Made by a program: the position numbers and the translations under genes. This document shows positions 1 through 64,000 of a DNA stretch of 64,000 nt, piece after piece (position 1 is the first letter of the stretch; every line of letters begins with the position of its first letter). The stretch lies in NCBI RefSeq assembly GCF_041320595.1, contig NZ_CP166625.1, forward strand, positions 4,710,001 through 4,774,000, given 5' to 3'. The notes below the pieces were generated by a model, which did not search any database, was not told the origin of the DNA, and saw only the letters and a list, made by a program, of their open reading frames with translations. Source of the DNA: Pleomorphomonas sp. PLEO. GTDB taxonomy: Bacteria > Pseudomonadota > Alphaproteobacteria > Rhizobiales > Pleomorphomonadaceae.

Positions 1-1087
1 TTTCCCCGTCGAACAGATGCAGCTTGGTAGTGTCGATGCCGAGCGTCACTGCGTCACCGTCGCGCGCCTTGCAGCGCGGCGGCACCTTGGCCACCAGCTT
101 GGTTCCGTTGACCAGGAGATGGAGATGAACCTCCGATCCCATGGGCTCGGCGAGTTCGACCGTCGTCCTGATCGGGGTTGTGGTCGCCTGCCTCATGTAG
201 GAGGAGGCCTCATCGTGCAAGTCTTCCGGCCGGATGCCGAGCATGCAGTCGCGCCCAACCCAGGGCGCCAGCACCGCTTCACCGGCGCGCTCGGGCAGCG
301 GGATGAGATTCTCGCCGAAGCGGGCGGCAAAGCCGACGGCGGCCCGCTCGAGCCGTACCGGCAGCATGTTCATCTGCGGCGAGCCGATGAAGCCGGCGAC
401 AAACATGTTGCAGGGATTGTCGTAAAGGTTCTGCGGCGTGTCGACCTGCTGGATGTAGCCGTCCTTCATCACCACAATGCGGTCGGCCATGGTCATCGCC
501 TCCACCTGATCGTGGGTGACGTAGATGAAAGTCGTGCCCAGGCTCTTGTGAAGCTTTGAAATCTCGACCCGCATCGTCGCGCGCAGCTTGGCGTCGAGAT
601 TACTGAGCGGCTCGTCGAGCAGAAACACGGCCGGATTGCGCACCATGGCACGCCCGAGCGCCACGCGCTGGCGCTGGCCACCGGACAGTGCTTTCGGTTT
701 CCGGTTGAGCAGGTGCTCGATGTCGAGAATCCTCGCGGCCTCGCGGACCTTGGCGTCGATCTCGGCGCGGGGTGCCTTCCGAAGCTCGAGACCGAAGGCC
801 ATGTTCTTGTAGACCGTCATATGCGGGTAGAGCGCATAGTTCTGGAACACCATGGCGATGTCGCGATCCTTGGACTCAAGATCGTTGACGAGGGCGTCCC
901 CGATGTAGAGCTCGCCGGACGTGATCTCCTCCAGCCCTGCGATCATCCTGAGGGTCGTCGACTTGCCACACCCCGACGGTCCAACAAGAACAATGAACTC
1001 CTTGTCCTGGATTTCGAGGCTGAGTTTATGCACGACGGTCAGGGAACCGTAGTTTTTCTGAATGTCGCGAAGCGAAATGCTCGCCAT
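1..1087 (-). CDS. Sugar ABC transporter ATP-binding protein (UgpC/MalK type), C-terminus cut by window edge
   Basis: This is the ATPase that energises the oligosaccharide importer encoded upstream on the same strand. About 362 codons are present, starting at an ATG at 1087 behind GGAGGACCGTC; the 3' end lies beyond the left edge. The reverse strand shows Walker A (GPSGCGKST, about residue 35), the LSGGQRQRVALGRA signature, Walker B (FLFDEPLSNLDA), an H-loop (YVTHDQVEAMT) and a C-terminal MOBE/TOBE-like region containing GIRPEDLHDE. That regulatory tail is typical of the CUT1 MalK/UgpC/MsmK class. It is the last visible gene of the 6122-to-1 operon. No solute-binding protein is seen, so one probably lies off the left edge. 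Confidence 0.93.
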   Translation of the reverse strand, partial: MASISLRDIQKNYGSLTVVHKLSLEIQDKEFIVLVGPSGCGKSTTLRMIAGLEEITSGELYIGDALVNDLESKDRDIAMVFQNYALYPHMTVYKNMAFGLELRKAPRAEIDAKVREAARILDIEHLLNRKPKALSGGQRQRVALGRAMVRNPAVFLLDEPLSNLDAKLRATMRVEISKLHKSLGTTFIYVTHDQVEAMTMADRIVVMKDGYIQQVDTPQNLYDNPCNMFVAGFIGSPQMNMLPVRLERAAVGFAARFGENLIPLPERAGEAVLAPWVGRDCMLGIRPEDLHDEASSYMRQATTTPIRTTVELAEPMGSEVHLHLLVNGTKLVAKVPPRCKARDGDAVTLGIDTTKLHLFDGE

Positions 1088-1117
1088 GACGGTCCTCCGA
1101 TTGCTCAGCAGCGCCCG

Positions 1118-3142
1118 TTACCGGACGAGAATAGTTCCAACGCTTGTTTCGCCGGCTCCGCGATCGAAGACGGAGACTTCGCCAAAGCCCGTGCAGCCAT
1201 CGGCGTTGAAGGTGTCCGTGGGGCTCGCGTATTCGCGATGGGCGATCACCACCGTGAACGCCCGCTCCCCCTTGGTGATGTTGAGGGCTTGGATCGTCGC
1301 ATCGTCGAACCTCACGCTCTTGAAGTTCGAACTCACGGGCACCGTCTCGGCCGACAGCGTTTCGCGCCGACCTGCCGGGTTGAGCCCGATGACGGTAAAC
1401 AGGTGGAGCGGGCCGATGCCGTGGTCGTCGACGCGCAGCGTGAGATTGGTTTCAAGTTCGTTGTAACGGCGAGACAGTCGGGTCTCGACCAGTCGTCCCT
1501 GCGGAGCGGCGCCGACCAGCAGCAGATCGACCGCGTTGCTGGCGCTGTCATAGGCGAAGCGGCGACCATCGCCGGCCACCTGGCCGCGGCTGTCGAAATG
1601 GAAGTAGCGCTGATAGGCGTGAGCGGACGCGGTGTGGAACTCGTCGCAGATCACCAGGATATCCGGCTTCAGGAACAACAGCCGGCGATTGACGAAGACG
1701 CCGCCCGACGCGAGCTCCTGATAGCCGAGATGCCCGCCCTCGGCATAGGCGTAGCGATCCCCGGCGACGAAACGGCGGTTGACGGCCCGCGACAGGCGCG
1801 AACAACCCCAGCTGTCGACGGGCGTGTAGACTTCCTCGTCATCGACCGTGACGGTATTGTGGGCCGATGCGTTCTTGAATTCGAAGCGCTCCGGCTTGTT
1901 GACGTAGGTGTAGCGGCCGGCGTCGACGAGGATGTCCTCGCCACGGGCGAACAGATCAAAGTGCAGCTTGTCGGAATGGCCATGTCCGGCGCCGAGCGTG
2001 CCGCAATGGAAATGCACGAACGTGGCATCCTCGCCCCAGCGATCGCGGAGATAGAAGTTACCGGAGTGATGAAGCGCCGTGTCGGTCGAGCGCGGCGGCT
2101 CAGCCGGCATGGCGTCATAGGCGGCGATCGCATCGGCACCGAGATCCCAGACAGCATCGACATCCATGACCGGCCCGCCAAACGCCCTCAGCATTGGATC
2201 GGAAAAAATCACCGCACCGCGCACCACCAAGTCGCGCTGGTCGATGTCATCGCTGTCGCCCATCGACAGCTCGTGACCATCCGGCTTGCCGGACAGCGCA
2301 GTAACGCGGCAAAGGTCTTGGGTCTTACGGCGGATCGGATCCGGCAGCTCGTAGCCGCCCCGGTCGGCCAGCGTCACCACGTCGAGGTAACAGGACGTTA
2401 CCTCGTTGTGGTACATCGGGCTCTGCTCCCACTGGAAGCCATCGTCATCGATCTGGATGCGCGCTTCCTCGGCGAGGCGGCGAGCGGCCTCGCGCCGGTA
2501 GTCGTCGGCGCGCGGGCACGGTACGGCGGCGCCGACGATGAACAGGCCGTGGTTCGCCAGAACACCCCAGTTGCTCATGAGGTTGTAGCTGTTCCACACA
2601 CCCATGAGGAATTCGGCGTGCTCCGTCATCGAGGTGACGAAAGCTTCCATCACCTCGGACGTGATGGCCGGACTGCCTTCAAAGCAGGCCATGGCCTTGA
2701 CCCAATATTCCATGCGGATGCCGGCCTCGATGGTCCGCCATGCCTTGGCGTTCGCCGGGTCATCCCGCTTGACCGTCCGCACCCAATGGGTGAGCTGATC
2801 GGCAAAGGCGGCGGCGTAGCGCTCGTCGCCAGTCAGCGCATAGGCGCGGCCGAGCGTGATCCAGAAGCGCATCCGGTTGAAGGCGAAGATCCACTCCGGG
2901 TCGTCGCCGGGCTGATGCAGCCAGTCGATCTCGCCCGGAAAGACTTCGGGAACGTGGGTGCGCTCCATGTCCCATCGTTCTTCGAACACGAAGCGACGGT
3001 CGACGATCATGTCGGCGGAGGCGACAAGGCGAGCCACCTCGTCCGGATAGGTTTCGCGCATGAAGGCAGCGATCCGGTCGCGGTCGGCGGCGCCGCGCAT
3101 GAACAGACGGTCGGATCCTTCGAAGAACGCCTGGGGATTCAC
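1118..3142 (-). CDS. Heparinase II/III family polysaccharide lyase
   Basis: This 674-residue protein has the two-part architecture of heparinase II/III and alginate-lyase-like enzymes. An N-terminal alpha/alpha toroid (about residues 1-350, rich in Trp and Tyr, with NSYNLMSNWG and QWEQSPMYHNEV) is followed by a beta-sandwich domain with the family hallmark GHGHSDKLHFDLFARGE and then VDAGRYTY. His, Tyr and Asn in these blocks are the usual beta-elimination residues. No signal peptide is visible, so it probably acts on imported oligosaccharides. Lyases of this kind produce unsaturated uronyl ends, the substrate of the GH88 enzyme encoded just upstream. The exact substrate (glycosaminoglycan-like, alginate-like or other uronan) cannot be read from the sequence. 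Confidence 0.85.
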   Translation of the reverse strand: MNPQAFFEGSDRLFMRGAADRDRIAAFMRETYPDEVARLVASADMIVDRRFVFEERWDMERTHVPEVFPGEIDWLHQPGDDPEWIFAFNRMRFWITLGRAYALTGDERYAAAFADQLTHWVRTVKRDDPANAKAWRTIEAGIRMEYWVKAMACFEGSPAITSEVMEAFVTSMTEHAEFLMGVWNSYNLMSNWGVLANHGLFIVGAAVPCPRADDYRREAARRLAEEARIQIDDDGFQWEQSPMYHNEVTSCYLDVVTLADRGGYELPDPIRRKTQDLCRVTALSGKPDGHELSMGDSDDIDQRDLVVRGAVIFSDPMLRAFGGPVMDVDAVWDLGADAIAAYDAMPAEPPRSTDTALHHSGNFYLRDRWGEDATFVHFHCGTLGAGHGHSDKLHFDLFARGEDILVDAGRYTYVNKPERFEFKNASAHNTVTVDDEEVYTPVDSWGCSRLSRAVNRRFVAGDRYAYAEGGHLGYQELASGGVFVNRRLLFLKPDILVICDEFHTASAHAYQRYFHFDSRGQVAGDGRRFAYDSASNAVDLLLVGAAPQGRLVETRLSRRYNELETNLTLRVDDHGIGPLHLFTVIGLNPAGRRETLSAETVPVSSNFKSVRFDDATIQALNITKGERAFTVVIAHREYASPTDTFNADGCTGFGEVSVFDRGAGETSVGTILVR

Positions 3143-3152
3143 GATAGATGCC

Positions 3153-4325
3153 TCACCAGTAGGAAACCCAGTTGGAAGAAAGGCGCGTCAGCGCCTCCAT
3201 GTAGAAATAGTCGCCCCAGATGACGCACTCATCGACGCCCTCGGGCGTACAGGTGTTGAAGGGCGTCTTCTTGGAATAGGTTCCGTGCAGCACCAGGCCG
3301 TTTGAAACAGCGGGATCGGTGACGGCATAGGTGCGTACGAGGCTCGCCACCATGCGTCGGGCAAGGTCGCGATAGGCTGAAGCGACCGTCTCGTCGACGT
3401 GAAGCGCCATTTCGAGAAGACCGCAGGCGACGATCGAGGCGCTCGAGGAATCGCGCGGCTCCTCGGTGCCTGAGGTGAACATCAGATCCCAGTAGGGAAC
3501 GAGATTCTCGGGAAGCTTGTGCAAATAGAAGTCGAGCAGTTGGTCGAACAGCGCACGCTTTTCCGCCGTGCGCTCAATCTTGTAGGCCAGCGCCACGCCG
3601 TAGATGCTCCAGGCCTGACCGCGCGTCCAAGGGGAATCGTCGCTGTAGCCCTGGCAGGTCGCCCCGTGCGACGGCTGGCCGGTCACCGGATCCATGAAAA
3701 AGGTATGATAGGTCGAAAAATCCGGCCGGATGGAGTTTTCGAGGCAGGTAGCGGTGTGAATGCGGGCCACCTCCGCGTAACGGCCGTCGCCCGTCTCCTC
3801 GGTCGCCCAATAGAGCAGCGGCAGGTTCATCAGGCAGTCGATGATGAAGCGATAGTTCTCCGGCGCCCCGAAGGCTCCCCATGCCTGGATGAAGCCGCCG
3901 ACCGACTGGAAGCGATCCATGAGCCGGTCGGCGGCAAGAATAGCCGCTGCGCGGGCCAGCCGGTCGCCGGTCAGCCTGTAGGCGGCGACGCAGCTCGGCG
4001 AATAGAGGAAGCCCATGTCGTGATGGTCGACCGCGATGCGATTTTCCACGCGATGATGGAAATCCTTGACCTGCACGCGGGCGGCATCAAGAAAAGCTTG
4101 GTCTCCGGAGCGCTCGTAGGCGAGCCAGATTTGGCCAGGCCAGAAGCCGCAGGTCCACTGGTCGTTGGCGCAGGTGGGGTAGAAATTGCCGACGCTCGAG
4201 TGATTGCGGGCAGCTTGAGTGAATTCGGGCAGGTTGCGCCGCACCAGATCGACGGCAAGGTCGAGCGCGCTGGCCACCTGCTCGTTCGTCACCGGGTCGA
4301 TCGTCGGCGAAATACACGCGGTCAT
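3153..4325 (-). CDS. Unsaturated glucuronyl hydrolase, GH88 family
   Basis: GH88 enzymes hydrate and release the 4,5-unsaturated uronic acid left by polysaccharide lyases. The 390-residue protein matches the usual family length. The two catalytic aspartates are visible: D103 in HHDMGFLYSP and D163 in IIDCLMNLPLLYW. The family block SDDSPWTRGQAW and the DSSSASIVACGLLEM segment are also intact. No export signal is seen, so it should be cytoplasmic. The gene lies between the permease genes and the heparinase-like lyase gene with gaps of 10-20 bases, consistent with one transcript for import and depolymerisation of a uronan oligosaccharide. Confidence 0.9.
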   Translation of the reverse strand: MTACISPTIDPVTNEQVASALDLAVDLVRRNLPEFTQAARNHSSVGNFYPTCANDQWTCGFWPGQIWLAYERSGDQAFLDAARVQVKDFHHRVENRIAVDHHDMGFLYSPSCVAAYRLTGDRLARAAAILAADRLMDRFQSVGGFIQAWGAFGAPENYRFIIDCLMNLPLLYWATEETGDGRYAEVARIHTATCLENSIRPDFSTYHTFFMDPVTGQPSHGATCQGYSDDSPWTRGQAWSIYGVALAYKIERTAEKRALFDQLLDFYLHKLPENLVPYWDLMFTSGTEEPRDSSSASIVACGLLEMALHVDETVASAYRDLARRMVASLVRTYAVTDPAVSNGLVLHGTYSKKTPFNTCTPEGVDECVIWGDYFYMEALTRLSSNWVSYW

Positions 4326-4344
4326 GATGGTCCTTTCGCTGCGC

Positions 4345-5181
4345 TCAGCCCTTGAGGCCGCTCGAGGCGATGCCTTCGACGAAGAAACGCTGCAGGGCGA
4401 GGAAGACGATGAGAACGGGGATCAGGGTCACGACCGACGCCGCCATGATCAGTCCGTATTCGGCCGAATACTGGGCGATGAACATGCGAAGGCCGATCTG
4501 GATCGTCTTGAGTTCGGTCTTGGTGAGGTAGATCATCGGCCCGAGGAAGTCGTTCCAGGTGGTGACGAAGGTGAAGATCGTCAGCGTGGACAGCGCGGGC
4601 TTGGAAAGCGGCAGCATGATCTTCCACCAGATCTGGTATTCGTTCATGCCATCGATGCGGGCGGCCTCGCAGAGTTCGTCGGGAATGCTCTGGTAGAACT
4701 GCCGCATCAGGAACACGCCGAAGGCGGTGAAGGCCTGCAGGCAGATCAGCGCCAGATGCGTGTTGTTAAGGTGGAACTCGCGCATCAGGATGAACTGCGG
4801 CACCATGTAGACCTGCCAGGGCATGGCGATGGTGCCGATGTAGCCGAGAAAGGGCGCGTTCTTGTACTTGAAGTCGAGTTTGGCGAAGGCATAGGCGGCA
4901 AAGCTCGAGGTGAGAAGCTGCAGCGCCGTCACAATGATGGTCAGCTTGGACGTGTTCCAGATGAACAGCGCCAGCGGTACCTTGGTCCAGATATCGATGT
5001 AGTTGCGCCACACCGGCTCGGCGGGAAACCACTCCACCGGGAAGGAGAACACGTCCTTGCTGAGCTTCAGCGATGCCGACAGCATCCATACGAAGGGCAC
5101 CAGCATGGTCACAGTCGTTGCGATCAGGATGGCGTAAACGAGGATGCGGGCTGGCTTGACCTTGCGACCGAGAATTTTCAT
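4345..5181 (-). CDS. Sugar ABC transporter permease, MalG-like
   Basis: This is the second inner-membrane permease of a CUT1 oligosaccharide importer: 278 residues with six predicted membrane segments, the first at ILVYAILIATTVTMLVPFVW. The EAA loop that docks the ATPase is visible as ELCEAARIDGMNEYQIWWKIMLPLSKPAL. The ATG at 5181 is preferred because GGAGGAAACGCC lies just before it. An earlier in-frame ATG at 5205 overlaps the upstream stop codon but lacks a comparable ribosome-binding site. Confidence 0.93.
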   Translation of the reverse strand: MKILGRKVKPARILVYAILIATTVTMLVPFVWMLSASLKLSKDVFSFPVEWFPAEPVWRNYIDIWTKVPLALFIWNTSKLTIIVTALQLLTSSFAAYAFAKLDFKYKNAPFLGYIGTIAMPWQVYMVPQFILMREFHLNNTHLALICLQAFTAFGVFLMRQFYQSIPDELCEAARIDGMNEYQIWWKIMLPLSKPALSTLTIFTFVTTWNDFLGPMIYLTKTELKTIQIGLRMFIAQYSAEYGLIMAASVVTLIPVLIVFLALQRFFVEGIASSGLKG

Positions 5182-5204
5182 GGCGTTTCCTCCGACCCGA
5201 ACCA

Positions 5205-6122
5205 TCACTTGTCCCTTTGGCCACGGAACTGGACGACCGTGACGATGAGAACGAGCAGGAACAGAACGAGGGCGACCATGCTGGCGTATCCCAGGTCCCA
5301 GGAGATGAAGGCTTCGTTGTAGATGTGGTAGACGAGGACCAGCGTGGATGTGCCCGGCCCGCCCTGCGTCAACATGTAGATCTGGTCGAAGACCTTGAAG
5401 CACTGGATGGTCAGCATGATGCTGACGAAGAAGGTCGTCGCGCTCAGTTGTGGAATGGTGACATGGCGGAACTTGTCCCAGGCGTTGGCGCCGTCGATGC
5501 CGGCCGCCTCGTAGAGCTCGGGATTCACGCCCTGCAGACCGGCAAGGTAGATCACCATGTAGTAGCCCATGTTCTTCCACACGGAGAACAGGATGACCGT
5601 GACCATCGCCCAGTTCTTGTCGGCCGACCAGCCGGGCAGATGCGCCGGATCGAGGCCCAAAGCCACCAGCAGCATGTTGAACGGGCCCATGGCCGGATTG
5701 AAGATCATGTTCCAAACCACGGCGACCGCGACCAGCGAGGCGACGTAAGGGAAGAACATGACGGTGCGAAAGAAATTGCGGCCGAAGACCTTCTGGTTGA
5801 GCAGCACCGCCAGCAGCAGCGAACAGACCAGCGTCAGCGGCACGGTTACCGCCGTGTAGATCAGCGTGTTCCAGAGCGCGGTCTGGAATACATCGTCGGA
5901 GAACAGGCGCCAGAAGTTTCTGAGCCCGGCAAACGTCATCTCGTTCGAACCGTCCCACTCCATGAAGGCCAGCGCGAAGGCGAACAGGATCGGCCCGAGC
6001 GTGAACACGGCAAAGCCGACGAAATTCGGAGCAATGAAGCTGTAGGCGACCACATTGTTGCGCAACCGCCGGCGAGCGGCCGTCATGGGGCGCGGCTTGC
6101 GAACTGGAGCGGTGACCGCCAT
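5205..6122 (-). CDS. Sugar ABC transporter permease, MalF-like
   Basis: First gene of the leftward uronan operon: a 305-residue inner-membrane permease with six predicted transmembrane helices and the EAA motif ELYEAAGIDGANAWDKFRHVTIPQL. The basic N-terminus (RKPRPMTAARRRLRNN) before the first helix favours a cytoplasmic N-terminus. The start at 6122 follows GGGGAGGAAGCA. It pairs with the MalG-like permease and the MalK-like ATPase. The promoter region carries a strong inverted repeat at 6168-6192 that probably binds the neighbouring LacI regulator. Confidence 0.93.
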   Translation of the reverse strand: MAVTAPVRKPRPMTAARRRLRNNVVAYSFIAPNFVGFAVFTLGPILFAFALAFMEWDGSNEMTFAGLRNFWRLFSDDVFQTALWNTLIYTAVTVPLTLVCSLLLAVLLNQKVFGRNFFRTVMFFPYVASLVAVAVVWNMIFNPAMGPFNMLLVALGLDPAHLPGWSADKNWAMVTVILFSVWKNMGYYMVIYLAGLQGVNPELYEAAGIDGANAWDKFRHVTIPQLSATTFFVSIMLTIQCFKVFDQIYMLTQGGPGTSTLVLVYHIYNEAFISWDLGYASMVALVLFLLVLIVTVVQFRGQRDK

Positions 6123-6167
6123 TGCTTCCTCCCCGAGAATCTTTTCCGTTTCGTGTCAACTGACCCA

Positions 6168-6192
6168 GTGGAAATTTTCCAGAAATTTCCAC
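6168..6192. promoter_or_regulatory. Candidate LacI-family operator (perfect inverted repeat)
   Basis: GTGGAAATTT and AAATTTCCAC form perfect 10-base arms around a 5-base centre, ending 46 bases upstream of the permease start at 6122. The TGGAAA/TTTCCA half-site recurs at 6328-6373 and 9378-9402, the other promoter regions of this locus. This suggests one operator type read by the LacI protein encoded at 8238-9278. Confidence 0.55.
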
Positions 6193-6320
6193 TTTCCACC
6201 CATCCGTGGCACCTCTCCAACGGATAGGCTGGGCATGGCGACGATCTCCACATCGCGATATTCTCGCCACGTCTAGACGAGTGTAAACTCCACAAAACGT
6301 CGAAACGCAATCGAAAAAAT

Positions 6321-6373
6321 ACGCATATTTTCCATCTTTCCAATTTTGTTTCTTTTTCCTCATATTGGAAAAC
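6321..6373. promoter_or_regulatory. AT-rich divergent promoter region with further TTTTCCA/TGGAAAA half-sites
   Basis: ACGCATATTTTCCAT starts at 6321 and ATTGGAAAAC ends at 6373, in an AT-rich stretch between the permease operon and the heparinase-like gene. ACGCATTTTCCAT at 9391-9403 is almost the same sequence. The repeated half-sites fit regulation of both directions by one repressor. No clear -35/-10 pair was assigned. Confidence 0.45.
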
Positions 6374-6435
6374 ATTCAGACTCAAGCGACAGGGGAGCGG
6401 AGACGCCGCTTCGGAAGAGGACGGGGGAGAGCATC

Positions 6436-8232
6436 ATGTTCGTCGAATGCCTGGCCAATCTGCCGCCGACGATCGACCGTTTCGTTCCGGCGCCGTCGGC
6501 GGGGGATCGTGCGGCGTGGCATTGTCTGCCGGCCGATGTTCGCAACGCCCTGATGGCGCGCGGCGAAAGCCAGGGCGATACCACCTTTCCGCCGCTTCCC
6601 GCCTCCGCCTATATGGATTTCCGCCGCAACGGCGACCGCGCGCGCTTCGAAGCGATCTACCTCACGCGGCGACGAACCCTCAACGCCGCGGTCATGGCCG
6701 AATGCGTTGCCCACGACGGTCGCTTTCTCGATCTGGTCATCGACGGCATTTTCGCTCTCTGCGAAGAAAGCGGCTGGCAGCTTCCAGCTCACAACACGCT
6801 GGTTCGCGACACGCCGACGACCATCTTGCCGGATGTCGACACGCCAGTCCTTGACCTGTTCGCCTGCGAGACCGGCGCGCAACTGGCAGTCATCGATCAC
6901 CTGCTCGGCGCCGAACTCGACGCCGTCAGCCCGCTGATCCGGGCGCGCATCCGCCGCGAAATCAACGCGCGCATTTTCACTCCCTACCTCGGCCGTCACT
7001 TTTGGTGGATGGGCCATGGCGACGAGCCGATGTGCAACTGGACGGTCTGGTGCACCCAGAACGTTCTGCTCGCCACAATGACCGGCGACTACCCGCCCGA
7101 TCTGCGCCGTCAGGTGGTGATCAAAGCCGCCGAGGGCCTCGACGCATTCCTGAAGGACTACGCGGACGACGGCTGCTGCGAGGAGGGCGCGCAATACTAT
7201 CGCCACGCGGGCCTCTGCCTGTTCAACGCCATGGACATCCTGAACAGTGTTACGGGCGGGGCTTTTGCGGCGGCGACCCGCTCCGACAAGATCCGCAACA
7301 TCGCGGAGTATATCGTCAACATCCACGCGCGCGGCGCCTACTACTTCAACTTCGCCGACTGCTCGCCACTGGCCGGTCAGGCCGGCGCCCGCGAATATCT
7401 GTTCGGCCTCGCCGTAGGCTCGGATCGCCTAGCCGACTTCGCCGCGGCCGACTGGGCGACATCGACCGATCGCGACCTGCCCGACGAGATCAATCTCTAT
7501 TACCGGCTACAGTCAGCGTTCGCCACCGAACGGATCGCCGCCCATCGCCCGGCCGCGCCACAGGCGCAAAAGGACATCCACTATCCCAGCGTCGGGCTGT
7601 TCGTCCTGCGCGACGCCACCTTCGACCTTGCCGTCAAGGCCGGCGACAACGGCGACAGCCACGGCCACGCCGATGCCGGCTCGCTGATCCTGTTCAAGAA
7701 CGGCGCCCCCTTGCTCATCGACGTCGGCGTGGAAACCTATACGGCCAAGACCTTCTCCGCCGCCCGTCACGAAATCTGGACCATCCGGGCGGCCTATCAC
7801 AACCTGCCGCTTTTCGGCGGAGCCGAGGAAGGCTACGGCGCCGCCTATGGCGCCCGCGACGTGGTCTTCGCGCCGGGCGAGAGAGAAAGCCGTGTCTCGA
7901 TGGACCTCGCCGGCGCCTTTCCGCCAGCGGCCGGCGTGACGACGGCGCGCCGAACCGTCCGCTTCGTCAAGGGCGAGCATATCGAGATCGAAGACGTGAG
8001 GTCGCCGAGCGGTCCCGCGACACTGCATCTCATGCTGGCGCGGTGTCCGGAAATCGCAGCGGGCGAGTTGATACTGCCTGGCCTCGGCACGATCGAGGTT
8101 GAGGGTGGAGGAGCGGCAACGGTCGAGGCGATTGCCATATCCGATCCGCGGCTGCGCCTGGCATGGCCGGAAACGCTCTATCGCGTTGCCATTCCCTTCG
8201 AGGATCGCATCCTCGTGAGGATCGGCAAATGA
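6436..8232 (+). CDS. Heparinase II/III family protein (second, divergent copy)
   Basis: This 598-residue protein is related to the lyase at 1118-3142 but clearly divergent. Its N-terminal alpha-helical part has HFWWMGHGDEPMCNWTVWCTQNVLLAT and GCCEEGAQYYRHAG. Its beta-sandwich part has GDNGDSHGHADAGSLILFKNGAPLLIDVGVETY, the counterpart of the GHGHSD block. The start at 6436 follows GGGGGAGAGC. It is transcribed away from the transporter operon from a shared promoter region, so it probably acts on a related or successive linkage of the same polysaccharide. No signal peptide is evident. The substrate is unknown. Confidence 0.82.
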   Translation: MFVECLANLPPTIDRFVPAPSAGDRAAWHCLPADVRNALMARGESQGDTTFPPLPASAYMDFRRNGDRARFEAIYLTRRRTLNAAVMAECVAHDGRFLDLVIDGIFALCEESGWQLPAHNTLVRDTPTTILPDVDTPVLDLFACETGAQLAVIDHLLGAELDAVSPLIRARIRREINARIFTPYLGRHFWWMGHGDEPMCNWTVWCTQNVLLATMTGDYPPDLRRQVVIKAAEGLDAFLKDYADDGCCEEGAQYYRHAGLCLFNAMDILNSVTGGAFAAATRSDKIRNIAEYIVNIHARGAYYFNFADCSPLAGQAGAREYLFGLAVGSDRLADFAAADWATSTDRDLPDEINLYYRLQSAFATERIAAHRPAAPQAQKDIHYPSVGLFVLRDATFDLAVKAGDNGDSHGHADAGSLILFKNGAPLLIDVGVETYTAKTFSAARHEIWTIRAAYHNLPLFGGAEEGYGAAYGARDVVFAPGERESRVSMDLAGAFPPAAGVTTARRTVRFVKGEHIEIEDVRSPSGPATLHLMLARCPEIAAGELILPGLGTIEVEGGGAATVEAIAISDPRLRLAWPETLYRVAIPFEDRILVRIGK

Positions 8233-8237
8233 GGAAT

Positions 8238-9278
8238 TCAGCGGGGTGGCGCTGCCACGGAGGCCCGTTCCACCAGCTGGACGCCGAGGCTGAGCCGGCG
8301 ACCGTTGCGGAGCGGGTTGGCCGCGCCCTCGATCAGCATATGCACCGCTGCCCGCCCCATTTCGGCCCGTTCGATGTGGAACGTCGTGAGCGGAATCTCG
8401 CAATGCGCGCTGATGGGAAGGTCGTCGAACCCGGTGATCGACACGTCCTCAGGCACCCGGTAACCGGCGGCGAGCACTGCTCGCATGGCGCCGATGGCCA
8501 GCATGTCAGACACGCAGCAAAGCGCCGTCGCCTCGAATTTGCCGCTCTCGATGAGCCTCGTGACCGCCTGCTGCGCACCGGTGCTGGTCAGCCCGGCGTC
8601 GTCGGTGTCGAGCAGATGGCGGTCGGCATCGAAAGCAATGCCAGACCGCTCGAGCGCCTTGCGGAATCCCTCAAGGCGAAGCGTGAGGGATTCGCGGAAC
8701 GGATGGGTGACGTGCAGCAGGTTCCTGTGCCCCATGTCGAGGAGATGCCGCGCCGCCGCCCAGCCGCCGAAGTGATAGTCGGGCGAAACGCTGTCGATCC
8801 GCATGGCGGGATCCATGCCGTTGATGATCACCGCCGGGCAACCGATGGCCGCGACGGCATCGACCAGCACCGGCTGGTCGAGCCCCATCATGATGACGCT
8901 CTCCGGCAAGCCGCGACGAAACAGGCTAGACGGATCGGGTGTCGGTTCGCCGTGGAACAGCATCTCGACGCAGAGCCCCAAGCCGATGCGCTCGGCCTCC
9001 TCGGTGATGCCGCGCAGGATCTCGCCGTAGAAACTGTCGTTTCCGACATATCGATCGTAGGTGACGATGGTTGCCGTGCCGAGACCGGTCGATTGTCGGG
9101 GGCGCCCGTCCGACTTGCGATAGCCGACGGCCTCCACCGCCCGCATGATTCGCTCGCGGTTGGCAGGGCTGACACCGACCTTAGCGTTGAGCGCTTTCGA
9201 CACGGTGCCGACGGAAACGCCCGCCGCCGCGGCAATATCGCTGAGAGTCGCCGAACGCGGTGGTTTGTGCTTGCCCAT
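8238..9278 (-). CDS. LacI-family transcriptional regulator
   Basis: A 346-residue repressor with the N-terminal helix-turn-helix and hinge ATLSDIAAAAGVSVGTVSKALNAKVGVSPANRERI, followed by a periplasmic-binding-protein-like sensor domain (GLCVEMLFHGEP, AAARHLLDMGHRNLLHV, VSITGFDDLPIS). The start at 9278 is set by the HTH position and a GGGGAAGG ribosome-binding site. It converges on the second heparinase-like gene with only 5 bases between stop codons. Position and shared repeats make it the likely regulator of the uronan locus, with a sugar or unsaturated disaccharide as probable ligand. Confidence 0.92.
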   Translation of the reverse strand: MGKHKPPRSATLSDIAAAAGVSVGTVSKALNAKVGVSPANRERIMRAVEAVGYRKSDGRPRQSTGLGTATIVTYDRYVGNDSFYGEILRGITEEAERIGLGLCVEMLFHGEPTPDPSSLFRRGLPESVIMMGLDQPVLVDAVAAIGCPAVIINGMDPAMRIDSVSPDYHFGGWAAARHLLDMGHRNLLHVTHPFRESLTLRLEGFRKALERSGIAFDADRHLLDTDDAGLTSTGAQQAVTRLIESGKFEATALCCVSDMLAIGAMRAVLAAGYRVPEDVSITGFDDLPISAHCEIPLTTFHIERAEMGRAAVHMLIEGAANPLRNGRRLSLGVQLVERASVAAPPR

Positions 9279-9377
9279 TCCAACCTTCCCCTCGGTCGGC
9301 GCAACGCCAGACGGCAGCGATCCGATTACCTGCCCTTGTGGTGGGCATACTAGGATGATCAGGAAAAAGTTTCTATG

Positions 9378-9402
9378 TGGAAAAATATCGACGCATTTTC
9401 CA
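9378..9402. promoter_or_regulatory. Candidate LacI operator in the divergent lacI/acyltransferase promoter region
   Basis: TGGAAAA (9378-9384) and TTTTCCA (9396-9402) form an inverted repeat about 100 bases upstream of both the LacI start (9278) and the acyltransferase start (9503). It matches the half-sites at 6168-6192 and 6328-6373. Confidence 0.5.
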
Positions 9403-9502
9403 TGAGAGACGTGTTCCACCGATCCTCTTCCATGTGGCTCGAGGCCTGCGCCGGAACCGGCCCGAGCCCTCGCCGCATCCGCTTCCATGAGAGACCCCGA
9501 AC

Positions 9503-11194
9503 ATGATCGAATCGCATGCGGACACCGGCATCGCCGCCGAAGCGAACCGTAAGGCGCGCATCGCCGTCCTTAGCTGGGAGCGAACCGATGCGGACATCAC
9601 CGATCCGGCCCATCAGGCCCGGATCGCCGACCTGACGCGAAATGCCGGTGCGCGCATAGCAGCAACCGCCTTTGTCGCTCCGGGCGCGGACGTGTTCACG
9701 GAGCGTCTGGTTCTTGGCGAACGGTCGTGGATCGCTGCTCATGCGATCGTACGCGGCGATATCGCCTTTGGCGATGATTGCACCATCAACGCCTACGCCT
9801 GCATTTCCGGCAAGGTGAGTTGCGGCAATGGCGTGAGGATCGCCTCGCTCGTCTCGATCGTTGGCTTCAACCATGGCTTCGAGGATCCTGATCGCCCCAT
9901 CCATCACCAAGGTCTGATCTCCACCGGCATCGAGATCGGCGATGACGTCTGGATCGGCGCCAACGCGGTGATCGTCGACGGCGTCAGCGTCGGCCGTGGA
10001 GCGGTGATCGCCGCCGGTGCCGTGGTCACGCGGGACGTGCCACCCTTCGCGATCGTTGCGGGCGTTCCGGCCAAGGTGGTCCGCCAGCGCGGCGAAACTC
10101 GCCGGACCACACCGAGCCGACGCACAGAAACGGAACGGGCTCTCAGCGCCCTCGGTGCGCGCGTCGCGGCGGACTGGCGGCAGATCCTGTCGCGCCACCG
10201 GACCGATGACGACTATCTCTCGCCCGAGGCCGACGGCGTCGTCCGACCAAGCGCCCGCCATCTTTGCGATGCACTGGAAATCGCCGCCGGCTTCGGCGCG
10301 GTCGAGGAAGCGCTGCTCCCGGAGGGAAATGGTGCTGGCGGCCCGGTGCGCTCCGCCACACTCGCGCGATTGCAGGCGCTGCAGGACGCGGCGAGTGGGC
10401 TGTTCCCCGACCCGGCCCGACCACCCGCAGTCGGCACTCCGCTGCGAAACGACCCGCTGGCGCTCTATAATGTGCTGGCCGTCGGCTATGCGCTGGAAAT
10501 CCTCGGTGCGCAGCCGCTCCATCTCGTCTCCGCTGTCGACATCGACGCTTCGTCCCTCTGCGCCTGGCTCGAGACCCTGCCGTGGACGAACAATGCCTGG
10601 GGCGCCGGCGCCGCTGTCGATGCCATCGGCACCGGGCTCTACCTCAACGCCCGCTATTTCTCCGCTCGGGGGCAGCTTTCAACCCTGTTCGGTTGGCTCA
10701 CCATGCGGGCGGACCGGACGACCGGACTTTGGGGCAGGCCTACCGATGCCGACGGCTGGCTGCAGCCGGTCAACGGCTTCTACCGGCTCACCCGAGGCAC
10801 CTACGCCCAGTTCGGCATGCCCCTCCCCTATCCCGAAGCGACCATCGGTACCGTCCTCCTGCACTACCGGACAAATGGCGGGTTCGCAGGCGCCGCCTAC
10901 AACGCCTGCAATATCCTCGACACCGTTCATCCTCTCACACTCTGCCTTCGGCAGACCGATCATCGCCGCGCCGAGGTGGAAGCTATAGCTGAAGACATCC
11001 TGCTGCGGACGTCCGAACGTTGGCAGGCAGGTGCCGGCTTTGCCTTCGCGGACGGTCAGCCGCCCGGTCTTCAAGGTACGGAGATGTGGCTTTCAGTGAT
11101 CCATATAGCTGCGAGCATCATTGGGCTCGACCCTGGCTTTCCTTTCCTTCCCAATGGCATACACAGGACGGGCGCTGTCGGTTTGGGGTTATAG
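9503..11194 (+). CDS. Hexapeptide-repeat acyltransferase fused to a C-terminal helical domain
   Basis: 563 residues in two parts. Residues about 50-195 are a left-handed beta-helix acyltransferase: hexapeptide repeats, [17 protein letters not shown] with the probable catalytic His, and the typical closing [28 protein letters not shown], as in maltose/galactoside O-acetyltransferases. Residues about 220-563 form a separate Trp- and Gly-rich domain ([47 protein letters not shown]) that looks like an alpha/alpha toroid of the kind seen in polysaccharide-active enzymes. A plausible role is acetylating or sensing a polysaccharide fragment. Divergent from the LacI gene, so probably co-regulated. 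Confidence is high for the first domain and low for the second. Confidence 0.75.
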
Positions 11195-11404
11195 ATACCA
11201 ATCTTGGGTGTTGGATCTAAGACGTTGATAGTCAATTGTTTCTCCCGCGTGGAGAGACGCGCTATGGGCCAGGATCTGCTTGCTCGCCAAGGACCCGGTC
11301 GAGGCACACCTAATCACCCTTTAAAGTTGTAAATTTCGGATGGCGCAAGTGGCCTGCGTTATGCAGTTGCCAGAGTATTCCATAACTCCGAGAGGAATTT
11401 CTCC

Positions 11405-12067
11405 GTGCCCGATGCTGCTCCGCCGACCGCTCCCAGCGCTCGCACCCGCGTCAATCGCTACCGTTGGCTCGCCCACTACGACCGAGAGACCATTTACGCT
11501 ATTCTTGATGCTATGCCGGTCGCCCACGTTGGCTACATCCACGACGGCGCCCCCATTGTGACTCCGACGCTGCAGTGGCGCGAGGGTGATCGCATCTACT
11601 GGCATGGCGCCGCCCACGGCCGCATGATGAAGGCGACCAACGAAGCGGAGGTTTGCCTCACCGTTTCCATCCTCGACGGGTTGGTGCTGGCGCGCGCGGC
11701 CTACAACTTCAACATCAACCATCGCTCGGTCATGGTGTTCGGCCAGCCCGAGGCGGTGACCGAGCCTACCGAAAAAACCCGCCTGCTGAAGCGCTTCGTC
11801 GATGGTTACGTGCCGGGCCAATGGGAGCATCTGCGGCCGGTCACCGAACAGGAGATCGCCGCCACCGCCATTCTGTCTCTGCCCCTTAGCGAGGCGTCGG
11901 CCAAGCTGCGGGCCGGTCCGCCAGAGGACAACGAGGAAGACTACAGCTTTCCGGTCTGGGCTGGCGTGCTGCCGATCCATCTCACAGTTGGCGCCCCCGA
12001 GCCCGACCCACGCAACCAGCCCGGCGTTGAGGTGCCCGCTACCCTCTCTGCCTTCCAGATCGGTTGA
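11405..12067 (+). CDS. Pyridoxamine 5'-phosphate oxidase-like flavin-binding protein
   Basis: A 220-residue protein of the FMN-binding split-barrel (PNPOx/NimA-like) group. The barrel region shows MPVAHVGYIHDGAPIVTPTLQWREGDRIYWHGAAHGRMMKA, followed by EVCLTVSILDGLVLARAAYNFNINHRSVMVFGQ. It starts with GTG at 11405 behind GAGAGGAATTTCTCC. Relatives include putative FMN- or heme-binding stress proteins, so no reaction is assigned. It is followed 4 bases later by the amidotransferase gene and both point toward anfA. Whether they are read with the nitrogenase regulator is unclear. Confidence 0.8.
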   Translation: MPDAAPPTAPSARTRVNRYRWLAHYDRETIYAILDAMPVAHVGYIHDGAPIVTPTLQWREGDRIYWHGAAHGRMMKATNEAEVCLTVSILDGLVLARAAYNFNINHRSVMVFGQPEAVTEPTEKTRLLKRFVDGYVPGQWEHLRPVTEQEIAATAILSLPLSEASAKLRAGPPEDNEEDYSFPVWAGVLPIHLTVGAPEPDPRNQPGVEVPATLSAFQIG

Positions 12068-12071
12068 TGGG

Positions 12072-12785
12072 ATGCGTATCCTTGTTTTTCAGCATCTCGG
12101 CGTCGAGCATCCCGGCACCTTCACCGCCCTGTGGACGGCGGCCGGTCATACAATCAAGACGGTGGAACTCGATGAGGATGAGCCAATTCCGCCGCTCGAT
12201 CCCTTCGATCTTCTCGTTGCCATGGGCGGGCCGATGGACGTCTGGCAGGAAGCCGAACTGCCCTGGCTCGTCGCGGAGAAGGCCGCCATCCGCCGCTTCG
12301 TTCGCGATCTGGGCCGGCCCTATCTCGGCATCTGCCTTGGGCATCAACTGCTCGCCGATGCGCTCGGCGGTTCCGTCGGCCTGATGGCAGCGCCGGAGGT
12401 TGGCCTTGCAAGCGTAAGGCTCACAGAGGCCGGACGAGACGATCCAGTCTTCAAAGGCTTTCCGGACGAGGTCGACTGCTTCCAGTGGCACGGCGCCGAG
12501 GTAAAACGACTGCCCGACGGGGCGGTTATCCTAGCCGGAAACGCCGCCGCGCCAGTGCAGGCGATGCGCTGGGGCAGATATGCCTACGGCTTTCAGTATC
12601 ACGTTGAGATCACGCCTCGAACTGTGCCCGATTGGCAGGCGATTCCCGCCTATCGAGCGAGCCTCGACATGGCACTCGGACAGCGGGCAGCGACGCTTGA
12701 GGCCGACGTTGGTGCCCGGCTCAAAACCTTTGGCGCGGCAGCCACGCGATTGAACGAGAATTTCCTAGCGATTTCAGAGCAGTAG
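12072..12785 (+). CDS. Class I glutamine amidotransferase-like protein
   Basis: A 237-residue stand-alone GATase1 domain. The nucleophile elbow is GICLGHQ and the His-Glu pair is HVEIT, so the catalytic triad is complete. MGGPMDVWQE is the usual oxyanion-side segment of GMP-synthase-like stand-alone proteins. Such proteins supply ammonia or cleave gamma-glutamyl amides; the partner is not known. The ATG at 12072 lies 4 bases after the stop of the PNPOx-like gene, so the two are probably co-transcribed. anfA begins 124 bases downstream on the same strand. Confidence 0.85.
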   Translation: MRILVFQHLGVEHPGTFTALWTAAGHTIKTVELDEDEPIPPLDPFDLLVAMGGPMDVWQEAELPWLVAEKAAIRRFVRDLGRPYLGICLGHQLLADALGGSVGLMAAPEVGLASVRLTEAGRDDPVFKGFPDEVDCFQWHGAEVKRLPDGAVILAGNAAAPVQAMRWGRYAYGFQYHVEITPRTVPDWQAIPAYRASLDMALGQRAATLEADVGARLKTFGAAATRLNENFLAISEQ

Positions 12786-12909
12786 GAGGATAGAGCGCTT
12801 CCCCGATATTTGCACGCAATTTGAGCCCTCCATCAGGCGTCGCTGGTCCGCTGTTTGCATCAAAAGTCTTGAGGAAACATCGGGAGGCGGGACAACGGGA
12901 CACCGAAGA

Positions 12910-14553
12910 GTGGCCAACGACGCTCGTTTTTCTGCCGATCAGCTCGACGCCAGCCTTAGCTTCGGCACGCCGGTCGACGACTATTCGCATTGCGGTACCG
13001 GCGAATGCCGGGTCAATACGCTGCCGGTTCTCTACCGCCTCAACCAGGTGGTTTCGGAGAGTTCCGGCCTGTCGGATGCCCTGCATATAATCCTCGATAT
13101 CATGCGCGTCAGCCTGCACATGGATCGCGGCATCATCACGCTCTATGACCGCCGCTCCGACACCATCTTCATCCACGAGAGTTTCGGCCTCTCCGACGAC
13201 GAGAGGAAGCGCGGCATTTATGCGCCCGGCGAGGGCATCACAGGCAAGGTGGTGGAAAGCGGCAGTGCCATCGTCGTGCCACGCCTCGCCGAGAGCGCTG
13301 ATTTCCTCAACCGCACCGGTTCGCCGGAAAGCGAGCGGCGCGGAAAGGCGGCCTTCATCTGCGTGCCGATCATGCTGGGGAAAAAAGTACTCGGCACCAT
13401 CGCTGGAGAACGCGTTTATCGCAGCCAGCTTCTCCTCAAGCAGGACGCCGAATTCATAGCCGCCATCGCGCTGATGATAGCGCCGCTCGCCGAGCTCTAT
13501 CTCATCGCCAACGTCGACAAGGTAGCGCTCGAGACCGAGAACCTGCGCCTCAGGAGCGAACTGAAGGAGCGTTATCAGCCGGCCAACATCATCGGCAACT
13601 CCAAGCCGATGCAGGAGGTCTATGAGCTAATCCGCAAGGTGTCCATGAGCCGGGCAACGGTGTTGATCCTCGGTGAAAGTGGCGTCGGCAAGGAGTTGGT
13701 GGCCAGCGCCATCCACTATTCGAGCGCTGCCTCCGATGGCCCGTTCGTCAAGTTCAACTGCGCGGCCATCCCCGAGAACCTCGCTGAAAGCGGCTTGTTC
13801 GGTCATGAAAAGGGAGCCTTCACCGGCGCGTTTGCCGCCCACAAGGGCTCGTTCGAACAGGCCGATGGCGGAACGATTTTCCTCGACGAAGTCGGCGAGC
13901 TGACTCTGGCTGTTCAAGCCAAGCTGCTCAGGGTGCTGCAGGAACGGGTGATCGAGCGGGTCGGTGGTTCCCGTCCGCTCAAAGTCGACGTCCGCATCAT
14001 CGCCGCAACCAACCGCGACCTCGTCGCCATGATCGAGCGCGGAGAATTCCGCGAGGACCTTTATTACCGCCTCAACGTCGTGCCGGTCACCGTGCCGCCG
14101 CTCCGGGATCGCGATTCTGACGTCATCCTGCTGGCCGACCATTTCGTGGCGCAATCGAGCAAGGCCAATCAAAAGACCATCAAGCGCATCTCGACGCCCG
14201 CCCTCAACATGTTGATGGCCTATCATTGGCCCGGCAACGTGCGCGAACTCGAAAATGTCGTCGAGCGAGCGGTTATCCTGTCCGACGACGACGTGATCCA
14301 TGGCTACAATCTGCCGCCATCGCTACAGACGCCGGACGAGACCGGCACCACCTTTGGCGTCAGTCTCGAAAGCAAGATCCACGCGGTCGAATACGAGATG
14401 ATCGTTGACGCGCTCAAGACCTCGAACGGCAACGTCGGCATTGCCGCCAATGAGCTTGGACTGACCCGACGCATGCTCGGCCTCAGAATGGAGCGCTACG
14501 GCATCAGCTATAAGACCTTCCGTACCGGCACGCCGCAGCTACCCAGACGCTAA
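12910..14553 (+). CDS. anfA: Fe-only nitrogenase sigma-54-dependent activator AnfA
   Basis: A 547-residue NtrC-family activator of the Fe-only nitrogenase genes. An N-terminal leader has C28-x4-C33 (HCGTGECR), the same spacing as the essential cysteine pair described for Azotobacter vinelandii AnfA. A GAF domain follows (about residues 40-190), then the AAA+ domain (about 220-455) with Walker A GESGVGKE, the sigma-54 contact loop GAFTGA and Walker [10 protein letters not shown], and a C-terminal Fis-type HTH ([25 protein letters not shown]). It starts with GTG at 12910; no better ATG is seen. It lacks the NifA interdomain cysteines and is followed by a strong terminator. Confidence 0.95.
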
Positions 14554-14575
14554 ATCCATTCAACCCCAGTCTTCG

Positions 14576-14610
14576 ACGCCCCGGTCGGATCCCTCCGCCG
14601 GGGCGTTTTT
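14576..14610 (+). terminator. Rho-independent terminator after anfA
   Basis: ACGCCCCGG and CCGGGGCGT form a perfect 9-base stem with a 13-base loop, followed by TTTTT. It lies 23 bases after the anfA stop and separates anfA from the anfH promoter. Confidence 0.9.
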
Positions 14611-14665
14611 AATTGTTGCTGAGCCGGAGAAGGAATTGCCCCTTTCGGTGAATTCGGCTGGGTAA

Positions 14666-14735
14666 ATTTCCGAAAATGTAAAACTTTCAAAAGTCCGACG
14701 TGGTGCGCTCAGGGTACGAGATTTCCCAAAATGTA
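14666..14735. promoter_or_regulatory. Candidate AnfA upstream activator sites (15-base direct repeat)
   Basis: ATTTCCGAAAATGTA (14666-14680) and ATTTCCCAAAATGTA (14721-14735) differ at one position and are spaced 55 bases apart, on roughly the same face of the helix. They lie about 150-220 bases upstream of the sigma-54 promoter of anfH, the usual place for enhancer sites. No NifA-type TGT-N10-ACA site was seen in this interval. Assignment to AnfA is inferred from position. Confidence 0.55.
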
Positions 14736-14883
14736 AGTTCCCAATCTGATTTTACGTCGATGTGAATACCAAGAAGATGCGAACCATTTTCAACAACAGG
14801 AACGCCTTTCAAATCAATCTTCTAGAGACATGCTTTCGAAAAATGCATGGGAGCCATTCACTTGCTTTCTAATACTAAAGTCG

Positions 14884-14898
14884 TGGCACGACAGTTGC
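14884..14898 (+). promoter_or_regulatory. Sigma-54 (RpoN) promoter of the anf operon
   Basis: TGGCACGACAGTTGC matches the -24/-12 consensus TGGCAC-N5-TTGC exactly. It lies 66 bases upstream of the anfH ATG, as expected for AnfA-driven transcription. The whole 14611-14964 interval is non-coding and regulatory. Confidence 0.93.
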
Positions 14899-14907
14899 GA
14901 TCCTTGA

Positions 14908-15795
<888 letters not shown>

Positions 15796-15800
15796 GCTGA

Positions 15801-17438
<1,638 letters not shown>

Positions 17439-17449
17439 AGGAGGTCGTC

Positions 17450-17875
17450 ATGGCAAAAGGCAAAGAGAAGAACGTCGCGCGGGCCAACTACCCCAAGCTC
17501 TACGACCACGATCCGCTGGCCGATGTCGACCCGGAGCTGCGCGCCAAGATCTCGGAGATGGAGACCTACATCATGAAGAACTGCCTGTGGCAGTTCAACT
17601 CACGCGGCTGGGACCGGCGCAAGCAAAACGCAGGCATTCTCGGCAAGACGGCGCAACTCTTGGTCGGCGAGGTGGTCGACAACCCGACACCGCTCGACAA
17701 ATGCCACTGGGTCGACGCGGTGCTGCTCGCCCGCAATTTCAAGGAGCGCTGCCTCTGGCTCGCCGACCTCGGCGCCGACGAGATCCAGTCGATCATAGAC
17801 AAGCTACACGCCCGCATCGACTGGCTGACCATCGACGGCTCTTTGAACGAAGAGCTGACCGTCCAGAACTACTGA
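17450..17875 (+). CDS. anfG: Fe-only nitrogenase delta subunit AnfG
   Basis: The small delta subunit found only in alternative nitrogenases, 141 residues, slightly longer than the usual 115-135. Typical blocks are MKNCLWQFNSRGWDRRKQNAGIL and KCHWVDAVLLARNFKERCLWL. It starts at 17450 behind a perfect AAGGAGG, 11 bases after the anfD stop. It binds AnfD and is required for an active complex. Its presence together with AnfH/D/K of Fe-only type excludes a molybdenum system here. Confidence 0.97.
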   Translation: MAKGKEKNVARANYPKLYDHDPLADVDPELRAKISEMETYIMKNCLWQFNSRGWDRRKQNAGILGKTAQLLVGEVVDNPTPLDKCHWVDAVLLARNFKERCLWLADLGADEIQSIIDKLHARIDWLTIDGSLNEELTVQNY

Positions 17876-17887
17876 AGGAGCCGACCC

Positions 17888-19276
17888 ATGAATTGCGAAG
17901 TCAAGGTCAAGGACCGGATCGGCACCATCAATCCGATCTTCACCTGCCAGCCAGCCGGTGCCCAGTATGCGTCGATCGGCATCAAGGATTGCATCGGCAT
18001 CGTCCACGGCGGTCAGGGTTGCGTGATGTTTGTCCGCCTGCTGATCTCCCAACATCTGAAAGAGAGCTTCGAGATCGCCTCGTCGTCGGTCCACGAGGAC
18101 GGCGCGGTGTTCGGCGCTCTCGACCGCGTCGAAACGGCGGTGGATGTGCTGCTCTCCCGCTATCCGCATGTAAAGGTGGTGCCGATCATCTCCACCTGTT
18201 CGACCGAAGTGATCGGCGACGACATCGACGGCCTGATCACCAAACTGGAAGAAGGCCTGCTGGCTGAGAAATTCGCCGATCGGGAGGTGCATCTTCTGCC
18301 CATCCACACGCCCAGCTTCGTCGGCTCGATGGTGTCGGGCTACGATGTCGCCGTGCGCGACTTCGTCAAGAAGTTCGCCAAGAAGGGAGCCCCAACCGGC
18401 AAGATCAACCTGATCACGGGCTGGGTGAATCCCGGCGACGTCAAGGAGCTCAAGCACCTTCTGAAAGAGATGGATATCGACGCCACCGTGCTGTTCGAGA
18501 TCGAAAGCTTCGATTCGCCGATCATGCCGGATGGCAAGGCCGTCTCGCATGGCTCGACCACCATCGAGGATCTGCAGGCGACAGGTTCGGCCATCCACAC
18601 CTTCGCACTCAATCGCTACGAAGGCGGCAAGGCGGCGCAACTGCTTGAGAAGAAATTCAAAGTTCCCTCGACCGTCGGACCGACGCCGATCGGCATCCGC
18701 AACACCGACGCGCTGCTCAAAAAGCTGTCGCAGGTGACCGGTAAACCGATCCCCGCAAGCCTCGTCAGGGAACGCGGCATCGCCATTGACGCCATCACCG
18801 ATGTCGCCCACATGTTCCTCGCCGACAAGAAGGTGGCGATCTACGGCAATCCGGATCTGGCCATCGGTTTGGCCGAATTCTGCCTCGATCTCGAGATGAA
18901 GCCGCAGTTGCTGCTGCTCGGCGACGATAACGCCGGCTATGTCAACGATCCCCGCATCAAGGCACTGCAGGACAACGTCGACTATCCCATGGAGATCGTT
19001 ACCAACGCCGACTTCTGGGATCTTGAGGACCGCATCAAGAACAAGGGCCTCGAACTCGACCTGATCCTCGGCCACTCCAAGGGACGGTTCGTGTCGATCG
19101 ACTACAACATCCCCATGGTGCGCGTCGGCTTTCCGACCTACGACCGGGCCGGCATGTTCCGCAACCCAGTGGTTGGCTATGCCGGCGCCACCTGGCTCGC
19201 CGAGCAGATGGCCAATGCTCTCTTCAACGACATGGAAGTCAAGAAGAACAAGGAATGGCTGCTCAACGTCTGGTGA
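17888..19276 (+). CDS. anfK: Fe-only nitrogenase beta subunit AnfK
   Basis: 462 residues, the beta subunit that completes the P-cluster. Cysteines C20 (IFTCQPAG), C45 (HGGQGCVMF) and C104 (STCSTEVIGDD) are the expected ligands. The C-terminus (NIPMVRVGFPTYDRAGMFRNPVVGYAG) is typical of nitrogenase beta chains. AAGGAGCCGACCC precedes the ATG, 12 bases after anfG. No frame damage is seen in any structural anf gene, so the enzyme should be functional if maturation genes (nifB and others) exist elsewhere. Confidence 0.97.
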   Translation: MNCEVKVKDRIGTINPIFTCQPAGAQYASIGIKDCIGIVHGGQGCVMFVRLLISQHLKESFEIASSSVHEDGAVFGALDRVETAVDVLLSRYPHVKVVPIISTCSTEVIGDDIDGLITKLEEGLLAEKFADREVHLLPIHTPSFVGSMVSGYDVAVRDFVKKFAKKGAPTGKINLITGWVNPGDVKELKHLLKEMDIDATVLFEIESFDSPIMPDGKAVSHGSTTIEDLQATGSAIHTFALNRYEGGKAAQLLEKKFKVPSTVGPTPIGIRNTDALLKKLSQVTGKPIPASLVRERGIAIDAITDVAHMFLADKKVAIYGNPDLAIGLAEFCLDLEMKPQLLLLGDDNAGYVNDPRIKALQDNVDYPMEIVTNADFWDLEDRIKNKGLELDLILGHSKGRFVSIDYNIPMVRVGFPTYDRAGMFRNPVVGYAGATWLAEQMANALFNDMEVKKNKEWLLNVW

Positions 19277-19285
19277 GAAGCCCCA

Positions 19286-19307
19286 CGGGCGGTGGATACG
19301 CCGCCCG
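19286..19307 (+). other. Stem-loop between anfK and anfO
   Basis: CGGGCGG and CCGCCCG form a perfect 7-base stem with an 8-base loop, with no T-run, in the 65-base gap after anfK. It is probably an mRNA 3'-end protector or weak attenuator that sets anfHDGK above the accessory genes. Confidence 0.5.
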
Positions 19308-19341
19308 CCGCTCCCCTATTTCCAAGCTGAAGAGAAACGCC

Positions 19342-20028
19342 ATGAAGATTGCCGTGCACACCGATGCCGCCGGCCGTCCCGTCAGCCTCTACGAGGACGG
19401 CGTCATCCATCTCTATGAAGGCGGCGGTGACCGCTGGTCGAAGATCGGCGAATTCGCCTTTGCCTTGCCCGACGGCGCTTCCATCCCGCTGGTGCGCGGC
19501 CTCGTCGAGCGGGTAGCCTCTAGCCTCAGGGATTGCCGGACGCTGATCTCGGGCGATCGCAACGGCTATATCTATTCGCTGCTCGGCCAGGAAATGGGCT
19601 TCTCCTGCTGGACCTCCGAAGGCAGCCTCGACGATCAGCTCGCCATGGTCGAGCGCCGGCAGTTGGAGATCACCGCCCAGCAAGGCGCGTCGGCCTGCGC
19701 CACCGCCGGCTGTGCCACATCCAGCTGTGGCGGGCGGAAGGCGTTGGCCTGCGGTCGCGAAGTGGAAGTTCCACCGCCCGAGAACCTTGGCGAGGGCCGG
19801 CTGCGTGTCGACGTCGCGGCGGTGATGCGCAAGCTGCCCGGTCTCAATTCGCGCCAGATCCTGTTCCCTCTGCTCGAAGGCGGAAGCTTCGCCGAAGTCG
19901 AAGTAATCTGTGAGCACCTGCCGCGTTGGTTCGCCGCCAAGCTCGCCCAACTCGGCCTCGAATACACATCCGAGACGCTGCCAGGTGTCGGCGTCATCGC
20001 CACCATCACCCACCCGACAGTCCAGTAA
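19342..20028 (+). CDS. anfO: Fe-only nitrogenase accessory protein AnfO
   Basis: 228 residues, beginning MKIAVHTDAAGRPVSLYEDGVIHLYEG, the usual AnfO start. AnfO is found only beside anfHDGK and is needed for full Fe-only nitrogenase activity in some bacteria, with no defined chemistry. The middle of this protein carries C119-x4-C124-x4-C129-x7-C137 in a Ala/Gly-rich loop (SACATAGCATSSCGGRK), which looks able to hold a metal or cluster. The C-terminal part (LNSRQILFPLLEGGSFAEVEVICEHLPRW) resembles the NifX/NafY-like fold, but that is uncertain. It follows anfK and precedes a 179-residue gene by 10 bases. Confidence 0.9.
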   Translation: MKIAVHTDAAGRPVSLYEDGVIHLYEGGGDRWSKIGEFAFALPDGASIPLVRGLVERVASSLRDCRTLISGDRNGYIYSLLGQEMGFSCWTSEGSLDDQLAMVERRQLEITAQQGASACATAGCATSSCGGRKALACGREVEVPPPENLGEGRLRVDVAAVMRKLPGLNSRQILFPLLEGGSFAEVEVICEHLPRWFAAKLAQLGLEYTSETLPGVGVIATITHPTVQ

Positions 20029-20038
20029 GGAGGCGGAC

Positions 20039-20578
20039 ATGGCCGTCAACCGTCCGGTGTTACAGTTTCTTTATGGCGCCGATCTCAATCCCGAACGCCT
20101 TGCCGCGTGCTGCCCCGGCGCCGTGGTGAAGGCAATTGGCGAGCTGCGTGATCATCGCCTCGCTTTTTTTGGTCACAACGACCTTTGGGACGGCGGCGAG
20201 GAGACAGTACTGGCCGAGGATGGCGCGTCGGTGCATGGCATCGTCGTGGCGCTGTCGACGCGCGAAGCGGACTTTCTCGACAAGGTGCGTGGCGTCCGCC
20301 TCAACGGCACCGGAAGCCACTTCCATTCTCCTGTTACGGTCGAGACTCCGGACGGATCGCTTGGCGTCGTTCTCTACAAGCTCGACGACAGCCGCACGCC
20401 AGCGCCTCCGAGCGCCGAATACGTCGCCTATATGGTGGCGGGGGCCCGTCACTTCGGCCTGCCGCCCATCTGCCTTGCCGCGCTGGAAACGCTACCCGCC
20501 CGCCCGGCAACGATGCCGGTGCCGCGCATCGCCTTCCCGGCCATCGCCGCGGCGGCGGCCGGCGGCTGCGCCTGCTGA
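20039..20578 (+). CDS. Gamma-glutamylcyclotransferase-like (AIG2-like) protein of the anf operon
   Basis: 179 residues with a GGCT/AIG2-like fold: LQFLYGADLNPERLAACCPGAVV aligns with the YGSN-loop entry, and later SAEYVAYMVAGARHFGLP matches the C-terminal helix. The position of the general-base glutamate (LDxxEG in active enzymes) is LDKVRG here, so Glu appears replaced by Arg and cyclotransferase activity is doubtful. The protein ends GGCAC, with a terminal Cys pair. AAGGAGGCGGAC precedes the ATG. Its place between anfO and draT suggests a binding or assembly role in Fe-only nitrogenase. It might be what some genomes call anfR, but I cannot confirm that. Confidence 0.75.
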   Translation: MAVNRPVLQFLYGADLNPERLAACCPGAVVKAIGELRDHRLAFFGHNDLWDGGEETVLAEDGASVHGIVVALSTREADFLDKVRGVRLNGTGSHFHSPVTVETPDGSLGVVLYKLDDSRTPAPPSAEYVAYMVAGARHFGLPPICLAALETLPARPATMPVPRIAFPAIAAAAAGGCAC

Positions 20579-20579
20579 C

Positions 20580-21389
20580 ATGACGACGCCGGTGAGCCTG
20601 CCGCACGGTACCAATCTTGTTGGATTACCAACCGGGCTGATCGCCTCGGTCGGCTTCAACGACCAGCCGGCGCCGCTGCACATCTCCGGCGTACGCGAGA
20701 TGAACGACCCACTGTTCGAAATGCTGGCCAAGGCCGAGAACATGGCCGACGCCTCCGATGCCTTCCTGAAATACATGGTGGCGGTCTATGGCCTCGATTT
20801 TGCTCAGAAGAGCGACGACTGCGGCATCCGCCGGCCGTTCCGCTCGTCGTTCCTTCGCCTGTTGATCGGCTGGGGCTACGACAGCTCCAGCCGCGAGGCC
20901 GCCGTGCTGAAAGGCTGGGTGGAAAGTCGCTTTGGTCTGTTACCTGGCTTCCACCATGACCCGATCGGTACCATCGGAGATGCCTCGTTCCTGACCTACG
21001 TCGAGGAGCGCATGGAAAGCGATTTCCACACCAACTCGATCTTCTCGCAGCTCGACCTGCTCTACGAATACGTCCAGTGGGTGCTGGCCTATCTCGTCTA
21101 CCCCGACGAAAGCCACGTCCATCTTTATCGCGGCGTCGACGGCTTCCACGAGCACCACATCGTCAACCATCTCGATCGCCACCACTTCATCCTGCGGCTC
21201 AACAGCCTCTGCTCGTTCACGACCGACCGCTGGGTGGCCGACTGCTTCGGCCACACCATCCTGACGGTCGACGTTCCGCTCTCCAAGATCCTGTTTGCCA
21301 ACACGCTGCTCACCTTCTTCCCGCTGCGCTCGGAGCGTGAGTTTTGGGTGATTGGCGGCGACTATCGCGTTTCTGTCGAAAGGGATTGA
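20580..21389 (+). CDS. draT: NAD+-dinitrogen-reductase ADP-D-ribosyltransferase DraT
   Basis: 269 residues. DraT shuts down nitrogenase by attaching ADP-ribose to an Arg of the Fe protein (R101 of AnfH here) upon ammonium or energy shift. The R-S-E elements of this transferase class are visible: HLYRGVDGF, CSFTTDR and RSEREFWVIGG. FRSSFLRLLIGWGYDSSSREAAVLKGWVESRFGLLPGFH is the typical DraT core. The ATG at 20580 is one base after the preceding stop and the next gene begins 4 bases after its own, so it is embedded in the anf transcript. No draG (the removing hydrolase) is present in the window. Confidence 0.93.
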   Translation: MTTPVSLPHGTNLVGLPTGLIASVGFNDQPAPLHISGVREMNDPLFEMLAKAENMADASDAFLKYMVAVYGLDFAQKSDDCGIRRPFRSSFLRLLIGWGYDSSSREAAVLKGWVESRFGLLPGFHHDPIGTIGDASFLTYVEERMESDFHTNSIFSQLDLLYEYVQWVLAYLVYPDESHVHLYRGVDGFHEHHIVNHLDRHHFILRLNSLCSFTTDRWVADCFGHTILTVDVPLSKILFANTLLTFFPLRSEREFWVIGGDYRVSVERD

Positions 21390-21393
21390 TGCC

Positions 21394-22608
21394 GTGACCG
21401 ACCTCGCCTCCGTCCTCGACCGTCCACTCCCTGCCATCGCACGCCGCGCCCCCGTCGGGGACGACGATGGGCGACGCCTCATCGCACGTATCGCAGGCAT
21501 TCTCGATCGCAACCCGCCGGCCGACGCAGTGGAGGAACTGAAACGGCTCCTAGCTATTCACGGAGCAAGGCCGGCGGGCATCAGGGAGTCCGCTTGCGAT
21601 GGTCGCGACCGGCCACATTGCGTTGTCGGCAAGCACCCGGCCATGCTGGCGGCGGCCGACACCGTTCGTCGCGCTGCCCCGACAGACTTGCCTGTGTTGA
21701 TTCTCGGCGAGAGTGGCACTGGCAAAGGCCTGTTCGCCGAAATGCTACATCGGCATTCCGCTCGCACCGGCCCACTCGTCAAGGTCAACTGCGCCGCCCT
21801 GCCGGAGGCGCTGATCGAGAGCGAGCTGTTCGGCCACGAGCGAGGCGCCTTCACCGGCGCCTCGGGCGAACGCAAGGGGCGCTTCGAACTGGCGGCCGGA
21901 GGCACGCTGTTTCTCGACGAGATCGGCGACACCTCCCCGGCCTTCCAGGTGAAGCTACTGCGCGTTCTTCAAGATGGCGAGTTCGAGCGGGTGGGGGGAA
22001 CACGCACGTTGCGTGCCGATGTCCGCATCGTGGCCGCGACCAACCGTGATCTCGCCGCCGCTATCGCCGACGGGTCGTTTCGGGCAGACCTCTACTATCG
22101 GCTTTCCGTCGTGCCTGTGGCGCTGCCACCGCTGCGCGACCGGCGCGCGGATATACCAGAGCTGGCCCGGCGTATCCTCGAGGACTTCGACAGGGCAAAT
22201 GGGGGACGGCACACACTTGGCGTGGACGCCGTTGATCTGCTTATTGCCTGTAACTTTCCGGGCAACATCCGCGAGCTTGAAAATTGTGTGAAACGGGCGG
22301 CTGTCATGGCCAACGGGCCGGTCGTGTCAGCGGCGAGCTTCTCCTGCCGACAAGGCTGTTGCCGGTCGCTCGGAGTCTGTCAGACCACTCCTCCCCCCAC
22401 ACCAACAGAGACCTTCACTGAGAAACCCCGCGCTCTCTCCGCCAACGCCACCACAGAGGCAGGGCTTCCTGTGGGGCGAGATGAGCTTCTTGAGGCGCTG
22501 ACGGCTGCCGGCTGGTCGCAGGCAAAGGCCGCCAGGTTACTCGGTCTGTCGCCACGTCAGGTTGGCTATGCGGTCCGCAGATACGGCGTTGCTCTCAAAA
22601 AGTGGTAG
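21394..22608 (+). CDS. NifA-like sigma-54 activator lacking the GAF domain
   Basis: 404 residues from a GTG at 21394 (a shorter or longer start cannot be excluded). Only about 85 residues precede the AAA+ domain, so the GAF sensor of NifA/AnfA is missing. The AAA+ part is complete: GESGTGKG, GAFTGA, TLFLDEIGD, and the Arg finger region. It carries the rhizobial NifA redox motif C286-x11-C298-x19-C318-x4-C323, plus C322 and C329. The C-terminal HTH is AGWSQAKAARLLGLSPRQVGYAVRRYG. It is the last gene of the anf operon. Family knowledge predicts oxygen/iron-responsive activation; target promoters are not shown. Confidence 0.88.
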   Translation: MTDLASVLDRPLPAIARRAPVGDDDGRRLIARIAGILDRNPPADAVEELKRLLAIHGARPAGIRESACDGRDRPHCVVGKHPAMLAAADTVRRAAPTDLPVLILGESGTGKGLFAEMLHRHSARTGPLVKVNCAALPEALIESELFGHERGAFTGASGERKGRFELAAGGTLFLDEIGDTSPAFQVKLLRVLQDGEFERVGGTRTLRADVRIVAATNRDLAAAIADGSFRADLYYRLSVVPVALPPLRDRRADIPELARRILEDFDRANGGRHTLGVDAVDLLIACNFPGNIRELENCVKRAAVMANGPVVSAASFSCRQGCCRSLGVCQTTPPPTPTETFTEKPRALSANATTEAGLPVGRDELLEALTAAGWSQAKAARLLGLSPRQVGYAVRRYGVALKKW

Positions 22609-22883
22609 CAGCGCCTTGATCGGCTGACGCATCGCTCTTTTGGACAAGAACAACCCGATCAGGCGATGGTCGCTTCCCTCGCGGCAAGATGGTTGCAGGG
22701 GGATGTCGCCTGATTTGAACATTCGACGTAAGTTACTGATTTTGCTAACCGGAAATGTGACAGCAAAAGCGACTTCTACGAGGTGGCGGCCAACTCGCGG
22801 GATGGGTGCGAACCTGAGGTATTGCGCAGGCCAGCGCAGCCTACAAGAGCGAACCGATGGTGGGTTTTCACGCGGGCACGCCT

Positions 22884-23567
22884 TTACCAGGGCACGACGC
22901 GGCCATCATAGCCTATGTGGCAGCCGCTCTCGGCTGCCGTCGCATCATTGATAACCTGTCTGAGACCGACGACCGACTGCGCTGGCGTCAGCTCGCCGGA
23001 AAAGTTGGTCATGCGGGTGGAGACGCGGCCTGGGCGAAGCGCCAGACAGATGCACCCCCAGGGGCGCCATTCGACCGAGAGATTGCGCCAGAGCTGATTC
23101 AGCGCCGCCTTCGAAGCGCGATAGACGAACTGGCGCGGCACATCATAGTCCGCCATGGACGCGGCAAGGCTGGACACCGACGCAAGAACCTTGTGGGAAC
23201 CGGCGCGCAGGTTGGGCTCAAGGAGAGCAGCCAGATGCAGCGGCGCATAGGCGTTGGTCAGCATCGTCGCTTCCCAGTGGTCCCGACGGATGGCCTCCGG
23301 CGGGAGATCCGGGCCAGCGCCGAGGCCGGCATTGAGGATGGCAACGTCAACGGGCGTGCCGGACAGCGATCGGACGGCCTCGGCCGCGCTGGCGTCATCG
23401 AGGGCATCATAGAAAAACTCGGTCGCCTGTGGACCAAGCATGTCGCGCGCGGCGCTGGCCAGCAGCGTCCGGTTCAACATGACGACGTGCCAGCCGTCGG
23501 CCGCATATTGCCGGGCGAATTCGAGGCCGATGCCACGGTTGGCGCCGGTGATGAGTACAGTCGGCAT
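22884..23567 (-). CDS. Short-chain dehydrogenase/reductase
   Basis: A 227-residue classical SDR: the cofactor-binding motif is TGANRGIGLEFARQ, NAGLGAG follows strand 4, S is in ASVSSLAAS and the catalytic pair is YRASK. It lies 18 bases downstream of another SDR of similar size, the two sharing YRASKxxLNxLWRxLxxEWR, so they look like tandem duplicates that have diverged. Their operon is headed by a TTGGTAT/TATTCCAAA operator. Substrate unknown; context suggests a step in a ring-cleavage pathway. Confidence 0.88.
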   Translation of the reverse strand: MPTVLITGANRGIGLEFARQYAADGWHVVMLNRTLLASAARDMLGPQATEFFYDALDDASAAEAVRSLSGTPVDVAILNAGLGAGPDLPPEAIRRDHWEATMLTNAYAPLHLAALLEPNLRAGSHKVLASVSSLAASMADYDVPRQFVYRASKAALNQLWRNLSVEWRPWGCICLALRPGRVSTRMTNFSGELTPAQSVVGLRQVINDATAAESGCHIGYDGRVVPW

Positions 23568-23585
23568 GGGCGGACCTCCACAGTG

Positions 23586-24263
23586 TCACCAAGGCACATC
23601 GCTGCCGTCGTAGCCGATCAGCCGGCCGGCATCGGCCGGGGTCAGGCGCTCGACAACCATCTTCATGCCGGCAACGCTCATTTCCACCGGGATGCCGCGA
23701 TAGCCGGTCATCCGGGTGGCGACCATGCCGGGCCTGAGCAGCACCGCGGTGATACCGATCGACCGCCACTCCATCGCCAAGGCTCGCCAGAGGGCGTTGA
23801 GCCCCGTCTTCGAGGCTCGATAGGTGTATTGGGTGCCCCAGTCGTTGGCGGTAATCGAGCTCATCAGGCTCGACATGGCGGCCGCGACGCGATGCTGGCC
23901 GGCGAGTAGATTGGGTTTCAACGCCCCAGCCAGCGCCAGTGGCGCAAAGCTGTTGGTGGCCAGCACGGCGAGAAAATCCTCCCGCGTCACTTCGACGGGA
24001 GTGGCCTCCAGGTGGATCGCGACGCCGGCATTGGCGATGAGCACGTCGATTGGCCGCCCGCCGAGGCGGGAGACCAGTTCATCGATCGACGACGGGTCCG
24101 TTGCCTCGAGCGGCAGCACCTCCGTCCCCGGCAGCGCCTTAAGCTCGGTCGCCTCGTCCGGGCGGCGGGCTGTGCCGACGATCGACCAGCCAGCCGCCGA
24201 GAACTGACGCGCCAACTCCAGGCCGATGCCGCGATTTGCGCCGGAAATGAGAATGGTCTGCAT
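23586..24263 (-). CDS. Short-chain dehydrogenase/reductase (tandem paralog)
   Basis: 225 residues, with SGANRGIGLELARQF, NAGVAIH and YRASK. The ATG at 24263 is preferred over an upstream ATG at 24332 because it gives the standard N-terminus (MQTILISGANRGIG) behind GGGGGTC. It is the first gene of a two-SDR unit. The operator-like repeat at 24275-24299 lies directly upstream, inside the leader, a repressing position. Confidence 0.88.
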   Translation of the reverse strand: MQTILISGANRGIGLELARQFSAAGWSIVGTARRPDEATELKALPGTEVLPLEATDPSSIDELVSRLGGRPIDVLIANAGVAIHLEATPVEVTREDFLAVLATNSFAPLALAGALKPNLLAGQHRVAAAMSSLMSSITANDWGTQYTYRASKTGLNALWRALAMEWRSIGITAVLLRPGMVATRMTGYRGIPVEMSVAGMKMVVERLTPADAGRLIGYDGSDVPW

Positions 24264-24274
24264 GCTGACCCCCA

Positions 24275-24299
24275 TTTGGTATATCGACGGTATTCCAAA
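24275..24299. promoter_or_regulatory. GntR-type operator copy 1 (SDR promoter)
   Basis: TTTGGTAT (24275-24282) and GGTATTCCAAA (24289-24299) are halves of the recurrent TTGGTATNCCAA element, 11 bases upstream of the SDR start. Confidence 0.6.
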
Positions 24300-24411
24300 G
24301 GACGAAACACGGCAAGTGCTTTGTGGCGGCATCCCAAACGAGGCGCGGCGGCGGTACGCCTTTGCAGATTGGCGTCAGGCCCAGCATCAAAGAGACTGGA
24401 CGATACACCTT

Positions 24412-24432
24412 CGGTATTCTACTGGTATTCCA
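24412..24432. promoter_or_regulatory. GntR-type operator copy 2 (DHDPS-like promoter)
   Basis: CGGTATTCTA (24412-24421) is followed by TGGTATTCCA (24423-24432), two tandem copies about 105 bases before the aldolase gene. Confidence 0.6.
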
Positions 24433-24536
24433 CTTGTTGGCGAGACTGGCCGCGCCGCTTTGTTGCGAACCGACGACGGGCGCGCAGCCGGTCCCCAACA
24501 GCTTTCGCGCCGCGGCGCCCATCCTGGAAAGAGGCC

Positions 24537-25463
24537 ATGTCCCTGATTAATTCCGATAGCCGCGGCGTCTTCGTCATTGCCGTCACCCCCTTTGCCGACG
24601 ATGGCACCATCGACGAAGCGAGCATCGATCGCGTCACCGACTTCTATTTCGAGCAGGGCGCCGATGGCCTCACCATCCTCGGCATGATGGGCGAGGCGCC
24701 AAAGCTCACCCAGACCGAGGCGCTCGCCATCACCCGCCGGACGCTGGGGCGGGCCGGCAACCGGCCGGTGGTGGTGGGCGTGTCGGCGCCTGGCCTCGCG
24801 GCGATCGGCGATCTGACGCGGGCGGTGATGGACCTTGGCGCCGCGGGCGTGATGGTCGCGCCGCCGTCGGTGCTGCGAACCAACGAACAGATCACCGCCT
24901 ACTACGGCGAGGTAATGGAAACCGTTGGCTCCGGCGTTCCGGTGGTGCTCCAGGACTTTCCGCTGTCGACCGGCGTCCAGATCAGCATCGACACGCTCGG
25001 CCGCATCGTCGAAGCGCACAGCGATATCGTCATGCTGAAGCACGAGGACTGGCCCGGGCTGGCCAAGATATCGGCGCTACGCGCCGCCGAGGCGAAGGGG
25101 CGGCGCCGGCTGTCCATCCTGTGCGGCAACGGCGGCATCTTCCTGCCCGAAGAAATCGCCCGTGGGGCCGACGGCGCCATGACCGGCTTCGGCTATCTGG
25201 AGATGATGGTTGAGGTCTGTCGTCTGGCCGGCGCCGGTGAGATGGATCGGGCGCAGGATATTTTCGACGCCTATCTGCCGCTGGTCCGCTACGAGCAGCA
25301 GCCCGGCATCGGGCTGGCGGTCCGCAAGCACGTGCTGAAGCGTCGTGGCGCCATCGCCTCTGCCGCGCAGCGTCGGCCGGGCGCTTTGCTGCCGGCGGCG
25401 GCTGTGGTCGAGGTCGAGCGGCTGATTTCCCGTCAGGAGCGGCGGCTGGCGGCCCTAGGCTGA
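24537..25463 (+). CDS. Dihydrodipicolinate synthase/N-acetylneuraminate lyase family aldolase
   Basis: 308 residues with the class I aldolase (beta/alpha)8 barrel of the DapA/NanA group: VTPFADDGTIDEASIDRVTDFYFEQGADGLTILGMMGEAPKLT, and the Schiff-base lysine in DIVMLKHEDWPG. The usual Tyr of the YN(I/R)P motif is replaced: VVLQDFPLSTG reads QDFP where DapA has YNVP. That loss of the proton-relay Tyr argues against DHDPS itself and for another keto-acid lyase, hydratase or aldolase. It is probably the pyruvate- or keto-acid-producing step of the surrounding pathway. Confidence 0.82.
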   Translation: MSLINSDSRGVFVIAVTPFADDGTIDEASIDRVTDFYFEQGADGLTILGMMGEAPKLTQTEALAITRRTLGRAGNRPVVVGVSAPGLAAIGDLTRAVMDLGAAGVMVAPPSVLRTNEQITAYYGEVMETVGSGVPVVLQDFPLSTGVQISIDTLGRIVEAHSDIVMLKHEDWPGLAKISALRAAEAKGRRRLSILCGNGGIFLPEEIARGADGAMTGFGYLEMMVEVCRLAGAGEMDRAQDIFDAYLPLVRYEQQPGIGLAVRKHVLKRRGAIASAAQRRPGALLPAAAVVEVERLISRQERRLAALG

Positions 25464-25491
25464 TGGCGACGCAGTCGCCGCCGAGCAACGG

Positions 25492-26187
25492 CTATGACCG
25501 GCGGCGACCGAGGAGAAAGTCGATGATCGCGTCGCGAACATTGTCGAGGTGCAGACCCATCAGCCGACGCGACCGCTCGGGATCATCGCCCATCACCGCG
25601 TGAATAAGCTCGATGTGCTCGCTGGCGCCGGGAAGCAGGCGATTGGGGATGCGGGCTGTGTTGAAAAGGTGGGTACGCCGCCGGAGATCGCGGATTGAGG
25701 CCGTCAGCAGCGGATTGCCCACAGCGTCGGCAATGGTGCCGTGGACCATTTCGTCCACCGCCCAATGATGAGCCGGCGTAATCTCGGTGACGTGGACGAG
25801 ATCGTCGATAGCCTTCTCGACGGCGGCCGCATCTTCCGCGCTGACGCGACCAGTCGCCCGCGCCGCCGCTTCCATTTCCAGGATACGGCGCAGGTCGAGC
25901 AAATTGACGTAGTTCTCCACGGTGACATCGGCCACGTAGAGCATGCGGCCCTGGCGGCGGGTGATCAGCTGTTCCGTCTCAAGCCGGCCCAGCGCCTCGC
26001 GTACCGGAGTGCGCGAGATCGACAACATTTCGGCAAGTCGGCGTTCCTGCAGCACAGAGCCGGCGGGCAGACGGCCGTTCAACATGTGGTCGAGGATTTG
26101 GCCGTAGGCATATTCGCTGAGGGTAACGTCGGTGGCGGCAAAATCCGCTCCTCGAGTGTCCGTGGCGGCGCTCGTCACTGTAGTCAC
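25492..26187 (-). CDS. GntR-family transcriptional regulator, FCD subfamily
   Basis: 231 residues from a GTG at 26187. Winged HTH: YGQILDHMLNGRLPAGSVLQERRLAEMLSISRTPVREALGRLE. The C-terminal FCD ligand domain has the metal/acid-binding residues spread over LLDLRRILEMEAAARA, DEMVHGTIADAVGNPLL and IELIHAVMGDD. It is divergent from the nitrilase-like gene, with a TGGTATTCCA element on each side of the gap. It is similar to the second regulator at 35312-35983 but not identical. A repressor role, released by a pathway acid, is likely. Confidence 0.9.
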   Translation of the reverse strand: MTTVTSAATDTRGADFAATDVTLSEYAYGQILDHMLNGRLPAGSVLQERRLAEMLSISRTPVREALGRLETEQLITRRQGRMLYVADVTVENYVNLLDLRRILEMEAAARATGRVSAEDAAAVEKAIDDLVHVTEITPAHHWAVDEMVHGTIADAVGNPLLTASIRDLRRRTHLFNTARIPNRLLPGASEHIELIHAVMGDDPERSRRLMGLHLDNVRDAIIDFLLGRRRS

Positions 26188-26226
26188 TTTCCTGCCTTTC
26201 CCGTCAGCATGTCATTGGTCGATCGC

Positions 26227-26236
26227 TGGTATTCCA
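26227..26236. promoter_or_regulatory. GntR-type operator copy 3 (gntR promoter)
   Basis: TGGTATTCCA lies 40 bases upstream of the regulator start at 26187, consistent with autoregulation. Confidence 0.6.
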
Positions 26237-26328
26237 CTAGTGCGCCAAACATTTGGTGACGGCAAGTCCGCAGTGGTCCGGATGGCATTTTCCGACTGAC
26301 AACGCCGGCCATTGACGCGCAATCATTC

Positions 26329-26340
26329 TTGGTATTCCAA
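26329..26340. promoter_or_regulatory. GntR-type operator copy 4 (nitrilase-like promoter)
   Basis: TTGGTATTCCAA, a near-perfect palindrome, lies 56 bases upstream of the hydrolase ATG. ACCATTGG at 26347-26354 may be a further half-site. Confidence 0.65.
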
Positions 26341-26395
26341 TGGAACACCATTGGCATGGAAATTGATTCCCCGCAACCCGAACGGAGTAGTGGAA

Positions 26396-27436
26396 ATGGC
26401 AATCACCTCGTGGCGCGCCACGTGCATTCAAATGAAGAGCCTGGTGGCAAGCGACGCGACGAGCCGGGAGGAAGCGACGGCGATCATCGAGGCCAATCTT
26501 GCCAATGCCATCGGCAAGATTGAACTGGCCTGCGCCTCACCCACCCCTCCCCGGCTGGTGGTGCTGCCGGAGTTCGTCTTTCAGGGACCGCCTCGCGCCA
26601 CGCCTGTGAGTGCCTGGATCGAACGCGCCTGTGCACCCATCCCCGGGCCGATCACCGAGCGTCTCGCCGAGGTGGCCGTCCGGCTCGGTATCTATATCGC
26701 CGGCAACCACTTCGAGGTCGATGCGCAGTGGCCCGATCGCTACTTCAATTCGTCGCTCCTGCTCGACCCGAAGGGTGAGGTCATCCTGCGCTACCGGCGT
26801 ATCAACACCGCTAGTTGGACGTCGCCGCATGACATCTTGAGCCAGTATCGGGCGGCCTATGGTGAGGACGGCATCTTCCCCGTTGTCGACACCGAACTCG
26901 GGCGCCTAGCGATCTTTCCGTGTGGCGAGGTACTGGTGCCTGAGCTGTCGCGGGTGTTGATGATGCGAGGCGCGGAGGTCTTGCTGCATCCATCGAACGA
27001 GCCGGCCAATCGGCGATCAGACGCCGCCAAGATCTGCCGGGCGGCCGAAAACATGTGCTATCTGATCTCGGCCAACGTCGCCGGCGGTATCGGCTTTTCG
27101 AGCAACGGCGCCGAGCGTGGCGGCCATTCGCAGATCGTTGACTACAACGGCGATTTCATCGCCTTCGACGACGGCGAGGACGAGAGCGTCGCCACCTCGG
27201 CAATGATCGACGTCGAGGCGCTGCAGGCGGCACGGCGGGACACCGGCATGGGCAACGGGCTGCTGCGCAGTCGGTTCGAGATGTATCGCGGCTACTATGG
27301 CGCGGCTGAGTTTTATCCGCCGGATGGACTGGCGGAAAAGTCGATCGAAACGGCTGCTGACCTAAGCCCGGTGCATGAGAGGGCGATCGCCAACCTCATC
27401 AGGGCCGGCGTTCTGAGAACCGACCGCAAATCCTGA
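26396..27436 (+). CDS. Carbon-nitrogen hydrolase (nitrilase superfamily), copy 1
   Basis: 346 residues, an amidase/formamidase-like member of the nitrilase superfamily. The Glu is in VVLPEFVFQ and the nucleophilic Cys in IFPCGEVLVPELSR. The third catalytic residue, normally Lys in YRK, reads YRRIN here, so Arg occupies that place. It shares most of its length with the protein at 34048-35091 (for example RAAENMCYLISANVAG and RFEMYRxxYGAAEFYPPD). The start is at 26396 after AACGGAGTAGTGGA. It probably hydrolyses an amide or carbamoyl bond of the pathway's nitrogen compound. Confidence 0.85.
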   Translation: MAITSWRATCIQMKSLVASDATSREEATAIIEANLANAIGKIELACASPTPPRLVVLPEFVFQGPPRATPVSAWIERACAPIPGPITERLAEVAVRLGIYIAGNHFEVDAQWPDRYFNSSLLLDPKGEVILRYRRINTASWTSPHDILSQYRAAYGEDGIFPVVDTELGRLAIFPCGEVLVPELSRVLMMRGAEVLLHPSNEPANRRSDAAKICRAAENMCYLISANVAGGIGFSSNGAERGGHSQIVDYNGDFIAFDDGEDESVATSAMIDVEALQAARRDTGMGNGLLRSRFEMYRGYYGAAEFYPPDGLAEKSIETAADLSPVHERAIANLIRAGVLRTDRKS

Positions 27437-27945
27437 CGCACAACGCCTTCCCCTGAACCGCCGCCCCCATCCGCCCTTCCCGGCGCGGAATCCGGTCGCC
27501 GCGGCGCACCTCTACCTTACTGCACAACGCCCTCGGCCGCTGGCGGGAGCTCCTCGTTGCCGCCAAACGCCGGGACTAAGTATTTTTTCTTAATTTAGGC
27601 ACGAGATCTGCATCAGGGTAACGATCCCGGCCGGTCGGAAGGCGGCGACCGACGTTTGATGCCGCAAGGCGCCAGCCAGGGCGTTCCCGCCGCCAATAGG
27701 CGGATACGGCAACGGACCTCGTATATCTCGCGCCACCTGGGCAGCGCCTGGAGCCTTGCCGTCACGGCGCGAAACCAAATCAAAGGAAACTGCCGACGTA
27801 CCCGAACTGCCCAATGCTGCCCCAAATGCCCATTTCAGCGCCACAAGCACGACCTGCCTAACAGTTCGACATCTTGGTTGACAGCTGATATTCCTCTGGC
27901 ATACCATCTGAATGCCACGCGAGATGGCGGATAACGGGGAACCAA
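27437..27945. other. Non-coding interval with operator copy 5
   Basis: 509 bases without a convincing gene; codon statistics in all frames look random. The right end holds TGGCATACCA (27897-27906), 40 bases upstream of the binding-protein gene, flanked by TGATATTCC and TGAATGCCA at similar spacing. No terminator hairpin was recognised. Confidence 0.5.
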
Positions 27946-28953
27946 ATGAGACACATGCTAGTGCGCGCCATGGCGCCAGTCATTGGAATGGCCATATTGG
28001 GAATCGCGAGTGCCAGCCAGGGCCTCGCGGCAGAGCCGACAAAAATCAACCTGCGTCTGGCCTGGATTGCCGGCGCGGTCGACATTCCGCTGTTTGTCGC
28101 CGCCAGCAAGGGCTACTTCAAGGACGAGGGGCTCGACGTCAACATCGTCGATGGAAACGGATCGACCGGCACCATCCAGGCGGTCGGCAGCGGCGACTTC
28201 GAGATCGGCATCGCCGGCCTCGGCGCGCTGGCCCAGGCCCAGCAGGCGGCGGGCGCCGACACCCTGATCGCGGTGGCCGGCCTGCTGCAGAAGGATCCCA
28301 CGTCGGTCATCAGCCTCAAGGGATCGGGGATCACCCAGCCGAAGGACATCGAAGGCAAGCGCTTCGGCACGGACGCGGCCAACTTCGAAGACGGCATGAT
28401 CAAGGCTTTCGCCGAGGCCAATGGCGTCGATTTCTCCAAGGTCAACGTCATCATCATCAATGGCAACAACGACCGCGTGGCGCTCCTAAAGGGCGATGTA
28501 GATTTCATCAACGGCTGGGCCAATCCGGACGGCGACAAGGTGGCCGCCAAAGCACCGATCGAAAAGCCGCTGCTGTTTGCCGACTACGGCGTCAATCTGC
28601 TGGGCAGTTCGGTGATCGTCCGCAAGGACTTCCTCGCCAAGAACGAAGCGGCGGTGCGCGGATTCCTGGCCGCCCTCCAGAAGGGCAAGGCCGCGACCGT
28701 CGCCGATCAGAATGGCGCCTTCGCCCTCTTCATGAAGGCGCGGCCGGATTCGGACGAGGCGGAAATCAAGCTCGAGATGAGGGTGATGCCCCAGTACGAG
28801 CACACCGCCGCTTCGGCCGGCAAACCCTACGGCTGGGTCGCACAGTCGGACGTCGAGCAGACCATCTCCCTCCTGGAGAAATACAGCGGCATGAAGCCCG
28901 GCCTCAAGCCGGACAGCATCTACAACGGCAGCTACCTGCCAGCCAGCAACTAA
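27946..28953 (+). CDS. ABC transporter substrate-binding protein, NMT1/SsuA type
   Basis: 335 residues. A Sec signal peptide (MRHMLVRAMAPVIGMAILGIASASQGLAA) is followed by a NMT1/THI5-like fold: LRLAWIAGAVDIPLFVAASKGYFKDEGLDVNIVDGNGSTGTIQAVGSGDFEIGIAG. This group binds sulfonates, nitrate, pyrimidine precursors, aromatic acids or similar organic ions. It heads the importer operon, with an SDR between it and the ATPase, and has an operator in its promoter. The ligand is not readable but should be the pathway substrate. Confidence 0.9.
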   Translation: MRHMLVRAMAPVIGMAILGIASASQGLAAEPTKINLRLAWIAGAVDIPLFVAASKGYFKDEGLDVNIVDGNGSTGTIQAVGSGDFEIGIAGLGALAQAQQAAGADTLIAVAGLLQKDPTSVISLKGSGITQPKDIEGKRFGTDAANFEDGMIKAFAEANGVDFSKVNVIIINGNNDRVALLKGDVDFINGWANPDGDKVAAKAPIEKPLLFADYGVNLLGSSVIVRKDFLAKNEAAVRGFLAALQKGKAATVADQNGAFALFMKARPDSDEAEIKLEMRVMPQYEHTAASAGKPYGWVAQSDVEQTISLLEKYSGMKPGLKPDSIYNGSYLPASN

Positions 28954-29019
28954 TCGCGAACAGTGTCTGCGGGGCGGTGCAACGCGCCGTCCCGCCCGTC
29001 TTCGCCCGTGGATGATAAG

Positions 29020-29799
29020 ATGGACCTCCAACTCAGCAACCGCCATGCTCTCGTTCTCGGCGCCAGCCAGGGGCTGGGCCTTGCCGTTGCCCGGGCGCTG
29101 CTCGCCGAGGGGGCGCTTGTCACCCTGTCGGCTCGCTCGGCCGAGCGGTTGGAAGCCGCAAGGGCCGCCCTGCCCGGCGACATGGCCAAGCGTTGCCGCC
29201 TCGCGCCGGCCGAACTCGGCACAGCCGGCGCCGTCGAGGCCATCCTGTCGGCCCTCGAGGGGTCCGTCGACATCCTGGTCAACAATACCGGCGGCCCACC
29301 GCCGGGCACCGCGTCCGATGTGTCCGCAGCGGCGCTGTTGGCCGAATTCGACCGCATGGTGGCGCCGGTGATCGCGCTGACGACGGCCCTGCTGCCCGCC
29401 ATGCGCGCGCGTAAGTGGGGCCGAATCCTGACCATAGCCTCAAGCGGCGTCGTCCAGCCGATCCCACATCTGCCCCTGTCGAACACGCTACGCTCCTCGC
29501 TCGTCGGCTTCATGAAGACGCTGGCCGGCGAAGTCGCAGCCGACGGCGTCACCGTCAACATGCTGCTGCCGGGCCGCATCGCCACAAGCCGCGTGGCCTC
29601 GCTCGACGAGGCGGCGGCCCGACGGAGCAGCCGCAGCGTCGAGGACGTCGCCCGCGACGCCGCCGCCAGCATTCCCGCCGGTCGCTACGGCACGGCCGAA
29701 GAGTTCGGCGCCATCGCCGCCTTCTTCGCCGGAGCGCCGGCCTCCTACGTCACCGGCAGCCTGATCCGCATCGATGGCGGCATCATCCGGTCAATCTGA
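29020..29799 (+). CDS. Atypical SDR-family oxidoreductase
   Basis: 259 residues with a normal nucleotide-binding start (LVLGASQGLGLAVARALL) and NNTGGPPPG in place of NNAG. Where classical SDRs have YxxxK, this protein has LSNTLRSSLVGFMKTL: Tyr and Lys are both absent. This matches a divergent SDR subgroup (SNxLRxxxxGxxK). It might be a binding or isomerase-type protein rather than a simple dehydrogenase. It lies inside the transporter operon between the binding protein and the ATPase. Confidence 0.82.
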   Translation: MDLQLSNRHALVLGASQGLGLAVARALLAEGALVTLSARSAERLEAARAALPGDMAKRCRLAPAELGTAGAVEAILSALEGSVDILVNNTGGPPPGTASDVSAAALLAEFDRMVAPVIALTTALLPAMRARKWGRILTIASSGVVQPIPHLPLSNTLRSSLVGFMKTLAGEVAADGVTVNMLLPGRIATSRVASLDEAAARRSSRSVEDVARDAAASIPAGRYGTAEEFGAIAAFFAGAPASYVTGSLIRIDGGIIRSI

Positions 29800-29866
29800 A
29801 CTGTCCGGTCCGGTCGACACCTGACGACCGGAACGACCATGAGGGAGTGGGGCGCATCCCATCGAG

Positions 29867-30703
29867 ATGATGAACGTCATGCCAGATACTTCGACGCTGC
29901 GCCCGGAACGGGACATGCCGGACCGCCCACGACACGTTTCCATCGAGGGCATCCACAAATCATTCGACGGCCGCAACGGCCGCGTCCAGGCGTTGGAGGA
30001 CGTCAGCCTCAAGATCCGGCGGGGCGAATTCGTCTCGGTACTGGGGCCGTCGGGCTGCGGCAAGAGCACGCTATTGATGTTGCTGGCCGGTCTGGCGCCG
30101 GCGACATCGGGCGCCATCCTGGTCGACGACGAGCTGATCGACGCCCCCTATGCCAAGGCCGGCATCGTGTTCCAGCAGGACGTGCTGCTGGAATGGCGCA
30201 CCGCCATCCAGAACGTGCTGATCCAGGCGGAGATCCGCAAGCTCGACCTCGGCGAGGCGCGCGAGCGAGCACGGGCGCTGCTGCGCATGGTGTCGCTGCA
30301 GGACTTCGAGGATGCCTACCCCAAGGAACTGTCGGGCGGCATGCGCCAGCGCGTTTCCATCTGCCGGGCGCTGCTGCACAAGCCGCCGTTGCTGCTGATG
30401 GACGAGCCGTTCGGCGCGCTCGACGCCATGACGCGCGATCAGTTGCAGATCGATCTGCTGCGCCTTTGCGCCGACAACGACATGACGGTGTTCTTCATTA
30501 CCCATTCGATCACTGAGGCCATCTTCGTCAGCGATCGCGTGGTGGTGATGTCGCCTCGCCCGGGTAAGATCGAACGCATCATCGACATCGATCTGCCACG
30601 TCCGCGTCGCCTGTCCATGCGCGAGGACCGGCGCTTCCTCGAATACATCCATGAAATCACTGCCATCTTTAAGAGTCTCGGCGTGTTCAGAGAGGAGTAT
30701 TGA
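29867..30703 (+). CDS. ABC transporter ATP-binding protein, SsuB/TauB type
   Basis: About 278 residues (in-frame ATGs at 29867, 29870 and 29879 leave the exact start open). Walker A GPSGCGKST, signature LSGGMRQRVSICRALL, Walker B LLLMDEPFGALDA, H-loop ITHSITEAIFVSDR. The EAIFVSDRVVVMSPRPG block is typical of nitrate/taurine/sulfonate-type importers. Its stop is 3 bases before the permease gene. Confidence 0.93.
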   Translation: MMNVMPDTSTLRPERDMPDRPRHVSIEGIHKSFDGRNGRVQALEDVSLKIRRGEFVSVLGPSGCGKSTLLMLLAGLAPATSGAILVDDELIDAPYAKAGIVFQQDVLLEWRTAIQNVLIQAEIRKLDLGEARERARALLRMVSLQDFEDAYPKELSGGMRQRVSICRALLHKPPLLLMDEPFGALDAMTRDQLQIDLLRLCADNDMTVFFITHSITEAIFVSDRVVVMSPRPGKIERIIDIDLPRPRRLSMREDRRFLEYIHEITAIFKSLGVFREEY

Positions 30704-30706
30704 GCC

Positions 30707-31552
30707 ATGTCCGCTATCGCCGACATCCCCCCCGCCGACGCGTCCGCCAACAGCGAGAAGCCAGCTCGTCCCAATATCGCGGTCCGGATCCTTGGCGCCG
30801 TGCCGCCGGTGCTGTGGACGGTCCTCGTGCTGGTGTTCCTGTGGGAGATCATCTGCCGGATCGCTGAAGTGCCGCCATTCATCCTGCCTGCGCCCTCAGC
30901 CATCGCCGAAGTGTTCGGCAACTACTGGCACCGACTACTGCCCAATGCGCTGGTGACTCTCAGCGAGGTGCTCATCGGCTTCGCCCTCGCCGTGGCGATC
31001 GGCATCCCGCTCGCCGTGCTGATCGCCTATTCGTCGATCATGGAACGAACCGTCTATCCGCTGATCGCCGCCAGCCAGACCGTCCCCAAGGTCGCCATCG
31101 CCCCGCTGCTGCTGACCTGGTTCGGTTACGGCATGACGCCCAAGATCGTCATCGTCGTCCTGCTCAGCTTCTTTCCGGTGGTCATCAACACGGTGATGGG
31201 CCTCAAGTCGGTCTCGCGCGAGATGATCTATCTTTCGCGCTCGATGGGCGCATCGGGCTGGCAGAGCTTTTGGAAATTCCGCCTCCCCCACTCCCTGCCC
31301 AGCATTTTCGGCGGACTCAAGCTGGCCACGGTGATGTCGGTGATCGGCGCCATCGTCGGTGAATTCATCGGTGCCGACAGCGGTCTGGGCTACATCATCG
31401 TCGTGGCCGGCGCCAATTTCGACATCGCCCGCCAATTCGCCGCGGTCATCCTGATCTCGCTGATCGGCATCGTGTTCTTTGCCGTGCTGGAGCAGCTCGA
31501 ACGGATCATGATCCCCTGGCGCGCCCGGTCCAAGGTGGAGGCCGGCGGCTAA
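30707..31552 (+). CDS. ABC transporter permease, SsuC/TauC type
   Basis: 281 residues with six predicted membrane helices and the EAA-like loop SREMIYLSRSMGASGWQSFWKFRLPHSLPSIFGGLKLA. It completes the binding protein-ATPase-permease set of 27946-31552. The N-terminal 25 residues are a polar cytoplasmic tail. A convergent hairpin follows the stop. Confidence 0.93.
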   Translation: MSAIADIPPADASANSEKPARPNIAVRILGAVPPVLWTVLVLVFLWEIICRIAEVPPFILPAPSAIAEVFGNYWHRLLPNALVTLSEVLIGFALAVAIGIPLAVLIAYSSIMERTVYPLIAASQTVPKVAIAPLLLTWFGYGMTPKIVIVVLLSFFPVVINTVMGLKSVSREMIYLSRSMGASGWQSFWKFRLPHSLPSIFGGLKLATVMSVIGAIVGEFIGADSGLGYIIVVAGANFDIARQFAAVILISLIGIVFFAVLEQLERIMIPWRARSKVEAGG

Positions 31553-31581
31553 CGCCGAACTTGGCCGAACGATTTCACCAA

Positions 31582-31619
31582 ACCACCACGCCCTGGACGC
31601 AAGTCCGGGGCGCTGTGGT
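31582..31619. terminator. Bidirectional terminator-like hairpin between permease and reductase
   Basis: ACCAC...GTGGT encloses GCCCTGGAC-gcaa-GTCCGGGGC, giving a long stem with one mismatch zone in the 68-base gap between two convergent genes. No long T-run is present, so its strength is uncertain. Confidence 0.55.
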
Positions 31620-31620
31620 T

Positions 31621-32580
31621 CTAAAGGTCGAGCACCAGAAGATCGCTCTTGGCACCAGAGCAGCAGATCATGATCACCTTGCCGGACGCTTGTTCGCGCG
31701 GCGACAGGACGTTGTCCTTATGGTCGGGAACGCCGTCGAGCACCCGCGTCTCGCAGGTGCCGCAGACACCCGAGCGGCAGGAATAGGCGACGCGAATGCC
31801 CGCCTCCTGCAGTACTTCCATGATCGTTCGGCCCGCCGGCACGACGATGGTGCGGCCGGACCGCTTCAGCATCACGGTGAATTCGCCGCTCGGCCGCGCA
31901 GCGGTACCGGCAAAATGCTCGACATGGATGCGGTCGGGATCCCGCCCGGCGGTCGCCGACTTGAAAGCGGCCAGCATCGGCTCCGGACCACAGCAATAGA
32001 GGTGGGCTTGCGGGCTGGCGGCACCGATAGCCGCCGCCGCGTCGAGATAACGGCCGGCCTCGTCGTCGAAGTGCAGCGTGACACCACCCGGATTGGCAGC
32101 GGCCAGAACTAATATTTCCGGCAGGAAGGCGGCGGCGGCGCGGCTGCGCGCCGCGTAAACGAGGCGCCAGCAATGGCCGAGCGCCTTAAGGCGCCGCACC
32201 ATGCCCAATATCGGCGTAATGCCGATGCCACCAGCCAGCAACAGGGTTTCCTCTGCATCCTCTGCCAGGCGGAAAGTGTTCAGCGGCGGCGTCACGTCAA
32301 TGAGGTCCCCCACCCGCGCCACATCGCAGAGATGGGCGGAACCACCGCGACTGTCGGCTTCGCGGTTGACGGCGATGAGATAGCGGTCGGCCGGTCCAGT
32401 GGTATTGATGATGGAGTAGCTGCGAGTGAATCCACCGGGAAGCGCCAGATCGATGTGGGCGCCTGCTTCCACCGGCGGCAGGACGCGTCCGTCCTCTGCG
32501 ACGAGTTCGAACGATCGGACGGAGTCGGCCTCGTAGCGGATGGCTGCGATACGAAGGCGCAGCGGTACGCGGTCGGTCAT
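31621..32580 (-). CDS. Phthalate-dioxygenase-reductase-like FMN/2Fe-2S oxidoreductase
   Basis: 319 residues with the class IA order FMN domain - NAD domain - C-terminal plant-type [2Fe-2S]. The flavin motif is RSYSIINTT, the NAD motif GGIGITPILGMVRRL and CCGPEPMLAAF, and the cluster ligands SCRSGVCGTCETRVLDG plus a distal Cys. It passes electrons from NADH to the Rieske oxygenase encoded just upstream, 104 bases away. Family members include VanB, PobB and phthalate dioxygenase reductase. Confidence 0.92.
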   Translation of the reverse strand: MTDRVPLRLRIAAIRYEADSVRSFELVAEDGRVLPPVEAGAHIDLALPGGFTRSYSIINTTGPADRYLIAVNREADSRGGSAHLCDVARVGDLIDVTPPLNTFRLAEDAEETLLLAGGIGITPILGMVRRLKALGHCWRLVYAARSRAAAAFLPEILVLAAANPGGVTLHFDDEAGRYLDAAAAIGAASPQAHLYCCGPEPMLAAFKSATAGRDPDRIHVEHFAGTAARPSGEFTVMLKRSGRTIVVPAGRTIMEVLQEAGIRVAYSCRSGVCGTCETRVLDGVPDHKDNVLSPREQASGKVIMICCSGAKSDLLVLDL

Positions 32581-32684
32581 GGGGTCGGGTCCTTGACTTG
32601 GTCGCCAGGGCCTCGCCCCTTGGCGGCATGGAAAATCCGGCGCGTTTCAGCCGCGCCGGATCGAAATACACTCGGCTCGGAAGG

Positions 32685-34019
32685 TCACTCGGCGGCCCGG
32701 ATGTTGGGCCGGTAGCCCTTGACGGCAGCCATCTTCTCTTCATAGCCGTCAAGCCAGTCCGTACCCTTGGGGACGATGATGTCGCCACCACGGGCGTCGC
32801 GGCAGTATTCCGGATGGTCGACCACCTCGGGCAACTTTCGATTGTCGCGCCAGTCGATGGCAGCGTCGAGCATGACGCGCCGCGTCAGGATGACCATGCG
32901 ATCGGACGCCGCCAGATGTTCGAGGGTGCGGTCGACGACGGGCCCCATCGACTCCTGGATGGCCTGGTCTTGCAGCGGGATGCCGACGATGCCGGTATAG
33001 CTGTCACCATTGCGCTGCCACTCGCGATCGATGCCGTAGTCGTTGCTCCGATCCTTGGCCGGGCGCCAGCGCCCCTTCCAGTCGGTCGTGGTCGGTAGAT
33101 ACTCGACGGGCCGCGCCAGTCCATTGACCGGCGTGCCGTCCTTGTATTTCAGAGACTTCTTGCCACCACCGGTCGCGCGACTGAGGTCGATGTTGAAGAT
33201 CATCGTGCTCTCGTCGTCGATCGGTACCCAGGCATTGACCGTGCGGCTGGTCTCGAGATGGCCGCCACCGGGATAAGTGACCCAGAAGGGAAAGATGTAG
33301 GAGGCGTAGCGCTGGTGCTCGGTGCCTTCATAGGCGTCGCGCTGGGCTGAATACATGGTTCCGAACGGCGCTACGGTGACGTTGATCTTGGGCGCCTTTT
33401 CGGTGACGGTGAAGACCTCGGGATCTGACAAGTCGAGCCTTTCGCCGTCAATGCCGCCGGCGTGCAGGAAGCCGAGATGAGAGGTGTCGATGTCGCCCTC
33501 GAGCGCCTGCATGTAGTTGCAGTCACGATGAGTGAGGGCGATGTTACGGTCGTCCCCCTCGCCCATGATCGCCTCGATCTCCGGCAGCGGCGGCGGGTTT
33601 TCCTGGCGTTCGCCCATATAGGCGAACACTAGGCCGCCACTTTCCTGCACGCGGTAAGCAAAGGCAGGCGTACCGGCCGGATAGCGATTCTTGTCCTCAA
33701 GGTTCGGCTGATCGAGACACTTGCCCGTCACGTCGAACTTCCAGCCGTGATAGGCGCAACGGATGCCGCCCAACTCGTTCCGGCCGAAGAACAGCGAGGC
33801 ACAGCGATGAGGACAGCGGTGATCGAACACGCCGACGCGCCCCTCGGTGTCGCGGAAGGCGATCAGCTTCTCGCCCAGGATCATCAGACGGACGGGGTCG
33901 CCATCGGCCTTCAGCTCCGAAGACTTGCAGACCGGCAGCCAGAACTGGCGGAACAGGTCGCCCATCAGCGTGCCCTTGCCGACGCGGCAGAGCTGTTCGT
34001 TTTCTTCTGCGGTGATCAT
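32685..34019 (-). CDS. Rieske non-heme iron ring-hydroxylating oxygenase, phthalate 4,5-dioxygenase group
   Basis: 444 residues, single-subunit oxygenase. Rieske ligands are C69-x-H71 (CPHRC) and C88-x2-H91 (CAYHGWKF); mononuclear iron ligands are in EGDIDTSHLGFLH. The N-terminal MITAEENEQLCRVGKGTLMGDLFRQFWLPV is typical of the phthalate-dioxygenase/vanillate-demethylase group. It would introduce dioxygen into, or demethylate, an aromatic or N-heterocyclic ring acid. AGGAGAACTTCC precedes the ATG. It sits between the second nitrilase paralog and its own reductase. Substrate not determinable. Confidence 0.93.
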   Translation of the reverse strand: MITAEENEQLCRVGKGTLMGDLFRQFWLPVCKSSELKADGDPVRLMILGEKLIAFRDTEGRVGVFDHRCPHRCASLFFGRNELGGIRCAYHGWKFDVTGKCLDQPNLEDKNRYPAGTPAFAYRVQESGGLVFAYMGERQENPPPLPEIEAIMGEGDDRNIALTHRDCNYMQALEGDIDTSHLGFLHAGGIDGERLDLSDPEVFTVTEKAPKINVTVAPFGTMYSAQRDAYEGTEHQRYASYIFPFWVTYPGGGHLETSRTVNAWVPIDDESTMIFNIDLSRATGGGKKSLKYKDGTPVNGLARPVEYLPTTTDWKGRWRPAKDRSNDYGIDREWQRNGDSYTGIVGIPLQDQAIQESMGPVVDRTLEHLAASDRMVILTRRVMLDAAIDWRDNRKLPEVVDHPEYCRDARGGDIIVPKGTDWLDGYEEKMAAVKGYRPNIRAAE

Positions 34020-34047
34020 GGAAGTTCTCCTGTGAATTCGGGATAGG

Positions 34048-35091
34048 TCAGGCGTTGGTCAGCGGCTCGAGCACACGCTGTCGCTCGAGGTTGGCGCGCG
34101 CCATCTCGACGGCGGTCCGGGTATCCTGCTCCCCCGCCATGGGAACGGTCAGGAACTGGTCCGGCGGATAGAATTCGGCCGCTCCGTAGAAGGGCCGGTA
34201 CATCTCGAAGCGGGCACGCAGCAGCGGATTGTGAGTGCCGGTGTCGGCACGGCGGTCGGCGCGCAGCCGCTCGATGTCGATCAAGCCGGTGACGCCGACG
34301 CCCTCCCCGGCCTCTTCTTCAAAGGCGACCGTGTCGCCGAAATGGTCGAGGATGTGCGAACGGCCGCCGAGGATGGAATTGTCCGGCGAAAAGCCGATCG
34401 GACCGGCGACGTTGGCTGAGATCAGGTAGCACATGTTCTCGGCCGCGCGGGCGACCTTGGCCGCCTCCTGGCCAACAGTGAACTTGGAATTGGTGGGATG
34501 CAGGATCACCTCGGCGCCCTGCATCATCATGCAACGGGCCACCTCCGGCACGTTGATCTCACCGCAGGGGATGAGCGCCAGACGGCCGAGTTCGGTGTCG
34601 GCGACAGGGAAGACCTGATCGGACGGCGTCACGGCCAGATAGTCGGTCATGAAGTCGTGCACGGACGGGAAGGCCGCGGTGTTGACGCGGCGGTAGTTGA
34701 GAATCACCTCGCCATTGCGATCGATGAGGAAGGACGAGTTGAAATAGCGGCCAGGCCATTCCGGCGGCGCCTCGAACAGGTTGCCGGCGATGTAGATGCG
34801 CTGCCGCCGGGCCAGCGCCTGCAGCGGCTCGGTGAGCGGGCCGGGAATGGTGGCGCAGGCCCAATCGATCCACTCGGCCACCGGCCGGCCGAGCGGCGGG
34901 CCCTGCAAGGCGAATTCGGGAAACACCACGAGGTCCGGCTTGGCGGAAGAGGCTGAGGCGGTCTCGATCAGGCGGATCAGCCGATCGAGATTGCCGGCGA
35001 TGACCGCCCTGGCGGCGGCGGCATCGGCGGCCTGGGTCGCCCTTTCGCTACGCATCTGAATGGCGGTCGCCCGCCAGGGTCGAATGGCCAT
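34048..35091 (-). CDS. Carbon-nitrogen hydrolase (nitrilase superfamily), copy 2
   Basis: 347 residues, paralog of the hydrolase at 26396-27436. Glu is in VVFPEFALQG, Cys in LIPCGEINVPEVAR, and again the Lys position reads Arg (NYRRVN). The ATG at 35091 follows GGAAGGAGATTTCG. It is first in the leftward unit nitrilase - oxygenase - reductase. Two related hydrolases in one island suggest two successive amide or carbamoyl hydrolyses, or two substrates. Confidence 0.85.
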   Translation of the reverse strand: MAIRPWRATAIQMRSERATQAADAAAARAVIAGNLDRLIRLIETASASSAKPDLVVFPEFALQGPPLGRPVAEWIDWACATIPGPLTEPLQALARRQRIYIAGNLFEAPPEWPGRYFNSSFLIDRNGEVILNYRRVNTAAFPSVHDFMTDYLAVTPSDQVFPVADTELGRLALIPCGEINVPEVARCMMMQGAEVILHPTNSKFTVGQEAAKVARAAENMCYLISANVAGPIGFSPDNSILGGRSHILDHFGDTVAFEEEAGEGVGVTGLIDIERLRADRRADTGTHNPLLRARFEMYRPFYGAAEFYPPDQFLTVPMAGEQDTRTAVEMARANLERQRVLEPLTNA

Positions 35092-35127
35092 CGAAATCTC
35101 CTTCCGTCGGGCGGCTGTATTTGCACG

Positions 35128-35145
35128 CCAATGGTATACCATTGG
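35128..35145. promoter_or_regulatory. GntR-type operator copy 6 (perfect 18-base palindrome)
   Basis: CCAATGGTATACCATTGG is a perfect palindrome, 36 bases upstream of the nitrilase-oxygenase-reductase unit. It is the best-matching copy in the island. A further half-site (ATTGGTATAA) runs on to its right. Confidence 0.75.
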
Positions 35146-35211
35146 TATAAAGTGTTTGCGCAACCTTGCCAAGCCCGCTTGCGAATGAATGTCAAATTTC
35201 ATCGTCCGCCA

Positions 35212-35239
35212 CTGGAATACCGGCCGTGGATGGCATACC
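35212..35239. promoter_or_regulatory. GntR-type operator copy 7 (second gntR promoter)
   Basis: CTGGAATACCGG (35212-35223) and TGGCATACC (35231-35239) lie 70-100 bases upstream of the regulator gene at 35312. Confidence 0.55.
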
Positions 35240-35311
35240 GCAGCCATCCCAAATGTCTTCCAACGCCACACGTCACGGGCTATGACATTGGCCGAACGCA
35301 AGGGGGACGAG

Positions 35312-35983
35312 ATGAGCGCGATTCTGAACACGGGCCTGCTGCAGGCGGACAAGCCGAACCTGACCGAGCAGGTCTATGAGCAGCTCGTCGACATCCTGAT
35401 CCGTGGCGAGCTGCGGCCCGGCGACGTGATCGTCGAACGGAAGATGGCCGAGCGTCTCAATGCGTCGCGGACGCCGGTGCGCGAGGCTCTCGGCCGGCTG
35501 GAAGCGGAAGGCCTCATCTACAAGCAGCCCAATCGCGGCGTCACGGTAAGCCCGTTCTCGACCGAGGCTTTCGTGGAACTGCTCAACGTGCGCCAGCTCC
35601 TCGAGGCGGAAGCGGCACGGCTGGCCGCCGGACGCATTCCCTCCGAGCGCGTGGCGAGCATTCGCGCTTCGATCGCCGCTTTGGGTGAATTGCCATCGCC
35701 TACGCTGGCGGAGATCTGGGAAGTCGACAACGCGCTGCATGGCGAGATCGCCGACGCCGCCGGCAACCGGCTGCTGGCGGCAATGATCCGCGAACTCCGG
35801 CGCCGCACCCACGTCTTCAACGCCTATCGCAACCCGGTGCGGCCGAAATTCAGCGCCGAGGAGAACACCGCCCTGCTCGACGCGGTGGCGAGCGGCGACG
35901 AGGCGCGCGCCCACGACGCCATGCGCAGCCACATCGAGGGCGTCAAGACTGCCATCATCGACAAGCTCGCCGGCATCCGCTGA
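35312..35983 (+). CDS. GntR-family transcriptional regulator, FCD subfamily (second)
   Basis: 223 residues from the ATG at 35312 (behind AAGGGGGACGAG; an ATG at 35282 is also in frame). Winged HTH: VYEQLVDILIRGELRPGDVIVERKMAERLNASRTPVREALGRLEAEGLI. The FCD domain contains DNALHGEIADAAGNRLLA and an acid/metal pocket like that of the first regulator, with which it shares RELRRRTHxFN. Both proteins could read the TTGGTATACCAA palindrome. Convergent with the amidohydrolase gene, 10 bases between stops. Confidence 0.9.
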   Translation: MSAILNTGLLQADKPNLTEQVYEQLVDILIRGELRPGDVIVERKMAERLNASRTPVREALGRLEAEGLIYKQPNRGVTVSPFSTEAFVELLNVRQLLEAEAARLAAGRIPSERVASIRASIAALGELPSPTLAEIWEVDNALHGEIADAAGNRLLAAMIRELRRRTHVFNAYRNPVRPKFSAEENTALLDAVASGDEARAHDAMRSHIEGVKTAIIDKLAGIR

Positions 35984-35993
35984 GCGCGCGCCG

Positions 35994-37343
35994 TTAGCCT
36001 CGCCGCACGAAGCGGCCATGGCCAACGGCGTCGGCGGCTACCTGTTTGCCGTCCCAGACGCGCCGGCCGCGTACATAGGTCGCCGTCGGCATGCCGGTGA
36101 AAGTCGCCCCGTCATAGCAGCTCCAGCCCGCCCCTTCCGGCGCTGTCGACGCGTCGAACACGTGGTCGCCGGGCTTGAGCACCGTCAGATCGGCATCAAA
36201 GCCCGGCGCAAGGCGCCCCTTGCGCGACAGACCAAAGAAGCGCGCCGGCCGGTCGCAGAGATAGTCGGCGGTAAGCTCTGCCGCGGCCTCGACACCCTTG
36301 CGGGCTGCCGCCGCGGTGAAGAAGGCCGGCAGCAGGGTTTCGAGGCCGGGCATGCCGGCAGCGGCGTCGAAGATCGACGTCACATCCTTGCGGGCAAGCG
36401 GCCAGGCACTGTGATCGGACGACACGAAGGCGACACCGCCGTCTTCGAGCACTTGCCACAGGCGCTCCCGCTCGCCGGCGCGGATAGGCGGGTTGACCTT
36501 CAGCCGGCCGCCCCAGCGCTGCATATCGACTTCGGCGTCGAAGGTGAGGTAGTGGACGCACATTTCCGCCGTCGCCCGATGCCCGCGTACTCGGTAGTCG
36601 GTGACGAGCTCGAAGCCGTCGGCCAGTGATATGTGGACGATGTGGGCGTGGCCACCACTGGCAGCGCCAAGCTCCATGAACGTCGCGGTGGCGGCCAGCT
36701 CGGCGACCGGCGGTCGCGACGGCGCGTGGAACTCTGGGCCGACCAGACCAGCGGCCTTGAAGCGAGTGGTGGTCGCGGCGACGATCTCCTGGTCCTCGTT
36801 GTGCAGTCCGAGCGGCAGGTCGCTGGTCGCCAGCGCATCGAGCAGGACCAGAGCCGCGGCGTTGCCGATGCGGGGAAAGCGGTCCGGGTGCGCCTCGAAA
36901 CTGGAAATCTTGAACGCGGCGACGCCGCCGGCCATCAGGTCACGGACGTCGCCTAGGTCCGGCTCCCTGGGGACCGTGCCGTAGAGCGCAACATCGCAGA
37001 CGGCGAGGCGATCGATCGCTGCTACCTTTTCGGCGAGGACGGCAGCGGTCGTCACCGGCGTCGGATGGTCGTAGGGCATGTCGACGATGGTGGTTACGCC
37101 GCCAATGACCGCCGCCCGCGTCGTTGGCGCCATACCGGCAAAGCCGATCTGGCTGCCGGCATGGGTCTGGCCATCGACAATGCCGGGCAGCACGAAGGCG
37201 TCGCCATAATCGATCACGTCCGCCGCCGACGGCCGCTCGCCACAGCCGATGGCAGCGATGCTGCCGCCGGACACGGCGATCCAGCCGGCATCGATGAGTC
37301 CGGCCGGCGTTACCAGACGTCCGGCGACCACGAGATCAAACAT
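35994..37343 (-). CDS. Cyclic amidohydrolase (dihydroorotase/hydantoinase/allantoinase type)
   Basis: 449 residues, a type III amidohydrolase barrel that opens cyclic amides. N-terminal metal motif VDGQTHAG (the first His of DxHxH is Gln, as in many rhizobial dihydroorotase-like proteins), the carbamylated Lys in VAAFKISSFEAHP, metal His in HAHIVHIS, and the Asp of SSDHSAWP. The ATG at 37343 gives the family start MFDLVVAGRLVTPAG. It probably opens an N-heterocyclic product of the Rieske oxygenase, before the nitrilase-type enzymes hydrolyse the chain. Confidence 0.88.
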   Translation of the reverse strand: MFDLVVAGRLVTPAGLIDAGWIAVSGGSIAAIGCGERPSAADVIDYGDAFVLPGIVDGQTHAGSQIGFAGMAPTTRAAVIGGVTTIVDMPYDHPTPVTTAAVLAEKVAAIDRLAVCDVALYGTVPREPDLGDVRDLMAGGVAAFKISSFEAHPDRFPRIGNAAALVLLDALATSDLPLGLHNEDQEIVAATTTRFKAAGLVGPEFHAPSRPPVAELAATATFMELGAASGGHAHIVHISLADGFELVTDYRVRGHRATAEMCVHYLTFDAEVDMQRWGGRLKVNPPIRAGERERLWQVLEDGGVAFVSSDHSAWPLARKDVTSIFDAAAGMPGLETLLPAFFTAAAARKGVEAAAELTADYLCDRPARFFGLSRKGRLAPGFDADLTVLKPGDHVFDASTAPEGAGWSCYDGATFTGMPTATYVRGRRVWDGKQVAADAVGHGRFVRRG

Positions 37344-37429
37344 GTTTCCACCCCTTGTATTCCGCCCGTTTGGCTGGCCGGTCATCGCGGTTTGGCGCGG
37401 CATTGAAATGGCGTGCACTTGGCATTCTT

Positions 37430-37441
37430 TTGGTGTACCAA
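37430..37441. promoter_or_regulatory. GntR-type operator copy 8
   Basis: TTGGTGTACCAA is a perfect palindrome between the divergent amidohydrolase (37343) and NIPSNAP (37558) genes. TTGGCATTC at 37419-37427 may be an extra half-site. Confidence 0.65.
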
Positions 37442-37557
37442 GCAGAGACCCGTTTGCATAGCCGTCATTCCGACGGTTCCGCCTCGCAACGGAGCCGCCG
37501 CGCGGGACACCGACCGGTGGCCGTGCCGACCGGGACCACCACCTGCTGGGACACCCG

Positions 37558-38172
37558 ATGCTTTACGACCTGACGATCTTGCAGCTCCTTCCCAACACCC
37601 TCGGCGCCGTCCTGCCGATCCTGCCGGAGACCTATCGAACATTCTCGAAGACTGGTGTCGCGCTCGGCGCTTTCTCGTGTGAATTCGGCGAGCTCAACCG
37701 CTTCGCCTTCCTGACGGCCTACGACAGCGTTGAGGCTCTGGTTGCCGAGCGGGCGCGGCTGATGACCACCGACGACGCCTACGGCATCGGCCGTCATATC
37801 GGCGGCATCGTCTCCACCGCCTTCAAACCGCTGTCGTTTGCCAAGCCGATGGTGCCGGGAAACTATGGCCCGTTCTACGAGATCCGCAGCTATACGTTGG
37901 CACCCGGCGGGCTTGCCGAGACCGAGACGGCGTGGAGCAAGGTGATCGATCGCCGCCACGAGATGTCGCCGCTGCTCACCATCATGGGGTCGATCGAAGA
38001 GGGGCCGCAGAAAATGGTGCACATCTGGCCCTACAAGACGATCGAGGAGCGGCAAAAAGCGCGGGCGCAAGCGAGCAAGGAAGGCATCTGGCCGCCGCCG
38101 GGCGGCTCGGGCCAGTTGACAGCCCTCAAGTCCGAGTTGTTCGTCGCCACCGCCTTCTCGGACCTGAAATGA
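37558..38172 (+). CDS. NIPSNAP family protein
   Basis: 204 residues made of two ferredoxin-like NIPSNAP repeats. The first is MLYDLTILQLLPNTLGAVLP through FLTAYDSVEAL, the second FYEIRSYTLAPGGLAETETAW through HIWPYKTIEERQKAR. NIPSNAP genes are common next to aromatic and ring-cleavage pathways, but their chemistry is undefined. ATGA overlap joins it to the broken RidA gene that follows. Confidence 0.85.
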   Translation: MLYDLTILQLLPNTLGAVLPILPETYRTFSKTGVALGAFSCEFGELNRFAFLTAYDSVEALVAERARLMTTDDAYGIGRHIGGIVSTAFKPLSFAKPMVPGNYGPFYEIRSYTLAPGGLAETETAWSKVIDRRHEMSPLLTIMGSIEEGPQKMVHIWPYKTIEERQKARAQASKEGIWPPPGGSGQLTALKSELFVATAFSDLK

Positions 38173-38460
38173 CGGCGAGCGCCTCGGCAAGGCTGGCGGC
38201 GCACGGCATCGTCCTGCCGGCGCCACAAGCGCCGATCGGCCGGCCACCCCGGCGGTGCGCAGCGGAAACCTTCTGTTCCTGTCGGGGCTCGCGCCCGTCA
38301 GCTCCGACGGGCAACCAATAACCGGCGTGATCGGGCGCGACTTCGCCCGGCAGGTAGGACTCAACTGTTGGCGGTGATCGCCGCCGAGCCGGGCGGGCTC
38401 GACGCGGTGCGCCGTATCGTCAAGCTGCTCGATTTCGTCAACACGGCGCGCGCTGGCTAG
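38169..38460 (+). pseudogene. RidA/YjgF-family gene, degraded
   Basis: The ATG overlaps the NIPSNAP stop. The first frame gives MTASASARLAAHGIVLPAPQAP and is lost near 38235. A second frame reads AVRSGNLLFLSGLAPVSSDGQPITGVIGRDFA, then a segment usually containing GYxxAR is missing, and a third frame reads LLAVIAAEPGGLDAVRRIVKLLDFVNTARAG before a stop. The C-terminal half of RidA, with the substrate Arg and Glu, is absent. At least two frameshifts, a deletion and a truncation mark it as dead. Confidence 0.8.
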
Positions 38461-38522
38461 CATTACCCATTCCGGATAGTGCCGGATATGGCTATAGTGA
38501 CTCCATTCATGCGTGAACCGAG

Positions 38523-39668
38523 ATGGGAATGGCGCGTTCAGAAGGTAACTGGCTCGTCGATATCCACGACGGCGTCGATCATCTCGAAGACAACTGGTCG
38601 GCACTCGCCGGCCCGGACAACGCCACGCCATTCCAGAGCTACGGCTTCATGCGCCTCGTCTTTCGCGCGCTCTTGGCTAACCATGTCGGCGAACCGGTGG
38701 TGGCGCTGGTGCGGTCGCAGGACGGCCGCCCCGTCGCCCTCTTCCCGATGATGCGATTGCGCCGGCACGGGCTGCGCTGGCTTTATACCGATGCCCGCCC
38801 TATCGACTATTGTGCCCCCATCCTTGCGCCCTCACTTACCGCCGACGACCTACCTGGGGTGGTCAAGGCGGTGCTTGCCGCTGTCCCGGACGTCGACCTT
38901 CTGTATTGCAACCGACTGCCCGATCGGTTTGGACAGCGGCCAAACCCCTTTGTTCGTCTCCCCAATGCGGCTCGCCTTCGGCTTTCGGCGTGGATACTCG
39001 ATCTGGCTGGTCGTAGCACTGATGATGTCGTCGCAGCCCGCCATACTAATTTTCGTGCCAATCTTCGTCGCCGAACACAAAAGCTTGCCCAGGCACACCA
39101 GCGAAAATTCTCTCTGGCCATGGGCGCAGAGATAGATGAATCCGACATCGCAGCTTTTAGGGAGCTGAGAGCAGCAAGCACCGAAGAAAAGGGACGTACC
39201 GACATCCTCGCGCAGGATGACTGGTCGGATCTTTATCTCGGCCTTCTCAAAGGCGAAGGCGGTACGTGCCAAGGCTGGCTCGCCAAGCTTGAAGCCGACG
39301 GCGAACCAATTGCTTATCTATTCGGCATCTGCGATGCGCGACACGTCGTGGCAACATTGCCGGCCTCAAAACTGGGGGCCTGGAAACTCTATTCGCCAGG
39401 GCTCCAGCTATTTGCCGACACCATCGAGCACTTCCGGGCAACCGGTTATGATTGCTTCGATCTTTCAATCGGCGATATGGACTACAAGCGACGTTTCGGT
39501 TGTGAGGAAGTCGCGCTTTACGATGCGCTCTTCGCCAAAACGCTCACAGGCCGGATTTACTATCTCCTCTGGCGGCTCAAGATCGCCCTCCGTGCCCGCA
39601 TGAAGACCATCGCCGAGACTAATGCCGAAACAGGCAAGGCGGAAAGGCCAATTAAAAAAAGCCCATAG
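38523..39668 (+). CDS. CelD/BcsL-like GNAT acetyltransferase of polysaccharide synthesis
   Basis: 381 residues with the double-GNAT/FemAB-like fold: an N-terminal domain (NWSALAGPDNATPFQSYGFMRL) and a C-terminal acyltransferase domain with FRANLRRRTQKLAQ, WLAKLEADGEPIAYLFGIC and FDLSIGDMDYKRRFG. Proteins of this kind occur in exopolysaccharide and cellulose clusters and are thought to acylate sugar residues. It opens the rightward operon that converges on the glycosyltransferase genes. Cytoplasmic, no signal. Confidence 0.8.
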   Translation: MGMARSEGNWLVDIHDGVDHLEDNWSALAGPDNATPFQSYGFMRLVFRALLANHVGEPVVALVRSQDGRPVALFPMMRLRRHGLRWLYTDARPIDYCAPILAPSLTADDLPGVVKAVLAAVPDVDLLYCNRLPDRFGQRPNPFVRLPNAARLRLSAWILDLAGRSTDDVVAARHTNFRANLRRRTQKLAQAHQRKFSLAMGAEIDESDIAAFRELRAASTEEKGRTDILAQDDWSDLYLGLLKGEGGTCQGWLAKLEADGEPIAYLFGICDARHVVATLPASKLGAWKLYSPGLQLFADTIEHFRATGYDCFDLSIGDMDYKRRFGCEEVALYDALFAKTLTGRIYYLLWRLKIALRARMKTIAETNAETGKAERPIKKSP

Positions 39669-39751
39669 GCTGCTTGACGCGCTGGAAACGCCGCCGCACG
39701 TTCCGTTGCGCGGCAGATCTCGATATCTGCGCGGAACGGAGATTTCAGGCG

Positions 39752-40711
39752 ATGCGGACGGTTGTCATTCCGGGAACGGACATCAGAACATCGCCGATTG
39801 GTATGGGTTGCGCGTCGCTTGGCTCTCGTATCTCGCCAGCGCAAGGCCAGCGAATGCTGGAGGCAGCCTTCGAAACAGGCGTCACCTGGTACGACGTCGC
39901 GCCATCCTATGGCGCTGGTCGGGCGGAAGAAATCTTGGCTCCCTTCGTAGCAGCTCATCGCGACCGCCTATTCCTCTGCTCGAAGGCCGGCCTCGTGCCG
40001 CCGAAAAACAACGGGCTGATGCGGCTTGCCTATGATCTTGGACGGCCGGTTGTGGCAGTTGCACGCGGGCTGTCGCGACGCTTCCGCTCGATCAAGGCGA
40101 CACGCAACCGGCGCGTATCTCTCTCTGGCGACTTTCTAGAGACGTCCATCGCGTCTTCGCTGAAACGCCTCCGTACCGACCACCTCGACGTCTTCGCGTT
40201 ACATGATCCCAATCCTGCCGACTTGGAGCGGGACGACGTCATCCGCGCGCTCGAGCGGATTGTGGAGCGGGGCCATGCGCGCCACGTGTCGATGGCCGGT
40301 TCGCTCGACGCGGTTCTTTCAGCAGCTGCGCTGCCGGTGTTTACCTTCTTCCAGATCGCCGACGATCCGGAGGGCCGACAGCTTCCGGCGTTGCGGGATG
40401 CGCTCGACCGCCCGGCTGGCTTCATTACCCATTCAGTGCTCGGCGTCGGCGGCGCCCGTGATCGAATGATAAGCCAGCTAAAAAAACATCCCGCGCTGGC
40501 CGCCGAGGTAACCGCCGCCGGCTACAGTGGTTCACCGGCAGCGGTCGCTGCGACCCTCCTGATACGGCGAGCTTTCGCTGTCAATCCAGATGGCGTGGTG
40601 CTGTCCTCGATGTTCTCAGGAAGCCATCTAGCCGATAATGTGAAACTCGCTGCCGAGCCGCTCGACAAAGCAGCCGCGCAACTCGCCGAGAGAGTCCTAT
40701 TGACCCCTTGA
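39752..40711 (+). CDS. Aldo/keto reductase
   Basis: 319 residues, an AKR barrel. IGMGCASLG, the conserved Asp-Tyr region in VTWYDVAPSYGAGRAEEIL, the Lys in LFLCSKAG and HDPNP instead of the usual His are visible. The start at 39752 is chosen for the standard N-terminus MRTVVIPGTD. It is next to a GMC oxidoreductase gene, so the pair may oxidise and reduce a nucleotide- or lipid-linked sugar or its precursor. Confidence 0.85.
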   Translation: MRTVVIPGTDIRTSPIGMGCASLGSRISPAQGQRMLEAAFETGVTWYDVAPSYGAGRAEEILAPFVAAHRDRLFLCSKAGLVPPKNNGLMRLAYDLGRPVVAVARGLSRRFRSIKATRNRRVSLSGDFLETSIASSLKRLRTDHLDVFALHDPNPADLERDDVIRALERIVERGHARHVSMAGSLDAVLSAAALPVFTFFQIADDPEGRQLPALRDALDRPAGFITHSVLGVGGARDRMISQLKKHPALAAEVTAAGYSGSPAAVAATLLIRRAFAVNPDGVVLSSMFSGSHLADNVKLAAEPLDKAAAQLAERVLLTP

Positions 40712-40757
40712 AGCCATCCATTCGGCTACCGATAGCTAAGGAATAAAGGGGAAATCG

Positions 40758-42395
40758 TTGATCTCTGCATCCTTAACCACTCCGCCAATCACCGAACACG
40801 ACATCTGCGTTGTCGGGTCCGGCCCAGCAGGACTCGTTTTGGCACTCGAGGCGGCGCAACGCGGCAAACGGGTATTGGTGCTGGAATCCGGTTCGGTACA
40901 TCCTGACCGGCTGCAGCAGGCCCTATCCGACGCCGATATCGTCAATCCTGCGCTGCACGATGACATGTCGATCGCCGTTGCCCGGCAACTCGGTGGCACC
41001 TCAAATCTTTGGGCGGTGCGTTGCCAGCCGTTTGATCCCATCGATTTCGAGGCGCGCCCCAGCCTTATCGATGCCAATTGGCCTATCCGCTACGAGGATA
41101 TCGTTCCCTATTACGACCGAGCCGTCGATTACCTCACGGCTGGCGCCAATGTATTCCGGGCACCGATCGCCGGTATCGACATTAGCGACGAAGCCGTCGA
41201 CTACACGCGCCTCGAACGTTTCTCGCGCGTCGCCGCCTTCCAAAAAGCACATGCCGGGGAGATCGAGCGTTCGACGTTGATTGACGTTCGCCTCGGGGCC
41301 ACCGTCGTCGATATGACCTTCGAAGGCGGCCGCATCACCAGTCTGACAGTGGCCGACCGCGATGGTACGCGGCGTAGCCTGCCAGTGGGGACCGTCGTGT
41401 TGGCTGCCGGCGGCCTCGAAAGCACCCGGCAGTTATTGGTTCTCCAGCGCAAGCACCCTGACTTGTTGGGTGGCATGGATGGACCGCTCGGCCGCTATTA
41501 CATGGGCCATGTCATTGGTGAAGTGGCTGACGTCACCTTCTCCACCGACGCCTTTGATGCCGCCTACGACTTCTACATTGACGAATACGGCTCCTATGCC
41601 CGCCGACGGCTGATCCCGTCCGACGCGGCGCAACGGGAGCAGCGCCTGCTCAACGTCTCCTTCTGGCCGGTGGTGCCTCCGGTCGCCGACTCCCGGCACA
41701 AGAGTGGCCTCCTGTCGATGGTGTGCTTCGCTTTTGCTCTGAAGCCTCTTGGCAGACTGGTCATCGCCGAGGCGATCCGGAAGAGACACATACCCGACGA
41801 CCTGGCCATCTGGCCGCATATTGTCAACATTGTCAGTGACTTGCCACGTACTGTACTGAGCCTGACGCGCTTTCTTTATCGGCGCTACATCGCCAAGCCT
41901 CCGACGCCCGGCTTCTTTGCTCGAAATGCTGCGCGGCGATATGGCTTGTCCTATCACGCCGAACAGAGCCCTCAGCCCGACAGCCGTGTCACACTCACGG
42001 ACGACTTCGACCGGCTGGGTGTTCCAAAACTCCGGATCGACTACCGCTTCGCGCGCGCCGACGCCGAGGCAGTGTGGCGCGCTCATGAGCACCTGGCCGG
42101 GTGGCTGTCGCGCAATGGCGTTGGCCACCTTGAGTATCGTCAGCCCCCAGAAGAGACGGTTGATGCCATCCTGGCGCTGGCCTCCCATGGAACGCACCAG
42201 ATCGGCACGGCCCGCATGGCTTCCCGTCCGGAGGACGGTGTCGTCGACGAGAATCTTCGTTGCTTCGGCGTCGACAATCTCTATGTCGCCAGCTCGGCCG
42301 TATTCCCCACATCGGGCCAATGCAATCCAACGCTCAGCATTGCCGCCTTCGCGGTGCGGCTAGCCGAACACCTCTGCGATGGAGAACGGCCATGA
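40758..42395 (+). CDS. GMC-family FAD oxidoreductase
   Basis: 545 residues from a TTG at 40758 behind AAAGGGGAAATCG; the N-terminal ADP-binding motif CVVGSGPAGLVLALEAAQRGKRVLVLE fixes the start. C-terminal HGTHQIGTARM and the NLYVASSAVFPTSGQCNPTLSIAAFAVRLAEHL block are those of GMC dehydrogenases and oxidases of the sugar-oxidising type. It overlaps the WecG/TagA gene by 4 bases (ATGA). Likely substrate is a sugar of the polysaccharide path. Confidence 0.88.
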   Translation: MISASLTTPPITEHDICVVGSGPAGLVLALEAAQRGKRVLVLESGSVHPDRLQQALSDADIVNPALHDDMSIAVARQLGGTSNLWAVRCQPFDPIDFEARPSLIDANWPIRYEDIVPYYDRAVDYLTAGANVFRAPIAGIDISDEAVDYTRLERFSRVAAFQKAHAGEIERSTLIDVRLGATVVDMTFEGGRITSLTVADRDGTRRSLPVGTVVLAAGGLESTRQLLVLQRKHPDLLGGMDGPLGRYYMGHVIGEVADVTFSTDAFDAAYDFYIDEYGSYARRRLIPSDAAQREQRLLNVSFWPVVPPVADSRHKSGLLSMVCFAFALKPLGRLVIAEAIRKRHIPDDLAIWPHIVNIVSDLPRTVLSLTRFLYRRYIAKPPTPGFFARNAARRYGLSYHAEQSPQPDSRVTLTDDFDRLGVPKLRIDYRFARADAEAVWRAHEHLAGWLSRNGVGHLEYRQPPEETVDAILALASHGTHQIGTARMASRPEDGVVDENLRCFGVDNLYVASSAVFPTSGQCNPTLSIAAFAVRLAEHLCDGERP

Positions 42396-43141
42396 TCGAA
42401 ATCCATCGTTTCCTCGACATTCCCATTAGTGCCGGGTCGATCGACGACATCGTTCGCCTGATCGTTGACGCGGCGCGCGGGGATCGAACCACCGTGCTGG
42501 TGACCCCGAATGTCCATCACGTGGTGGCGCTCGACCAGCAACTTCCCATGGAGACCGTTGCCGTCTACCGCTCCGCCGATCTTTTCCTCTGTGACAGCAA
42601 GGTGCTCGCTCGCCTTGGTCGTTGGAGTCACCTCGAATTGACGCCACGCACCGGCACCGACCGAGTGGCCGACGTGTTGGCGGCGCCTGGCAATCGTGAC
42701 CTCGTCATTGCGATGGCCGGCCCGACACCGGCGCAAGCCGAGGCGATGGCCGCCCGCTTCCCCGATTGGCGCTTCAGCCTGATCGATATTCCAGCAAGGC
42801 TCGTCCGGGATACGCCGGAATGGCAAGCCGCGGTCCTGGCCGCGGCGCAGGCGGAGTGGCAGATCCTGCTCTCGTGCCTGTCGTTCCCAAAGCAGGAGTT
42901 GTTTGCGGCCGATGTGCGGGCAGCGCGCCCTGACAAAGGGGGCGTCATTCTCTGCGTTGGCGCCGCCGTCGATTTCCTGAGCGGCAGTCTGCCACGCGCA
43001 CCGCAAAGCTGGCAGCGTTTCGGTCTTGAGTGGTTGCACCGCCTGCTGTCCGAGCCACGTCGCCTGTGGCGCCGCTATCTCGTGGACGGTCCGAAGGTAT
43101 TCCTCATCTATCTTCGGCGCGTCCGAGCCGGCGAACCCTGA
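42392..43141 (+). CDS. WecG/TagA/CpsF-family glycosyltransferase
   Basis: 249 residues, GT26. Core motifs are VTPNVHHVVAL, DSKVLARLG, RTGTDRVADVLAA, and the end VGAAVDFLSGSLPRAPQSWQRFGLEWLHRLLSEPRRLWRRYL with the usual basic tail. These enzymes add a second sugar (ManNAcA-, ManNAc- or Glc-type) to an undecaprenyl-linked sugar. Its last 38 bases overlap the end of the opposing GT4 gene. Confidence 0.92.
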   Translation: MIEIHRFLDIPISAGSIDDIVRLIVDAARGDRTTVLVTPNVHHVVALDQQLPMETVAVYRSADLFLCDSKVLARLGRWSHLELTPRTGTDRVADVLAAPGNRDLVIAMAGPTPAQAEAMAARFPDWRFSLIDIPARLVRDTPEWQAAVLAAAQAEWQILLSCLSFPKQELFAADVRAARPDKGGVILCVGAAVDFLSGSLPRAPQSWQRFGLEWLHRLLSEPRRLWRRYLVDGPKVFLIYLRRVRAGEP

Positions 43142-44342
43142 TCGCTTCAGCGGCTTCTGCCACGGCCGCTCGGTAGCGGTTCATCGTTCGGTCCGGGGCG
43201 AGGCGCTCGTGGAGAATACCGGAAGCCGCGGCGATCCTCGCACGGTAGGCGGCGTTGTCAGCCACCAGCATCACCAGACCGGCCGCAATATCGGACACAT
43301 TGCCGGCGCGGACACCGACACCCACGTCGAGACCGTCGAGATAGCCATCAATGCCCGATCCCAGTGTGTGAAGGATCGGTGTGCCGGCGAACAGCGCCTC
43401 GGGATAAACCATGCCGAAGGTTTCCTGATGCGAAGGCAATGCCATGGCGAGTGCCCCACGCAGATGGTCGAGCAAGGCCAAATGCGGCATGAAATCCCGG
43501 ATTTGCACGCGCTCTTCAAGATCATGAGCCGCTATAAGGCTTCGCACGCGGGCAGCCGCCTCTTCTGGGCCTTCCCCGATTATCTCAAGGCTAATACCGG
43601 GAAGCCGATCGCGAACACGCGCAAAGGCGGCCAGCAGCTCAGGCAGTCCTTTTTTGTCGATTGCCCGTAATGACATGGGCGACACGATCACCGAATTCGG
43701 CGCAATCGGCTCGATGGTCGGCGCGGCGTTGAAGACGATATTGGGCAGGAACTCAGTCTTCTGAGGAACAATGCCCGTGTAGCGTTCGAAACTCTCCCGA
43801 TACCAGGCCGACACATAAAAGATACGGGCGGCATCGCGGGCAATTCGGCGGAACAACGGCCGATAAGTCGGCTTCGACCGAAATACCTTGCGCTCCACCT
43901 CGCCGCGCATGGAGCAGAACAACGCGGCCCCAAAGCGTCGGGCAAGAAACCATCCGGCAACCCCCTCGAAGGTGAAGCGGTGGCAGTGCACAATATCGGG
44001 CTGCAACCCTTCGGCAGTGAGGAACCGGCCGATCCGCCGCGCCACCACGAACTGGCAGGCTGCCATGCCAATGCCAAAAGGGGGCGCGAAATAGCGATAG
44101 ACAATCAAGCGCCGCCCTTTAAAATCTCCGAAATCGCGCCATTCGACCAGCCGCGGATCAACCACGCGCTGCAGCGATATGACGACCTGGGGATGGTCGG
44201 TCATGCGGTCGACGACCCGCACCACGGCATCGGTGATCGGTGGGGGGCGGACGGGATCGAGATAGTCCGAGGAGATGTGGAGGATCAGCGGCAGGTGGCT
44301 ACCCTCTACAGCATCTCCGCCTGACTGCGCATCGCGGGTCAT
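43104..44342 (-). CDS. GT4-family glycosyltransferase
   Basis: 412 residues with a GT-B fold. The C-terminal half has the nucleotide-sugar motif ALPSHQETFGMVYPEALFAGTPIL (E-x7-E) and LEIIGEGPEEAAARVRS. ATGA overlap with the upstream GT2 gene sets the start at 44342. It is the last gene of the leftward exopolysaccharide operon and ends inside the end of the WecG-like gene, so the two operons overlap by 38 bases tail to tail. Confidence 0.88.
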   Translation of the reverse strand: MTRDAQSGGDAVEGSHLPLILHISSDYLDPVRPPPITDAVVRVVDRMTDHPQVVISLQRVVDPRLVEWRDFGDFKGRRLIVYRYFAPPFGIGMAACQFVVARRIGRFLTAEGLQPDIVHCHRFTFEGVAGWFLARRFGAALFCSMRGEVERKVFRSKPTYRPLFRRIARDAARIFYVSAWYRESFERYTGIVPQKTEFLPNIVFNAAPTIEPIAPNSVIVSPMSLRAIDKKGLPELLAAFARVRDRLPGISLEIIGEGPEEAAARVRSLIAAHDLEERVQIRDFMPHLALLDHLRGALAMALPSHQETFGMVYPEALFAGTPILHTLGSGIDGYLDGLDVGVGVRAGNVSDIAAGLVMLVADNAAYRARIAAASGILHERLAPDRTMNRYRAAVAEAAEAIRVRRLGRAEDR

Positions 44343-45226
44343 CCCCATGCCGCCATCGGCTTTGAACCGACGACGCCCTTGAGCTTGCCCCAATTGGTAG
44401 CGGCCCGCTTTCCGTAACGGAAGGCGCGCGGCCGATCGAACGACCTGAACACCAGCCAGAGCCCCATACCAACGGCAAGCTTTGTGGCAGCGTCGAGGGC
44501 AAAGGCCAGCTTTGCGGCCCTGCCATCATCCTTGAGGCGCGTCTCGGCATAGATCTGACCACCACGGACGGCGCGCCGCAACGCATAGGCCGGCGTGGCA
44601 CGCGTCGGCGGAATATCCTCGTGCGCTCGCGCCCGATTGGTCACCACCATGCGGCCACCAGCAGCGGCAAAGCGGAGAAAGAAGTCGTGATCCTCGCCAC
44701 CCGATCGGCCGAAGGTCGGATCGAAGCGCAGACCACCGAGAGCCGTTCGACGGATCAGCGTATTGCCGGTGCGCCCATGTGGATGGCGGCGACCGTCATC
44801 GTCCCAATTCCAGTCCTGGAACAGCGGATCGGCAGCGACAAACCAGGCCGGTGTCCCCTCCGGATAACGGGGAAACACCGGTCCGAACACCGCGTCGGCG
44901 GTAAAGTCGCGGGCGGCGGAAAGATGGCCCTCGAGCCAGTCCGATTCCACCGTTTCGTCGTCATCGACGAAGATCAGCCAATCGCCCTCCCCCACATCGA
45001 GACAGGCATTGCGGGCGAGTGAGACGTTCCCTGCGCCGACAGCCACGATACGCACCGACAACCCGAAGTCGCGACCGGCGATAAGCCGCAACACCGCGCC
45101 GTCCGGGCTGTCATCGGCAACGATAACCTCGACACTTTCCCCCTTGGGAACGCGGGCTTTCGCCACGCTTTCGAGCGTCGACAACAGGAAAGGGCGGCCC
45201 ATGCTGGCGACCAAAACGGAGATCAT
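44339..45226 (-). CDS. GT2-family glycosyltransferase
   Basis: 295 residues. The GT-A elements are ISVLVASMGRP, VIVADDSPDG, the DxD block LIFVDDDETVESDW, and FGRSGGEDHDFFLRFA (ED motif). A C-terminal hydrophobic segment may anchor it to the membrane. Start at 45226 is set by ATGA overlap with the preceding polymerase gene. Confidence 0.9.
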   Translation of the reverse strand: MISVLVASMGRPFLLSTLESVAKARVPKGESVEVIVADDSPDGAVLRLIAGRDFGLSVRIVAVGAGNVSLARNACLDVGEGDWLIFVDDDETVESDWLEGHLSAARDFTADAVFGPVFPRYPEGTPAWFVAADPLFQDWNWDDDGRRHPHGRTGNTLIRRTALGGLRFDPTFGRSGGEDHDFFLRFAAAGGRMVVTNRARAHEDIPPTRATPAYALRRAVRGGQIYAETRLKDDGRAAKLAFALDAATKLAVGMGLWLVFRSFDRPRAFRYGKRAATNWGKLKGVVGSKPMAAWG

Positions 45227-46503
45227 GTCAGAGACCTCCCATTTCGGATTGTCACGGCCGCCAGCATCATCAGCACCAAAAGAACGTTCGCGGTGGTCAT
45301 GCCGTGCAGCCAATCGGTCTCGAGCAGGTTCTGCCATAGCGTATAGAGCAGACATGATGCCATCAGAATACCGGCGCCGGTGTCCTGGTCGATCAGCCGA
45401 TCGATCCACCAGGCGATCATCAGAACGATCGCGAGCAGCAGAGACAGCGCGATCATTCCCCCCTCGAGCGCCAGATCGAGATAGCCGTTGTGGGAGTGTG
45501 GCGTCCGCGCGATGAAGGTGTCGGTCATGCGCGCGGCTGGCGACTCCGGCCCGATGCCCCAGAAAGACTGGAAACCCCAACCGGTCCAAGGGCGTTCGGC
45601 GATGTGGGCCGCCGAGAACTTCCAGATTTCCGTGCGCCCGGTGAATGTGGGATCTCCACTCACCAGCAAAGACACGTCCCGATAGTCAAACCCTGGTACG
45701 CCACCACTCATCAGGAAGGCCGAGGGTATGGTGAGGACAATCATCAAAATCGGCATCGCGATCCTAAGGCGACGGCGAACCGACACGGCAAGAACGGCCG
45801 CCGAAGGCGCCAGCAGCAGCATGCCCAAGGAGGTTTTGGACTGACTTACGAGCAACAGACCGACGATGGCAGGCAAACACAGGAAACCTGCCACTCGCAC
45901 GCGATGGTCGGCACGCGTCAGCGCGTAGATGGCGAACAGGCCTGCGATCGTAGCGTTGGCCCCGAGCGTATTCTTGTGAGAATAAATACCAGGGAAACCG
46001 ATCGATGTTGTGGGAACGATGGCGATCGAGACGACGTTGACAGCGATCACGACGACCGTCACCCAGAACATCGGTCTCAGAATATCATCCAACCGATCGG
46101 ACAACAGTAATGCCGGCATGAGGCTAATGATCAGCAGAATGTAGAGCGACAACCGGGCCAGCGTCATGGCAGGGACGAGCGCCCAGGCCGCGGTAAGAGC
46201 CAGATAGCCGAAGAAGACGAACAACAGGCACGCCCCGAACGGCCGGAAGCGACCGATCCGATGACGTTCGGCGATCAGCAAGATCACCGCGAGGACGGCA
46301 AGACCTGGGAAAAAAAGCCGGTTCAGGATACCCGGCTGCACCTCTGCCACCGGGCCGGTGGAAAGATCGGCAGGCACGTAGTCCCTGGAGTAGATCAGCG
46401 GCCAGATCAGCATGAAATAGGCGAGCTCAATGGCAGGCAACAGCCTGGCGAACCGACGACGATAGCCTGTTCCGATCGCGCCATAGGTGATCGCATCACT
46501 CAT
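45223..46503 (-). CDS. O-antigen ligase/Wzy-type polysaccharide polymerase
   Basis: 426 residues with about ten to twelve hydrophobic segments. The long periplasmic loop has FTGRTEIWKFSAAHIAERPWTGWGFQSFWG and HSHNGYLDLALEGG, the Wzy_C/O-antigen ligase signature. It joins repeat units or ligates glycan. ATGA overlaps link it to the flippase and GT2 genes, so translation is probably coupled. Confidence 0.9.
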   Translation of the reverse strand: MSDAITYGAIGTGYRRRFARLLPAIELAYFMLIWPLIYSRDYVPADLSTGPVAEVQPGILNRLFFPGLAVLAVILLIAERHRIGRFRPFGACLLFVFFGYLALTAAWALVPAMTLARLSLYILLIISLMPALLLSDRLDDILRPMFWVTVVVIAVNVVSIAIVPTTSIGFPGIYSHKNTLGANATIAGLFAIYALTRADHRVRVAGFLCLPAIVGLLLVSQSKTSLGMLLLAPSAAVLAVSVRRRLRIAMPILMIVLTIPSAFLMSGGVPGFDYRDVSLLVSGDPTFTGRTEIWKFSAAHIAERPWTGWGFQSFWGIGPESPAARMTDTFIARTPHSHNGYLDLALEGGMIALSLLLAIVLMIAWWIDRLIDQDTGAGILMASCLLYTLWQNLLETDWLHGMTTANVLLVLMMLAAVTIRNGRSLT

Positions 46504-47741
46504 AGGAAGTTCCTCTCGCGGCCCTTAGCGGCCGACGATCTGAGGTCCCGTAGCGTCAGCGCTCCAAAAACCACGCATTCGACAAGGGAAACGCCGGCAA
46601 GCCCGAGCACGGCGGCCGACGCGCTGAGGCCGGCGGCCAGCAGCGCGAGCACCAGCAGCGGTACGACAACCGCGCCGACAAAGCCGACGAAGGCCAGCGC
46701 CCGAAACTTCCGCCGAGCCTCCATCAGAGCTGCCATCACCGACGTCTGACCGGCGACCAGCGCGTAGAGCCACCAGCAGAAAAGAGTGCCCGCCATGTCG
46801 CCGTAGCGGTCACGGAAGGCATAGGCGTCGATATAGGGCCAGGCTAACAGGAGAAACAGCCCGTAGAGGATGGCGGCGCCAGCGACGATCGCCGCTCCGG
46901 TGCGGAAAAGACGCACCACCGCTCCGATCTCACCGCGCTTCAGATCCTCCACCATTCTGGGACGGGCGACCCGGCACCATGCCGTGCCGACAAGCAGCAG
47001 CGGCGAAACGCCAACCCGCCCGGCGTTGAGCATGCCGAGCGCCGCCGCGTCGCGCATCCTTTCCACCAAAAAGACGTGGCTGCGCGCCATGACCTCGTTT
47101 TGAAGAGCCCCCTGCAGCGCCCACCGCGTGTCCTTCCAGACTTGCCGGTAGGCAGAAAGGTGAGCCGGCAGTCGGCGAAAATCAGCCTTGAGGTCGAAGC
47201 GACACACCACAAAGGACAGACAATTACCGGCGGACAGGGCTGCGAGGACGGCCGCCGGCGGCGCCAGCACCTGCCAGAATACAACCGCGAACACGGCCGC
47301 GGAGCCGAGTGCGATCACGTCGTAAATAAGCGTGCGGTGAATGCGGCCCTTCACGACCATGAGGTTGCGCGCGTATTCACGGACCATCCCCGTCAGGAAA
47401 TAGCTGGCGGTGGCGAGCGACAGAAGGGGATCGGCGCCGATAATGGCGGCAAGGCCAAGGCTTGCTGGCAGCACAAGCAACGTCAGCGCCAGATTGGCCG
47501 AGGTGAGCATCGACAGGCTCGCATCGGCTTCAGGCGGCTCGCGGCCTGGAAGCAGGTAATTGAGCGGCATGACGATCAGCGCGTTCTGCGCGGAGACGGC
47601 GAAGAAGCTACCAGCCAGCAGGAAAGCGAAGCGGCCGAACTCGTCGGGCGTTGCGAAAGCGATGAACGCGAGGTTGAGCAGGAGGCTGAAAGCGCTGTTT
47701 AATGCCTGATCGACCAGGGAAAGAAAAACGGCCTGCTTCAT
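46500..47741 (-). CDS. Wzx-like polysaccharide flippase
   Basis: 413 residues with about twelve hydrophobic helices, starting MKQAVFLSLVDQALNSAFSLLLNLAFIAFATPDEFGRFAF, the usual oligosaccharyl-lipid flippase (MOP/MATE) N-terminus. It moves the undecaprenyl-linked repeat unit across the inner membrane, ready for the Wzy-type protein. Overlaps its neighbours by 4 bases on both sides. Confidence 0.87.
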   Translation of the reverse strand: MKQAVFLSLVDQALNSAFSLLLNLAFIAFATPDEFGRFAFLLAGSFFAVSAQNALIVMPLNYLLPGREPPEADASLSMLTSANLALTLLVLPASLGLAAIIGADPLLSLATASYFLTGMVREYARNLMVVKGRIHRTLIYDVIALGSAAVFAVVFWQVLAPPAAVLAALSAGNCLSFVVCRFDLKADFRRLPAHLSAYRQVWKDTRWALQGALQNEVMARSHVFLVERMRDAAALGMLNAGRVGVSPLLLVGTAWCRVARPRMVEDLKRGEIGAVVRLFRTGAAIVAGAAILYGLFLLLAWPYIDAYAFRDRYGDMAGTLFCWWLYALVAGQTSVMAALMEARRKFRALAFVGFVGAVVVPLLVLALLAAGLSASAAVLGLAGVSLVECVVFGALTLRDLRSSAAKGRERNFL

Positions 47742-48448
47742 GACACACCGAAGAGTGATCTGAAGCGGGTCGACAAGTGGCGCAGCCGGCAGCGGGCGAC
47801 GTCAGACCAACCACCCTGGCGCTCAGCGACCGCCAGCACTATCGGGATATTGCCGGATTTTAGCATGTTGCGCGGCTTGATCGCCGTCGACACCAGCGCG
47901 AGGCCGGGCCTGCAGGTATGCACCTCCCGAAAGCCCATGGCGAACAGACGATCGAGAATGCGAATATTGAAGCGACCGAAGGGCGGCGCCACGATGTCGA
48001 CCGGCCGGCCGATAATGTCCTCGATCACATTGCGCCCTTCGCTAACGTCATCGAGAAATTCCCGCTCGGGTATCGACGTCCAATCGATGTGACGGGCGCC
48101 ATGAACGCCTATCTCCATGCCGAGGGCGGCGAGAGCGCGGAGATCGGAGGGCGCCAAGCGGCCGGGCTGGCCGAGGACGCTGGTCGGCACGAAGAAGATA
48201 CCGTCAACTCCGTGTCGGATGAGCCAGGGGGCGAGCAGATCGATATCGGAGCGGAAGGCATCGTCGCTGGTGATCCGAAGCTTTGCCCCAGTGCTTCGGC
48301 TCACATCGAGAAGACTGCCGAGAAGCGGCTCCACTGCCGAAAACGGCATCCAGGATTTCAGTTCGTCACCACAGGCGTCCGGCACCTCGGAGAGATCGTG
48401 CACGCCAACGATCAATTCGAATCGAGATCTGCCATGCTCAGGCACCAC
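47738..48448 (-). CDS. Polysaccharide deacetylase family protein
   Basis: 236 residues from one of two GTGs (48448 or 48445) behind GGAGGTG. NodB-like fold: ITSDDAFRSDIDLLAPWLIRHGVDGIFFVPTS, EIGVHGARHIDWTSI (His-x3-His) and APPFGRFNIRI. The first catalytic Asp pair reads SDD. It would remove acetyl groups from the polymer or a precursor. No signal sequence, so action at the cytoplasmic repeat-unit stage is more likely. Overlaps the sugar transferase gene by 11 bases. Confidence 0.82.
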   Translation of the reverse strand: MVPEHGRSRFELIVGVHDLSEVPDACGDELKSWMPFSAVEPLLGSLLDVSRSTGAKLRITSDDAFRSDIDLLAPWLIRHGVDGIFFVPTSVLGQPGRLAPSDLRALAALGMEIGVHGARHIDWTSIPEREFLDDVSEGRNVIEDIIGRPVDIVAPPFGRFNIRILDRLFAMGFREVHTCRPGLALVSTAIKPRNMLKSGNIPIVLAVAERQGGWSDVARCRLRHLSTRFRSLFGVS

Positions 48449-49097
48449 CGCGCACCTCCGATCTCCACGGCGACCACCAGGGCAAAACCGTCGCGACAAC
48501 GATGAGGAGATCGAGAGCGAAGGACCAAGTATCGATATAGCGAAGATCCTGCGCGACACGGGCGGCCATGGACTCGGTAGTCGGCGTCGGGCCCCGATGA
48601 CCGGTCACTTGGGCGAGACCGCTCATGCCGGGTCGGACGGCGTAGCGGCTCATGTAGCCGGGAATGACCTGGCGATAGTGTTCGTCAAGCGCGAGCGGAT
48701 GCGGACGGGGACCGATCAGCGACATGTCACCGACGAGGACGTTGAAGAGCTGCGGCAACTCATCAATGCTGGTTAGGCGAAGGATGTTGCCAAGGCGCGT
48801 GATGCGGGCATCGCCAACAGCGGCCTGGCGGAAGGCCTCACGGCTCGCCGTCGCAGTCATCGTGCGAAATTTGTAGATGCGGAAGGTCCGGCCACCAAGA
48901 CCGTAGCGATCCTGCGGAAACAATACTGGTCCGGGGCTGTCGAGCCGAATCAGAGCCGCAACAAGGACAAGGAGCGGCGCCAGCAGTACCAGACTTGCGG
49001 CAGCCCCCAGGATGTCTAGGGCACGCTTGGTCCATGACTTGATGGCCGCCGGACGGTCGATCGTAACATGCGCTGTATCGTCGATGAATTCGGTCAT
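48438..49097 (-). CDS. Undecaprenyl-phosphate sugar phosphotransferase (ExoY/PssA-like initiating transferase)
   Basis: 219 residues, polyprenyl-phosphate hexose-1-phosphate transferase. One membrane segment (ILGAAASLVLLAPLLVLVAALI) leads into KRALDILGA, RYGLGGRTFRIYKFRTM, ELPQLFNVLVGDMSLIGPRPHP and RPGMSGLAQVTG. It starts the repeat unit by loading the first sugar phosphate onto the lipid. Overlaps the GH10 gene by 4 bases. Confidence 0.93.
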   Translation of the reverse strand: MTEFIDDTAHVTIDRPAAIKSWTKRALDILGAAASLVLLAPLLVLVAALIRLDSPGPVLFPQDRYGLGGRTFRIYKFRTMTATASREAFRQAAVGDARITRLGNILRLTSIDELPQLFNVLVGDMSLIGPRPHPLALDEHYRQVIPGYMSRYAVRPGMSGLAQVTGHRGPTPTTESMAARVAQDLRYIDTWSFALDLLIVVATVLPWWSPWRSEVRGGA

Positions 49098-50194
49098 GTC
49101 GGGTGCCTCGTCCTGGTCGAAGCAAAAAGCGAAGCGAGCGTATTGCGCATCGGCGTCGGCCTATAGGCATCGTCAAAAGGAAGGCCTTGGTTGTCGGCCA
49201 TGTCGGGTGAACGGTCACGCAGCCAGCTGTCGGCGTCCGAAAGCCCCCAAGTGACGACGCCAGCAAGCGCCGAGCTATCGATCGCCACGGACAGTACTTT
49301 GGCAACTTCGGTCGCGGCTCGTTGGCGGCGCGCAACGATCGACCGACGAGCAGCGTCAGGTGCCTCGGTAACGTCGAGCTCGGTGACGGCGATAGTCAGA
49401 CCAAGCTCTTCAATATGTTTAAGAAAGCGGCGGAAAATCTGCTCGTTAAAGCGAAGGCGGGTATCGAGGTGAAACTGCATGCCGAAGCCGTGAATGGGAA
49501 CGTCAGCCTTGATCAGTCGCTCGAGAAGATGAAGCACGCCGGTGCGCCGACGTTCCTGCCAATCCTCGGCGTAATAGAGATGATCGTCGTTGAGGTAGAG
49601 GCGCGCGGCCGGTGCCGCGTCTGCGGCGATGCGAAAAGCCTCCGCGACATAATCCGGGCCCAGCATGGCATAGAAGGGAGTGCGTCGCATGAGATCCGCA
49701 CCGTTGTCATAGGGTTCGATTGCCTCATTGACCACGTCCCATTCGAAGATCGCATCGCGATAGCGCCCTGCCACGGCTGCTATGTGCGGGGCGAGAAAAC
49801 GCTTCCAGTCAGCGGCGCTGGACAGACCTTCGGCACCTACCGGCAAGTGCTCATGCCAGATCAAAGTGTGACCACGCAGCCGCTTGTCATTTCGCTTTGC
49901 ACTGTCGACGATCGCATCGGCCGCGCGATAATCGGATGCTTGCCCCAATGCCTGGACGAGCGCACCCCATTTCATTTCCCAAGCCGGCACCCAGACCGAA
50001 CACTCCTCGGCGAAGAAACGGACATGCTCGCTGCCAACAGCAACATCGGCGCGCGTCACCGCCGAGCCGAAATAGCGCCCGGACCGGGCGGCGACCTCAC
50101 CGAGGGCAACCCGTCGCTCGGCGGACAGCGTCGGTCCGGCGAGCGAGAGCCCGGCACAGGCAGCAAGCAGAGAGCGACGGCTGAGGGACTGCAT
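49094..50194 (-). CDS. GH10 family glycoside hydrolase (endo-xylanase-like) of the exopolysaccharide cluster
   Basis: 366 residues. The start MQSLSRRSLLAACAGLSLAG looks like a Tat/Sec signal with a twin-Arg. Acid/base E157 in EWDVVNEAIE and nucleophile E272 in VTELDVTEA are present; the other GH10 blocks are RGHTLIWHEHLP and GFGMQFHLD. GH10 proteins within rhizobial exopolysaccharide loci (for example PssW) trim the polymer rather than degrade plant xylan. Here a UDP-xylose synthase gene is directly upstream. Confidence 0.9.
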   Translation of the reverse strand: MQSLSRRSLLAACAGLSLAGPTLSAERRVALGEVAARSGRYFGSAVTRADVAVGSEHVRFFAEECSVWVPAWEMKWGALVQALGQASDYRAADAIVDSAKRNDKRLRGHTLIWHEHLPVGAEGLSSAADWKRFLAPHIAAVAGRYRDAIFEWDVVNEAIEPYDNGADLMRRTPFYAMLGPDYVAEAFRIAADAAPAARLYLNDDHLYYAEDWQERRRTGVLHLLERLIKADVPIHGFGMQFHLDTRLRFNEQIFRRFLKHIEELGLTIAVTELDVTEAPDAARRSIVARRQRAATEVAKVLSVAIDSSALAGVVTWGLSDADSWLRDRSPDMADNQGLPFDDAYRPTPMRNTLASLFASTRTRHPT

Positions 50195-51187
50195 TCAAAT
50201 GGCTGACCGAAGAGGCAGGAATCGATCGCCGGGAGACTGTCCAGAGACGACCTCCCGGAAGTAAGCGATGGTTGGCCCGAGGCCTGCTTCCAGCGAAACA
50301 GCAGGCCTCCAGTCCAGCAGGCTCTCTGCCCTCGAGATATCAGGTCGCCGACGGCGCGGATCATCGGCCGGTAAGGGCATAAAAGAGACCGATGAATGCG
50401 AACCGGTCATTGCGACGACCATTGCAGCGAGTTTGGTCATGCTGAATTCGCCGGGATTGCCAAGGTTGATCGGCGTCCGGACGTTACTTGCCATGAGGCG
50501 GACAAAGCCCTCGACAAGATCGTCGACATAGCAGAAGGAGCGGGTCTGCGATCCATCGCCATAAATGGTGATTGGCTGGTCCCGCAGGGCTTCCACGACA
50601 AAATTGGAGACGACGCGGCCGTCGTCCGGCTGCATGCGCGGTCCGTAAGTATTGAAGATGCGGGCGATGCGGATATCCGCGCCCTTCTCCGCGGCATAGG
50701 CATGGAATAGTGCTTCGGCGGCCCGTTTGCCCTCGTCGTAGCAGGCGCGCGCTCCAAACGAGTTGACGTTGCCGAAATAGTCCTCGGGTTGAGGATGGAC
50801 CAACGGGTCGCCATAGACCTCGCTGGTCGAGGCCAGCAATACACGGGCACCCGATCGCAACGAGAGATTCAGCACGTTGATCGCACCGAGAAGATTGGTC
50901 TTAAGCGTGCGGATCGGGCTCTCCTGGTAGTGGGGAGGCGATGCTGGGCAGGCGAGATGATAGATCTCATCAACCCGAAGGTAGGGAAGTGGATCGGCGA
51001 CATCCGCTTCGATCACTTCGAGATCGGGCCTCGAGGCATGGTGCAGATGGTTCAAACGACTGCCGGTATGAAAATTGTCGAGGCTGACGACCTTATGTCC
51101 GTCCCGGAGCAGACGATCACAAAGATGACTGCCCAGGAATCCAGCTCCACCGGTAACGAGAACCGTCTTCTGATTGGATGAGCGCAT
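50195..51187 (-). CDS. UDP-glucuronate decarboxylase (UDP-xylose synthase-like) SDR
   Basis: 330 residues with an extended-SDR start [31 protein letters not shown], the UXS-typical [14 protein letters not shown] (catalytic YxxxK), [10 protein letters not shown] and [14 protein letters not shown]. These signatures mark the UDP-glucuronate decarboxylase clade, producing UDP-xylose. Its start at 51187 is 30 bases downstream of the Wzz-like gene's stop. Confidence 0.9.
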
Positions 51188-51216
51188 TTGTCGACTACAC
51201 CTTACTAACGGAGATC

Positions 51217-52677
51217 TTACTCAGCGGCGGCGAGATTCCGCCTTCGCAACGGCGAGACGGAAGACTGGCGCCGTCGTTTGGGAGGACCGACGAGCAAATA
51301 GAGAAGCCAGGCCGTACCAAAGCCAGCCACGCAGCCGAGGAAGATGCTGGCGGCGAGCACCACCAGCGCTTTGGGTGCGCTGGGGTTCATCGCTGGCTGC
51401 GCCTGGGAAATGATGCGCGCCGTCGTTGTCGGCAGCGAGATTTGCTCGCGGGCCTGCTTGGCCTTGGTGGTAAAGCTGTCAAAGAGCTCACGGTTCTGCT
51501 TGGCGGTCTGCTCGAGTTCCTTGAGCTTCACGGAAGCAGCGTTTGAGCGCGTGAGATTTTCCTGCGACTTGGCCAGCATGTCCTTGAGCGCGGCCTGCTG
51601 CCCGGTAGCCGAGCGATAATCGGCTTCGGCCTTGGCAAAAACGCGGGCGAGTTCGTCGTCGAGCGCCTTTTCGAGGGCCTTTCGCTGCTTTTGCGCGCGA
51701 AGGAGTTTGGGATAGCGGGGCCCGTAGGTATCGGAGAGTACGCTCTCCTCGGCGCGTGCTTGGCCGATTTCCACGCGCAACTGGCTTGCTATCTCCGACA
51801 CCGATGCCCCGGCGCCGTTGTTGCGCAACGTCTCAAGCGCAACTCTGGCTGCCTCTGTTGCAACGGACGCGCTGACGAGTTGGCTGCTCAGTTCTCCTAA
51901 CTGCCGCTCGGCCAGTGGAACGCCATCGGTATCGAGCAGACCATTTTCGCGACGATACTCTTCAACGGCTCGCTGAGACTCCTCAGCGGCTCGACCGAGT
52001 TCGGCGAGACGCGCCTCGAGACTTGCTGCCGACTCGCGGGCGCTTGCGTCGACAACGGTCTGTCCGTTGTTGACATAAATGTCGGCCAATGCATTGGCCA
52101 ACAGTGCGGAACGTGCCGGCGCGCTCGTGGTCACGGAAACATTGAGAACGTAGGTGTTGTCCACGCGCTTAACTTCCACGGCCTTCTGCAAGGCGGTGAG
52201 GGCGCGATCAAAGGGCGGAACGTCGGCCGCGGGAGTACGGTCCGGTCCATAAAGAACCGCACCCGCCAAGCCACGCAGGTCCGCCAGTACCCCAGTTGCA
52301 ACCGCTATGAACGAGGGATCGGTGTCGAGCCTCTCTTGTTCGACCAGAGTTCCGAGAACCGATCGGGATGTGAGAATCGCCATCTGGCTGTCGACCAGCG
52401 CGCCATCGGCTCCCTGCGACGACGAGCCCATACCAGTCGGCGCCACGCCGAGGTCGACGAGGCTGCGCTCACGCGGATCGATGAATATGGAGACGGTGGA
52501 GGTATAGGCCTTGGGTGCCAGCCAGACGAAGGCAAACCCAGCCAGAACGCACAGGAGTGCTATGCCTGCCACTAGCCGCCAACGGCAAGTGAAGGCACGC
52601 ACAAGCGTGCGCAAATCCTCGGCGAGGCTAGCCTCGCCGGATTGGCTGCCCGATTGCTCGGGCCCAACAATTTTCAT
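51217..52677 (-). CDS. Chain-length determinant (Wzz/GumC/ExoP-type), without kinase domain
   Basis: 486 residues. Two membrane helices, near residue 40 ([19 protein letters not shown]) and near 450 ([27 protein letters not shown]), enclose a long periplasmic coiled-coil rich domain. No Walker ATPase (BY-kinase) domain follows the second helix; the protein ends with a basic tail. First gene of the leftward polysaccharide operon. No Wza-type outer-membrane exporter gene is seen here. Confidence 0.88.
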
Positions 52678-53206
52678 AGCACCGACCCACAAGTGACGCG
52701 TGCGTTTCGAACGGTTCCAATATCATGAACGGTCCGGAGCTGCCCGAAAGAGTCAAAGACTGGTTAACAGAAATAAATCACCTTGAAATTAAAATGATTA
52801 AAAACAAGGCACGGAACTGCCATTCGTTCAGTGCATTTCCGTCGCCGCCAACCTGCAGCCGTCTGGATTGACGCTCAGACAGAATTCCACAGGCGCGAAA
52901 GATCGGCTCGGCCATATTACGAAGCGGCGCTTCATATCTCCGGCGCTTCCTCGTCATCGGCGAGCACCACGCGGTTCGGTATCCAAAGGAGCATGTCGGC
53001 AGAGGGCGCCGGCAGAGCCACCAACTGCCTCACAAATTGGATAACGACGGCAGGCTCGACCCTCCGGATATGCGCACAGGACGGTCGCCAGCCCTTGAGA
53101 TGCGACCGCTTTTCAAGCCCGTATATTGGCTGCGAGGGTCAAGCCCTGCGATTTGAACCTGCGGGTTAAGTGATTGATTTTGAGGATGCTGGATTTTCAA
53201 ATAAAC

Positions 53207-53238
53207 AAAACCCCAGCAACTCATTGAGTTGGCTGGGG
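53207..53238 (-). terminator. Terminator associated with the tRNA-fMet fragment
   Basis: On the minus strand CCCCAGC-CAACTC pairs with GAGTT-GCTGGGG (one bulged base), followed by TTTTGTTT. It lies 14 bases downstream of the tRNA CCA end. Confidence 0.75.
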
Positions 53239-53252
53239 CTTTTCGTTTGTTT

Positions 53253-53272
53253 TGGTTGCGGGGGCAGGATTT
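53253..53272 (-). tRNA. 3'-terminal fragment of tRNA-fMet (not functional)
   Basis: The minus strand reads AAATCCTGCCCCCGCAACCA, the last 20 bases of bacterial initiator tRNA-Met including CCA. Upstream the match ends, and the T-arm, anticodon and D-arm are missing. This is typical of an attachment-site copy left by an element that integrated in a tRNA gene, or of a recombination scar. Confidence 0.6.
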
Positions 53273-53468
53273 CATCTTAACTTGCGACGTATCGATCTCG
53301 TACACGCGGTGAAAGATTTACTGGGCGCAGAGGGGCGTATCGGGCTTTTTCGTAGTGTCACATAGGAGATGGTTGCGACAGCCTTTGGCGGAAGGTCAAG
53401 AATCGGGATCTAACAACTTCAGCGAATAGCCTGTGCTCCTCACTCATCCTTTATCAGAATATCCGCGC

Positions 53469-54995
53469 TCAATTCAGGTGCCGGAAGGCGTCGCGCATCA
53501 GATCGACCGGCGTGGTTTCTGCAACTTTGTGAAGACCACCGACCCGGCCGTTCGACAGCACCAGAATGCGTGAGGCGATCTGGAACAATTCGAGCATGTC
53601 CGAGGATGCGACGATGATCGACATCCCGTCGTCGGCCAGCCGCCGGATGATCTCATAGACCTGCTCCTTGGTGCGAACATCGACGCCATGCGTCGGCTCG
53701 TCGAGCAGGAGAATGCGTGGGCCGACTGAAAGACAGCGAGCCAGAATGCACTTCTGCTGGTTGCCACCCGACAGCGTCGAAATCGGCTGCTCGGCATCGC
53801 GCATGACAATGCCGAATTCGCTCGTCGCCCTTGTCATCATGTCGGTCTCGGCGGCGACATCAAGGACTCCGAAACGGCCGAGCCTTGGCAGAGCAGAGAC
53901 CGAGACGTTTTCCCTGATAGGTCGGAACGGCAGAATGCCATTGAACTTGCGCCCCTCGGGGAGCAGCGAGACGCCGTCCCGGATCGACGCTTGCGGGGAT
54001 TTCGGCCGATAGGACGCACCGTCACGCTCGATGCTGCCTTCGACGATGGGTCGCAAACCGTAGATCATTTCGAGCACTTCGGTTCGACCGGCGCCGACGA
54101 GGCCGAAAAGGCCCAGAATTTCGCCCCGGTGGAGATCAAAGGAAACGTCGCGAACGAGACCGCCGTCGCCCAGGCCGGTTGCCCTCAATACAACCTCGCC
54201 CGTACCGCCATCGGGACGGGAGGCGCCGATTGGCACTTGGCGGCCTGCCATGTCGGCGACGATACGACCGCGATCGGTCTTGGACGATGGCGTATTGCTG
54301 ATCAACCGGCCGTCGCGCAACACGACGATGCGATCGCAAAGATCCAGTGCTTCCTCGATGCGATGGCTGATGAAGACGATGGCGACGCCGCGGTCGCGCA
54401 GGCGGCGTAGCAGTGTGAACAGACCGCGCACTTCGTGCGGAGTTAGCGAGCTGGTCGGCTCGTCGAGCAGCAACAGCTTGAGGTCGCACCGCAACGCCTT
54501 GGCGATTTCCACGGCCTGTTGATCGGCAACCCGGAGGCTGTCCATCGGCGCGTCGGGGTGGATATGGGAGGCTTCGATCTCGGCGAGCAGCGCGGTCGCC
54601 CGCCGATGCATTTCCTTCCGGTCGACGATGCCGTGCCGACAGCAATAGTCACCCAGGAACATGTTCTCGGCGACGGTCAAGGCACGGATCACCGACAGTT
54701 CCTGATGGACGACAGCGATACCGGCATCGAGCGCCGCCTTCGGACCGGACCAGGACAAGGGGGAGCCAACGAAGACCATCTCGCCGGCGTCGGCCGGAAA
54801 AGAGCCGGAGATGATGTTGAGGAGCGTTGACTTGCCTGCGCCGTTTTCCCCCAGCAAGGCAACGATCTCGCCGCCATTGAGTTCGAGGTTGATGTCCTCG
54901 AGCACCTGAACACTGCCGAAAGCCTTGGCTAGATGGTGAATGGCGAGCACCGCCGATAGTGCCGACCCCGCGTCGTGGCCGATCTGTTGCATCAT
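53469..54995 (-). CDS. Ribose-type sugar ABC transporter ATP-binding protein (RbsA/XylG family)
   Basis: 508 residues with two fused ABC domains. First domain: GENGAGKSTLLN, LRVADQQAVEIAKAL and LLLLDEPTSSLT. Second domain: LSGGNQQKCILARCL and LLLDEPTHGVD, with a degenerate P-loop (GLVGAGRTEVLE), as usual for this family. Two ATGs (54995, 54992) follow GGAGGGAGAGG; the first is preferred. It is separated from the binding-protein gene by a strong hairpin. Confidence 0.93.
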   Translation of the reverse strand: MMQQIGHDAGSALSAVLAIHHLAKAFGSVQVLEDINLELNGGEIVALLGENGAGKSTLLNIISGSFPADAGEMVFVGSPLSWSGPKAALDAGIAVVHQELSVIRALTVAENMFLGDYCCRHGIVDRKEMHRRATALLAEIEASHIHPDAPMDSLRVADQQAVEIAKALRCDLKLLLLDEPTSSLTPHEVRGLFTLLRRLRDRGVAIVFISHRIEEALDLCDRIVVLRDGRLISNTPSSKTDRGRIVADMAGRQVPIGASRPDGGTGEVVLRATGLGDGGLVRDVSFDLHRGEILGLFGLVGAGRTEVLEMIYGLRPIVEGSIERDGASYRPKSPQASIRDGVSLLPEGRKFNGILPFRPIRENVSVSALPRLGRFGVLDVAAETDMMTRATSEFGIVMRDAEQPISTLSGGNQQKCILARCLSVGPRILLLDEPTHGVDVRTKEQVYEIIRRLADDGMSIIVASSDMLELFQIASRILVLSNGRVGGLHKVAETTPVDLMRDAFRHLN

Positions 54996-55018
54996 CCTCT
55001 CCCTCCTCCGAAAAAGCG

Positions 55019-55050
55019 GGCCGGCGGCCACCTTATGAGGGCCGCCGGCC
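55019..55050 (-). terminator. Strong hairpin plus T-run between binding protein and ATPase genes
   Basis: GGCCGGCGGCC and GGCCGCCGGCC form a perfect 11-base stem with a 10-base loop. On the minus strand CGCTTTTTC follows, so this is an intrinsic terminator that could end most transcripts after the binding-protein gene and lower ATPase expression. Confidence 0.8.
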
Positions 55051-55056
55051 AGCTCG

Positions 55057-56058
55057 TCACTGACGAGCGCCCTTGCCGAGGGCGACACGCGAGGGCACTA
55101 CCACGTCGGTCGGATACTCGGTCTTGAAGGCCAGCATGTTGTGCAACATCACCAAGCTGTCGAAGGTCTGGCGGGCCGGCGACTGATCGACGAGGGCCAG
55201 CATTTCGCCACCATCCTTGTATTGCTGCTTGGACGGCAGATCGTCATAGGCGACCACGCCGACCTTGCCGGTCATGCCGGCGTCGCGCACCGCCTTGGCC
55301 GCACCTTCCGATCCGCCGGCGGTGACGTAGACGAGGGTCAGGTCGGCGTTGGAAGTGATGGCATCCGACGTGATGGTATAGGCGGTGGCATCATCGTCCT
55401 TGTTCTCATAGGGACCTATGATGGCGACATCCGGCGCTTCCTTCTTGATGAGATCGAGGGCGCCGTTCATGCGATCGTTGTGCTGGGCCGCGCCAAGATA
55501 GCCGGTGATGACGGCAATCTTGCCCTTGCCTTGCAACTGCTTCAGCATGAACTCGCCGGCCGACTTGCCGGCATCGTAGGCGAGCGTGCCCATGCCCACG
55601 GTGCGCTTCGAACGCTCAGCCGAGTCGGCGATGAAGGCGATGAGCGGGATGCCCTCGTTGACCACTTCGTCGACCTTGGAGACGGTACCATCGAAAATGG
55701 TCGGCGCGGCGATACCCTGGTACTGCTTGGCGAGCGCGCCATCGAGGCCAGCCACCATGATCTCCGGCGTCAGCGACGTGCCGAGCTGAATGTAGTCGAC
55801 CGTCGTGCCGAGCGGCTTAAGATAAGCCTGCGCGGCGGCGATGCCGATGTCCGCCGCCTCCCAGAAGGCGGTGCCCTGATAGCTGAGAACGGCGATCCTG
55901 AGCGGCTCGGGCGCTGCGCCCTCAGCCTTCACCGAAGCACCGAAAGCGACGGCGTCGGCGGGCAGATCGGTGTCGCCGGCGCTGGCCGAGGCCACCGTCG
56001 CCAAAGCCATTGCGCCGGCGAGCGTGGCGATCAGCGTTCCCTTGCGAAAAGCGGTCAT
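55057..56058 (-). CDS. Sugar ABC transporter periplasmic substrate-binding protein, RbsB-like
   Basis: 333 residues. Signal peptide MTAFRKGTLIATLAGAMALATVASASA, then a type I periplasmic binding fold with PLRIAVLSYQGTAFWEAADIGIAAAQAYLKPLG, IPLIAFIADSAERSKRTVGMGTLAYDAGKSAGEFML and VGVVAYDDLPSKQQYKDGG. Ligand probably a pentose or related sugar, judging from the neighbouring ribokinase and RbsD-like genes. Followed by the strong hairpin. Confidence 0.93.
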   Translation of the reverse strand: MTAFRKGTLIATLAGAMALATVASASAGDTDLPADAVAFGASVKAEGAAPEPLRIAVLSYQGTAFWEAADIGIAAAQAYLKPLGTTVDYIQLGTSLTPEIMVAGLDGALAKQYQGIAAPTIFDGTVSKVDEVVNEGIPLIAFIADSAERSKRTVGMGTLAYDAGKSAGEFMLKQLQGKGKIAVITGYLGAAQHNDRMNGALDLIKKEAPDVAIIGPYENKDDDATAYTITSDAITSNADLTLVYVTAGGSEGAAKAVRDAGMTGKVGVVAYDDLPSKQQYKDGGEMLALVDQSPARQTFDSLVMLHNMLAFKTEYPTDVVVPSRVALGKGARQ

Positions 56059-56190
56059 TTCCTATTCCTCCAGTTGTGCGGGACGTCCCGCGGCGGCTTG
56101 CGTGCCGCCTCTTGGAACCGGCGTCCGTTCGGGCTCCTCCCTTCAGAGCGCCGGTTCGCATTTCATTGAGATGCCAAGGTGGCGCCTGTT

Positions 56191-57138
56191 TCAGTCGTCG
56201 GTGCCGCGGCGGGTGAAGCTGTCGGCGCCGACAGCGAGGATCACCACGAGACCGATGGTGATGGTCTGCCAGTAGCCGGAGACGTTGAGCAGCACGAAGG
56301 CGTTTCGCAGCAGCCCCATCAGCGCCGCGCCGACTACCACTCCGGGGATCGAGCCACGGCCACCGCTCATGGCGACTCCGCCAAGGATGACAGCCGCGAT
56401 GACGTCGAGTTCGTAACCGAGCCCTAGGCTCGGGTTAGCGTTGGTCAGCATGCCGCCGAGCAGAAGACCGCCGAGACCGGACAGGGCACCGCAGATGACG
56501 AACACGGCGACGCGGGTTCCCTTGACGTCGACGCCGGCAAGGCGAGCGGCGCGGGCGTTGTCGCCCACCGCGTAGATATTGCGGCCCCAGCGGGTGCGGG
56601 CAGCGAAGAACCAGACGGCCAGGAACAACAACACCAGCAGAATGAACTGCACGGGAACGCCGCCGATGCGGCCATACCCCAGCCATGCCACCCAGTTGTC
56701 GAAGCGCACCGGCGATCCGTTGGTGGCGAGCAGCGCCGCGCCGCGCGCCACCGATAGCGTGCCGAGCGTGGTGATGAAGGGATTGATGCGCGCCCTGGTA
56801 ACCAACAGGCCGTTGACGGCGCCGACCACGGTTCCGATTGCCAGCGCGGTGATCAGCCCCAAGAGGGGAGAGCCGGTGGCGGCGGTAGCGAGCGCCGCCA
56901 GAACGGCGCTGAGGCCGATGATCGAGCCAACGGAGAGATCGATGCCGCCGGCAATGATCACCAGAGCCTGCCCGAGCGAAACGATGCCGACCACGGAGAT
57001 CTGACGACCGACGTTGGCGAGATTGCGCGAGGTAAGAAAGAATTCACTGGCAAAACTGAGGCCCAGAAAGACCAGGATCAGCATCAGGAAGACGGCTGTT
57101 TCTCGCCGTCCCCGCAGAGTTTGCACAAAAGCGGACAT
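56191..57138 (-). CDS. Sugar ABC transporter permease, RbsC-like
   Basis: 315 residues with about ten hydrophobic segments. The family core is GGIDLSVGSIIGLSAVLAA, RINPFITTLGTLSVARGAALL, YAVGDNARAARLAGVDVKGTRVAVFVICGALSGLGGLLLGGMLTNANPSLGLGYELDVIAAVILGG. A GTG at 57147 is an alternative start with a better-spaced ribosome-binding site. The following gap holds a possible AACCGGCG/CGCCGGTT hairpin (56116-56157). Confidence 0.93.
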   Translation of the reverse strand: MSAFVQTLRGRRETAVFLMLILVFLGLSFASEFFLTSRNLANVGRQISVVGIVSLGQALVIIAGGIDLSVGSIIGLSAVLAALATAATGSPLLGLITALAIGTVVGAVNGLLVTRARINPFITTLGTLSVARGAALLATNGSPVRFDNWVAWLGYGRIGGVPVQFILLVLLFLAVWFFAARTRWGRNIYAVGDNARAARLAGVDVKGTRVAVFVICGALSGLGGLLLGGMLTNANPSLGLGYELDVIAAVILGGVAMSGGRGSIPGVVVGAALMGLLRNAFVLLNVSGYWQTITIGLVVILAVGADSFTRRGTDD

Positions 57139-57287
57139 GTTGGTCACTAGCTCCTCCCGAGAACCATGGCGCGTTCTGGCGCCCGTCGTTCTCCTCCCGA
57201 CGGTCGCCATATCGGCCGGCACTTTCTCTTTTTGGGGATTTCAGGCCGACCGGTCGCTGGCTCGACCGATCGGCGTGATCACTCGGT

Positions 57288-58190
57288 TTAGGCGCCGATC
57301 TTGCGCAGTACGCCGTCGACGAAGCGCTTGGCACGCGGCACGTCAGCCTCGTCGAGATGCTCGATGATCAAGGGCATGTTGGGATGCAATGCCGCGAGGC
57401 GCTTCAGATAGAGTTCATAGTTAAGCGAGCCAAGACCAGGAGCTGGTAGCTCGACGGCGCCGGCGCCGCGGAAAGTATGTGCTTCCGACGCGTCGATATG
57501 GGCGTGCTTTTCGGCGGCGTTTTCGGCGCGCTTGCAGTCCTTGGCGTGGGCTATCCGGATGCGTGGACCGAGCGCGTCGAAGATCTCGTTCAGCGTTTCG
57601 TCGATGTGGCCGATGTGGGCGTCGTCGAAATAATTGGTCGGGTCCATCAGCAGGCCGAGGCCGGGATGTGGCACGTCGGCGAACAGCCGTTGCAGCTCGC
57701 GCACCGAGCCAATGACGTTGTTGACGTAGTTCTCGACCAGAAAGACGGCGCCGTGATCATAGGCTTCCTGGGCGAGTTCCTCGATCACCTTGACGCAGGT
57801 CTCGTAGCCTTCCTCCGTCTTGTTCTTCGGGTCGTGAACCCAGTCGCTCTCGGTGTTGTAGGTGCCTGTTTCCGAGATGACATAGGGCGTGCCAAGATCG
57901 CGGGCGTGGCGGATGATCTCCTTCAGCGCACTCACCCGGCGGCCTCGCTCGGCAAGGTCGGGATGGATGATATTGGTGTAGCTGGAGATGCAGGCGATCG
58001 GCAGGTTGGCGTCGCGGAAAGCGTCGCGCACCTTGTGGCACTTGTCCTTGGTCACCGTTCCCGGCGCGAAATCGATGTCCTTGAAGGCTAGATCGAGCTG
58101 AACCGTGCTGAAGCCATGCCCCTTGAGCTTGGCAATGGTTTCAGCGAGGGCATAGGGGAAATAGCCGGTGAAAATACCAACGGGGATCAT
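57288..58190 (-). CDS. Xylose isomerase-like TIM-barrel protein (sugar epimerase/isomerase)
   Basis: 300 residues, AP-endonuclease-2/xylose-isomerase-like barrel: MIPVGIFTGYFPYALAETIAKLKGHGFSTVQLDLAFKD, ACISSYTNIIHPDLAERGRRVSALKEIIRHARDLGTPYVISETGTYN, VENYVNNVIGS, LMDPTNYFD, IAHAKD and IIEHLDEADV. The Glu, Asp, His and Glu metal ligands expected in the barrel are at these places. It probably isomerises or epimerises a keto sugar in the operon's pathway. Confidence 0.85.
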   Translation of the reverse strand: MIPVGIFTGYFPYALAETIAKLKGHGFSTVQLDLAFKDIDFAPGTVTKDKCHKVRDAFRDANLPIACISSYTNIIHPDLAERGRRVSALKEIIRHARDLGTPYVISETGTYNTESDWVHDPKNKTEEGYETCVKVIEELAQEAYDHGAVFLVENYVNNVIGSVRELQRLFADVPHPGLGLLMDPTNYFDDAHIGHIDETLNEIFDALGPRIRIAHAKDCKRAENAAEKHAHIDASEAHTFRGAGAVELPAPGLGSLNYELYLKRLAALHPNMPLIIEHLDEADVPRAKRFVDGVLRKIGA

Positions 58191-58262
58191 GTTGTTTCCT
58201 CCCTTTCGCGCGTGGTTGACAGCGCCGTCCGGATCCTCCTCCGGGCGGGCCGCAGTCGTTGA

Positions 58263-59360
58263 TCAGAGACTGAATTCGTCGAAGCGCACGGTCCGTTCCT
58301 CGGCGATCGACCGGTAACAGGCCTCGACGCAGGCGAGCGTTTTGAGGTTGTCACGACCCGACAGTTCGGGTTCGACGCCCTCCTCGATGGCGCGCATCAG
58401 CTGGGCCATAGGCCCAGCGAAGGCATCCGGGAACCAGACGGCATCCCAGCTCGGTGCAATCCAGGCCTTCGGTGTGCGCGTAGTCGTGAAAGCGAAGGTC
58501 GACGGGGTGCGGGCCGGATATTTGGGCCAGCCGATGCTGCCTTTTGCCAGCCCTTCAGTCCCCTCGACACGCCAACGAATGTAGATGTCGTCGTCACTTT
58601 CGCCCTTGGGGCCGGTCCAGACATCGTCGAGGCTGGTCGCCATCAGACCGTTCGTATACTGGAAGGTATACTGGGTGATGCCGTCGATGTGCTCGAACTT
58701 CGTCCGGGGATCGTGGCGGGCAAGGCAGGTGATCTTTTCCGGGTCGCCGAACAGGAAGCGGAAGGCGTCGATGTGGTGGATGCCCATGTTGATGAGCTCC
58801 ACGCGGCGATACTTGTGCAGGAAATCCTGCCAGTGGGGGATGGCCCGCATTTCAATGGTGGCCAGCACCGGCTCGCCTAGCCAGCCGCGATCGAGCAGCG
58901 ATTTCAGCGCCCGGATCGACTGGTCGTAACGCATGTTGGAGTTGACCGACAGGGCGATGCCCGCGTCATTGGCGATCTTCACCGCCTCACGCGCTTCATC
59001 AAGTGACATGGCGAGCGGCTTCTGTGCCTGAATGCCGCGAATGTGCGAGGCTTGGCTTGCAGCCGCGCGGATAACCTCGATCTGCAGATCTGGCGGGATG
59101 GCAATGTCGAGGATCTGCACTTCAGGGTCAGCGACAAGGTCCTGCCAACGGTCATAGACGACGCCGATGCCGTGCCGCGTGGCTGCCGCCTCGGCATGGG
59201 TCCGATTACGGGAGGCGATGGCGTAGGGATTGAAGCCGACCTGGGCATAAGCCTCCAGGTGGCAGTCGTTCATGATGAAGCCGGAACCGATGCAGCCGAT
59301 GCGCATCGAACGGTCACGCGGCATCGGCGGCGCAATACCGAAGTCGAGATCCAGGGTCAT
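58263..59360 (-). CDS. Gfo/Idh/MocA-family oxidoreductase
   Basis: 365 residues from the ATG at 59360, chosen because GGAGGAGATGAGC gives correct spacing; an ATG 6 bases upstream is too close to that site. Rossmann start MRIGCIGSGFIMNDCHLEAYAQ, then EKPLA-like QAQKPLAMSLDEAREAVKIA and the YRRVELINMGIHHIDAFRFLFGDP segment, where HxxD supplies the catalytic His. Likely NAD-dependent sugar or polyol dehydrogenase step of the same pathway as the TIM-barrel enzyme. Confidence 0.9.
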   Translation of the reverse strand: MTLDLDFGIAPPMPRDRSMRIGCIGSGFIMNDCHLEAYAQVGFNPYAIASRNRTHAEAAATRHGIGVVYDRWQDLVADPEVQILDIAIPPDLQIEVIRAAASQASHIRGIQAQKPLAMSLDEAREAVKIANDAGIALSVNSNMRYDQSIRALKSLLDRGWLGEPVLATIEMRAIPHWQDFLHKYRRVELINMGIHHIDAFRFLFGDPEKITCLARHDPRTKFEHIDGITQYTFQYTNGLMATSLDDVWTGPKGESDDDIYIRWRVEGTEGLAKGSIGWPKYPARTPSTFAFTTTRTPKAWIAPSWDAVWFPDAFAGPMAQLMRAIEEGVEPELSGRDNLKTLACVEACYRSIAEERTVRFDEFSL

Positions 59361-59385
59361 GCTCATCTCCTCCCATTTTCTGGTC

Positions 59386-59407
59386 GGAGCCGGCCTCCAC
59401 CGGCTCC
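59386..59407 (-). other. Stem-loop in the RbsD-Gfo/Idh gap
   Basis: GGAGCCGG and CCGGCTCC form an 8-base stem with a 6-base loop in the 69-base gap between these genes. On the minus strand only a short mixed stretch follows, so it is probably a processing or stability element. Confidence 0.45.
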
Positions 59408-59429
59408 GCTGTCTTGTCCTTGTCGCGGT

Positions 59430-59930
59430 TCAGCCGAGCGCGGGCACCTCCTTGGCCGTCATACGGGCGCGGCGCTCCACATAGGCGGGCAGCGGTTTGA
59501 CGTCGGACTCTGCCGTAAACCAGGCGAAGGGATCGGTGCTGGCGACCAGCGCGAAGTTGGCCCACGGCGCGAAGGAGCCGGAGCGGATCACCACTTTGGC
59601 ACGATGGGCAAAGTCGCCACACAGTGTCTCGTGGGTGGTACCCTTGAAGACCGCGCCGGAACCAGTGAAGATCTTCTGCACGTCAGCGTAAAGTGAGGGA
59701 TAGCAGTCGCGCACTTCGGTTGCGAAATGCACCTCCTCGAAGAAGGCCTCGCCAACGATTACCCGCAGGATATCGCGCACGTCGGGAATGCCTTCCCAGA
59801 AGCCGAGGTCGATGCGGTTGGCATCCGGCGGGATCGGGAAGCCGGCATCAGTGACCATCACGACGTCAGTATGGCCGAGCGTGGCAATGGCCTCGGCGAG
59901 GGCCGGATGAAGAATGCGTCCTGGTCTCAT
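59430..59930 (-). CDS. RbsD/FucU-family sugar mutarotase
   Basis: 166 residues. The catalytic His of pyranases lies in TLGHTDVVMVTDAGFPIPP, and the C-terminal region has SGSFAPWANFALVASTDPFAWF in the position where RbsD proteins carry the substrate-binding Tyr and Asn. It is longer than RbsD of E. coli (139). It interconverts sugar pyranose and furanose anomers before phosphorylation. Start at 59930 behind GGGAGAAAGACAA. Confidence 0.87.
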   Translation of the reverse strand: MRPGRILHPALAEAIATLGHTDVVMVTDAGFPIPPDANRIDLGFWEGIPDVRDILRVIVGEAFFEEVHFATEVRDCYPSLYADVQKIFTGSGAVFKGTTHETLCGDFAHRAKVVIRSGSFAPWANFALVASTDPFAWFTAESDVKPLPAYVERRARMTAKEVPALG

Positions 59931-59991
59931 TTGTCTTTCTCCCAGCGGAGCGCGCGCGGCACTCCACCTCCATTTCAAGTGTTGATCGCGC

Positions 59992-60906
59992 TCACTGAGC
60001 AGCCAGGAAGGCGTTCACCTCCGCGCGGCCGTGGTAGGAGGGAACTGTTTCCCAGCGCGTGCAGCAAAGCCCGGCAACAGCGTTGGCAAAACGCGCCGCT
60101 TCCGGCAAAGGCTTGCCCTCCGACAATGCGACGGCAAGGCCAGCGTTGAAGCTATCGCCGGCACCGTTGCTATCGACCACGTCGACCGGGCACGGGGCGA
60201 TCGTGGTCGAGCCGTCGCGCGTGAAAACCCGGGCGCCAGCGGCGCCGAGAGTCATCACCACAGCCCGGCAACCACGCTTCAGCAGAATGGCGGCGATATC
60301 GGCGAGCGGCACATCGGCTTCCGGTGGCAACCCCGCGACGATGCGGGCCTCGGTCTCATTCGGCGTGACGATATCGACCGCCGAGAGGTCCGCGTTGCGC
60401 AGATCCCGGGCCGGCGCCGGATTGAGGATGGTGGTCGCGCCCGCTGCCTTGGCCTTGGCAAGACCATAGAGCGCCGTCTCCAAGGGAATTTCGAGCTGCG
60501 CCAGCGCTACCTTGGCTCCCTTGAGAAGCAGCGCTGACGCATCGATGTCCGCCTTGCCGAACAGACTGTTGGCACCCATGTCGACAACGATGGCGTTATG
60601 GCCGCGCGTGTCCTTGATGATGATGCCGACGCCGGTCGGCTTGCCAGGATCGACCCGAAGGCCTTTGACATCGATCTTTTCGGATCGCATCAGCTCGGTA
60701 AACTCACGACCGTGGGTGTCGTCACCGACGACACCCACATAGGCGACAGAGGCGCCAAGACGGGCGGCCTGCACAGCCATGTCCGACCCTTTGCCGCCAT
60801 AGGTTTCACGATAGTCACTGCCGAGCAGCGTCTCGCCCTCTCCGGGGATACGATCGGCGGTGATGACCAGCGCCTTGGCATAGCTGCCGATGACGACAAC
60901 AGACAT
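59992..60906 (-). CDS. rbsK: Ribokinase-like PfkB carbohydrate kinase
   Basis: 304 residues. N-terminal sugar-binding motif GGKGSDMAVQAARLGA (GGKGxNxA in classical ribokinase), C-terminal ATP/catalytic motif DSNGAGDSFNAGLAVALSEG (DTTGAGD normally, so Thr is replaced by Asn). NPAPARDL and NETEARIVAG are typical ribokinase blocks. The two variant positions suggest the sugar is not D-ribose itself. It follows deoC with a 29-base gap. Confidence 0.87.
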   Translation of the reverse strand: MSVVVIGSYAKALVITADRIPGEGETLLGSDYRETYGGKGSDMAVQAARLGASVAYVGVVGDDTHGREFTELMRSEKIDVKGLRVDPGKPTGVGIIIKDTRGHNAIVVDMGANSLFGKADIDASALLLKGAKVALAQLEIPLETALYGLAKAKAAGATTILNPAPARDLRNADLSAVDIVTPNETEARIVAGLPPEADVPLADIAAILLKRGCRAVVMTLGAAGARVFTRDGSTTIAPCPVDVVDSNGAGDSFNAGLAVALSEGKPLPEAARFANAVAGLCCTRWETVPSYHGRAEVNAFLAAQ

Positions 60907-60935
60907 GGCTGTCCTCCCGTGTCTCTTACGCCAAC

Positions 60936-61637
60936 TCAGTAGTTCGCCAGGTTGCCGGCGCGGCTCTCGACGATTTCCGGGCCGGAGCTGGTGCCGACCA
61001 GTTCGGCGCCGGCCTCGAACATCGCCTTCATCTTCTCGATGGTGTTGACCTTGCCGGACACCTTGACGCGGCAGGGCGCCTTGATGTTGGCCTTGAGAAT
61101 CCGAACATCCTCGACGGTCGCCGCGCAACCGCCTTTGCCCCAGCCGCTCGACTGCTTGACCCAATCGATGCCGGCTTCAAAGGCATAGCGGGCCGCCTTG
61201 ATCTTCAGTTCCTCGGTGGTGATGTAACCGAACTCGAGCATGGCCTTGACCCTCATGCCGCCGTCGTGGGCGGCTTTGGTGACGGCCTTCAGCTCCTCGA
61301 AGTATTCCTTTTCCATGCCGCCGAGCAGGAAGCCGGGGTTGGGCGGGAAGTCGAATTCGTCGGCGCCTTCCTTGGCGAGCTCGCGCACAACAGCCACCTT
61401 CATGGCGGTGGTGTCGTTGGCAATCGGGAAGTTGCAGGTGGTGGCAACGCGAACGCCTGTGCCTTTCAGCACTTCCTTGGCGAGCTTCACCCAGCAGGGG
61501 CCGATCATCGCAGCATCAAAACCGTACTTCTGGCAGATCTCCAGATGCTTCAGCAGGTCCTCGCGGGTGAGGTCGGGGTTGACGTTGGTGAACTGAATGG
61601 CCTTGGCGACCTGCTTGGGATCGTTGAAGTCGATCAT
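60936..61637 (-). CDS. deoC: Deoxyribose-phosphate aldolase-like protein
   Basis: 233 residues, class I aldolase. The Schiff-base lysine is in WVKQSSGWGKGG (K167 of E. coli DERA) and the second lysine in CRVKVSGKVNTIEK. The Asp region DEFDFPPNPG is present. The protein belongs to the shorter DERA-like set that cleaves other 2-deoxy or keto sugar phosphates, so the substrate is uncertain. First gene of the operon, divergent from the LacI regulator. Confidence 0.87.
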   Translation of the reverse strand: MIDFNDPKQVAKAIQFTNVNPDLTREDLLKHLEICQKYGFDAAMIGPCWVKLAKEVLKGTGVRVATTCNFPIANDTTAMKVAVVRELAKEGADEFDFPPNPGFLLGGMEKEYFEELKAVTKAAHDGGMRVKAMLEFGYITTEELKIKAARYAFEAGIDWVKQSSGWGKGGCAATVEDVRILKANIKAPCRVKVSGKVNTIEKMKAMFEAGAELVGTSSGPEIVESRAGNLANY

Positions 61638-61986
61638 CTGGCTCTCCTTGCGCAGTCCTGCATGAGGGATCGCCATGCGCAACCCCGGGGACTGAATGAT
61701 GTATTTTGGCGTCTATTGCCCAGAAAGGACCAAATCCCCTCTGGAACTGACGTCTACATTCGACGCAAAATGGTGTCAATTATGGAATCTTATGTGTTGC
61801 GAAATGGTGTTTTTTGGTGTTATGCAGAAATCATCGAGCTTGAGTGACAACACCTTGTCAAAGCTGCCGAATTGAAAAATCTCGATGAAAGCCATTAAGC
61901 CTAAAGGCTGAGACGGTCGTCGCTGTGGTTTGCGCTCACCTGTGGGCGAAGCGCGAACTTCGGACATCATTCGGGCTCGCTCGGGA
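61638..61986. promoter_or_regulatory. Divergent deoC/lacI promoter region with repeated AAATGGTGT
   Basis: 349 non-coding bases. AAATGGTGT occurs at 61768-61776 and 61802-61810 and the related TTTGGTGTT at 61813-61821. TGGCGTCTATTGCC at 61708-61721 may be another site. The region is AT-rich and probably contains both promoters and operators for the LacI protein downstream. Confidence 0.5.
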
Positions 61987-63096
61987 ATGCCGGGCGCGGA
62001 CCCGACGGGGGTGGAATTGGACAACAGACGAGCCACGCTGACCGATATCGCCGCCAAGGCCAAGGTCTCGAAAACGACGGTCGACCGCGTGCTGAATGGC
62101 CGGGACGGCGTGAAGGAACGCACGCGGAATCAAGTGCTGTCGGCGGCGATCTCGCTTGGCTACCTTTCCCAAGATGAGGCTGGGGTGCCGAGGGTCATCG
62201 ACGTGGAAGAACTGCCGGCGCCCCCGCCCGCCGCGGAGCCCGCGCGCCCGCTCGTTCTCGACTTCGTCCTTCCGGGCGGCGCCAATATGTTCATCACGAT
62301 GTTGGCCGCAGGCCTCACCCGCGCCGCCCAAAAGGAAGGCGTTGAAGCGCGCGTTCGCTCCATCAAGGGATTCGATCCCGAGGCGTTGGCCGAGGTACTA
62401 TCGGGCCTGGCCGGTCAGTCGCAGGGAATTGGTGTGATTGGCGTCGACCATCCGGCGGTGCGGGAGGCCATTCGCAACGTCGCCCGCTCGGGCGTGCCGG
62501 TTCTCACCCTGGTCTCCGACATCTCAAACGTGGCGACCGCAGGCTATGTCGGCATCGACAACCGCACGGCGGGGCGCCTCGCTGGCCATCTGCTCGGCCG
62601 CTTCGTCGGCAAGCGGGCCGGATCGGTAGCTCTGTTCGCTGGTGCGCTTGCCTACCGAGGTCACGAAGAGCGCGAAATGGGATTTCGCCATGTGCTGCAG
62701 GAGCGCTACCCGAACCTCGTCATTGCCGTGCATCGCGAAATCCAGGACGACCCTACCCGCGCTTACGCTGAGGCGAAGGCGGTTCTGTCCGAGTTGCCCG
62801 ATCTAGTGGGCCTCTACAACATCGGCGCCGGAAACCGGGGGGTGGGGCAAGCGTTGAGCGAGTCTGGTCGGGCTGGGGATATCGTCTTTGTCGGCCATGA
62901 TCTGTCCGAGCATACGCGGCGCCTGCTGCTTTCCGGGGTGATGGACGTGGCGATCGATCAAAATCCGGAAGCTTTGGCGCGTCTCTCGGTGCAACGCCTA
63001 GTCGCCGCCGTTCGCGGCGAGGTGCTTGCGCCTTTATCACCCCTGCCGGTGCTGCCGGTATTCAGTGAGAATATTCCCGCCGATTTCGGAGATTGA
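61987..63096 (+). CDS. LacI-family transcriptional regulator
   Basis: 369 residues from the ATG at 61987 (a GTG at 62011 is also possible). HTH ATLTDIAAKAKVSKTTVDRVLNGRDGVKERTRNQVLSAAISLGYL, then a sugar-binding sensor domain of the RbsB-like type (GVIGVDHPAVREAIRNVARSGVPVLTLVSDISN, YVGIDNRTAGRLAGHLLGRFVGKRAG). It is divergent from the sugar operon it probably controls. Confidence 0.92.
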   Translation: MPGADPTGVELDNRRATLTDIAAKAKVSKTTVDRVLNGRDGVKERTRNQVLSAAISLGYLSQDEAGVPRVIDVEELPAPPPAAEPARPLVLDFVLPGGANMFITMLAAGLTRAAQKEGVEARVRSIKGFDPEALAEVLSGLAGQSQGIGVIGVDHPAVREAIRNVARSGVPVLTLVSDISNVATAGYVGIDNRTAGRLAGHLLGRFVGKRAGSVALFAGALAYRGHEEREMGFRHVLQERYPNLVIAVHREIQDDPTRAYAEAKAVLSELPDLVGLYNIGAGNRGVGQALSESGRAGDIVFVGHDLSEHTRRLLLSGVMDVAIDQNPEALARLSVQRLVAAVRGEVLAPLSPLPVLPVFSENIPADFGD

Positions 63097-63155
63097 AATA
63101 AAGTGGACGACGACACCTGTGCGGCCAGCAAGTACCGTCGTCCGCCGGAAGGTCC

Positions 63156-64000
63156 TTAGAGAAGACCTGCTCTTCGGAGCGCGGCTTCGACGACCGGCTT
63201 GTTTGCCGGATCGATGGGGGCGGCCGGTGGCAGTACCGCAACGGAAATATCCTGGCCGGTCAGGCGCATCGCTTCCTTTACCACCGCGTAGAACGGATTC
63301 TCGATGGCGTAGAGATTGGGGACGTGGACGAGCCGCTGCTGCAGCGCCACCGCCGTGGCGTGATCACTCTTGCGATAGGCCTCGTAGATGCCCACCGTCA
63401 GTTCAGGCGCGAAATTGGCCGAAGCCGGCACGACACCGTCGCCGCCCATGATCAGGGTGCCGTAGAGATATTCGTCATATCCGGCGAAGACCAGGAAGTC
63501 GGGCCGGGCGTCCTTGATGACGTGGATGGCGCGACGGATATGGCTCAGCGTGTCGACCGTATCCTTGAGGCCGGCGATAACAGGGCAATCAACAGCCAGA
63601 CGCTTCAGCAGATCCGGCGACAAGTCCTGCTTGGTGACACCGGGGAAATTGTAGATCATCAGAGGCAGTTCCACCGCCTCCGCCGTGTCGCGGAAATAGC
63701 GGTAGATATTCGCCTCGGACAAAGCGGCATAATAGGGATTGATCGCCACGACGCCATCGGCTCCGTGCGCCTTGGCGTGAAGGCCAAAGCGAATGGTCTC
63801 TGTCGTGCTCGGCCAGGAAATCCCAATCAGGGTCAGCAGGCGACCAGCAACTTTCTCCAGACAGAATTCGGCGATCTCAAGACGCATCTCGGCTGACATG
63901 TGGGCCGTTTCGCCAGCGCTGCCGAGAAAGAACAGGCCATGGACGCCGCTACCGACGAGGCGGTCGATGAGACGGCCCTGACCTTCACGATCGAACTTAC
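63156..64000 (-). CDS. Dihydrodipicolinate synthase/N-acetylneuraminate lyase family protein, N-terminus beyond window
   Basis: At least 281 residues visible, running off the right edge. The (beta/alpha)8 aldolase features include GLFFLGSAGETAHMSAEMRLEIAEF (the GxxGE motif), the Tyr of LMIYNFPG and the Schiff-base Lys in IAGLKDTVD. Unlike the paralog at 24537-25463 it keeps the Tyr. Convergent with the LacI gene. Substrate unknown; it may belong to a sugar-acid pathway. Confidence 0.9.
   Translation of the reverse strand, partial: KFDREGQGRLIDRLVGSGVHGLFFLGSAGETAHMSAEMRLEIAEFCLEKVAGRLLTLIGISWPSTTETIRFGLHAKAHGADGVVAINPYYAALSEANIYRYFRDTAEAVELPLMIYNFPGVTKQDLSPDLLKRLAVDCPVIAGLKDTVDTLSHIRRAIHVIKDARPDFLVFAGYDEYLYGTLIMGGDGVVPASANFAPELTVGIYEAYRKSDHATAVALQQRLVHVPNLYAIENPFYAVVKEAMRLTGQDISVAVLPPAAPIDPANKPVVEAALRRAGLL

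Follow-up and report, generated by a model that had tools for sequence, protein, structure and literature searches.

Does a single palindromic operator place every transcription unit of a catabolic island of about 13 kb under one local control, and do the two GntR-type regulators encoded inside the island act on it? In the window, which is the whole stretch of 64,000 nucleotides analysed here, the same operator lies in front of the transcription units of the block. We consider it likely that the block is a closed local regulon with an operator of phased dyads. The GntR proteins of FCD type, either one alone (GntR2 or GntR1) or both, would bind a central dyad, TGGYATNCCA, together with weaker dyads 11 bp (a helical turn) away. 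The bound protein would block transcription initiation at the island units, until a pathway compound in the FCD domain releases it and the units are transcribed.

The protein families named in the initial annotation (a transporter, an oxygenase, an amidohydrolase, two C-N hydrolases, SDRs, an aldolase, and two GntR-FCD proteins) were all recovered by Pfam. Their genes and the putative operators are given in Table 1. The NIPSNAP gene is conserved in related islands, where it adjoins AMH or GntR2.

Table 1. Genes and putative operators of the island, in window positions (profile scores in bits)
Feature	Position	Strand	Evidence and details
SDRa and SDRb, two SDR genes	22884..24263 (SDRb 23586-24263, SDRa 22884-23567)	-	Pfam; 45% mutual identity
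Operator before SDRb-SDRa unit	24277..24297		two dyads 11 bp apart (24277, 24288); profile 11.2, PWM 20.9
Operator before DHDPS-type aldolase gene	24412..24432	+	dyads 24412, 24423; profile 12.2, PWM 21.7
DHDPS-type aldolase/synthase	24537..25463	+	Pfam PF00701
GntR1, GntR/FCD regulator, FCD EH histidine present	25492..26187	-	Pfam, alignment
Operator before gntR1	26227..26236		exact core; profile 9.4 in window, PWM 16.3
Operator before CNH1	26330..26350	+	dyads 26330, 26341; profile 16.1, PWM 26.1/29.3
CNH1, C-N hydrolase	26396..27436	+	Pfam PF00795
Operator before SBP-SDRc-ABC-permease unit	27886..27917	+	dyads 27886, 27897, 27908; profile 17, PWM 30.0
NMT1-type binding protein (SBP), SDRc, ABC ATPase, permease	27946..31552	+	Pfam
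Rieske oxygenase and its reductase	31621..34019 (oxygenase 32685-34019, reductase 31621-32580)	-	Pfam
CNH2, C-N hydrolase	34048..35091	-	Pfam; 55% identity to CNH1
Operator before CNH2-oxygenase-reductase unit	35121..35152	-	three dyads, centre 35132; PWM 36.1
Weak candidate pair before gntR2	35213..35240	+	35213, 35231; 8/9 each; profile 8.6, 6.6
GntR2, GntR/FCD regulator without FCD EH histidine	35312..35983	+	Pfam, alignment
AMH, cyclic amidohydrolase, nearest ErtD/L-hydantoinase	35994..37346	-	Pfam, NCBIfam, PDB
Operator between AMH and NIPSNAP	37420..37440		dyads 37420, 37431; profile 11.3, PWM 20.7
NIPSNAP-family protein	37558..38172	+	Pfam

The initial annotation had listed eight positions, each in a gap before a gene. 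The motif or a degenerate form of it was found at every one, and all eight are intergenic under the chosen start codons; longer ORFs with TTG starts would overlap some operator sites. The exact 10-base core, TGGTATNCCA on one strand, occurs at 24423, 26227, 26330, 27897, and 35132; the core at 26330 sits within a perfect 12-mer at 26329, and that at 27897 reads TGGCATACCA on the plus strand. One mismatch is present at 24288 (CGGTATTCCA, with TGGTATATCG 11 bp leftward) and at 37431 (TGGTGTACCA). SDRb starts 13 bp from its operator. The view that every unit has an operator held for SDRb-SDRa, DHDPS, GntR1, CNH1, SBP, CNH2, and AMH/NIPSNAP, but not for gntR2, where the candidate pair is weak and its PWM score does not exceed the genome background (400-kb sample). 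Second sites in the gap before gntR2 are also present in L033, L034, L035, G278, G293, and G250.

The palindromic core of the operator was confirmed, but the description as a single palindrome was not, since the dyads repeat every 11 bp: a central dyad is accompanied by a weaker dyad on either side, at offsets of -11 and +11 bp. Over 40 sites, eight of them from the window, the match to the dyad consensus was 5.17/8 at +11 (z 4.4) and 4.12/8 at -11 (z 3.0), and the next offset reached z 1.2. Second cores, the window site 26227 among them, and L035 were left out of this test. For the eight window sites on their own, z was 3.9 (+11), 2.6 (-11), and 1.7 (next offset). As the genomes are related and hence not independent samples, the z values should be read as describing a pattern rather than as probabilities. 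In the 33 sites of the profile training set described below, each flanking dyad is better conserved in its outer half; on the right, C at +18 was found in 30/33 against G at +13 in 26/33, and on the left, G at -9 in 25/33 against C at -4 in 21/33.

How frequent is the motif elsewhere in the same genome? In the window, the 12-mer with at most two mismatches was counted 20 times against 5.3 expected, and none of 100 shuffles reached 20; this count scores palindromes on both strands, and 8 of its 20 rows lie outside the island. Across the 5,476,363-bp genome, the exact 10-mer was found in 21 places (22 matches); a reversed-pattern control gave 14. All five exact cores of the island are intergenic, whereas all 16 elsewhere are inside predicted coding sequence, as judged from each core plus 1.5 kb of flanking sequence either way, with a codon-usage caller trained on island genes rather than a published gene finder. 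The motif is therefore not equally frequent across the genome, and the only intergenic exact cores in it are those five.

For an independent search, we used a profile of 33 sites from the islands of eight other genomes, none from the window, built as an ungapped, sequence-only alignment of 34 bp. The training cores were hand-chosen from the candidates, one or two per gap. L035 was kept out as a near copy of L034. Also unused were second cores (L033 11758, for example), the sites of G242 at L043 3398, 3554, 15518, and 16669, and the molybdenum hydroxylase sites of G278 and G293. Against the own genome at E <= 10, with 150 of 591 first-look candidates scored, the profile matched nine times, in each case within the island. 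These matches correspond to six operators (35121, 27887, 26327/26330, 24413, 37420, and 24277), and the CNH2 operator was the best of them (21.2 bits, E 0.001); the gntR1 operator was absent from these matches among the candidates scored. The search also missed one 11.1-bit site, in L005, inside a predicted gene, which scores about the same as the weakest two among the six operators (11.2) and less than the best. At the 16 outside core loci, default filters gave no match, and with filters off 24 were obtained, the best being this 11.1 bits. Over the window, with filters off and E <= 1, there were 18 matches, two of them outside the island (7.2 and 6.4 bits).

A PWM was compared with 400 kb of background from the same genome (20 stretches of 20 kb). 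The background maximum was 15.0, against 16.3-36.1 for seven island operators. Core columns alone separated them less well, because one background site ties three island cores at 16.8. That the sites are chance occurrences or a dispersed repeat could draw on the shortness of the core and on one 9/9 core site found in this background; we regard this as so improbable that it hardly needs to be entertained, as it is contradicted by the intergenic exclusivity, by the independent profile, and by the conservation at homologous promoters.

This conservation was scored in 35 homologous gaps, the window's five included, and a core of at least 8/9 was present in 34 of them: all six CNH1/GntR1 gaps, eight of nine SBP gaps, all ten CNH2 or oxygenase/GntR2 gaps, all nine NIPSNAP gaps, and the one SDRb/DHDPS gap. 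The SBP gap of G250 has a core of only 7/9. Outside this set of 35 are the G242 gaps besides oxygenase/GntR2, the CNH1/GntR1 gaps truncated in L034 and L035, and the gap upstream of the CNH1 copy in G250, which gave no profile match at E <= 2. As controls, cores of at least 8/9 occurred in 3 of 149 predicted gaps of at least 120 bp in a sample of the own genome, and in 584 (1.7%) of 35,000 length-matched random windows.

The related islands come from several sources. When 297 genomes from the order were searched with CNH2, those matching at E <= 1e-60 were the own genome, G242, G250, G278, and G293; six genomes of the same genus gave no match at that threshold. A genome collection added five further island loci, from Roseisalinus antarcticus, Celeribacter persicus, Pseudooceanicola sp. 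HF7, and two Maritimibacter MAGs. The oxygenase shares 84-87% identity with the copies in eight of nine islands and 73% with that of G242. It matched four plasmid records (each below 60% identity), the own genome plus five among 385 genomes of the class (those five at 49-52%), and the own genome plus one among 398 of the phylum. Nine island-bearing genomes yielded 76 profile matches, 72 of them on the island or on the contig that carries it; this figure is partly circular, and it includes non-training matches, for example those between CNH1 and GntR1 in G300 and G301. Eleven genomes of the same genus or family without a CNH2 match had five weak profile matches in three of them, the best at E 0.298. 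The initial reading of the block as a closed local regulon is thus supported by the intergenic exclusivity, the window-independent profile, and the homologous promoters in other genera.

As the initial annotation stated, two FCD-type GntR regulators are encoded inside the island, and both carry PF00392 (GntR winged helix-turn-helix) and PF07729 (FCD) according to Pfam. GntR1 and GntR2 share 45% identity, and the recognition-helix segment SRTP[VI]REAL is identical in all 17 proteins compared. The metal ligands of FCD domains follow an Asp-His-His-His pattern, and metal binding is not shared by every FCD protein. The histidine of the EH motif was present in all eight GntR1 proteins and missing at the aligned column in all nine GntR2-type proteins, of which those of L031 and G242 have a histidine near that column. 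As predicted from these alignments, the two regulators have a common recognition-helix core and a differing effector domain. In the tree, they fall on opposite sides of a branch with support 100/100, so their separation is probably older than the spread of the island.

Given the shared switch and its conservation in related blocks, the two sister proteins, both repressor-like, probably switch the block jointly. A division of roles in which GntR2 alone binds the operators, while GntR1 now serves a different role or set of sites, is a less likely alternative. In the stretches read, the sole regulator of this kind in G242 and G250 is of the GntR2 type, yet operators are kept, so GntR2 alone may suffice for the putative operator control. 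Against GntR1 having left this system stand the identical recognition-helix core in the proteins compared and the operator in 6/6 GntR1/CNH1 gaps.

The direction of control was read from predicted promoter boxes. A TTGAC box starts 18-25 bp before the core in 6/6 CNH1 promoters and 6/8 SBP promoters; in the window, it stands 18 bp before the core at CNH1, and TTGACA stands 19 bp before it at SBP. The core would therefore lie on or against the expected -10 at these promoters. At CNH2, a TTG box seen by eye 29-32 bp before the core in 9/9 promoters would place the core just after the -10. At the NIPSNAP, GntR2, DHDPS, and SDRb sites, no -35-like box recurred consistently. A core on or just after the -10 is a placement typical of repression, and we infer control by occlusion. 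It is unlikely that the GntR proteins are activators, given this position of the core at the CNH1, SBP, and CNH2 promoters.

The island was also compared with described regulators. In the FadR-subfamily survey (PMC4494728), the motifs consist of TKGT/ACMA boxes with GT and AC 2-3 nt apart, and weaker boxes lie 7-12 nt from the site centre. The island core TGGTATACCA, with GT and AC 2 nt apart, fits the consensus given there (PMC4494728). By its sequence features, the island is a fit to the FadR-subfamily kind of local regulon: as in that survey, a GntR wHTH is joined to an FCD domain, the operator is a palindrome with GT/AC, the regulator genes adjoin the genes under the operator, and weaker boxes accompany the main site (PMC4494728). 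Unlike the cases described there, the island has two diverged paralogues with one helix core, and its main dyad is flanked left and right, at 11 bp, by whole dyads, whose better conserved outer halves lie 13.5 bp from the centre rather than 7-12 nt (PMC4494728).

The predicted link between the GntR proteins and the operators draws on position, consensus, and co-conservation only, which is what could favour an unrelated regulator, encoded elsewhere, as the reader of the motif. We judge this very unlikely, as the motif fits the FadR-subfamily consensus (PMC4494728) and accompanies the island with its GntR genes, the 11 island-free relatives showing weak matches only.

According to PMC8012715, three dimers of E. 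coli NanR bind (GGTATA)3 cooperatively. The island resembles this system in its FCD regulators and in GGTAT half-sites repeated along the operator, and differs from it in having palindromic dyads phased by 11 bp instead of direct GGTATA repeats (PMC8012715). Both regulators are under the 260-bit cut-off of the NCBIfam NanR model (GntR1 44.1, GntR2 63.8), and membership in NanR fails on score and on the direct repeats. A further likeness is a DHDPS-family gene in the regulon, which for NanR is nanA.

As to the substrate, we propose with modest confidence that the pathway imports and degrades an N-heterocycle or a cyclic ureide-like compound. For the binding protein, an unnamed solute-binding protein ranked first, followed by THI5 and by a formylaminopyrimidine-binding protein. 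Aliphatic amidase, formamidase, and N-carbamoyl amino acid hydrolases are the proteins that the C-N hydrolases resemble, and the structure nearest to AMH in the PDB is an L-hydantoinase. Among the NCBIfam matches listed, no window protein passes a cut-off, and the deaminase-type amidohydrolase of the relatives is far under every cut-off. Among those listed, the best family for AMH is the hydantoin-5-propionate amidohydrolase ErtD (NF058538), with 478.1 bits against the equivalog cut-off of 600. Unlike ErtD, AMH has glutamine in place of the first histidine of the DxHxH metal motif, as do all seven island proteins compared, whereas a dihydropyrimidinase, the eighth protein of the same alignment, keeps it. 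C-N hydrolases use the YRK lysine in catalysis; at this position all 15 island proteins have arginine, and the PEF glutamate and CGE cysteine are kept. Since these substitutions fall at expected catalytic positions, the chemistry of the AMH and C-N hydrolase steps may differ from that of the named relatives.

Ergothioneine catabolism was rejected: AMH is nearest to ErtD yet under its cut-off, no other named ergothioneine family was among the NCBIfam matches listed for the window proteins, and a literature search on ergothioneine returned unrelated titles only. Homarine catabolism was dropped, as none of the papers listed in literature searches treated its genes by title. Also in line with an N-heterocycle or cyclic ureide, a molybdenum hydroxylase in G278 lies downstream of an exact core, and its large subunit scores 1292.6 bits against the xanthine dehydrogenase cut-off of 849.5. 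The same FAD/Fe-S subunit occurs in G293, again preceded by a core. The G278 core is covered by the longest ORF, and neither core was a profile match at E <= 2. Searches of the literature by core sequence or gene combination found no description of the island; among the matches listed for the core sequence, no title concerned a bacterial regulator.

One further conjecture, which we consider rather doubtful, is that dimers of the two ancient FCD paralogues, with different effector pockets, would assemble on the three-dyad array as a two-input switch for an undescribed pathway with altered AMH and C-N hydrolase catalytic residues, in separate alphaproteobacterial families. For the closed local regulon that we favour, the shared operator would delimit, from sequence alone, the membership of a pathway for which literature searches found no description. 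The conserved operator and the two diverged FCD sensors would offer a direct route to the substrate, and the island would be a clean test case for why two putative repressors with the same helix core stay together.

In all seven island orthologues compared, the DxHxH metal motif of the cyclic amidohydrolase (AMH) reads DGQTH, with glutamine in place of its first histidine; the remaining amidohydrolase motifs appear to be kept. The two C-N hydrolases, CNH1 and CNH2, harbor YRR in place of the YRK found in aliphatic amidase, formamidase and N-carbamoyl amidohydrolase. YRR was common to the island C-N hydrolase proteins (15 of 15).

Features of the island and of related islands
Feature	Position	Description
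AMH	35994-37346	amidohydrolase with altered metal motif
CNH1	26396-27436	C-N hydrolase
CNH2	34048-35091	C-N hydrolase
Molybdenum hydroxylase genes, G278	L036:501-4414	xanthine dehydrogenase family
Molybdenum hydroxylase genes, G293	L039:1251-5050	xanthine dehydrogenase family

Immediately upstream of the island (20745-22608) lie a dinitrogenase reductase ADP-ribosyltransferase (DRAT) gene and a sigma-54 activator gene. In G250, a genome of the same order, a CNH1 copy (L042) was located about 200 kb away from the remaining island genes; it adjoins a deaminase-type amidohydrolase, and its neighborhood also contains an M24 peptidase and a gene with a carboxyltransferase domain.

The Rhodobacteraceae islands (L084-L087) showed additional matches to the 34-bp operator profile close to genes that do not belong to the core complement. 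Among these genes are one for an M20-type amidohydrolase, those of a second NMT1-type transporter in L087, and one for a dihydropyrimidinase in L085.

In G278 and G293, two genomes of the same order, the exact operator core, the central 10-base dyad, adjoins molybdenum hydroxylase genes, which suggests a larger regulon in both.
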